The position numbers and the translations under genes were made by a program. Below are positions 1 to 35,602 of a DNA stretch of 35,602 nucleotides, piece after piece. The DNA is from Deltaproteobacteria bacterium (lineage in GTDB: Bacteria > Desulfobacterota > DSM-4660 > Desulfatiglandales > HGW-15), in assembly GCA_016932115.1 (NCBI GenBank), contig JAFGDM010000045.1, positions 1 through 35,602 of the forward strand, in the 5' to 3' direction. The notes under the pieces were generated by a model. It saw only the letters and a program-made list of their open reading frames with translations, was not told where the DNA came from and did not search any database. The first letter of the stretch is position 1; each line of letters starts with the position of its first letter.

Positions 1-49
1 CCCATGCCCAACGCCGGAATCGAAGAGTTTCAAAAAGCCGAAGTGTTAC
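1..49 (-). repeat. partial copy C of an intergenic repeat
   Basis: Read on the minus strand, this stretch shares GGTAACA, TTTTT-AAA, AT-CCGGC and GGGCATGGG, in the same order and near-identical spacing, with the repeat at 9164-9343. It also resembles the repeat at 16237-16353 (GTAACACTTTTTGAAA followed by a CACGGGGG-type block). The copy runs off the left edge of the window. Plus frame 1 is open over the first 57 bases and stops at 58-60, but the repeat match explains the sequence better than a gene end does. Confidence 0.5.
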
Positions 50-156
50 CAATTTTCTAAGAGATAATCTCTCAGATTTGAAAAGTTGGAATCTAGGGCT
101 TGCCTTCCATTCCCTAATGGAGACACTAATAAAGAATCAGCTCCTTTTTGTGATTA

Positions 157-183
157 AATATAACTTTATATGTTATATGTCAA
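157..183 (-). promoter_or_regulatory. candidate sigma70-like promoter reading left out of the window
   Basis: On the minus strand TTGACA (178-183) is a perfect -35 box and TATATT (157-162) a 5/6 -10 box, but the spacer is 15 bases, shorter than ideal. A 7-base inverted repeat (158-164 with 172-178) overlaps the boxes and could be an operator. It lies downstream of asnA and would transcribe through repeat copy C towards a gene outside the window. The rest of 1-300 is AT-rich and I see no convincing gene or terminator in it. Confidence 0.35.
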
Positions 184-300
184 GAAAAATTATAATACTC
201 GTTTCACATCATTGTAAGTGTCATCGTCTCCTAGAGCTGCTAAAGCGCCACACAAAAAGGAAACGCCAAGGAAGGAGATATCTGGAAAGAGGAATTGTCC

Positions 301-1431
301 TTATTCGAGTACGTGGATATTTTTTCTTCTACAAACTTTTTTTAGCACATCCGGCCATACAGTGACGCTCACCTCACCGATATGAGCGCTCCTGAGCAAA
401 TACATAAATGTCCGTGACTGTCCGATCCCTCCCCCGATGCTCAGCGGTATATCATCATTGAGGATCGCTTGGTGGTACGGCAACTGGAGAAAATGCTCCT
501 GTCCCGCCTCCTTGAGCTGCTGCACCATTGTCTCTTTGGTAACACGAATGCCCATGGATGTAAGTTCGTGGCGACGCCCGGTCACGGGATTCCAGACGAG
601 GATATCACCATTCAGGCCATGATACCGGTTGCCGTGCTCTGTAATTGTCGGTGTAATCCAATCGTCGTAATCCGCGGCACGCATCTCGTGAGGATAACCA
701 TCTTCCAGCACATATCCGATGCCGATGATAAAGATCGCCGCCGATACCTCCTGCACCATTTTTGTCTCACGCTGTTTACGGGTAAGATACGGGTATCGCT
801 CAAGAATCTCCTCAGCGTGAAAAAACTGAATTTTCTTTGGTATTTCCGGGTATTTATCGGTGTTGAGTGCCGGAAAATCCATTTTGACCATCCGTCCCGC
901 TTCATAAATTACCGTCCAGATCTTTTCAACAACCTTTCGCAGAAAATCCAGATTCCGCATATCCGCCGTGATGACCCTTTCCCAGTCCCATTGATCAACG
1001 TATGCGCTATGATCATGATCAAGGAAGTAGTCCTTCCGCACTGCCCTCATATCAGTGCAAATTCCTTCTCCCACTTCACATTTGAATTGTTTGAGCGCCA
1101 TTCTTTTCCATTTCGTTGCCGCCTGAACCACCTGAGCTTCAATTTTTCTGTCAAGTCCGAGCCCGCAAAGAAATTCTACAGGAGTACGTGAACCATCCCG
1201 ATCAAGATAATCGTTGATGCCGCTGTCCTTGGTGACAATCAACGGGACCTGAACCATAAAAAGGTTTAGTTCCTTGCACAGGTTTTCCTCAATAAAATTC
1301 TTGATTTTGAAAAGGGCTTTCATCCTCTCCTTGTTCCCCAACAACGGCTCATAATCGTGGGGGAGGATTTTATCCACCTCTTCATAGGTGCTGATACCGG
1401 GCCCTGCCAAATCCGCTTTCTTATCAATCAT
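301..1431 (-). CDS. asnA: aspartate--ammonia ligase (AsnA-type asparagine synthetase)
   Basis: This enzyme makes asparagine from aspartate, ammonia and ATP in the cytoplasm; AsnA resembles the catalytic core of class II aminoacyl-tRNA synthetases. Seen: TKWKRMAL near residue 107, YVDQWDWERV near 144, ADYDDWITP near 254, GLNGDILVWNPV near 273, SMGIRV near 292 and IGGGIGQSR near 333, all in the order found in E. coli AsnA. At 376 aa it is longer than the roughly 330-aa E. coli enzyme, with about 30 extra N-terminal residues. A GINDYLD...RTPVEF segment resembles the Bacteroidetes/Firmicutes form rather than the enterobacterial one. The ATG has GGAGG six bases upstream. It lies 190 bp downstream of fhs, separated by a terminator-like hairpin, so it is probably transcribed at least partly on its own. 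No terminator was recognised after it. Confidence 0.93.
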   Translation of the reverse strand: MIDKKADLAGPGISTYEEVDKILPHDYEPLLGNKERMKALFKIKNFIEENLCKELNLFMVQVPLIVTKDSGINDYLDRDGSRTPVEFLCGLGLDRKIEAQVVQAATKWKRMALKQFKCEVGEGICTDMRAVRKDYFLDHDHSAYVDQWDWERVITADMRNLDFLRKVVEKIWTVIYEAGRMVKMDFPALNTDKYPEIPKKIQFFHAEEILERYPYLTRKQRETKMVQEVSAAIFIIGIGYVLEDGYPHEMRAADYDDWITPTITEHGNRYHGLNGDILVWNPVTGRRHELTSMGIRVTKETMVQQLKEAGQEHFLQLPYHQAILNDDIPLSIGGGIGQSRTFMYLLRSAHIGEVSVTVWPDVLKKVCRRKNIHVLE

Positions 1432-1561
1432 TCCACGCCTCCATTCGAAATGCTGCTGAATTACAAAAAAGGCACCAATTTAGCTGTTTGAAAAATCGCA
1501 AGAATGAGGGCATTGAGAGGGTCTCTCTTACCCCCCATGCTTGATCAAGAGTGTTTCCTTG

Positions 1562-1590
1562 AAAAAACAGGGGGCCCGGAGGTCCCCTGT
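1562..1590 (-). terminator. rho-independent terminator of fhs
   Basis: On the minus strand, ACAGGGG pairs with CCCCTGT (1584-1590 with 1567-1573) around a 10-base loop, and the stem is followed by a run of T (1566-1562). It lies about 30 bases beyond the fhs stop codon and separates fhs from asnA. Confidence 0.75.
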
Positions 1591-1621
1591 TGCTCCTAAA
1601 AATCCTTCTTTTTAAAAGCGG

Positions 1622-3385
1622 CTAGAACAATCCCCTCACCTTGCCGGTTTTCACGTCCACATCAACGCGGCGGAAGGCTGGGTCGGAAGATGTGCCTGGC
1701 ATGAGGCTGATCGTTCCTGCGCAGGGGCAGAGGAACTTGGCACCCGAGTAGATAAGGACGTCCCGGATGGGGAGGGTCCAACCCTTGGGAACTCCCTTCA
1801 GCGCAGGATCATGAGATAGACTCAAGTGGGTCTTAACCATCATGGTCGCAAAGTCGTCGAACTTGGAATCCCCTTCAAGCATTTTCGCCTTCGCTTCAGC
1901 TTCAGGGGTCCAGGAAACGCCGCTCGCCCCGTAGACGGTTTTGGCAATCTTCTCCACCCTTTCACGGAGCTTCATTTCCATGGGGTAGAGGAATTTGAAC
2001 TTGGGCTTCGATTCGCAGGCTTCTTTCACCGCCTCGGCCAGTTCGATGGCGCCTTCCCCGCCTTTGGCCCAGTGCTCGGACACAGCACAGCGCGCGCCGG
2101 CCTCTTCGGCATATTTTCTCACCAAAGCAATTTCCGCTTTGGTATCGGTGTGGAAGCAGTTGATGCAGACCACCGGGTTCATGCCGGACTTCCGGATTGT
2201 GTTGATATGATGTACCATGTTGGGAATACCTGTTTCAAGAAGCTTGAGATTTTCCTTCGTGTAAGCAGGATCCAGCGCGATCCCGGCAACCACCTTGGGC
2301 CCGCCGCCGTGCATCTTGAGGGCGCGGATCGTGGTGGTCAACACCGAGACATGGGGGGTGAGACCGCTGTTGCGGCACTTGACGTTCCAGAATTTCTCGA
2401 ACCCGATGTCTGCGCCAAAACCGCTTTCGGTCACATGGTAATCAAAAAGCTTCAGGCCAACACGGTCCGCAATGATGGACGACTGACCGACAGCGATGTT
2501 TGCAAAAGGCCCGGCATGGACAAAACACGGTTGGTACTCTGCCGTACACAACATGGTTGGATTGATAGTGTTGCGCATCCAAGCGGTCATGGCACCGTCA
2601 ACCTCGAGATCCCCCGTGGTCACCGGTTTGCCGCCCTTGTTAAAAGCCACCGTGATCTCACCCATCCGCTTCCTCAGGTCCGCAAGGTCCCTCACGATCG
2701 ACAAAATGGCCATCAACTCCGAAGAAACGGCAATGCCGAATCTGGACTGCATGGTAAAACCATCCTGTCTGCCGCCCAAGCCAATCACGATATTTCTCAG
2801 GCTCTGGGCGCAGTAATCGATGATCCAGCCCATCTCGACGCGGGTCGGATCGATTTCAAGTCTCTTCATTCTGGTCAGCCTTTTGAGCTGCTCGTCATTG
2901 TAATTTCTCTCGTGTTGCATCCTAGCAGTCAGTGCAACCATGGCCAGGTTGTGGGCGTTCATGATGTCATTGATGTCCCCTGTCAGCCCCATAGAGAACT
3001 CCGTCATGGGAATCAGCAAAGCGTTCCCTCCGCCTGCCGCTGTTCCCTTGATGTTCATTGTGGGACCGCCGGAAGGTTGCCGAAGGGAGCCGCCTACGTT
3101 AAGACCGAGCTTGCCCATGCCTTCCATCAGCCCGCAGGAGGTGGTGCTCTTTCCTTCGCCCAGGGGGGTAGGAGTAATTGCCGTCACTTCGATGTACTTT
3201 CCGTCCTTCTTCTTTTCCAGCCTTTTCATGACCTTAAGAAAGTCAACCCGGCCCAGCCTTCCAAAGGGAATCAGTTCATCTTTTTGGAGTCCCAGCTTTT
3301 CGCGCCACTCATCAGGAGTGGGCATGTTTTTCTCGGCAGCCTCGGATATCTGCCAGTCCTTCATTTTTACCGCATCATAAGGCAT
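1622..3385 (-). CDS. fhs: formate--tetrahydrofolate ligase, divergent type
   Basis: This enzyme joins formate to tetrahydrofolate using ATP, giving 10-formyl-THF; it is the entry of the methyl branch of the Wood-Ljungdahl pathway and can run in reverse. The P-loop [11 protein letters not shown] is at residues 71-81. A family block [18 protein letters not shown] is near 103-120, followed by LTGDINDI. The usual form of this region is GPxxGxKGGAAGGGYAQV...LTGD(L/I/F)HAI, so this is a recognisable but divergent member. The length of 587 aa fits the family (about 555-590). The ATG has a strong AAGGAGGAG ribosome site nine bases upstream. The gene is flanked by hairpins at 3477-3501 and 1562-1590, so it may be its own transcription unit downstream of two FAD oxidoreductase genes. 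A link to one-carbon units released from methylated amines is possible but only inferred. Confidence 0.95.
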
Positions 3386-3476
3386 ACTCTCTCTCCTCCT
3401 TCTTAGCTTTGTTTGTTTGTTTACTGCTTTAAAAACAGGATTGATCCTCGGAACAGGAATCCCCTTTCCCTAAAAC

Positions 3477-3501
3477 CCGCCCATCCCCTCGCTCCGGGCG
3501 G
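3477..3501 (-). terminator. hairpin between FAD oxidoreductase and fhs, possible terminator
   Basis: On the minus strand CCGCCC (3501-3496) pairs with GGGCGG (3482-3477) around a 13-base loop, followed by GTTTTAGGG. It could terminate the oxidoreductase operon or act as a leader element of fhs, about 92 bases upstream of its start. The rest of the 357-bp gap 3386-3742 holds an A-rich stretch and the small palindrome GACCTGAGGTC at 3599-3609. I recognised no THF riboswitch and no clear promoter. Confidence 0.4.
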
Positions 3502-3742
3502 TTGGAAATCCAAAAGTGCCGCAGCGTGGTATGGTCCTGCCCAGTGCGATGGAATTACTTAAAAAACACAAGAGTTTATATATGATTGTTCTGCCAGCGA
3601 CCTGAGGTCACAGAAAAAAGGCACCACTTCGTATCAAAAAAAAATGAAGCCGTCAAGCATTTATGAGGCTGAAGGGTAAGTTTTTGGCCTATTTCCCTGC
3701 AATCATGGGAACCGGAAAAGCCTTTATACGACACTGTACGAG

Positions 3743-4903
3743 TTACTTCAACGCCTCCTCTCCCCCGAACTTCCGGTAGGGTGAAAAGCCACTGAGAATC
3801 GTCCGGTCTTCATCCGTGCTCCGGCCTTCGATCAGCCGCGCCACGACTTCTCCAACACCGGGCCCAATCATAAAACCCTGGCCGCACATGCCGGTTGCGT
3901 GAAGTAAGCCACCGACCTCACGGTTCCAGCCCACCAATGGGGAACCATCGGGTGTCATAGGATAAAGACCGCGCCACATTCGCCTTACCCGGATGTTCTT
4001 AAGCCTCGGGAGGAGTTGCACCATTCTTAACCCCACCTGAGACAGAAAGACCGATGTCTCTCGTTTATCGTTTCCCGCGATAAGAGGTTCCGGGGTGATA
4101 CAGAAGACAACCTGGCCCAGCCTATTCTGGTAAAAGTAGTAGTTTTTCGAGTCAGGGCCCGGCCTGAGATCAACCACCATACAGGTAAAAAAAGGTTTTA
4201 CCGGTTCCGTGATAGCCGCTTCATGGGAGTCCGGGATCACGGAAACGTCCACCCCCGCTGTTCTGCATAACTCCCTGGATCGAGGACCTGCGGCGTCCAC
4301 CACAACGGGTGATGTGTAGATTTTGTTTTTTGTGACCACGCCTACGGCTTTTCCCTGCTCCACGATAATTCTCTCGACAGGTTCTTTAAACGAGAAAGTC
4401 ACCCCCAGTTCCTTCGCTCTCCGATAAAACGCATTGACGGATCGGAGCGGGGATGCAGAACCGTCGTCCGCCGATACTGTTCCGCCCAACAAGCCTTCAA
4501 ATTTAATCCCGGGAATCACTTCTTGAATCTTCTCCGGCCCAAAGAAGTCGATGTTCAGCCCGTACTTCTTCTGAGTGGGAAGTATGCCCTTTAGCGCTTT
4601 TTCCTCCACCTCCCGATAAACAGGAAAGGTGTACCCCCCCTTCAGCCACTCGATGTTATCCCCATACGTTTCTTCCCAGGTGGAAAATATCTCCAGCGAC
4701 CTGAGGCAAGTGAGAATCTTGGCAGGGTCCGAATGGGTAGCCCGAATCCCCCCTATGGCTTTCTTGTTCTCTCCTTGTCCCGGAGAGGCATTGTTGTCCA
4801 AAACAAGGGTTCTGATCTTTTTTGCCCCCAGGGCCAGAGCGAGCGGAACACCGACAGAGCCGGCACCAACTACGATCACATCAAAAACCTTTCCCTTTGC
4901 CAC
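3743..4903 (-). CDS. FAD-dependent amino-acid/amine oxidoreductase, HcnC/DadA/SoxB-like subunit
   Basis: This is a single-domain DAO-superfamily flavoprotein of about 386 aa. An N-terminal Rossmann motif VVGAGSVGVPLALALG binds FAD, and the C-terminal VRRMWRGLYPMTPDGSPLVG followed by LLHATGMCGQGFMIGPGVGE is typical of DadA, sarcosine oxidase beta and HcnC. Such subunits oxidise the C-N bond of a small amino acid or secondary amine and pass electrons to a partner. The partner here is most likely the fused protein encoded just upstream (5032-7113). The substrate (proline, sarcosine, glycine, opine or other) cannot be read from sequence. Start choice: GTG at 4903 has GGAGG five bases upstream; an in-frame ATG at 4915 overlaps that site, and another ATG at 4969 has no clear site and adds residues before the FAD motif. 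The enzyme is likely soluble or membrane-associated. Confidence 0.85.
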   Translation of the reverse strand: MAKGKVFDVIVVGAGSVGVPLALALGAKKIRTLVLDNNASPGQGENKKAIGGIRATHSDPAKILTCLRSLEIFSTWEETYGDNIEWLKGGYTFPVYREVEEKALKGILPTQKKYGLNIDFFGPEKIQEVIPGIKFEGLLGGTVSADDGSASPLRSVNAFYRRAKELGVTFSFKEPVERIIVEQGKAVGVVTKNKIYTSPVVVDAAGPRSRELCRTAGVDVSVIPDSHEAAITEPVKPFFTCMVVDLRPGPDSKNYYFYQNRLGQVVFCITPEPLIAGNDKRETSVFLSQVGLRMVQLLPRLKNIRVRRMWRGLYPMTPDGSPLVGWNREVGGLLHATGMCGQGFMIGPGVGEVVARLIEGRSTDEDRTILSGFSPYRKFGGEEALK

Positions 4904-5031
4904 GTGTTCCTCCATTAATCCAAGCCGGCCCATAGCACACAGCACAAGCCACGCTGCGGAAGAAACCACCGCGCATTAATCCAATTTTTCATTTTTCTCC
5001 AGCCCCATGCACCTTGTAGCGTGTACCCCTT

Positions 5032-7113
5032 CTATTTCTCCCTTCTCATTCCCGCAAGGATGCCCAACCGCACCTCCACAAACAAAGCCCGATCAGTCCT
5101 GTCGGTGACCTGATCCTGATCCACTCCCTCTTCCTCAAAAATGCGCCATATCATAGGCCTGCATGTCTTTGCGCCGCAAGCTCCCATGCCGGCTCTTGTG
5201 AGGGCCTTAAGCTGATTGATATCCCTGACACCTTGCCGCACGGCAGTCCTGATCTCTCCCGCTGTCACCCTTTCACACCGACATATAATGGCTTCATCCG
5301 GAGGCACCTCCTTCTCATAGACCAGAGACGGCTCGATCTGCGGTTCCTGCACCCGGATGCCCGCCGCTCTTTTTGCCGTATCCTTTTCAAGTTTCACCTG
5401 AACAAGAAGGGTACCGGGGTACTTCTTCTGATTGGTAAGCACATTCTCCACAGGGTAGAGGCCCAAAATCGCGCCGTCCACATCCGTGACCCTCACCTTC
5501 CGACCAACCTCTACCTTTTCCCTCCAAACCTCGTAGGGCAAGGTCACGGTCGGCCGTTCTTCATCTTTTCTGTAATCGACCAGGGTTGCAGCCAACCCAG
5601 GACAGACAAAAACGCAATTCATGCATCCTTTGCAAAGGCTCACATCCGTTATGTACGGCAGGCCGGTGATTTTACCACCTTCAGTCCTGATAGCTTTTTC
5701 CGGGCAGACCGATGTGCAAGGGTTACAGGGAATCTCCTGCAGGCAGTGGAAAATTGGCATCACCCCTTTTTCCTCATTCGGTTTCTCTTTTTCTAGAATG
5801 GCTCCGGCCTTGGACTTGAGAATCCTTTCTTTCTCCTCCCAGGTCTCCGGGATATCCCCCTGATAAAGACCGAGGGATGCCGCGATCTTGAGCCCTCGTA
5901 TCCGGCCCGTCAACATGGCTGCGGATGCCTCGGCAATTTCATTCGCATCCCCCGCGGAATAAACTTCCATCCCGCAGTCCTCCCCCTTGGTGTAAAACTC
6001 GTTCACCTCCGCAAGGCCCACAGCAATAAGAAGCGTATCCACATCAAAAGTCTTGTGCGTTCCCGTTACGACTCGCCCGTTACGGTCCACGGCTGCGATG
6101 GTCACCTTTTCCACCCTTTCCTTACCTGCAGCCGACACTACCGTATGACTTGTATAAATAGGCACGCCCAGCCGTCTGAGTTTGTCGGCGTGGACTTTAT
6201 ATCCTCCCACGCAGGGCAATGCTTCGACTAGGGCTACCACGTGAATACCAGCCTGGATCGCGTGATACCCGGCGATGAGCCCCACATTTCCGCCCCCCAC
6301 GATCAGGATCCGGTCGGAGGAGCGCACAAGATCCCGATTAACCAGGGTCTGGAAAGCTCCCGCCCCGTATACACCCGGCAGGGTGTTTCCCGGGAAAGAA
6401 AGCATCTTCTCTCTTGCACCTGTGGCTATAAGAAGCCTCTGGGGCTTGACTTTTCTGTAAATGTTTCCTTTAACCACCCCAACAACCCGGTCGGAAAATA
6501 CCCCCACGGCCGTCGTACTCAGCCAAACTTCCACGGAATCCAGTCTTCTGACCTCTTCTTCAAGAATTCGGGCAATTTCAAAACCCCTGGTCCCCGCATG
6601 GGAATCCTCCACAGAGCCAAAGAATTTGTGGGTCTGGAGCAGGAGCTTTCCTCCCAGTTTACTCTTGTCATCCACAATCAGGGTGTCCACGCCTAGCTTC
6701 CCGAGTTCTATAGCCGCACAGAGCCCTGCAGGGCCTCCCCCTAGAACCAAAACTTCCACCTCTCGCAAGGGGGGTTCCTTAAGAGCCGGGACCCGGTCAT
6801 CCTCCGGAAGCTCGGGCAGTCCCTCTAAGCTTCTCACCGCCATATTATGTCGCAGTGGCGTCATACAGGCTTTGACGGGCAGTCCGTCCGCAATGACTAA
6901 ACACTGGGAGCACTGGCCGTTGGCGCAAAACATGCCCTGAGGACTGCCGTCTTTAGAGTGGTGACCGAAGATGTGAATGTCGTTGGCAATGAGGGCTGAA
7001 GCAAGCATTTCACCTTCATAGCCGGCAAGCATTTCACCGTTCCACATAAAAGAAACATTCTTTTTCTTAGGGATTTCAATAATGGGATGGCCTTCTATTC
7101 GTCTCCGGTTCAT
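5032..7113 (-). CDS. fused 2Fe-2S/FAD/NAD/2x4Fe-4S/BFD oxidoreductase (HcnA-HcnB or SoxA-like)
   Basis: This 693-aa electron-transfer flavoprotein shows in order: a plant-type [2Fe-2S] domain (Cys63, 68, 71, 83), FAD motif LVLGGGPAG at 122-130, a second dinucleotide motif IVGGGNVG at 271-278, two [4Fe-4S] motifs (Cys457, 463, 466, 470 and Cys494, 497, 500, 504), and a C-terminal BFD-like [2Fe-2S] domain (Cys611, 613, 646, 651). HcnA, HcnB, opine oxidase, proline dehydrogenase and sarcosine oxidase alpha subunits share parts of this layout. With the downstream DadA-like subunit it should form an amine or amino-acid dehydrogenase. The inserted 2x[4Fe-4S] block suggests electrons leave to a ferredoxin or membrane acceptor, not to oxygen. 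Its ribosome site is weak (AAGGA about 12 bases upstream). A candidate TusA-like selenoprotein gene lies 103 bp upstream on the same strand. Confidence 0.88.
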   Translation of the reverse strand: MNRRRIEGHPIIEIPKKKNVSFMWNGEMLAGYEGEMLASALIANDIHIFGHHSKDGSPQGMFCANGQCSQCLVIADGLPVKACMTPLRHNMAVRSLEGLPELPEDDRVPALKEPPLREVEVLVLGGGPAGLCAAIELGKLGVDTLIVDDKSKLGGKLLLQTHKFFGSVEDSHAGTRGFEIARILEEEVRRLDSVEVWLSTTAVGVFSDRVVGVVKGNIYRKVKPQRLLIATGAREKMLSFPGNTLPGVYGAGAFQTLVNRDLVRSSDRILIVGGGNVGLIAGYHAIQAGIHVVALVEALPCVGGYKVHADKLRRLGVPIYTSHTVVSAAGKERVEKVTIAAVDRNGRVVTGTHKTFDVDTLLIAVGLAEVNEFYTKGEDCGMEVYSAGDANEIAEASAAMLTGRIRGLKIAASLGLYQGDIPETWEEKERILKSKAGAILEKEKPNEEKGVMPIFHCLQEIPCNPCTSVCPEKAIRTEGGKITGLPYITDVSLCKGCMNCVFVCPGLAATLVDYRKDEERPTVTLPYEVWREKVEVGRKVRVTDVDGAILGLYPVENVLTNQKKYPGTLLVQVKLEKDTAKRAAGIRVQEPQIEPSLVYEKEVPPDEAIICRCERVTAGEIRTAVRQGVRDINQLKALTRAGMGACGAKTCRPMIWRIFEEEGVDQDQVTDRTDRALFVEVRLGILAGMRREK

Positions 7114-7216
7114 GATTCTTCAATCCTTAGCCCGATATAAGTCACAAACTTTTTTGAGCTTGTTGCTGTTAGGTGAACTCAGACATGATAAAAAGATTTT
7201 TCCTAGGCTTTTCAGT

Positions 7217-7447
7217 TCAGGGTTGATTACCTGATGAGAGTTTTTGCACCTTGATCCGCACATCCTCCAGAATTGGGACCTCTTCCACTACTTTTCCATC
7301 ATTATGAGAGATCACTCTCCTGATCTTCTCCACCTTATCTTTTTCAACAATGAATTCAAAAGACTGCCCGGCCGGCAAAATCCTCAGACATAACCCTATG
7401 TCCAGATAGGCCTTTCAGCAATCGCCACGGTAATCGACAAGGTCCAT
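7217..7447 (-). CDS. candidate TusA/SirA-like selenoprotein (in-frame UGA = Sec11)
   Basis: From ATG 7447 to the stop at 7219-7217 there are 76 codons, the usual size of TusA-type sulfurtransferases, interrupted only by UGA at 7417-7415. The start reads MDLVDYRGDC-U-KAYLDIGLC, then LRILPAGQSFEFIV. DYRG-D-C-U aligns with the TusA-family (D)xxG-x-x-C motif, U falling on the catalytic cysteine, and LPAGQSFEF fits the LxPGExLEV strand. The prolines of the canonical CPxP are absent. No in-frame ATG follows the UGA, so a short product starting later is unlikely. A hairpin with loop GGGU follows the UGA (7385-7404). Family knowledge: TusA proteins carry persulfide sulfur, and the relative YedF is linked to selenium metabolism. 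The ribosome site is weak. An open frame from ATG 7512 runs up to this start in another phase. Alternative: a pseudogene with one nonsense codon. Confidence 0.6.
7385..7404 (-). promoter_or_regulatory. candidate bacterial SECIS hairpin
   Basis: Directly downstream of the in-frame UGA (7417-7415), minus-strand GACATA (7402-7397) pairs perfectly with TATGTC (7392-7387) around the tetraloop GGGU (7396-7393). Two G-U pairs extend the stem outward. The loop begins 18 bases after the UGA, within the roughly 16-37 base range described for bacterial SECIS elements, and has G in its first two positions as the consensus asks. Confidence 0.55.
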
Positions 7448-7505
7448 AGGGGTTTCATTCTTTCTTCAAAATTGACGTCTGCGGAAATGACATTTCTCAA
7501 ACGCT

Positions 7506-7532
7506 CCTGCATGGGATCACTTCAGATGCAGG
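7506..7532 (-). other. intercistronic hairpin upstream of the Sec gene
   Basis: CCTGCAT (7506-7512) pairs perfectly with ATGCAGG (7526-7532) around a 13-base loop. There is no T tract after it on the minus strand, so it is not an obvious terminator. It would place an alternative start codon, ATG 7512, inside the stem. It lies between the small lysine-rich gene and the candidate selenoprotein gene. Confidence 0.35.
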
Positions 7533-7546
7533 GGAAAAAGTACCTG

Positions 7547-7654
7547 CTATTTATTCTTCTTTTCTTTTTTGAGTTTTCGTTTTTCCTTCGGCGTAAGAAG
7601 AGCTTTTTTCATCTGTTCCCTTTTGCCTTTATCCTTACTTCCTTTATCTGCCAT
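7547..7654 (-). CDS. small lysine-rich protein, conserved-looking, function unknown
   Basis: ATG 7654 is preceded by GGGAGGAAGG, an excellent ribosome site ending four bases before the start; this decides the start over an upstream in-frame ATG at 7729. The product is 35 aa, starts MADKGSKDKGKREQ and ends TPKEKRKLKKEKKNK. About half the residues are Lys or Arg and it has no cysteine, so it is probably cytosolic and helical or disordered, with possible nucleic-acid or ribosome contact. From memory, near-identical short proteins occur widely in deltaproteobacteria as hypothetical proteins; I cannot confirm this here. A perfect -35 TTGACA lies at 7714-7719 on the minus strand, with only a weak -10. 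Function not recognised. Confidence 0.7.
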   Translation of the reverse strand: MADKGSKDKGKREQMKKALLTPKEKRKLKKEKKNK

Positions 7655-7762
7655 ATTCCTTCCTCCCTTCTTCAATCGACCGTCACCTTTAAAATGACAC
7701 CAAGAGCACAATATGTCAATAAACCTCAAGCTCCATCGGCAATCGACCGCTCATCGGCGACC

Positions 7763-7791
7763 TTGCAACTTGGAAGAATGGGGGCTATACT
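7763..7791 (+). promoter_or_regulatory. sigma70-like promoter for the leader RNA and 44-aa ORF
   Basis: TTGCAA (7763-7768, 4/6) and TATACT (7786-7791, 5/6) are separated by 17 bases. Transcription would start near 7798, just before the structured region at 7821-7911, and run rightward. Confidence 0.5.
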
Positions 7792-7820
7792 CTTTTTTTG
7801 TAAATCGAGATGACTTCGCA

Positions 7821-7911
7821 CCTAAGAAGTCTCACTATCCGACGGCACGGAAAAAAGCGGCGGATGCAAGGGGTGAGAATCCTTAGGAACAGCGTCTCCT
7901 TTTATGGACGC
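7821..7911 (+). ncRNA. structured leader or small RNA candidate, unassigned
   Basis: Three helices nest concentrically: CCTAAG (7821-7826) with CTTAGG (7882-7887), TCTCAC (7830-7835) with GTGAGA (7873-7878), and TATCCG (7836-7841) with CGGATG (7861-7866, one G-U pair). The apical part is GA-rich. A second hairpin GCGTC (7892-7896) with GACGC (7907-7911) follows. The arrangement sits between a good promoter and a 44-codon ORF at 7962. I compared it by eye with c-di-GMP, TPP, glycine, cobalamin, SAM and fluoride riboswitch cores and found no match, so it may be a cis-regulatory leader or a small RNA. Confidence 0.45.
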
Positions 7912-7961
7912 AGCAGAAAGGACTTTTTGCGAAGCCCTCTGTGCTGGAGGTCTAAAAAAAC

Positions 7962-8096
7962 ATGTCCCTATTGAAAAACCTACCCCCTATGGCGGCATCC
8001 TTCGTGCTTGCAGCAAGCCTCATACTTTCGGGTCCGGCTTTAGTAAGTCCTTCGGTCAAATCGTGGGAAGATGAATGGGTCAAGGTGAAAATTTAA
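7962..8096 (+). CDS. small exported or membrane peptide ORF, unrecognised
   Basis: This ORF of 44 codons starts at ATG 7962, with GGAGG eleven bases upstream. The product begins MSLLKNLPPMAASFVLAASL and continues ILSGPALVSPSVKSWEDEW, then VKVKI. A basic start, a hydrophobic core (residues 10-28) and a small-residue end look like a signal peptide or single membrane helix, leaving a tail of about 14 residues. It follows the structured leader at 7821-7911 and lies 101 bp upstream of the nucleotidyltransferase gene. It might be a leader or regulatory peptide, a membrane micropeptide, or the remnant of a longer secreted-protein gene. I recognise no family. Confidence 0.35.
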   Translation: MSLLKNLPPMAASFVLAASLILSGPALVSPSVKSWEDEWVKVKI

Positions 8097-8197
8097 AATT
8101 TGTTTCCAATGGTCTCAATCCATAAGCCACAGCAAGAAAGGGACAACACCCAGTTTCAGTTTTCTTGGGATGCTTCAGGCGCTTTAGGCATTTACTC

Positions 8198-9100
8198 ATG
8201 AAAGCCATGATTTTAGCAGCCGGGTTAGGTTCAAGACTTCGCCCTCTCACGTACAAAAGGCCTAAAGCCCTGATGCCTATAGCTAACAGGCCCATTCTTG
8301 CGTGGAACATCGATTACCTTAAAATACAAGGTGCTACCGACATCATCATCAACGCTCACCATCACCATGAACAGGTGGTGAATTACGTTCGGGAAAATCC
8401 TCTCTCAGGGGTGAAGATTGAGACAAAGGTGGAACTTGAAATTTTAGGCACCGGTGGAGGAATCAAGAACGTTGAAGACTTTTTCAGCCCTGAACCATTC
8501 GTGGTGATGAACGCGGATATTCTTACAAATATTGATCTTAAAACCGCCCTTCATGATCACAGGAGCAGAGGGGCTTTTGTGACGCTTTTGCTTCACAAGT
8601 TCGAGCGATACAATCAGCTCCTGGTCGACAAAAACCTGAACATTATCGACATCGGCAAAACAGCCTCTCCCGGAAGATTGGCCTTTACCGGCATTCATAT
8701 CATGAATCAGGAGCTGCTCTCTTTCTTACCGGCCGGCGAATTCTCGGACATCATTGACTGCTACCGAAAACTAATCCGTGATGGGAAACCAATCAATGCC
8801 TATGTCTGCCAAAATCATTACTGGCGTGACGCCGGCAGCTTGACTGATTACACGGAAGCAAACATGGACTTCGCACGCACGCCTTTTCTCATCGGCTCGG
8901 GTTGCCGGATTCATTCCTCAGTCAGACTGTATGATTGGGCGATCATCGGTGACGGCTGCAGGATCGAGGAAGACGCTAGCATACGACGATCCGTTCTCTG
9001 GGAAAAAGTTGAGATCAAAAAGGGTGTTCACATCACGGACAGCGTCGTCACTTCCGGAACCACAGTAGCACGCCACTTGGCAAAGGAAATATCCACGTAA
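8198..9100 (+). CDS. NDP-sugar nucleotidyltransferase with left-handed beta-helix tail
   Basis: This cytoplasmic enzyme of 300 aa transfers a nucleotide from NTP to a sugar-1-phosphate. The N-terminal GT-A-like domain has MILAAGLGSRLRPLT followed by RPKALMPIANRP; VMNADILTNID is the metal- and sugar-binding segment. The last 65 residues contain hexapeptide-type repeats (IGSGCRI, IIGDGCRI, VEIKKGVHI), as in mannose-1-phosphate guanylyltransferase-like and GlmU-like proteins. MurU, which activates N-acetylmuramate-1-phosphate, is related but lacks the helix, and no AmgK-type kinase gene is adjacent, so the substrate stays open. I chose ATG 8198 because MKAMILAAG is the usual family start; an earlier in-frame ATG at 8165 adds an unrelated segment. 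The ribosome site is weak. Confidence 0.85.
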   Translation: MKAMILAAGLGSRLRPLTYKRPKALMPIANRPILAWNIDYLKIQGATDIIINAHHHHEQVVNYVRENPLSGVKIETKVELEILGTGGGIKNVEDFFSPEPFVVMNADILTNIDLKTALHDHRSRGAFVTLLLHKFERYNQLLVDKNLNIIDIGKTASPGRLAFTGIHIMNQELLSFLPAGEFSDIIDCYRKLIRDGKPINAYVCQNHYWRDAGSLTDYTEANMDFARTPFLIGSGCRIHSSVRLYDWAIIGDGCRIEEDASIRRSVLWEKVEIKKGVHITDSVVTSGTTVARHLAKEIST

Positions 9101-9163
9101 ACCTTAAAAGACCACATGTTTTAATCAATTGACCTTGAACGGATTTTCCTTTATGCAAGAAGG

Positions 9164-9343
9164 TAGCATTTTAGTAAATGACTTCGGTGCTTCGCTTCAG
9201 GGTTATACATTGAAGGTAACAATTTTTAAAACGAATAGATGCCGGCCCCGGGCATGGGGGTCCCTCTCAAAAACCCAAAATGTTATCAAAAAAATGGGAT
9301 TTGGAAATAAAGGGAATCTTGCCTGCGGTGCATTATAGCAAGT
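9164..9343 (+). repeat. copy A of an intergenic repeat
   Basis: Its first about 50 bases match 16237-16284 at roughly three of four positions. Shared blocks in order are CATTTTAG(T/C)AAATGA (itself a small hairpin, CATTT with AAATG), TCGG, GCTTC, TTATACAT, GTAACA, GCA(T/C)GGGGGTC and TATAGCAAGT. Copy A has about 70 extra bases between the last two blocks. It fills most of the gap between the nucleotidyltransferase and SH3 genes, ending just before the SH3 ribosome site. I see no transposase or terminal inverted repeats. Confidence 0.6.
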
Positions 9344-9362
9344 CTAGCCACGGGGATTGAAA

Positions 9363-10037
9363 ATGAGAAAGTCGCTTTTGGTTTTTTGCCTCTTGAGCTG
9401 TGCTATTCTGTATTTTCTGCCACCTTGCTGGGCCTCAAAGGCCTATCTAACCGACAGCTTCGAAGAATTTACCCTTCGCTCAGGACCTGGATATGAGTAC
9501 CGAATCATCACGATGCTTTCATCAGGCCAGGCTCTTGAGGTCCATGAATCACAAAAGGAGTGGAGTAGAGTCAGCCTACCGGGCGGTGACAGAGAAGGAT
9601 GGGTTGTCAGCAGATATCTCATCAATCGGGTGCCCTGGTCAATACAGGCAAACTCGCTCCGTGAAGAGAACGCTTCTCTTAAAGCAAAATTGTCCCAAAT
9701 CGAAAGCGCTTTCAACGAAGCCCGGCAAGAGAAGACCAAACTCGCCTTCGAGTTTGAGAAGAACTCCAAGCTTCTAGAGGAAACCACAGACCGTTATGAG
9801 AGCCTTAAGCAGGGAGCCGACGGCTACCTCAAACTTAAGAAAATCCATGAATTGAACGAGGCGGCTCTCAAGGCGGCCAGGGCGGACAATGAAAGGTTGA
9901 GAAAGGAGCAAGAAGAACTGAGATCTTCCCAATTGAATCAATGGTTTGCCACCGGCGCTCTCGTGCTTCTGTGCGGACTGCTTTTAGGCGTCATGATCGG
10001 GCGTCAACAAAAAACGCGCAAGTCTTTGTACACATGA
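9363..10037 (+). CDS. exported SH3-domain protein with coiled coil and C-terminal membrane anchor
   Basis: This 224-aa protein has the layout of the TIGR04211/YgiM-like family. It has a signal peptide (residues 1-24, likely cut after CWA), a bacterial SH3 domain (about 26-98, with LRSGPGYEYRIITMLSSG and GWVVSRYL), a charged coiled coil (about 105-190), and a C-terminal membrane helix near 194-214 followed by a short basic tail (RQQKTRKS). It is probably periplasmic and anchored in the inner membrane, where SH3b domains often bind peptidoglycan or other proteins; its exact role is unknown. ATG 9363 is preferred because GGGG lies seven bases upstream; TTG 9357 would add two residues. Repeat copy A lies immediately upstream, so promoter elements may reside in it. 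A short hairpin follows at 10067-10082. Confidence 0.85.
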   Translation: MRKSLLVFCLLSCAILYFLPPCWASKAYLTDSFEEFTLRSGPGYEYRIITMLSSGQALEVHESQKEWSRVSLPGGDREGWVVSRYLINRVPWSIQANSLREENASLKAKLSQIESAFNEARQEKTKLAFEFEKNSKLLEETTDRYESLKQGADGYLKLKKIHELNEAALKAARADNERLRKEQEELRSSQLNQWFATGALVLLCGLLLGVMIGRQQKTRKSLYT

Positions 10038-10066
10038 TCTCTCTTCGCTCAATAAAGATCTCAATT

Positions 10067-10082
10067 CACCGCCCGGTGTTTT
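10067..10082 (+). terminator. weak terminator-like hairpin after the SH3 gene
   Basis: CACC (10067-10070) pairs with GGTG (10075-10078) around GCCC and is followed by TTTT. It lies in the 60-bp gap between the SH3 gene and the convergent FmdB-like gene. The stem is only four pairs. Confidence 0.3.
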
Positions 10083-10097
10083 GTGAGGGAATGCACC

Positions 10098-10262
10098 CTA
10101 GCTTTTCTTAGAGGTAACGGTTTGAAACGAGGAAATCCGCTGTTTCACGTCCGTGCTCTTGCATTTCGGGCACTGTGTCTTCTTCTTTTCGTATTCTGAA
10201 ATCGACATGGTAAGTGAAAACTTTTTCTTGCACTTCCCGCAAACAAATTCATAGACGGGCAT
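10098..10262 (-). CDS. FmdB-family small zinc-ribbon protein
   Basis: This 54-aa protein starts MPVYEFVCGKCKKKFSL and carries two CxxC knuckles (Cys8/11 and Cys31/34) spaced as in the FmdB/CxxC_CxxC_SSSS zinc-ribbon family. It keeps the family's (S/T)xSIxEYE segment and the TSKKS end. FmdB was first described near formamidase genes as a putative regulator, but the biochemical role of the family is unsettled; one structural Zn(II) is expected. ATG 10262 has GAGGAGG about seven bases upstream. It stands alone, convergent with the SH3 gene and downstream of groL on the same strand beyond a terminator. The 150 bp upstream hold no promoter I would call. Confidence 0.85.
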   Translation of the reverse strand: MPVYEFVCGKCKKKFSLTMSISEYEKKKTQCPKCKSTDVKQRISSFQTVTSKKS

Positions 10263-10418
10263 CACAAACCTCCTCGCGCATGGAATAGGGAATCACAAAA
10301 GACTTCTTGACTTTTCGAAGCACACAATAATCACAGGCTCCTGCGCCGTGATATGGGACGGCACAGCAAAAAGTAACAGATGATAGAGTCGCGAGTCATA
10401 CCCTTCTTCCGGCCGCTT

Positions 10419-10447
10419 AAAACCCGGGCAGAAAAACCCTGCCCGGG
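10419..10447 (-). terminator. rho-independent terminator of groS-groL
   Basis: On the minus strand a nine-pair GC-rich stem, CCCGGGCAG (10447-10439) with CTGCCCGGG (10431-10423), closes a GTTTTT-containing loop and is followed by TTTT (10422-10419). It lies 24 bases after the groL stop. Confidence 0.85.
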
Positions 10448-10470
10448 CCTTTTCAGGTTGAAAAACGAAA

Positions 10471-12404
<1,934 letters not shown>

Positions 12405-12449
12405 TCCACAAACCTCCTCTTCAAATATTTAAACAGGTAAAACAAACGC

Positions 12450-12481
12450 TCCTCCCTTAAAATACATCGGCGGAGGGAGGA
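12450..12481 (-). promoter_or_regulatory. groS leader hairpin
   Basis: An eight-pair perfect stem, TCCTCCCT (12450-12457) with AGGGAGGA (12474-12481), encloses a 16-base loop in the untranslated leader, about 46 bases upstream of the groS start. It could influence mRNA stability or translation; its role is inferred only. Confidence 0.4.
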
Positions 12482-12535
12482 ACAGACTTTAAATTAACTT
12501 ACTGAATTCACTTGCGTAAAATGTAAATTTTGGAA

Positions 12536-12563
12536 ATTTTAAGCACCTTTTTTCTTTTGTCAA
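12536..12563 (-). promoter_or_regulatory. groS-groL sigma70-like promoter
   Basis: On the minus strand TTGACA (12563-12558) is a perfect -35 box and TAAAAT (12541-12536) a 5/6 -10 box, with a 16-base spacer. The start site would be near 12529, giving a leader of about 125 bases. It is divergent from the dodecin promoter about 50 bp away. Confidence 0.65.
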
Positions 12564-12612
12564 GAGCACTCTGTTTGGATCATTTCAGCTTTTTTAAAAC
12601 CCATCTTTACGG

Positions 12613-12641
12613 TTGACCCGTGAATCCGGTTCCTATATGAT
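12613..12641 (+). promoter_or_regulatory. dodecin sigma70-like promoter
   Basis: TTGACC (12613-12618) and TATGAT (12636-12641) are separated by exactly 17 bases, each matching the consensus at five of six positions. The predicted start lies about 50 bases before the dodecin ATG. Confidence 0.65.
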
Positions 12642-12699
12642 TCTCATACCGACCGGCCACTTCGGCCATGACACAAACATTTTTCAGAGGAGGTGTACC

Positions 12700-12918
12700 A
12701 TGTCCGGAAGCACGTACAAAATAATCGAACTTGTCGGAACAAGCACTAAATCCTGGGAGGAAGCAGCCAAGGTAGCCGTAGAAACGGCAGGTGTAAGCCT
12801 CAAGGACTTGAGGGTCGCCGAAATCACAAAACTTGACCTCACCATTGAAGACGGGAAAGTAAAGCATTATCGAGCCAGAGTCAACGTATCCTTCAAATAT
12901 CACGTAGGAGATGATTAA
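12700..12918 (+). CDS. dodecin, flavin-binding storage protein
   Basis: This 72-aa protein is homologous over its full length to dodecins: YKIIELVGTSTKSWEEAAK at the start, then DLRVAEITKLDLTIEDGKV and YRARVNVSFKY. Dodecins form hollow dodecamers that bind pairs of FMN, FAD, riboflavin or lumichrome and buffer or protect flavins. ATG 12700 is set by GAGGAGG just upstream. A stable GC hairpin lies directly after the stop. The gene is alone, divergent from groS. In a genome with flavin-rich oxidoreductases a flavin-buffer role is reasonable but inferred. Confidence 0.93.
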   Translation: MSGSTYKIIELVGTSTKSWEEAAKVAVETAGVSLKDLRVAEITKLDLTIEDGKVKHYRARVNVSFKYHVGDD

Positions 12919-12927
12919 ATTCCCTTG

Positions 12928-12954
12928 GGGCAGGAGCATAAACAGCGCCTGCCC
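12928..12954 (+). terminator. hairpin after dodecin, possible terminator
   Basis: GGGCAGG (12928-12934) pairs with CCTGCCC (12948-12954) around a 13-base loop, nine bases after the dodecin stop. No T run follows on either strand, so it may be an RNA-stability hairpin or a rho-assisted end. It lies between convergent genes. Confidence 0.4.
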
Positions 12955-13055
12955 TCCATCCCTCCGTCTTGTTTGGGAATAGGGAACAAAAAAGCGTTAC
13001 CGTCATTGCCGTTTTTCCTGTGAATACCCTGAAGAGCGTGAGCACCTCCAGGTAC

Positions 13056-14027
13056 CTAATAAATCTCGACTTTCCCTTTGTTTTTTAGGTTTCCTACAAA
13101 AGCGTCCTTTTCCTCCGTAAATTTTATTCGCCCGAGGTGTTGCTTGATTTTTTCTTTTGACTCTTCATAGGGCACCTTCCTTGCCGCAGTTCGATCTGTT
13201 ACCTTGATAAGGTGAAAACCGAAAGGCGTTACCACAATATCGCTAAGCTCGCCCGGCTTCAAAGAAAAAGCCGCATCCTCAAAAGGTTTTACCATCTTAC
13301 CCCTCTCGAGGTATTCAAGGTCTCCTCCCTTTTCCGCACTGGGACACTGAGAGAATTCTTTGGCCAAAGAGGCAAAGTCCTCTCCCTTCTCAATTCGCTT
13401 CCTGATAGCTTCCAGTTTTTTCTTCCCTTCCTCTTTGCGGACTGGATCGCTCTCAACTTCCGACTTGATGAGGATATGGCTTGCTCTCACCTTTTCTCTT
13501 TCTTCAAAGAATTCAGGATGACTGTCGTAAAAAGACTTTGAGTCTTCATCAGAAATGCTCACCTTTCCCAAAATCTCTTTTTCCAGCAGTTGCTGGATTG
13601 TCAGGTCCTTCCTAATTTGAGATCTCAAGCTTTCTTCGGAAAGATTCATCCGGCGCATTTCATCCTGAAAGGTCTCCTCGCTCGGATACTTCCCTTTAAG
13701 CGCATTTATTCTGTCACGAACCGCTTTTTCCTCCACCACCACCTTCTGATTCCGGGCTTCCTGATAAAGCAACTCCTTGTCAATAAGTCCGTTGAGAATT
13801 CGATTCCTTAGAACCGGCACCATATCAGGCCTGAGGGCTTTGCCTTGGGTGGAGAGGATATGTTGTTCGAACACAAGCATATGACGGTTGACCTCGTCGG
13901 CGCTGATGATGATCCCATTCACCGAGGCCGCTTTTCCCATGACAGGCTCTCCTTCTACGGCCAGCGCCCCTGAAAAAGCAGTAAAAAAGAGGGCGAAAGA
14001 GAGGTACAAAATTCTTTGTTTGCCCAT
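13056..14027 (-). CDS. SurA/PpiC-type periplasmic peptidyl-prolyl isomerase
   Basis: This exported foldase of 323 aa has a signal peptide (MGKQRILYLSFALFFTAFSG, likely cut after GALA), a SurA-N-like helical chaperone domain (about 35-165), then a parvulin domain (about 180-275) with RASHILIK, FASLAKEFSQCPSAEKGGDL and VVTPFGFHLIKV. Such proteins assist folding of outer-membrane or secreted proteins. ATG 14027 is chosen because AAGGAG lies 11 bases upstream and it starts the signal peptide; an in-frame ATG at 14099 would bury the signal sequence. It is the only foldase gene here, 137 bp downstream of the AsmA-family gene, probably separately transcribed or loosely coupled. It could equally be called PrsA-like; the number of parvulin domains (one) is less than in E. 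coli SurA (two). Confidence 0.9.
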   Translation of the reverse strand: MGKQRILYLSFALFFTAFSGALAVEGEPVMGKAASVNGIIISADEVNRHMLVFEQHILSTQGKALRPDMVPVLRNRILNGLIDKELLYQEARNQKVVVEEKAVRDRINALKGKYPSEETFQDEMRRMNLSEESLRSQIRKDLTIQQLLEKEILGKVSISDEDSKSFYDSHPEFFEEREKVRASHILIKSEVESDPVRKEEGKKKLEAIRKRIEKGEDFASLAKEFSQCPSAEKGGDLEYLERGKMVKPFEDAAFSLKPGELSDIVVTPFGFHLIKVTDRTAARKVPYEESKEKIKQHLGRIKFTEEKDAFVGNLKNKGKVEIY

Positions 14028-14164
14028 CGTAAACGTACTCCTTTCCTCGAAAGATTTTATCTGGTTGAAGTTTAAGGCTGATGCCCTGCGACACAGCAAT
14101 CCCTTTTAAAACCGAACAGTGAAGAAGTCATAGTAACACGCTCAGCTTTGGGCAATGAAACCTA

Positions 14165-16156
14165 TTACTTCCCCGACAACCCTTTCAATATGCCCCTGAG
14201 CTTTTCTTTCGTAGATTCTGTTTCGCCTTCCTGCGGGGTGAGAAGATCCTTTGGAGACGGTAGGGTCTTTTCCTTCAACTGCTGTTCGAGCATTCCTTTC
14301 AAATCCGGCTGAAAGCTCGGTGCGCTGAATGTTCCCTTAACAAGCACCGGCACCATAATCCCGCCCCTTTCCTTGGTGTCGCCCTGGCCTTTGAGGGTTC
14401 CCACAACCTTGGGCTCCACCCTTAAATCAAGAGATTCATCCACAAGATTTGCTTTGCCCTTGGCCGAAACCCTGACGAAAGGTGAGGCAAGACTCATTCC
14501 ATCCGTGTCGACTACTCCGTTGGTTAAAGAAAAAGGAATAATGAGCTCCGTGAAATCGGTGCGCGGTTTCTCGGTGCCTATTTGCTCCGATCGAAAGGCG
14601 GAAGTCACATTGCGAATCATTCCGGCCAGGTCGATACCCTTGACGGCCCCGTCCTGAAACACAAACTGCCCTTTTCCATTCAACGTTCTCTTGATCTCCT
14701 CCGGCTTATCGCCTGCCATGCTGATAGCTGCCTGAGCATCAGCAGTCCCTTCAAGAAAATCCTTTTTGAGTAGATCCTTAAGTAAGGGGCCTGCGTGAAT
14801 GTTCTTGGCCTGGAGGTTCATGGTGCTTCTGAGCACATCCTGGCGCACATCCATAGTTCCTTTTGCCGCCAGATTCCCTTCATAAAGCTTCGCTGCTAGA
14901 GGATCAAATTGAAAGACCCCGTTTCGACCCGTCACCCTCAGCTCGATCTCCTGAATAGTCATGCCCCCGGCATTGACCTTCCCTGCACGCACCTTCCCGT
15001 CCAAAGCCATTTTTCTAAGAGCGGTGTAATCCGTCTTCTTCGATCTGGGTTTTTCCACTATAAGGCCTGCCCTCTTTTGTTCCTCCGAAGGCGGAGGAAG
15101 ATAGCGGTCCAGGTTGATACTGTCCAGGCTCATATCAAAGGCAAGATCCGGCTTGGAAAAATCTTTGACAGTCGCGGAAAAAGCTAGTTTCGACTCATCC
15201 AGCTCCAGGATACCATCAGTCAGACTCACCTTAAGAGCGCTCCCTCGAATTTTGCTCTTCAGGCTCACACGGCTCAACACAGCCTCATCAGCCGTCACAG
15301 CGGGGAAAGGTATCCCTAAGGCGGCAAAGACCTTGCGTGGAGAAAAAGAATCCGCAGAAAGGGAAAGATCGAATTGAAGATCGGTCGTTACATCCTTCAG
15401 GTTTCCTTTGACATTCATCGTTATTTCTTTGAGCGCTTTTATCGACACATCCAGAGGGATCCGCCCCTTCCCCGGCTCCTTGCCCAAGGGACCCATCCAG
15501 CCATCAAGAGAAATAGGCATTTGATTCAGAATAGCCGAAAAAAGGAGGTTGACGGGTCGATCCAGAGAAACATTTTTTAGTTCAAGGAAGACGTCCGAAA
15601 TTTCGTGTTGCGACCCGGATCCATGTTCAATGTAGAGGAGCTCTCCGTTTCGCACGGCAAATTCACCGACCACGAGGCTCTTAAACGAAAAACTTTCGAC
15701 GGTCTCATCAGGCAAAGGTTGCTGCACCTTGCCTTCGGACGGCCTTTTATCATAACCTTTTCCAAACCCCTCCCAGTTCCCCCTGCCGTTCCTGTCTTTT
15801 TCCAACACGATCCTGGGCCCCTCGACGACAAAGCGCTGTACCTGAATATCCCTTGAAAGGAGGGGAAGCAGTTTCATTTTAGCGTCAAAGGATTTCACAA
15901 AAAGAAAATCCTTCTCCCTGAAGCCCGGAGGAGAGCCCATGTGAAGATCAGAAAAGGCCACGCCGGCCCAGGGAAAAAAGGAAAGCTTCATATCCCCTTC
16001 AATTGAGAACGGCCGACCGGTTGCACTCGCCACCTTTTTTTCAATTTCAGGTTTGTAGTGATTTACATCAACAAAAAGAGGTAAAAGAAAAAGTGCGGCA
16101 ATGACTAGAACAACCAATCCTCCGCCAATGATCAAAACCCATTTGAGCGCTTTCAT
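14165..16156 (-). CDS. AsmA-family protein
   Basis: This 663-aa protein has an N-terminal membrane anchor (about residues 4-27, LIIGGGLVVLVIAALFLLPL) followed by a long periplasmic region. The AsmA start DVNHYKPEIEKKVASATGRP and GDMKLSFFPWAGVAFSDL are clear, as is the C-terminal AsmA domain with KGIDLAGMIRNV near 515 and the terminal SKGKANLVDESLDLRVEPK-like block. AsmA-like proteins belong to the repeating beta-groove (Vps13-like) lipid-transfer group and affect outer-membrane lipid balance. It is divergent from the SCP2-like gene across 301 bp that hold repeat copy B. The ATG has only a weak AGG site. Confidence 0.9.
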   Translation of the reverse strand: MKALKWVLIIGGGLVVLVIAALFLLPLFVDVNHYKPEIEKKVASATGRPFSIEGDMKLSFFPWAGVAFSDLHMGSPPGFREKDFLFVKSFDAKMKLLPLLSRDIQVQRFVVEGPRIVLEKDRNGRGNWEGFGKGYDKRPSEGKVQQPLPDETVESFSFKSLVVGEFAVRNGELLYIEHGSGSQHEISDVFLELKNVSLDRPVNLLFSAILNQMPISLDGWMGPLGKEPGKGRIPLDVSIKALKEITMNVKGNLKDVTTDLQFDLSLSADSFSPRKVFAALGIPFPAVTADEAVLSRVSLKSKIRGSALKVSLTDGILELDESKLAFSATVKDFSKPDLAFDMSLDSINLDRYLPPPSEEQKRAGLIVEKPRSKKTDYTALRKMALDGKVRAGKVNAGGMTIQEIELRVTGRNGVFQFDPLAAKLYEGNLAAKGTMDVRQDVLRSTMNLQAKNIHAGPLLKDLLKKDFLEGTADAQAAISMAGDKPEEIKRTLNGKGQFVFQDGAVKGIDLAGMIRNVTSAFRSEQIGTEKPRTDFTELIIPFSLTNGVVDTDGMSLASPFVRVSAKGKANLVDESLDLRVEPKVVGTLKGQGDTKERGGIMVPVLVKGTFSAPSFQPDLKGMLEQQLKEKTLPSPKDLLTPQEGETESTKEKLRGILKGLSGK

Positions 16157-16236
16157 AGGAAACCTACTGTCCGACCCGAAACGAAAAATATTGTGCTATC
16201 GTTCGTTAAGTGGTAAGATCATTCTATATTTTTTTG

Positions 16237-16353
16237 TAACATTTTAGCAAATGATGTCGGCATTTTGCTTCGGGAGTTATACATGAAAAAGCTTCGTAAC
16301 ACTTTTTGAAAACCTCTTGAGCCTTAAGCACGGGGGTCTATACTATAGCAAGT
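16237..16353 (+). repeat. copy B of an intergenic repeat
   Basis: This is the shortest complete copy of the repeat described at 9164-9343, with the blocks CATTTTAGCAAATGA, TCGG, GCTTCGGGAG, TTATACAT, GCTTCGTAACACTTTTTGAAAA, GCACGGGGGTC and TATAGCAAGT in order. It occupies the middle of the 301-bp gap between the divergent AsmA and SCP2 genes and contains the best promoter match for the SCP2 gene at its right end. Confidence 0.6.
16317..16344 (+). promoter_or_regulatory. promoter of the SCP2 gene, inside repeat copy B
   Basis: TTGAGC (16317-16322, 4/6) and TATACT (16339-16344, 5/6) with a 16-base spacer. The start near 16351 gives a leader of about 107 bases before the ATG at 16458. Confidence 0.45.
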
Positions 16354-16457
16354 TTGAAGGGCTTTCGATTGATCCCTGGATTTTTTTCGTGTAAACTGCT
16401 TCCCGGAATCTCGGTATCCGACCATAAGGATCCATCAAGGGAAAGGAGCTTTGAAAA

Positions 16458-16784
16458 ATGGCCATAGCAAATGTGAAAGAAGTCTTCCAAAAGGTACCTC
16501 AGGCTTTTGACGCCGAGGCGTCCAAGGGCCTGGATGCTGTTTTTCAATTTGACATCACCGGAGAAGGCGGAGGGTTATGGAACGTCGCCGTGAAAGACGG
16601 CGAATGCAAGGTCCGTGAAGGAAAAGCCGATGCTCCCACCGTGGCCCTGACCATGGCCACTGACACCTGGCTGAGCATGGTTAACAAACAGATTAACGGT
16701 ATACAGGCGTTTATGAGCGGAAAACTCAAACTGACCGGTGACATGTTGCTCGCTCAAAGGATACCCGATCTTTTCAAGTTCTAA
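16458..16784 (+). CDS. SCP2 sterol-binding-domain protein
   Basis: This 108-aa protein consists of one SCP2-like domain. Characteristic segments are VFQFDITGEGGGLWNVAVKDGE-type beta strands (about 29-50), DAPTVALTMATDTWLSMV (about 59-76), GKLKLTGDMLLAQRI (about 88-102) and the final DLFKF. SCP2 folds hold a lipid or acyl chain in a hydrophobic tunnel; bacterial single-domain members are cytosolic and their ligand is seldom known. The ATG has GGAG about 10 bases upstream. It is divergent from AsmA, a protein also tied to lipids, which may be chance. It is convergent with the radical SAM gene, with a shared hairpin between them. Confidence 0.9.
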   Translation: MAIANVKEVFQKVPQAFDAEASKGLDAVFQFDITGEGGGLWNVAVKDGECKVREGKADAPTVALTMATDTWLSMVNKQINGIQAFMSGKLKLTGDMLLAQRIPDLFKF

Positions 16785-16820
16785 CTGCTTCACAAGGATT
16801 CGAGGAAGTACAACGGCAAT

Positions 16821-16864
16821 CAAAAAGAAGCCCTCCCTATAGTTCTTCGCCGCCCGAGAGGGCT
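16821..16864 (-). terminator. terminator of the dcw operon, possibly bidirectional
   Basis: AGCCCTC (16829-16835) pairs with GAGGGCT (16858-16864) around a 22-base loop; on the minus strand it is followed by TCTTTTTG (16828-16821). The stem overlaps the last codons of the radical SAM gene. It could also stop the convergent SCP2 transcript, though the T run on that side is short. Confidence 0.5.
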
Positions 16865-18624
16865 TTGTGCAATGACAGCTCGTCCTTATTCCGCTGACCG
16901 CAGACGCCGCAACGCGTGCATTCTCCAACCCTGCAGGTTTCGGACTCTTCGGCCCTAAGCGCCAGCATGGATTCCTTGATAAGATGTTCCCGGCGGATGC
17001 CATGATCAATAAAATCCCAGGGCAGAATTTCACGAAAAGACTTGCGCCTATAAACGTAAAAATCGGGATTAAGGTCCCTATTACGAAAAGTTTTCGTCCA
17101 GTCTCCATCGTTCTCGTGCAATGCGAGAAGCAAGGAAGACACCCTTCTGTCTCCTACGGATAAAAGCGTCTGTATATAGGCCCACTTAGACACATCAAAA
17201 CTTACCTTTACCCCCCCCTCCCTGGACAGGGCTTTCTTCAGCCGACGCTGTTTGTCCTTGAGAGAAGAAAGATCCTCCATGGGAAACCATTGAAACGGTG
17301 TGAAAGGCTTGGGTATAAAACAATTAACGCTAAGTTTGATTTGCCTGATTTTGCCCCGCGTGCTCGATTCCTTGACCATGTGATGCTTGATTTTCTTGAC
17401 GAGGGACACGATTTCCTCCACATCCTCTCTTGTCTCGGTTGGAAGACCGATCATGAAGTAGAGCCGCAGGCTGAAATCACCTGTTTTTGCAATCATTTTG
17501 ACCGCATCAATGATTTGCTTTTGCGTAAGATGTTTGTTGATCACACGGCGCAGTCTCTCCGAGCCGGCCTCAGGTGCGATAGCAATACTTCTCTGTCCGG
17601 CCTCCCAGAGATGGGTTGCCATATCTTGGGTCAGGGAATCAGCCCTCAAGGATGACACGGAATAACGACCCCCCCTCTCTACGATAAGGCCGGTGAGGTT
17701 TTCAATACCCGGCACATCCGAAACACAGGCGCTCAATAAACCCAGCGGATGCCCCTCTTCCAAGATCTCCTCAATCATCGAAGATAAAACTCCTTCATCA
17801 TGAAAGCGGGGTGGCCGATAAACGTATCCTGCAGCACAGAACCTGCAAGATCGACCGCAGCCCCTTGCAAGCTCCACAAGAACCTTGCCGCTGAATTCCG
17901 TGTCGCGGGTCAGAATAGTGGATCGTCTCACAGGCAAGGTATCCAGGTCCAAGCGGCTTACAGGGATACTTTCCGGGATGGATGGGTCGATCACGTGTCG
18001 CGATTTGATGAGACCATTATCGTAATACTCGATACTATAAAAGGAGGGCACGTAAAGAGAAGAAGCCTCCCTTGCCATGATCTTAATGATCTCCCGGCGG
18101 TCGGTATTGAACCGTTTCAGATCTCGGAAAAGATCCATGAAAGAGTCGAAAATCCCTTCCGCCTCGCCGAGAAGGAAAAAATCAAAAAAAGCGGCCAAAG
18201 GTTCCGGATTTAAAAAGGTATTGATTCCGCCCGCCGCGATCAGCGGGTGGAAGTCCGTCCTCTCGCGGGAAAGAAGCGGAATTTTCCCGAGCTGAAGTAT
18301 TTTTAGGATATTGCTATAGTCGTTTTCAAAGGAAAGAGAGAAGGCGACAAGATCGAATTTTTGGAGCGGGGAAAGAGACTCCACGGAAACAAGCCCTTTC
18401 CCCGAATCTCCGGTGGGGGACATTTCTTGAACATCGGGGAGGAAAAACCGCTCTGCCACGACATCCTGTCTCCGGTTCAGCAGAGCATAAACGACTTGAA
18501 AGCCCAAATTGGACATGCCGATGCGATAGACGTTGGGGTAGGCTAGGGCAACGGAAATCCTCCCTCCCCAATCCTTTTGCACGGCCCCTTTCTCCCGTGC
18601 GACTGGTGTCGCAGGCCTGATCAA
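16837..18624 (-). CDS. B12-binding-like radical SAM protein, translationally coupled to ftsZ
   Basis: This 595-aa protein has an N-terminal cobalamin-binding-like Rossmann region (about 20-165; VALAYPNVYRIGMSNLG, LIAAGGIN, FFLLGEAEG), then a radical SAM core with CxxxCxxC at Cys256, 260, 263 and the segments IAPEAGSERLRR and LYFMIGLPTET. The last residues hold four cysteines (564, 569, 572, 575), probably an extra cluster or zinc site. It matches the TIGR03960-type uncharacterised family, often paired or fused with a TIGR03936 partner and RNase G genes; no such partner follows here. Its start TTG (18624-18622) overlaps the ftsZ stop as TTGA, so translation is likely coupled. It ends the dcw operon at a hairpin. 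The reaction is unknown; some kind of RNA or protein modification is a guess. Confidence 0.88.
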   Translation of the reverse strand: MIRPATPVAREKGAVQKDWGGRISVALAYPNVYRIGMSNLGFQVVYALLNRRQDVVAERFFLPDVQEMSPTGDSGKGLVSVESLSPLQKFDLVAFSLSFENDYSNILKILQLGKIPLLSRERTDFHPLIAAGGINTFLNPEPLAAFFDFFLLGEAEGIFDSFMDLFRDLKRFNTDRREIIKIMAREASSLYVPSFYSIEYYDNGLIKSRHVIDPSIPESIPVSRLDLDTLPVRRSTILTRDTEFSGKVLVELARGCGRSCRFCAAGYVYRPPRFHDEGVLSSMIEEILEEGHPLGLLSACVSDVPGIENLTGLIVERGGRYSVSSLRADSLTQDMATHLWEAGQRSIAIAPEAGSERLRRVINKHLTQKQIIDAVKMIAKTGDFSLRLYFMIGLPTETREDVEEIVSLVKKIKHHMVKESSTRGKIRQIKLSVNCFIPKPFTPFQWFPMEDLSSLKDKQRRLKKALSREGGVKVSFDVSKWAYIQTLLSVGDRRVSSLLLALHENDGDWTKTFRNRDLNPDFYVYRRKSFREILPWDFIDHGIRREHLIKESMLALRAEESETCRVGECTRCGVCGQRNKDELSLHKALSGGEEL

Positions 18625-19826
18625 TCCGCCTTTGCCCTGAGAAACGTCGGATAGTCCAGGTTATCCTTGAAGATGCCCCGCAGGAAGCTCTTCTTATTCT
18701 GTGCCGGACCCTCTTCCCTGTGGAATTGCCGAGATCTCTCGGGGGCCCTTTGATAGGTGGGAATTTCCAAACTTGCCCCGTCTGCGCCCCGCACGGTCCA
18801 CGGGTTGCTCGCTTCCTCCGGCGTTACATCCCGCAATCTCACGACCTTGTTTTGATAATCCTTGTCGATACCGGTGGCGATAACCGTGATCTGGATTTCG
18901 TTGCCTAGGTTCTCATCAAAAACCACGCCCCAGAAAATCTCCGCGTCGTTGTCCACCTCTCCCTTGATATAGGTCGATGCCTCATCGATCTCCACCATGG
19001 TCATATCCGACGGGCCGGTAATGTTCATCAAAAGGCCCTTGGCACCTTTGATGGAGACGTCCTCCAGCAAGGGACTGTTGATCGCTTGCTTTGCGGCCTC
19101 CAGAGCTCGCGTCTCTCCGCCGGCTCTTCCCGTACCCATGATAGCCGTGCCCATCTGTTCCATCACCCTTTTCACATCCGCAAAATCCAGGTTGATAAAA
19201 CCACTGCTCAGGATCAGGTCGGAAATCCCTTTCACCGCATTGAGGAGCACCTCATCGGCACGGATGATGAGCTCCTTGAAGGTCGCGTTCTTGCTACCTA
19301 TACCCTTAAGACGCTCATTAGGAATAATGATCAAGGTGTCCACCTCCTTTTTGAGCGCTTCAATTCCGTCAAGAGCTTTTCTCATCCTTTTGTCCCCTTC
19401 AAAGTTGAAGGGTTTTGTGACGACGCCGACAGTGAGGGCACCGCTTTCCCGGCACTCCCTCGCCACTACCGGAGAAGCGCCCGTGCCGGTTCCTCCTCCC
19501 ATACCCGCAGTGACAAATACCATATCCGACCCGTCCACCGCTTCTCGAATCTCACTCTGGTTCTCCTCTGCGGAAAGGCGGCCGATTTCCGGATCCGCCC
19601 CCGCACCCAGCCCTTTGGTGACCGTGGTACCAAGCTGTATTCTGGTTGAGCAAGCGGATCGATCAAGAGCCTGGATATCCGTATTCGCTGTCATAAAATC
19701 CACGCCCTTCATTTTGGATGCGATCATGTTGTTGATGGCATTCCCGCCGGCACCACCCACGCCGACCACCCGAATTTTTGCCCCAATCCGACTGTTTTCT
19801 TTCTCTTCGACAAACTTAAATTTCAT
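18621..19826 (-). CDS. ftsZ: cell division protein FtsZ
   Basis: This is the tubulin-like GTPase (401 aa) that forms the division ring at mid-cell. The G-box GGGTGTG is at 110-116, VGVGGAGGNAINNM near 21-34, and the T7-loop NLDFAD at 212-217 provides the catalytic aspartates for the neighbouring subunit. The C-terminal peptide DYPTFLRAKAD ends the protein after a variable linker; it is the docking site for FtsA and other partners. The ATG has GGAGGAGG upstream. The 166-bp gap after ftsA is the largest in the distal part of the operon, so an internal promoter may be present, though I could not pick one with confidence. Confidence 0.98.
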   Translation of the reverse strand: MKFKFVEEKENSRIGAKIRVVGVGGAGGNAINNMIASKMKGVDFMTANTDIQALDRSACSTRIQLGTTVTKGLGAGADPEIGRLSAEENQSEIREAVDGSDMVFVTAGMGGGTGTGASPVVARECRESGALTVGVVTKPFNFEGDKRMRKALDGIEALKKEVDTLIIIPNERLKGIGSKNATFKELIIRADEVLLNAVKGISDLILSSGFINLDFADVKRVMEQMGTAIMGTGRAGGETRALEAAKQAINSPLLEDVSIKGAKGLLMNITGPSDMTMVEIDEASTYIKGEVDNDAEIFWGVVFDENLGNEIQITVIATGIDKDYQNKVVRLRDVTPEEASNPWTVRGADGASLEIPTYQRAPERSRQFHREEGPAQNKKSFLRGIFKDNLDYPTFLRAKAD

Positions 19827-19992
19827 AAATGTCCCTCCTCCTTCGTGTTATTGGAGTGATAAAGCAATGTTAAAATCGGAAACCCCCACGGCTCCTTCAC
19901 CCCAGGTCTTCATTACCCTATTACATCATCAGTCCGGTACTCCCCTTTACCGATTTTCCGTTGCTCCGGTTCTTCAAAATTCCTTTGCTCTA

Positions 19993-21216
19993 TTAAATGA
20001 CATCCTTAAACCATTTTTTCATTCTTTCCATGACACGGCCGAATATGTTGCTGTCTCTAATCCTAAAGCGTTTTCCTTCCTTAACTCTTTTGGCGCCGTA
20101 GAGGACGAGCCCCACGGCTGTTGCATACATAGGCTTGTTCACAATCTCCACGAGTCCGGTTATCCCTTGGGGGTAGCCGACCCGGCCGGGAGCATTAAAA
20201 ATCTGTTCCGCAATTTCCGCGACCCCGGCAAGCTCGGCGGAGCCTCCGGTAATCACCACCCCGGAGTTTATGAGATGGGAATATCCTGCCCGCTCCACTT
20301 CATTGTAGATGAGCGTGAAAATCTCCTCTACTCTCGGTTCCAAAATCTCGCCCAAGATTTGCCTGGACAAAACCCTTGACTTCCGTCCTCCTACACTGGG
20401 AACCTCGATGGTTTCGTCTTTGCCGATCATGGAGCTTAGCGCGCATCCATACTTGATTTTAATCTTTTCAGCCTCCGCTTTAGGCGTTCTCAGCCCGATG
20501 GATATGTCATAGGTTAGGTTGTCTCCGCCCAAAGCAAGCACGGAAGTGTGCTTGATTGTACCTCTTGAAAAAACTGCCAGATCGGTGGTGCCGCCTCCGA
20601 AGTCAAGGAGCGCCGCGCCTTGATTTCTCTCCTCCTCGCTCAGAACCGCTTCACTGGAGGCAAGGGATTCAAGGACTATGTCACATACATCCAAACCGGC
20701 CCGGTTTGCACACTTGATAATGTTCTGCGCAGATGTGACCGCCCCCGTCACAATGTGAATTTTTGCTTCGAGGCGAACGCCCGACATACCCAGGGGGTCT
20801 AGGATACCGTCTTGATCGTCCACAATAAATTCTTGCGTCAAAACATGGATAACCTCCCGATCCATGGGAATAGCCACGGCGCTTGCCGCTTCGATAACTC
20901 TATCGATGTCCTTTCGCGAGACCTCCTTTTCTTTGAGGGCGATGACGCCGTGGCTGTTAAATCCCTTGATGTGCCCCCCTGCGATTCCCGCATAGACGGA
21001 ACTGATTTCACAGCCTGCCATCGTCTCTGCCTCTTCGATCGCTTCCTTGATCGAATTGACCGTGCTTTCAATATTAACAACCACCCCTTTTCTGAGCCCG
21101 TCGGAAGGATGGCTCCCTATCCCGATGATTTCGATGCCGTCGTGGTGCACCTCTCCAACCACAGCGCACATTTTAGTGGTACCGATGTCCAGCCCTACGA
21201 TGATCTCTCCCGGCAT
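19993..21216 (-). CDS. ftsA: cell division protein FtsA
   Basis: This actin-like ATPase of 407 aa ties FtsZ filaments to the membrane and recruits later divisome proteins. Seen: GLDIGTTKMCAVVGE (residues 8-22), LLDFGGGTTDLAVF near 201 and VVITGGSAELAG near 317; the last residues FGRVMERMKKWFKDVI form the amphipathic membrane-targeting helix. Start: ATG 21216 follows AGGACAGGA and gives the usual start MPGEIIVGLDIG. An in-frame ATG at 21318 would add 34 unrelated residues and overlap ftsQ by 44 bases, so I reject it. It lies between ftsQ (58-bp gap) and ftsZ. Confidence 0.96.
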   Translation of the reverse strand: MPGEIIVGLDIGTTKMCAVVGEVHHDGIEIIGIGSHPSDGLRKGVVVNIESTVNSIKEAIEEAETMAGCEISSVYAGIAGGHIKGFNSHGVIALKEKEVSRKDIDRVIEAASAVAIPMDREVIHVLTQEFIVDDQDGILDPLGMSGVRLEAKIHIVTGAVTSAQNIIKCANRAGLDVCDIVLESLASSEAVLSEEERNQGAALLDFGGGTTDLAVFSRGTIKHTSVLALGGDNLTYDISIGLRTPKAEAEKIKIKYGCALSSMIGKDETIEVPSVGGRKSRVLSRQILGEILEPRVEEIFTLIYNEVERAGYSHLINSGVVITGGSAELAGVAEIAEQIFNAPGRVGYPQGITGLVEIVNKPMYATAVGLVLYGAKRVKEGKRFRIRDSNIFGRVMERMKKWFKDVI

Positions 21217-21274
21217 GGTCCTGTCCTTTTTCAGTGGTCCGCCCCTTTCTTCATCTATCCCGTAAATCGAGATT

Positions 21275-22096
21275 TCAGCCTTTTTCGAAGGCGACCGCAG
21301 CGCCTTCGCCATAGTCAAAATGAATGGCTTTTACCATATGGATCCGTCCTGTGACGTCCAGGTGCTCCACCAGTCTTTTCATCTCCTCCAGCTTCTCACT
21401 GAGGTGACCGGCCTGAACCCTGATTTGTCCCGGCATAAAAGAAACGTAGAGATGAAGCGTTCCGTCCTCTTTCAAATGGGCTTCGCACAAGTGGTCCAGA
21501 TCCCATGGAGACTCCTCTGATCGAAAGAGCTCAAGGACCTTAACCATGATCTTAATTTGTTCTTCCCGCTTCTTTTTTTTCTCAGACAGACCGGTTATGA
21601 CCGGAAAGTCGACTCGCTCATCAGACAACACCTCTTTAAACAGGTCTCCCGAGCGGTTCATGTAGTAAAGCCGGCCGTCTAGAACAATCGCCAAGGGTTC
21701 CTGCCTTTCCGCCCGGATAACAAGCAGGTGGGGAAAGCTTTTCTCCACATCCACTGATCGCACCCAGGGGTGCTTCTCGAGTTGCTCCTTAATCGCATTC
21801 AGGTCGACGGCCAGAAGACTGTGTTCGTAATTCAATTGGGCCATTTCGAGAAGCTCGCTTTTCAATTCCTCATCCACTCCCAACACCTCAACCTGCTCAA
21901 GACGTATATAAGGGGAGGTTAATAAGTACCCATACAAAACAAGGAATCCCAAACTAATTATTACCAAGACCACCACGGCAAAGGTCAGTTTCAGGAAAAA
22001 GGCACTCAGGACTTGCAATCTTTTCCATGCCTTTGAAAAGCGGCCGGCCTTCTTTTTCTTTATATCCTGCCCGGCTAGTATCTTTTTTCTCTTCAC
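21275..22096 (-). CDS. ftsQ: cell division protein FtsQ
   Basis: This bitopic inner-membrane protein of 273 aa has a short basic cytoplasmic start (KRKKILAGQDIKKKKAGR), one membrane helix (about 32-54), then a periplasmic POTRA domain beginning IRLEQVEVLGV and running through HPWVRSVDVEKSFPHLLVI, followed by the FtsQ beta domain. It links the early FtsZ ring to FtsL/FtsB and the FtsW/FtsI synthase. It overlaps murB by four bases, which suggests translational coupling. No ddl gene stands between murB and ftsQ, unlike in E. coli and several other dcw clusters. Confidence 0.92.
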   Translation of the reverse strand: MKRKKILAGQDIKKKKAGRFSKAWKRLQVLSAFFLKLTFAVVVLVIISLGFLVLYGYLLTSPYIRLEQVEVLGVDEELKSELLEMAQLNYEHSLLAVDLNAIKEQLEKHPWVRSVDVEKSFPHLLVIRAERQEPLAIVLDGRLYYMNRSGDLFKEVLSDERVDFPVITGLSEKKKKREEQIKIMVKVLELFRSEESPWDLDHLCEAHLKEDGTLHLYVSFMPGQIRVQAGHLSEKLEEMKRLVEHLDVTGRIHMVKAIHFDYGEGAAVAFEKG

Positions 22097-23070
22097 TTTC
22101 CCACGACCCTGATTTCAGGTTGAAGGTCGACTCCCATTTTTTCTCTGACCTTTTTTCTGGCTAGATCCATCAGAGCAAGCACATCGCAAGCCTTTGCCCC
22201 GCCGGTATTGACAATAAAATTTGCATGTTTGCTTGAAATGACGGCTCCTCCTACCCTGAAGCCTTTTAAACCTACTTGCTCGATCAGCCTGCCTGCAAAG
22301 TCCCCGGGAGGGTTCTGGAACACAGAGCCGCCGCTTGCATATTCCAAAGGTTGCGAGTTTTTGCGTTTTTCCCGGTAATGTCTCATTCTCTCTTCAACCT
22401 CCTCAGAGCTTCTCTTGGTGCACTTAAAGGTTGCTTTCACCACAACGCTTCCCTCCAGCATGTCAAGGCTTCTGTAAGCGAAATGAAGCTTTGCGCGATT
22501 TTTCTTGATCAGCTCCCCTGAAGATGACATGATTTCTATCTCCTGCAAGACATCCGCTGTCTCTTTTCCCCAGGCTCCGGCGTTCATGAGAACAGCCCCG
22601 CCGACAGTGCCCGGGATGCCTGCCAGAAACTCAAGCCCCCCCAGCCCGCGGCGGCGGCATTCATTGAGGAGATTCGATAAATGAAGGCCTGCTCCCGCGG
22701 AGAGATGATCCCCCTCCTTTTCAGACCTTTCCATGAGCGCCAGGTGCCCTCTTAGAAGGAGCGCCAAGCCTCTCAAACCTAGATCCTTGACAAGGAGGTT
22801 GCTGCCCTTGCCCAAGATAAGATAAGGGGTCGATGTTTTCTTTGCGTACTCAAGAACCCTCCGCAACGTGAACATGTCTTCCACAAAGCACAAAGCGTCT
22901 GCGTTTCCTCCCACCCGAAACGTCGTCCATTGCTCCATGGGTTGCTCAAAGAGAACCTTCTCAGCAAATAAATCTATCAAAGTCTTTCGTTGTGCTTCGT
23001 CCATAGCCCCAGGGAAAGATCTCTCCGCTTTCTTTTTCATTTCATAGCATTCAGGCTTTTTGATATTCAT
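22093..23070 (-). CDS. murB: UDP-N-acetylenolpyruvoylglucosamine reductase MurB
   Basis: This FAD enzyme reduces UDP-GlcNAc-enolpyruvate with NADPH to UDP-MurNAc. Seen: the FAD segment TTFRVGGNAD (49-58), ILGKGSNLLV (85-94), GIPGTVGGAVLMNAGAWG near 148-165 and ASGGSVFQNPPGDFAGRLIE near 244, containing the catalytic serine, with no long type I insertion. Start is uncertain: ATG 23070 has no strong ribosome site, and in-frame ATGs at 23040 and 23004 would also leave the FAD domain intact. It lies 65 bp after murC and overlaps ftsQ. Confidence 0.95.
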   Translation of the reverse strand: MNIKKPECYEMKKKAERSFPGAMDEAQRKTLIDLFAEKVLFEQPMEQWTTFRVGGNADALCFVEDMFTLRRVLEYAKKTSTPYLILGKGSNLLVKDLGLRGLALLLRGHLALMERSEKEGDHLSAGAGLHLSNLLNECRRRGLGGLEFLAGIPGTVGGAVLMNAGAWGKETADVLQEIEIMSSSGELIKKNRAKLHFAYRSLDMLEGSVVVKATFKCTKRSSEEVEERMRHYREKRKNSQPLEYASGGSVFQNPPGDFAGRLIEQVGLKGFRVGGAVISSKHANFIVNTGGAKACDVLALMDLARKKVREKMGVDLQPEIRVVGK

Positions 23071-23135
23071 CGTTGCCGATGCCTGATGCCGGCGGTTTTT
23101 TCAAACAACTGACTTGTTCCTCCATGTACTTCTTC

Positions 23136-24533
23136 TTAGTGCCCCATGAGCTCCGGTCGCAGTCGTTCCAGCAAAGCTTGCGCCACATGATGGATGTCGC
23201 CCGCCCCGAGGGTCATAACCACATCGCCCGGCTTCAGAATCCCGATCAATGTTTTGACAATGTCCTCACGGTCTTTACAAAGCAGCACCTCCTTGTGCCC
23301 GTGCTCCTTGATACCGCGGTAGAGCCATTCCGCGTCTACCCCTTCGAGGGGACGTTCTCCGGCCGAATAAAGCGGCGCCAGAACAAGGACATCAGCGTCA
23401 TTAAAAGCGATCACAAAACGATCATATAGAACCTTGGTACGGCTGTAGCGGTGAGGCTGAAAGACAATGATCAGGCGCCTGTCAGGCCAGCTCGTCCTCG
23501 CCGTCCCCAGGGTTGCTGCGATCTCCGTAGGGTGATGCCCGTAGTCGTCCAGGACAAGAACGCCCGATCTTTCTCCCTTGATTTCAAAGCGCCTTGCTAA
23601 GCCTCCCAGATTCACGAGCCCTTTTTTGATATCCTCCATGCCGATACCCAGTTCCAGGCCCACCAAGATGGCCCCGAGCGCATTGAGAACGTTGTGTGTT
23701 CCCGGTTTCCCAACCGTGACGCGACCAAGAGATCGATTCCGATAAATCACCTCAAAACCGGTTTCAAGTTTACTCCTCACAAGATCCCGGGCTCTGAGAT
23801 CGGCCTGGGTGCTCATTCCGTAGGTCAGATAGCGCTTCTTGAGATGAGGAATAATGCCCTGGATTTCCTCATTGTCCAGGCAAAGGGCCGCTAGGCCGTA
23901 AAAAGGGATCTTATTGATGAATTCGATGAATGCCTGTCTTATAGCCTCAATGTTTCCATAGTGATCCAGATGCTCATGATCTATATTAGTCACCACGGCG
24001 ATCGTGGGAGAGAGGATCATAAAGGACCCGTCACTCTCATCGGACTCGGCCACCAAGATCTCTCCTTCCCCCAGCTTTGCATTGGCGCCTCCCCAGATAT
24101 CCAGTCTCCCGCCGATCACCACTGTAGGATCGAGATTTCCGCACATGAGGATAGAGGCCACCATGGACGTGGTCGTAGTCTTGCCATGTGCCCCGGCTAC
24201 GGCGATTCCAAACTTCAACCGCATCAATTCGGCCAGCATTTCCGCCCTGGGAATCACCGGGATGTATTGTTCACGAGCCTCACAGATTTCAGGATTATCT
24301 TCCTGTACGGCAGACGAATAGACCACCACGTCCGCCCCCTCGACGTTTTTCCTGCTGTGGTCCGAAAAAATCCTTCCTCCCAGCCTGGAGAGTCTTGCTG
24401 TTACTGCCGATACCTTGATATCCGATCCACTCACCACGTAGCCCAGATTCAAGAGGAGTTCTGCAATGCCGCTCATGCCGATACCACCGACGCCTACCAA
24501 ATGAATGTGCTTGGTTTTTCCCAGGCCCCTCAT
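23136..24533 (-). CDS. murC: UDP-N-acetylmuramate--L-alanine ligase MurC
   Basis: This first ATP-dependent peptide ligase adds L-Ala to UDP-MurNAc. Seen: the N-terminal Rossmann motif HLVGVGGIGMSGIAELL (11-27), ATP-binding GAHGKTT (114-120), SDESDGSF near 164, NIDHEHLDHYG near 183 and DDYGHHPTEI near 330. The length of 465 aa fits MurC (about 455-490). It overlaps the end of murG by four bases. It is cytoplasmic and needs Mg. Confidence 0.97.
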   Translation of the reverse strand: MRGLGKTKHIHLVGVGGIGMSGIAELLLNLGYVVSGSDIKVSAVTARLSRLGGRIFSDHSRKNVEGADVVVYSSAVQEDNPEICEAREQYIPVIPRAEMLAELMRLKFGIAVAGAHGKTTTTSMVASILMCGNLDPTVVIGGRLDIWGGANAKLGEGEILVAESDESDGSFMILSPTIAVVTNIDHEHLDHYGNIEAIRQAFIEFINKIPFYGLAALCLDNEEIQGIIPHLKKRYLTYGMSTQADLRARDLVRSKLETGFEVIYRNRSLGRVTVGKPGTHNVLNALGAILVGLELGIGMEDIKKGLVNLGGLARRFEIKGERSGVLVLDDYGHHPTEIAATLGTARTSWPDRRLIIVFQPHRYSRTKVLYDRFVIAFNDADVLVLAPLYSAGERPLEGVDAEWLYRGIKEHGHKEVLLCKDREDIVKTLIGILKPGDVVMTLGAGDIHHVAQALLERLRPELMGH

Positions 24534-25630
24534 AGCGGTATCATCCCCATCAGCAAATTCGCGATTTCCTGCGCAGCCGCGGGCATTGCAGCCCTCCCGG
24601 CATTGGCCGCCATGTTTTTTAGAACCCCCGGATTTTGCATATACTTCACCACCGAATCAGCCAGGGTTTCACCGCTCAGTGCTTCCTGCAAAATCAAATC
24701 CGCCCCGCCTGCCTTGACCAGGCACCCGGCGTTCGTCTCCTGGTGATGGTTGGCAGCATAGGGATAGGGGACCAGTATGGAAGGCTTGCCGAGGGCGGCC
24801 AGTTCAAATACGGCGCCGGCGCCGGCGCGGCTCAAAACAAGGTCCGCCTCTCGACAGGCCCCCGCCATATCTTCGATAAAGGCTGTGACTTCACCCTGAA
24901 GTCCCTTCTCTCGGTACGCGGCAAGAACCCTTCCGTAATCAGAACGACCTGTCTGATGAATCACGCGCAACTCGATACCCCTCTGCTTCATGATGACCAA
25001 AGCATCCACCAAAGCATCATTAAGAGCGCGGGCCCCCTGGCTTCCCCCTACAGCCAGAATCGTGAATCTCCCATCCTTTCGATCTTGATGTTTAGCCTCC
25101 AGGAACTGTTCCCGGACGGGATTGCCTGTAAGATAAAGTGACCCGCCGCTGAAATACTCTCGACTCTCTTCAAAGGAGATAAACACCCTGTCCACCACCA
25201 GGCAAAGCAGCCGGTTTGTAAAGCCGGGATAAGAATTCTGCTCATGAATCGCTGAAGGAATGCCTAAGAGCTTGGCCGAGACGCACACAGGGCCCGAGGA
25301 ATAGCCGCCCACGCCTAAAACCAGATGTGGCTTGAATCGATGGAATATGCCCAGGCATTGGAAAAGGCTCCAGGGCAATTTCAAAAGCCCAAGGGCACCT
25401 CTCCAACCCCTGCCTTTCATGCCCTCCACAGCGATGGAAGCTTGATCAAAGTATGAGCCCCTGATGATTTCCGATTCCATTCGCTTCGTGCCGGTTACAA
25501 AAAGGATTTTTGCCCTCTCGCATCTCTTTTTGATTTCCCTGGCTACAGCCAAACCGGGAAACAGATGCCCGCCCGTGCCCCCCCCGGCTATCATGACCCG
25601 AATCTCTGTTTTTATTTCACCTGGAGGCAC
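24530..25630 (-). CDS. murG: UDP-GlcNAc:lipid I GlcNAc transferase MurG
   Basis: This peripheral inner-membrane GT28 glycosyltransferase turns lipid I into lipid II. Seen: GGGTGGHLFPGLAVA (16-30), the GVGGYSSGP motif near 108, VGGSQGARALND near 194, and LSRAGAGAVFELAALGKPSILVP-type nucleotide-sugar binding segments near 258-280. Length 366 aa. The start is GTG 25630: AAGGAGATAA lies just upstream and consists of the last ftsW codons and stop, so the ribosome site of murG is built into ftsW. About 10 residues precede the usual family start. Confidence 0.96.
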   Translation of the reverse strand: MPPGEIKTEIRVMIAGGGTGGHLFPGLAVAREIKKRCERAKILFVTGTKRMESEIIRGSYFDQASIAVEGMKGRGWRGALGLLKLPWSLFQCLGIFHRFKPHLVLGVGGYSSGPVCVSAKLLGIPSAIHEQNSYPGFTNRLLCLVVDRVFISFEESREYFSGGSLYLTGNPVREQFLEAKHQDRKDGRFTILAVGGSQGARALNDALVDALVIMKQRGIELRVIHQTGRSDYGRVLAAYREKGLQGEVTAFIEDMAGACREADLVLSRAGAGAVFELAALGKPSILVPYPYAANHHQETNAGCLVKAGGADLILQEALSGETLADSVVKYMQNPGVLKNMAANAGRAAMPAAAQEIANLLMGMIPL

Positions 25631-25632
25631 CG

Positions 25633-26736
25633 TTATCTCCTTGCCGAAATGTTTAGAAGTATCCCGATCCCGATGAGACTAATCAGCAACGAAGAGCCTC
25701 CGTAGCTGATAAAGGGAAGGGTCAGTCCCTTGGTCGGAAGCAGACCCAGCACGACCCCCATATTGACAAGGACCTGTAACCCCAAAAAAATAGTGATGGA
25801 CAAGGCCAGATAAGTGCTGTACAGATCCGGTGCACTAAGAGCGACCCTGATCCCCCTCACAATGAGAATCCCGAAGAGAACCAGAATCAGAGCAAAACCC
25901 GCCAAGCCCAGTTCCTCCGCAACAATGCTAAGAATGAAATCCGTGTGGGGCTCCGGCAGGTAAAAGAGCTTCTGTTTGCTGTTACCCAGGCCCACGCCCA
26001 AAATGCCGCCCGATCCGAAAGCCAGGAAAGAGTGGATGATCTGGAATCCCAGCCCCTGCGGATCATCCCAGGGGTTGAGAAAAGCCCACCACCGCTTAAG
26101 ACGGTAGTCTGCCTTTAAGACAAGATAGATCAGTAGCGGCACCGACAAAAGCAGAAGGCTAAAGAGGTGGAGCAAACTGACGCCGGCTACAAAGAGAATG
26201 AGCAAAAGCCAGCACCCTAGAATGACGGTCGTGCCCAGATCCGGCTGCAAAACTATGAGGGCCATAAAAGCAGCGGCCACAAACAAGTGGGGCATCAGAC
26301 CCCTGAAGAAAGAGCCGACATTGGCCCCGTTCTTGGATAAGGCGTAGGCAATGTAAAAGGCCAAAGCCAATTTCGCCGGTTCCGAAGGCTGCAAAGAAAT
26401 GCCTGCGACGCGAATCCACCGACATGCTCCACCCACCCTGACCCCAAATCCGGGAACGAAGAGAAGCAGGAGAAGGAGAAAACTGATTCCGAGGAGTGGA
26501 TAAACAATACGGGCGTAAAAATAAGCCGGTGCGTTCTTCACAATAATCATAAAGCACAATCCAAGAAGGCAAAAGGTCGCTTGTCTTTTGAGATAGAAGT
26601 AACCGTCTCCCAACTTGTGTTCTGCTAGAAGAGAACTGGCGCTGAAAATGGCCACCAACCCTATCGAGAGCAAAAGCAGGGTGGGTATGAGCAACATGAA
26701 GTCGTAGGAAAACCGTTCCTGATTACCCTCTGCCAT
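25633..26736 (-). CDS. ftsW: lipid II polymerase FtsW
   Basis: This SEDS-family integral membrane glycosyltransferase of 367 aa has about ten membrane helices and polymerises glycan strands at the septum together with FtsI. Conserved segments: RWIRVAGISLQPSEPAKLAL near 107, QPDLGTT near 164, NPWDDPQGLGFQ near 220, LPEPHTDFILSIVAEELG near 257, and LPTKGLTLPFISYGGSSLL near 332. RodA is a relative, but the dcw position makes FtsW the better call. It overlaps murD by 14 bases and is followed by murG after two bases. Confidence 0.96.
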   Translation of the reverse strand: MAEGNQERFSYDFMLLIPTLLLLSIGLVAIFSASSLLAEHKLGDGYFYLKRQATFCLLGLCFMIIVKNAPAYFYARIVYPLLGISFLLLLLLFVPGFGVRVGGACRWIRVAGISLQPSEPAKLALAFYIAYALSKNGANVGSFFRGLMPHLFVAAAFMALIVLQPDLGTTVILGCWLLLILFVAGVSLLHLFSLLLLSVPLLIYLVLKADYRLKRWWAFLNPWDDPQGLGFQIIHSFLAFGSGGILGVGLGNSKQKLFYLPEPHTDFILSIVAEELGLAGFALILVLFGILIVRGIRVALSAPDLYSTYLALSITIFLGLQVLVNMGVVLGLLPTKGLTLPFISYGGSSLLISLIGIGILLNISARR

Positions 26737-28087
26737 CCCTGAGCCTTTCTACCGCTTCTTTGAAAACCCTTCCTCGGTGCTTATAGTCAGTGAACATGTC
26801 AAAGCTGGAGCACGCCGGTGCAAGAAGAACCGCATCCTTAGGCATGGCGCAGGAGAACGCCTGATTTACGGCATCCTGCATGTCCGCAGCCATAGAGTAA
26901 GGCACGACTCCCTGAAATGCTCGCGCCATGAGAAATCTTGATTCTCCCAGAAGCACAGCCTTTCTCACCTTCCCCTGAGCAGCCGGGGCAAGGGGGGAGT
27001 AGTCCCCTCCCTTGTCGCGTCCCCCGGCAATCAGAATCAGCGGACCATGATAAGCCGCCACGCTACGGCACGCAGCATCAACATTGGTTGCTTTGGAGTC
27101 GTCATAGAAAGTAACTTCGCCGATCCGTCCCACGAACTCCTGGCGATGTGGAAGCCCTCGAAAAGTGTCCGCAGCCTGCTGAATTACGGAAGGCTTGATT
27201 CGCAGTGCGAGACTCGCCAGCACGGCGGCCATAAGGTTTTCCCGATTGTGCTGACCGGGCAGCGCCCATTTTTCGAGGGCCACTTCGGTGATTTCCCCCC
27301 CAGGAATAAAAGCCTTGATTTTTTCCCTCTCCAGAAAGGCGTGACGGTGCTTTTTTCTTTCTCTGCCATAGCGCAAGATTTTCGCGCCTTTGTCCGGCAT
27401 TCGTCCACGAAGAGCCGGATCGTCGTCATTCAGCACGGCCCAGTCTCCCGGTATGAGATTTTGAAAGATACTCAACTTGGACGCAACATAATGGCTGTAG
27501 GCCGTATAGCGGTCAAGATGATCAGACGAGATATTGAGCAGTACCGCTACCCTGGGGTGAAAGCTTTCCATCGTGTCGAGTTGAAAGCTGCTCACCTCAA
27601 TCACAGCATAATCCGCCTTCTTCCCCGACGTGGCATAGTCAATAAAAGGCGTCCCGATGTTGCCCCCTACAAAAACGTTCAACCCCGCCCTTTCCAGCAC
27701 AGAGCCTAAAAACGCCGTAACCGTAGATTTGCCGTTTGTCCCTGTAACCGCCACAATGGGGGTATCCGTAAGCCGGCAGGCGACTTCCATTTCTCCCAGA
27801 ACAGGGACCCCTTTCTCCCTCGCAGCCATCAGAGGTGCTATCTCCCGTGGAACCCCCGGGCTCACGATGATCTCGTCCGCAGAGAGGAAGGTTTTTGTTT
27901 GATGACCTCCGGTTTCGAAGATCACGCCAAGCTCCTTCGCTTCATGTAGAACCCCCGGGTCCAGCTCTGATGCGGTCTTGATCTCACTCACCGTTGCCCG
28001 TGCGCCCTGTGTTGCAAGCCACCGGAGTACCGAAAGACCTGATTTGCCAAGACCGACGACAAGAATACGTTTGTTCCCTACGTTCAT
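26723..28087 (-). CDS. murD: UDP-MurNAc-L-Ala--D-Glu ligase MurD
   Basis: This second Mur ligase adds D-glutamate. Seen: VVGLGKSGLSVLRWLA (10-25), ATP-binding GTNGKST (116-122), NISSDHLDRY near 184, GLPHRQEFVG near 307, FYDDSKATN near 324 and ACSSFDMFTDYKHRG near 425, a MurD-specific block. 454 aa. A 172-bp gap separates it from mraY, the widest inside the cluster. That gap holds short open frames but none with convincing coding character, so an internal promoter is possible. Confidence 0.97.
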   Translation of the reverse strand: MNVGNKRILVVGLGKSGLSVLRWLATQGARATVSEIKTASELDPGVLHEAKELGVIFETGGHQTKTFLSADEIIVSPGVPREIAPLMAAREKGVPVLGEMEVACRLTDTPIVAVTGTNGKSTVTAFLGSVLERAGLNVFVGGNIGTPFIDYATSGKKADYAVIEVSSFQLDTMESFHPRVAVLLNISSDHLDRYTAYSHYVASKLSIFQNLIPGDWAVLNDDDPALRGRMPDKGAKILRYGRERKKHRHAFLEREKIKAFIPGGEITEVALEKWALPGQHNRENLMAAVLASLALRIKPSVIQQAADTFRGLPHRQEFVGRIGEVTFYDDSKATNVDAACRSVAAYHGPLILIAGGRDKGGDYSPLAPAAQGKVRKAVLLGESRFLMARAFQGVVPYSMAADMQDAVNQAFSCAMPKDAVLLAPACSSFDMFTDYKHRGRVFKEAVERLRDGRG

Positions 28088-28259
28088 AGAATTCTCAAAG
28101 GAGTGTTGGAGCTTCCGCGTAACGAGACCCTACACGGCCCAAAATACATGGCCTATCACCCGACCTTCCTGTGAATGAATCAGCCTCCTGCCCCAACCTC
28201 TGTGTTTTAAACCTTTTTTCCATCACTTCATCTCAGGTACTTGATCATGCCGGTCTTTA

Positions 28260-29339
28260 TCATCTCAGCTTCAACGTGCCGATCGAGAGCAGGGCCAGAA
28301 TGATGGCGATTATCCAGAAACGCACGGTCACCTTAGATTCCGGCCAACCCTTCAACTCAAAATGATGATGGAGAGGCGCCATTCGAAAAATCCTTTTCCC
28401 TCCGGTGATTTTGAAATAGGCAACCTGACAAATAACCGAAAGCGTCTCTACCACAAAGATCCCCCCCACGAGCACGAGCACTACCTCCTGCTTGGTCAAG
28501 ACCGCCACGGTCCCCAAAACAGCTCCCAGAGGCAGGGAGCCCACATCGCCCATGAACAAATCGGCAGGGTACGCATTGAACCATAAAAACCCCAAACCTG
28601 CCCCAACCACTGCCCCGCAAAGCACCGCCAATTCACCGGTCCCGGGGACATAAGGAATCTGAAGGTAACCGGCCGCTATGGTGTTCCCTGACAGATAGGC
28701 AAAAACAACATAATTCGTGAAGGCAATGATAATGGGGCCTGCCGCCAGCCCGTCCAGCCCGTCGGTCAAGTTGACGGCGTTCGAAGATCCTACGATCATA
28801 AATACAGCCAGAAAAATGTATCCCACCCCCAGATCAGGCCTGACGCCTTTGAAAAAGGGTACATTGAGATGGCCGTCAAGGCCCTGGTAAAAATAAAGGA
28901 TAACAGCCACAATCAGTGCGCAAAGAACCTGAAAGCTGAATTTCGCTTTCCCGCTCAGTCCCCGGCTGCTCTTTTGCACCTTTTTCAGGTAGTCGTCCGC
29001 GAATCCGATGAAACCGAAGGCGCATAGCACAAAAAGGACGAGCCACACATACACGTTCCAGAGCTCAGCCCAAAGAAGGGTAGCGATAAGGACTACAGGC
29101 AGGATCAAACATCCGCCCATGGTCGGAGTGCCCTCCTTGCCTTTGTGGTTAGGCGGACCCTCCTCCCGGATGTGCTGACCGACCTGCATGCTCCTCAATC
29201 TTTGAATAACGCGCTCCCCGATAATCAGGACCAGTAGCATCGAAAAGAGAGTGGCCAGAATTGTCCGGAACGTGATGTATCGAAATACATTCAGCCAAGA
29301 AATTTCAGTTTGAAAAAAATAGATGAGCTTATAGAGCAT
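28260..29339 (-). CDS. mraY: phospho-MurNAc-pentapeptide transferase MraY
   Basis: This integral membrane enzyme moves phospho-MurNAc-pentapeptide onto undecaprenyl phosphate, giving lipid I. It has about ten membrane helices. Seen: GPPNHKGKEGTPTMGG near 61, ADDYLKK near 115 with the Asp pair, NAVNLTDGLDGLAAGP near 186, FMGDVGSLPLGAVLG near 262 and MAPLHHHFELKGW near 323, all canonical for the MraY family. 359 aa, almost identical in length to E. coli MraY (360). It lies 86 bp after murF. Confidence 0.98.
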   Translation of the reverse strand: MLYKLIYFFQTEISWLNVFRYITFRTILATLFSMLLVLIIGERVIQRLRSMQVGQHIREEGPPNHKGKEGTPTMGGCLILPVVLIATLLWAELWNVYVWLVLFVLCAFGFIGFADDYLKKVQKSSRGLSGKAKFSFQVLCALIVAVILYFYQGLDGHLNVPFFKGVRPDLGVGYIFLAVFMIVGSSNAVNLTDGLDGLAAGPIIIAFTNYVVFAYLSGNTIAAGYLQIPYVPGTGELAVLCGAVVGAGLGFLWFNAYPADLFMGDVGSLPLGAVLGTVAVLTKQEVVLVLVGGIFVVETLSVICQVAYFKITGGKRIFRMAPLHHHFELKGWPESKVTVRFWIIAIILALLSIGTLKLR

Positions 29340-29425
29340 GGTCCCTTTCCCGACTCAGGCTTTCCCGCCTGCATCAAGAATCTTCTCCAAAGCCTACCCT
29401 CTTCAGAGACCTTCCGATTCCACTA

Positions 29426-30847
29426 TCAATCCTTACTTTCATTGACGCGGGATTTTAGCCTTTCGGCCACCTCGTCCAGTCCGGCTTTACGTGAGCCCTT
29501 GAGAAAGACGAAGACTCCTTCCTTCATCTCCCGCCTGATTTTATGTTCCATGTCCTCCCGGTCTTCGGCAACAACGGCCTTTTTTGCGTAAAAACCCTTA
29601 TCTAAGGCACCCTGAATCATCACATTTGCGTGTTCCCCCAGAGCGACAAAAAAATCCGCCCCGAGGTCCGCCACCATGGCACCTGCTTCCAGGTGGGCAC
29701 GAACCGTCTCGTCGCCCAACTCAAACATCTCGCCTAGACCTACGATGACTTTTCTCCCTAACGTCAGGCTTTTCAAGGAATCCATGGCCGCTCGGAGGGA
29801 AAGGGGATTGCAATTGTAGGTGTCATCCACAAGAATGACCCCATCAGGGAGTTCGGTAATCACAAAACGACCTTTCATATTCTTAACCCTGCACAGCCCA
29901 TCAACCACCTCATCTGAAGAAAGGCCGAGGTGTAAGGCGACCGCAGTAGCTGCCAGAGCGTTATGCACGTTCTGGAGCCCGGGGAGCTTCAACTTCACCC
30001 CAAAACGCCTCCCTCCATGGCAAATATCAAAGGATATCCCTTCACGGCCTAAGTTAAAAACCTTCTCGGCTCTCACATCGTTCTTGGGACCCATGCCGAA
30101 GGAGAGCGTTTTCCTGCAAAAGGGAAATGCCGCTTTCATCAGCATAGAGTCATCTCCGTTCAGTACAGCTGTAGCGAAGGGAGACATTCTTTCGATGAGC
30201 TCAATCTTGGCTCTGGCCACCCCTTCAAGGGTGCCCACCCCTTCAAGATGAGCCTTGGCTACATTGGTAATGACCCCTATCTCCGGATCAGCAATTTCGG
30301 TCAGCCGACCTATCTCGCCCGGTCGGTTCATACCCATCTCCAGAACCGCATACCGATGCTTGTCTTCCATAGAAAGAAGGGTGACCGGCAAGCCGATCAG
30401 GTTATTGAAATTGCCCCGGTTCTTGAGGGTACTCCCTCTCTCGGCAAGGATCGTCGCCGTCATCTCCTTAGTAGTGGTCTTTCCGGCACTGCCCGTAATC
30501 GCCACAACCAGGGCCTGGTGCTCATGTCTCCACCACGATGATAGATCTCCTAAGGCTCTGCGGGTGTCGCCCGCAGCTATGAGTGCGACGTCCCTCTTTG
30601 CCGGAACAGTTAGATTAAAACCCTTGCGAACAACGACGCCTGCCGCTCCCTTTTCGATTGCCTGAGAGGAAAACTCATGGCCGTCGAATTTATCTCCTTG
30701 TAGGGCCCAGAAGAGACACCCCCTTTTGATGTTTCTCGAGTCTGAACTAAAGCTATAAAAGCGTGTGTTTTCGGAACCCTGAACCAGCTCCCCTTCAAGC
30801 GAGGCAACGACTTCGGCCGCCGTAATCGCCCCCCATTTTGCACTCAT
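29426..30847 (-). CDS. murF: UDP-MurNAc-tripeptide--D-Ala-D-Ala ligase MurF
   Basis: This last cytoplasmic Mur ligase adds D-Ala-D-Ala. The N-terminal domain has SSDSRNIKRGCLFWALQGDKFDGH (34-57), the ATP loop is GSAGKTT (119-125), and NRGNFNNLIGLPVTLL, VLEMGMNRPGEI and LVDDTYNCNPLS are typical. 473 aa. The start overlaps the murE stop by four bases. The D-Ala-D-Ala supplier (Ddl) is not encoded in this window and must lie elsewhere. Confidence 0.97.
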   Translation of the reverse strand: MSAKWGAITAAEVVASLEGELVQGSENTRFYSFSSDSRNIKRGCLFWALQGDKFDGHEFSSQAIEKGAAGVVVRKGFNLTVPAKRDVALIAAGDTRRALGDLSSWWRHEHQALVVAITGSAGKTTTKEMTATILAERGSTLKNRGNFNNLIGLPVTLLSMEDKHRYAVLEMGMNRPGEIGRLTEIADPEIGVITNVAKAHLEGVGTLEGVARAKIELIERMSPFATAVLNGDDSMLMKAAFPFCRKTLSFGMGPKNDVRAEKVFNLGREGISFDICHGGRRFGVKLKLPGLQNVHNALAATAVALHLGLSSDEVVDGLCRVKNMKGRFVITELPDGVILVDDTYNCNPLSLRAAMDSLKSLTLGRKVIVGLGEMFELGDETVRAHLEAGAMVADLGADFFVALGEHANVMIQGALDKGFYAKKAVVAEDREDMEHKIRREMKEGVFVFLKGSRKAGLDEVAERLKSRVNESKD

Positions 30848-32358
30848 GCTCGATTCACCGCGGCTGCAGCCGCTTCTGCCTGATCGCTGAAGGGCCTCTT
30901 TTCACTGCCGATAATCTGGTAGTCTTCGTGTCCTTTGCCGGCGATCAGGACGAGATCATCCCCTCGGGCGAGACAAACCGCTTTTCTTATGGCCTCCCTC
31001 CGATCGACCTCCGTAAAATAAACCCCTCTTTCAGGCTGCACATGAAGAACCCATTCCTTTTTCTCCAGACCTGCTTCGATGACTCCCTTTTCCACTTCTT
31101 CCACAATGGAGGCCGGTTCTTCACTTCTGGGGTTGTCAGATGTAATGAAAACCAAATCGCTCTTTCTGCCGGCAACCAGACCCATATCGAACCTTTTTCC
31201 TCGATCCCGGTCTCCTCCGCACCCAAAAACCGTGATGATCCTTCCGGCTACCTGGGGTTTAAGGGCATGCAGGCTCTTGAGGAGCGCGTCGGGAGTGTGG
31301 GCATAATCCACCACCAAAGTCAGGCCTGCGCCGTTTTTCACAGGTTCCATTCTTCCCGGAACCCTCTCCAAGGCCTCAACACCCTCAACGACCGCATCAA
31401 GAGAGAGGCCCAGTGCCAACGAGGCTGCAGCCGCAGCCATGATGTTGTAAATATTGAAATCCCCGAGAAGGGCGGAATGGATCTTTCGCTCCCCGGCAGG
31501 AGTTTCCAGCCTGAATTTCAGACCTCTTCCATCCGACTGCAAAGACCTCGCCCGCACGTCACAGGTTTTTTTTAACCCATAGGTCAGGACGCGGGCACTG
31601 GTCATAGTCAGAAGATCCTCCCCCCTGGGATCGTCGAGATTGATCACGGCCCTTGCATTATCCGCCTCATGTCCTTCAGGGAGGGTTGTAAAGAGTCGGC
31701 TTTTGGCCTTGAAGTACTCCTCCATGCTCACATGGTAGTCCAGGTGATCCCTGGACAGGTTCGTGAACACCGCCACATTAAAGGAGCAATCCTGCGTTCT
31801 GCCCTGATCAAGGGCGTGGGACGAAACCTCTAAAATGATGTGGGTTGCTCCTTGATCCAACATTCCCCTGACAAGGCGCATGATATCAAGGGACTCCGGG
31901 GTAGTCACCGACGCGGGACAAACCTTCCCTGCAAAGCGATAGCCAACAGTGCCGAGAATCCCCGGCCTCCCCCCTGAAGCTTTCAAAACGGACTCCAGGA
32001 GAAAGCTGGTTGTCGTTTTCCCGTTTGTGCCCGTAATACCGATCAAGCTTAGCCCCTCGCACGGATTCCTATAAAATCGGAGAGCGACCTTTGAGAGGGC
32101 TTTTCGTGAGTCCGACACCCGCACCTGGGTGACGCCTTCTATGCTTTGTTGGACATGCTCGGTCACCACGGCTGCTGCACCCCGCTGAACAGCGCTCTCA
32201 ATGTAGCAATGGCCATCCTCCTTATGACCGCGAAGGGCAACAAAGAGAGACCCACGGTTGACCAATCTGGAATCATAGGCCACCCCGCTGATCTCCTGCT
32301 CCCTGTTGCCGAGGAGTTCGTAGTGCTCCAACCCTTCAAGCAATTCCCCTAGTTTCAT
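30844..32358 (-). CDS. murE: UDP-MurNAc-L-Ala-D-Glu--meso-diaminopimelate ligase MurE
   Basis: This third Mur ligase has a substrate-selecting DNPR motif at 408-411, the form found in enzymes that add meso-diaminopimelate; lysine-adding enzymes differ here. The wall is therefore predicted to be A1gamma (mDAP) type, as expected for a Gram-negative. Other motifs: AYDSRLVNRGSLFVALRG (27-44), GTNGKTT (110-116), TTPESLDI near 152, LEVSSHALDQGR near 176, the lysine in YFKAKSRLF near 215-223 that is carbamylated in this family, and DYAHTPDAL near 351. 504 aa. It lies 25 bp after ftsI. Confidence 0.97.
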   Translation of the reverse strand: MKLGELLEGLEHYELLGNREQEISGVAYDSRLVNRGSLFVALRGHKEDGHCYIESAVQRGAAAVVTEHVQQSIEGVTQVRVSDSRKALSKVALRFYRNPCEGLSLIGITGTNGKTTTSFLLESVLKASGGRPGILGTVGYRFAGKVCPASVTTPESLDIMRLVRGMLDQGATHIILEVSSHALDQGRTQDCSFNVAVFTNLSRDHLDYHVSMEEYFKAKSRLFTTLPEGHEADNARAVINLDDPRGEDLLTMTSARVLTYGLKKTCDVRARSLQSDGRGLKFRLETPAGERKIHSALLGDFNIYNIMAAAAASLALGLSLDAVVEGVEALERVPGRMEPVKNGAGLTLVVDYAHTPDALLKSLHALKPQVAGRIITVFGCGGDRDRGKRFDMGLVAGRKSDLVFITSDNPRSEEPASIVEEVEKGVIEAGLEKKEWVLHVQPERGVYFTEVDRREAIRKAVCLARGDDLVLIAGKGHEDYQIIGSEKRPFSDQAEAAAAAVNRA

Positions 32359-32383
32359 GACTGATTGCCCGACTCCCGATCGA

Positions 32384-34333
32384 TCAAGTTGGCGGTCTGA
32401 AAGTAACCCTGACCTGGTTGACTTTGTCCAGAGGAAGTCCAGGCTCCGGATGCTGAGAAAAAGCCAATCCTGTTCCCTCGGGCAAGACCTCTAAGTTTAG
32501 GGACCTCCCTGTCTTTAGAACTTCCCGCATAGTCCGGCCTTTAAAATCAGGGAGAAGGCCTGGTCCTTCCTGGGCCACGACCACGCGGACGGCACTTTTT
32601 TGCTCCTCCTTGGGGTCTCCCTTCTCCACCAGTCGCAAATCTGGATTGATCTGGAAACGGTTCATCGCCCAGGCGCCCACTTCCCGAAATACCGGAGCAG
32701 CCGCCAGTCCCCCATATTTCTTTTTTTCCGGTTCATCCAGAACCACCACCATGAGCATTCTTGGCCGGTCCGCCGGAGCAAAACCCACGAAAAGGGCAAC
32801 ATAGTTCTTGTCCGAATATCTTTTTGTGCCCAGGTCCACCTTCTGAGCCGTGCCCGTCTTTCCGGCGACCCGATAGCCGCTAATGGCGGCAGGGAAGCCA
32901 GTACCGGTTTCTCCCACCGCACTTTCCAAAATCCGGGTAGAAAGCCGAGCAGCCTCCGCAGAGAGGACTTTTCGAACTACGTGGGGTTCTGTTTTCTCGA
33001 TCACCCTTCCCCCAGGCTCCCTGACTTCCTTCAACAAATAAGGCCTCATGAGCTTTCCACCATTAGCAATAGCCGCCGTGGCCATCGCCACTTGGAGAGA
33101 ATTCACCGTCATGCCTTGTCCGAAATAGGTGGTGGCCTTGTCAATCTCTTTGGCCTCCTTGTGCGGCCTGATAAACCCGGCCGTCTCGCCCGGAAGTTCT
33201 ATTCCTGTCTTTTCTCCAAAGCCAAATCGCTTCAGGTACTCGGTAAACCGCTTGTATCCGATCCTCTCACCGATCTTGACAGCCCCGATATTGCTTGAAT
33301 ATGTTATGATCTCATTGACCGATAGATAGCCGTAACCCTTGCGGTTATGGTCGCGTATTCTGCTGCCGCCCACCTTGTATTCCCCATGCTCGCAGAAGAA
33401 TTTGGTATCAGGTGACACCAACCCCGAGTCCAGGGCCGCTGCCGCAAGATATGCCTTGATGGTTGATCCCGGTTCGTAGCTGTCGGTAACCGCACGGTTT
33501 CGCCAGTGGAAAGGTTGATGCTCCCAAAAGACATTGGGGTTATAAAGAGGGATGACGGCCATGGCGAGAACTTCCCCCGTCTCCGGATCCACGACGATAC
33601 TGTGGCCGCTCTTCGCACTCGTCTCCTGCACAGCCCGTCCGAGAGCCTGTTCAGTCGTATATTGAATATCCTTGTCGATGGTCAGCACGATATCCCTGAT
33701 CTGCCGATCCTCTTGAACAGGCCTGCTCATCGAAAAAGGCCTCCCCAGGGCATCCCGCATTTGAACGAGGTCGAGCACAGAACCTTTGAGAAAGGAATCG
33801 AACTGCTTTTCCAAACCTTCCAGGCCTTGGTTGTCCTCTCCCGCAAACCCCAGGACATGGCCTGCAATCTCTTTGCCCGGATAGTACCTGCGAGCTTCAG
33901 TTGTGAAGCCTACGCCATCAATCCCAAGAGCTTTCACTGCCGCAACCTTGTCCGGGGTCGCTTTTCGTTCGAGCCATACAAATGACCGCTCGCTCTTAAG
34001 CACATCCAGTGTCTTACGCATAGGGGTTCCCAAAGCAGCGGCCAGATCTTTGGCCGCTTGGCTTTTGTCCTGCACATGCCGAGGATGAACAAAGATAGAT
34101 TCCACTTCCACTGTAAGAGCCAGCTCACGCCCTTTACGGTCGTAAATCGTCCCCCGCTTCGGCGGAAGTTTCACGATATCCCGGTATCCTGAAAGAGCGA
34201 TGGAGGTCAGTTTTTCTTTTCGCAGGACCTGAAGCTGATAGGCCCTGGCAAGAATGATTCCCAGTGAGCCGACGAAAAAAGCAGTGACCAAGTAAATCCT
34301 AAACCTGATCCATCTCTTTTCCCTAACCTTCAT
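32384..34333 (-). CDS. ftsI: septal transpeptidase FtsI (PBP3), with C-terminal PASTA domain
   Basis: This class B penicillin-binding protein of 649 aa crosslinks septal peptidoglycan with FtsW. Layout: one membrane helix (about 11-30), a non-catalytic domain from about 50 (PPKRGTIYDRKGRELA), and the transpeptidase domain with SxxK (S290-TIK), SxN (S346-SN) and KTG (492-494). The last about 60 residues (from LLPDFKGRTMREVL) form a PASTA domain. PASTA domains bind peptidoglycan fragments; they are standard in Firmicutes Spo-type PBPs and also seen in deltaproteobacterial FtsI, but absent from E. coli FtsI. It overlaps ftsL by four bases. Confidence 0.96.
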   Translation of the reverse strand: MKVREKRWIRFRIYLVTAFFVGSLGIILARAYQLQVLRKEKLTSIALSGYRDIVKLPPKRGTIYDRKGRELALTVEVESIFVHPRHVQDKSQAAKDLAAALGTPMRKTLDVLKSERSFVWLERKATPDKVAAVKALGIDGVGFTTEARRYYPGKEIAGHVLGFAGEDNQGLEGLEKQFDSFLKGSVLDLVQMRDALGRPFSMSRPVQEDRQIRDIVLTIDKDIQYTTEQALGRAVQETSAKSGHSIVVDPETGEVLAMAVIPLYNPNVFWEHQPFHWRNRAVTDSYEPGSTIKAYLAAAALDSGLVSPDTKFFCEHGEYKVGGSRIRDHNRKGYGYLSVNEIITYSSNIGAVKIGERIGYKRFTEYLKRFGFGEKTGIELPGETAGFIRPHKEAKEIDKATTYFGQGMTVNSLQVAMATAAIANGGKLMRPYLLKEVREPGGRVIEKTEPHVVRKVLSAEAARLSTRILESAVGETGTGFPAAISGYRVAGKTGTAQKVDLGTKRYSDKNYVALFVGFAPADRPRMLMVVVLDEPEKKKYGGLAAAPVFREVGAWAMNRFQINPDLRLVEKGDPKEEQKSAVRVVVAQEGPGLLPDFKGRTMREVLKTGRSLNLEVLPEGTGLAFSQHPEPGLPLDKVNQVRVTFRPPT

Positions 34334-34695
34334 GGCAAGACAACAATTTGGGCCGGCGAAGGAGCCTTGAGCCCGAAGGCGCGAGCCGCTTCTTCCAAAT
34401 ATTGAGGCGACTTTAGAGTCGCGAGCTCAAGCCTCAGCTTCTTGTTAAGATCTTTCAACCTGAGCTCCTCACGTTTGAGACGGCTCAGATCATATCCGAT
34501 CTGGGTGCCCTCAAGATTGGACCATACATAGCCTATGCCGCTTCCCATAAAAATAAAAAGCATGAGCGTGATCAGCAGGATCTGGCGGGGTGTGAAATGG
34601 AACCGGCCCTTACTGATTTTTGTGTTTCTAACTCGAATACCTGTATCCGCATTCCTTTTTCTTTCAATTTCAGATGCTTTGATCACTCTGATCAT
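34330..34695 (-). CDS. ftsL: cell division protein FtsL
   Basis: This small bitopic protein of 121 aa has a basic cytoplasmic start, a membrane helix (about 39-59, ILLITLMLFIFMGSGIGYVW) and a periplasmic coiled coil (about 70-97, SRLKREELRLKDLNKKLRLE). It ends with LEEAARAFGLKAPSPAQIVV, a common FtsL/FtsB end. It forms the FtsQLB complex that activates FtsWI. Identification rests on topology and position, since the sequence is poorly conserved. ATG 34695 overlaps the rsmH end by 26 bases. Confidence 0.88.
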   Translation of the reverse strand: MIRVIKASEIERKRNADTGIRVRNTKISKGRFHFTPRQILLITLMLFIFMGSGIGYVWSNLEGTQIGYDLSRLKREELRLKDLNKKLRLELATLKSPQYLEEAARAFGLKAPSPAQIVVLP

Positions 34696-35602
34696 GGCCC
34701 CAGATCCTTTCTGCAGTCCTCAGAATAGCGCTTCTTGCGCGGGGGTTGTCTTCCTTCTCCGCAGGGATCGGTTTGATGCCCTTTTTGTGCACCCTCCTCA
34801 TGACGGAAGCTCTTCCGCACCGGCACACAGGAAATTCGTGCGGGCACCGGCAACCCCCCTCCCAATCGATCATAGCCTGCTTGACCATCCTATCCTCAAG
34901 GGAATGGTAAGACACAACAACCAGTCGGCCCCCCGGCAAGAGAAGCGAGGGGATGTTCTCAAGGAATGCCTGCAGGGTTTCAAGTTCTCTGTTGACGGCT
35001 ATCCTAAGAGCTTGAAATGTCCGCGTCGCAGGGTGTCTTGCTTGGGGCTTATGGGACTTTCGGAGCACTGAAACAATTAGGTTCGCCAAGCGTAGGGACG
35101 AATCAATAGGCGTTTTGGCGCGTTCTCGTACAATCGCCCTGGAAACAGCCTTGGCCCGTCTCTCCTCTCCATAAGACCTCAGAATTTTCTCCAGCTCCTG
35201 TACCGAAAGGCCATTGATCAGACTGGCGGCTGTTAGATCCTCATCCAAATCCATCCTCATATCCAGAGGTTCATTTCTGCTGAAGCTGAACCCCCTTCCA
35301 GAACTCTCAAGCTGGAAGCTGGACATCCCGAGGTCCAAGAGCACACCATTCACACGTGCAATCCCTAGGTGCTTGAGCACCCTTTCCAAGCGGCTGTAAT
35401 TTTCTTTGAAGAGGCGGACGCGGCAGCCGGAAGAAGAGAGTCTTTCCGAAGAAATCCGAATAGCCTCTTCGTCTTTGTCCAAACCAATCAGCATCCCATG
35501 GGGCGAGATCGCCCCGCAAAGACCCTCGCTGTGTCCCCCTGTTCCCACCGTGCCGTCCACGTAGATCCCGTCCGGAGACGTTAATAGCTGTTCCAGAACC
35601 TC
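34670..35602 (-). CDS. rsmH: 16S rRNA m4C1402 methyltransferase RsmH (MraW), 5' end outside the window
   Basis: This SAM-dependent enzyme methylates N4 of C1402 in 16S rRNA. The frame is open to the right edge; the visible protein begins EVLEQLLTSPDGIYVDGTVG, and the family usually has some 10-15 residues before that, so only a short N-terminal piece is missing. Internal valine/GTG 35560 is not the true start. Seen: SAM site VDGTVGTGGHSEGL, GVLLDLGMSSFQLE, LDMRMD, ALRIAVNRELETL, VVVSYHSLEDRMVK and CRCPHEFPVCRCG, all in the family order. This is the first gene of the dcw cluster in view; mraZ would be expected just beyond the edge. Confidence 0.96.
   Translation of the reverse strand, partial: EVLEQLLTSPDGIYVDGTVGTGGHSEGLCGAISPHGMLIGLDKDEEAIRISSERLSSSGCRVRLFKENYSRLERVLKHLGIARVNGVLLDLGMSSFQLESSGRGFSFSRNEPLDMRMDLDEDLTAASLINGLSVQELEKILRSYGEERRAKAVSRAIVRERAKTPIDSSLRLANLIVSVLRKSHKPQARHPATRTFQALRIAVNRELETLQAFLENIPSLLLPGGRLVVVSYHSLEDRMVKQAMIDWEGGCRCPHEFPVCRCGRASVMRRVHKKGIKPIPAEKEDNPRARSAILRTAERIWGHDQSDQSI

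Follow-up and report, generated by a model that had tools for sequence, protein, structure and literature searches.

The apparently broken gene at positions 7217-7447 on the minus strand of the window, the whole 35,602-nucleotide stretch of DNA analysed here, is almost certainly an intact selenoprotein gene that uses an in-frame UGA as selenocysteine (Sec); there is no experiment showing Sec in the protein. Its product, termed Sec-TusA, is predicted to adopt a TusA-like fold, and appears to add a selenoprotein family that is lacking from the current inventory.

An in-frame UGA under conservation

The coding frame of Sec-TusA starts with an ATG (7445-7447) and ends with a TGA (7217-7219), encoding 76 residues with Sec at position 11. 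It consists of the ATG and nine further codons, the internal TGA (codon 11, 7415-7417) and then 65 codons up to the terminal TGA, giving the translation MDLVDYRGDC-U-KAYLDIGLCLRILPAGQSFEFIVEKDKVEKIRRVISHNDGKVVEEVPILEDVRIKVQKLSSGNQP, in which Cys10 is encoded by the TGC (7418-7420) immediately 5' of the UGA. Frame, UGA and stop are as described in the original prediction of a 76-codon minus-strand frame with a single UGA at codon 11. Its statement that no start codon exists downstream does not hold: a TTG at +13 and GTG codons at +28, +34, +43, +52 and +56 occur 3' of the UGA, and ATG is absent from this part of the frame. By itself the frame would not be remarkable, the chance of 65 open codons past the UGA being ~0.04-0.07 on the frame alone. 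It is carried far beyond chance by its conservation, namely the UGA shared by homologs in 46 genomes, the low post-UGA dN/dS and a covarying hairpin.

Homologs of Sec-TusA occur within the same phylum in at least 46 genomes, with identities of 25-67% over the aligned parts. A search of 61 related genomes revealed the protein in 22, at 48-67% identity when its own genome is excluded, with the TGA at the same place in each. Profile A1, built from 20 proteins of the related-genome matches and run on 395 genomes across the phylum, retrieved 27 carriers, 18 of them new and from many families, all with TGA at the same column; the wider profile A2, of 45 proteins, added six more carriers, with TGA in every one. 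Altogether, the UGA occupies the identical alignment site in 46/46 carrier genomes, where Cys is encoded in 0/46, and the vicinal Cys-Sec pair is invariant in all 45 aligned proteins. The profile searches were confined to one phylum, beyond which only a pattern scan of a named genome collection was performed. Single-sequence patterns gave no match in this collection, probably being too strict, and an alignment-based scan then succeeded; all the carriers it identified are Desulfobacteraceae, Desulfobacterales, Thermodesulfobacteriota or "Deltaproteobacteria" MAGs, including seven further contigs that were not matched to the 46 genomes. A tblastn search of plasmids yielded no match to Sec-TusA. 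The family tree, based on 73 columns, is poorly resolved.

No protein with Cys at the Sec site was found with the two profiles in the 61 relatives and up to 395 genomes of the phylum, and the usual selenoprotein criterion of Cys homologs at this site, which is customary and not obligatory, is not met. Weaker profile matches without UGA were considered as Cys orthologs, and those that were read proved to be ordinary TusA or YedF.

For pairs of relatives with unsaturated synonymous change, the dN/dS is ~0.1-0.3 over 60 codons following the UGA, and this holds with the hairpin region excluded. By this estimate, the post-UGA sequence is under strong purifying selection, and the criterion of a conserved in-frame UGA with conserved coding on both sides is met in 46/46 genomes. 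Homologs that stop or decay at the UGA would have refuted the prediction; they were looked for, and all 46 genomes keep the UGA.

A covarying SECIS hairpin downstream of the UGA

The SECIS hairpin (7386-7403, minus strand) has a stem of 7403-7397 paired with 7392-7386, comprising six Watson-Crick pairs and a basal G-U pair, and a GGGU loop at 7396-7393. The hairpin, GACATA-GGGT-TATGTC, begins 12 nt past the UGA and has its loop 18 nt past it, the same distance as in the E. coli fdhF element with its GGUC loop, an element checked in E. coli sequences. Published bSECIS criteria comprise a loop of 3-9 nt with a G within its first two positions, a stem of 4-16 bp, a spacing of 16-37 nt and an MFE of <= -7.5 (PMC13188914). 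The window hairpin meets every one of them, with its GGGU loop, 6-7 bp, 18 nt and an MFE of -13 kcal/mol, and its single-sequence fold has a z of -1.8.

Across the alignment, the six-pair stem has standard pairs in 99.6% of cells, with compensatory two-sided changes at four of the six pairs. The covariation score was reached by 0/500 shuffles, and shifting the partner abolishes the pairing. RNAalifold independently arrived at this stem, extended by one basal G-U pair. A covariance model scores 55.8 bits at the hairpin, compared to 14.4 bits for the next best site in the window, and also detects the element in seven carriers excluded from its building, with 6/6 pairs in each. Rfam gave no match within the window at the gathering threshold. 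Thus the six-pair hairpin with a GGGU loop 18 bases past the UGA, as originally described, is confirmed, with a stem that covaries.

Sec machinery and reading of the UGA

The genome itself encodes selA, selB, tRNA-Sec and a selD that itself contains TGA, meeting the criterion that a selenoprotein-encoding genome has SelA, SelB, tRNA-Sec and SelD; the absence of selA, selB or selC, which would also have counted against the prediction, was checked and does not apply. Contig C127 has another selD-like gene with a TGA, which was set aside: it looks like an ordinary AIR-synthase-like gene, and the TGA precedes its ATG. Among the carriers, selB is found in 38 of the 40 tested and in all 34 of those with good assembly quality. 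This co-occurrence is consistent and not discriminating, since 49 of the 61 relatives have selB anyway. Two or three selB-like genes are present in carriers G264, G381, G364, G241, G217, G326, G011, G029, G049, G057 and G398; the extra one in G049 (L034:3725-5665) lies ~2 kb downstream of the LysR_Se/Sec-TusA pair.

Taken together, the UGA conservation, the selection, the covarying SECIS and the Sec machinery leave us with hardly any doubt that UGA codon 11 is read through as Sec, though without proof at the protein level. UGA normally terminates translation, and the single-sequence z of the hairpin is only modest, which would fit a true stop, in either a decayed gene or a leader peptide of 10 residues accompanied by a regulatory hairpin. 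We regard such a stop as scarcely credible, given that the UGA is invariant with no other in-frame stop, that the following 60 codons are constrained, that a confident predicted fold is built almost wholly from post-UGA residues and that the SECIS covaries; pseudogene and leader peptide are ruled out by the UGA invariance together with the dN/dS.

Sec-TusA is missing from current selenoprotein inventories

The 2026 inventory of prokaryotic selenoproteins, with its 119 families and subfamilies, contains no TusA/SirA-like family (PMC13188914). The "SirA-like" proteins of the 2008 and 2015 selenium-metabolism papers are Cys-containing YedF/SirA-like proteins, and no Sec form was reported there (PMC2432076, PMC5322559). 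In a 2021 paper on Deltaproteobacteria, the types characterised before include a Sec "sulfurtransferase", on which the text gives no details (PMC8318568). The original prediction assumed that SirA/TusA-like selenoproteins had already been reported from deltaproteobacteria; we found no such report in the open-access literature, although an unseen earlier one is possible. The usual discovery method, which pairs Sec with Cys homologs, would miss Sec-TusA because the family seems to have none; the deep-Sep method may likewise miss selenoproteins without Cys homologs (PMC12013277). Standard annotation would show the Sec-TusA genes as 10-codon fragments, as pseudogenes or not at all.

Predicted TusA scaffold without the CPxP motif

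The AlphaFold2 model of Sec-TusA (pLDDT 92.2, pTM 0.79) has a β-α-β-α-β-β topology with helix 1 starting from Cys10, and in this model the TusA-fold criterion of a reactive residue at the start of helix 1 is met. Structure comparison revealed a chain of the YeeE-YeeD (TsuA-TsuB) thiosulfate uptake complex as the best PDB match, with a TM of 0.78 over 73 columns, which we take to be the TusA-like TsuB part of the complex, followed by TusA/SirA-like structures with TM of 0.71-0.76. There are also partial matches to methyltransferase domains, which probably reflect a common small α-β topology. Alignment with hhalign against TusA domains of the same lineage, spanning 67 columns, placed the Cys-Sec pair on the CP motif, with an E of 6.7e-6 and a probability of 84.7%. 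The family profile also retrieves TusA and YedF at E of 4e-5 to 0.03, and the criterion of detectable homology to TusA is met.

By contrast, the protein of the window remains unclassified by Pfam and NCBIfam, without a match to Pfam TusA (PF01206; curated cut-off, 28.6 bits). Fifteen of 45 members touch PF01206 weakly (best E, 1.2e-4), and ten members scanned singly gave no Pfam TusA match. The CPxP criterion is unmet as well: in the TusA alignment the C and P of the motif stand at 90-100%, whereas the family has CU followed by K, R, A, S, W or G instead of P. A canonical TusA is ruled out by the missing motif and the Pfam cut-off. Likewise, the YedF criterion of a TusA-like domain followed by a DsrE-like domain is not met by a single-domain protein of 76 residues without a TIGR03527 match. 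As modelled, Sec-TusA has a TusA scaffold and is TusA-like rather than TusA, because the CPxP motif is absent and the curated cut-off is missed. The proposal that the UGA lies at the site of the TusA catalytic Cys therefore stands for the fold and the position, as supported by the model and hhalign, and fails for membership of canonical TusA. The broader claim, that the gene has a SECIS and encodes a TusA-like selenoprotein in which Cys and Sec are paired, is supported by the UGA conservation, the covariation, the sel genes, the predicted fold and the TusA profile match.

One of the two TusA-family proteins of the same genome (L002, G000:C24:5638-5844) is itself without the catalytic Cys motif, having LDLRRMIIPLTLL where RGLxCPxP would stand.

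Selenium-metabolism genes as recurrent neighbours in close relatives

In the window, Sec-TusA lies ~100 nt upstream of a same-strand gene (5032-7113, minus strand) that encodes Fer2_4, pyridine-nucleotide-disulfide oxidoreductase and BFD-like [2Fe-2S] parts and is sarcosine-oxidase-alpha-like (SoxA-like); a DAO-family FAD oxidoreductase gene (SoxB/ThiO-like) is located at 3743-4969, also on the minus strand. From this arrangement, a working link of the selenoprotein to the adjacent oxidoreductase operon had been inferred. However, the link exists in this genome only, as the SoxA-like and DAO genes stand beside Sec-TusA in none of the other neighbourhoods compared and neither is a conserved partner, whereas the usual place of Sec-TusA is directly after a selenium LysR regulator. 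That it acts in the pathway of these flavoproteins is thus highly improbable.

Of the 26 group I genomes with enough flanking sequence, 20 have a LysR regulator gene immediately 5' of Sec-TusA, in the same orientation. The LysR end is mostly just 26-67 nt away from the Sec-TusA UGA, which leaves almost no gap between the two genes or makes them overlap. NCBIfam NF040786 (selenium metabolism-associated regulator), which corresponds to the LysR_Se subfamily (PMC5322559), is matched by each of the 22 LysR proteins of the cluster, and a metallo-β-lactamase-fold (MBL) gene often precedes LysR. Downstream of Sec-TusA at locus L030 come selD, yedF, yedE, a tusA and a gene for a Se/S carrier of PF11823 (Se_S_carrier); parts of this downstream set are retained in L031, L036 and L044, with yedF near Sec-TusA in L030 and L044. 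Contig C48 of the window's own genome carries ftsX-like, ftsE-like, outer-membrane efflux-like, MBL, LysR and selD genes without Sec-TusA. The presence of this corresponding locus without the gene suggests, from gene order alone, that Sec-TusA moved from the LysR-selD locus to its position in the window. The neighbours of the distant members and of the window gene itself are not selenium genes.

Several further features of these regions were observed. A second subgroup (L080-L087; DYRxDCU[AS]GFxDVSLRLR) has recurrent molybdopterin-oxidoreductase-like and CbiK-like neighbours, named from sequence only, which are not selenium genes. A molybdopterin-binding (MoCF_biosynth) gene recurs near Sec-TusA in close and most distant subgroups (L044:5827-6873, L047:5999-7063 and L091:7288-8493, together with c4 members of L093 and L094). 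In the window, a short lysine-rich ORF (MADKGSKDKGKREQMKKALLTPKEKRKLKKEKKNK; 7551-7654, minus strand) lies just upstream of the selenoprotein gene. There are also ordinary groES/groEL genes (10471-12404) and a dcw (cell division, cell wall) cluster from ftsZ to mraW (18621-35602, minus strand), both likewise named from sequence only.

Proposed function of Sec-TusA

We propose that Sec-TusA is a Sec-based carrier of selenium (or sulfur), a role that is inferred in the absence of activity data and that we consider probable, with real room for doubt. In the proposed process, SelB and Sec-tRNA would read UGA codon 11, and the Sec11 selenol would bind incoming selenium or sulfane sulfur, forming a perselenide or selenopersulfide, with Cys10 as a putative resolving or partner thiol. 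Sec-TusA might then pass Se/S on within selenium assimilation, most plausibly between YedE or YedF and SelD, in parallel to TusA and TsuB, which hand on sulfur via Cys. As inferred from the conserved gene order, it would usually be regulated by the selenium-metabolism LysR. Against the carrier role stand the lack of experimental carrier activity, the missing CPxP of TusA, the non-selenium neighbours of the window gene and the more distant members, and the lipoprotein-like signals of some of the latter.

The invariant Cys-Sec pair is also a motif of redox type, prokaryotic selenoproteins are for the most part regarded as redox proteins (PMC13188914), and an FAD/Fe-S oxidoreductase gene follows in the window; Sec-TusA might accordingly be a redox enzyme or sensor, in which a selenenylsulfide dyad serves a peroxide or disulfide reductase, instead of a chalcogen carrier. 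We consider this unlikely, though worth keeping in mind, in view of the TusA fold, whose reactive residue occupies the place of the TusA Cys, and of recurrent neighbours that are selenium-metabolism genes, not peroxidases or reductases, the oxidoreductase being no conserved partner. An improbable third role is the binding or detoxification of a metal or metalloid (e.g. Hg or As), with Cys-Sec as ligand. Such a ligand role has been proposed for the other CU-motif families SaoC, SaoL and HgcA, and selenoproteins predicted to handle metals repeatedly show CU motifs (PMC13188914 Table 1); exported lipoprotein-like members also exist in the present family. On the other side, the annotated neighbours include no recognised metal-resistance or Sao genes, and the fold is that of TusA.

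If Sec-TusA is a carrier, SelD may be its client. The in vivo selenium donor of SelD is described as incompletely understood (PMC13188914). Being TusA-like, having Sec where the carrier residue stands and sharing its neighbourhood with the genes for LysR_Se, SelD, YedF and YedE, Sec-TusA offers itself as a direct, testable candidate. A more specific and still tentative idea, which we hold possible rather than probable, is that Sec-TusA is the missing selenium-delivery protein, on whose own Sec the selenium travels as a perselenide, with the YedE transporter or YedF as source and SelD as recipient. If true, selenoprotein synthesis would be fed with selenium by a selenoprotein, a self-reinforcing loop that would explain why no Cys version has been found. 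In a distant subgroup (L093, L094, L095 and L162; [DN]SRxDCU..GVGLRFR), the proteins have an N-terminal hydrophobic stretch ending in a lipobox-like Cys (e.g. FFLAGC, PVVSSC), suggesting that these members are exported lipoprotein selenoproteins. If so, their place of action would be outside the cytoplasm, with no direct way of feeding SelD. Hence a cytoplasmic SelD cannot be the client of every member, and the family may have more than one role.

Comparison with known proteins

Sec-TusA resembles SaoC, KCU-star and rhodanese forms 1-5 in having Sec in a small thiol-type protein, and some of these share the Cys-Sec pair (PMC13188914 Table 1). However, they are unrelated families, and Sec-TusA is matched by no NCBIfam model. 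Closer similarities are found with TusA (PF01206; E. coli TusA/YhhP; PDB 3lvj, 1dcj; SirA-like 3hz7) in the length, the fold, the D-x-R-G-x-x-(C/U) signature and the placement of the reactive residue where helix 1 begins. Compared to TusA, Sec-TusA has Sec for the catalytic Cys, where Cys never occurs in the family, an extra preceding Cys and no Pro after the Sec.

The best structural match, TsuB/YeeD (PDB 8k1r, 8j4c), is the TusA-like partner of the thiosulfate transporter TsuA/YeeE, and TsuA is a distant relative of YedE, whose gene is near some Sec-TusA genes. TsuB uses a Cys for thiosulfate sulfur, whereas Sec-TusA is a separate protein with Sec. Finally, YedF (TIGR03527), a sulfurtransferase-like protein of selenium metabolism, shares the selenium context and an N-terminal TusA-like domain, and YedF domains are among the weak matches of the Sec-TusA family profile. 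Nevertheless, YedF possesses Cys in a CPxP motif and a C-terminal DsrE-like domain, whereas Sec-TusA consists of a single domain with Sec.
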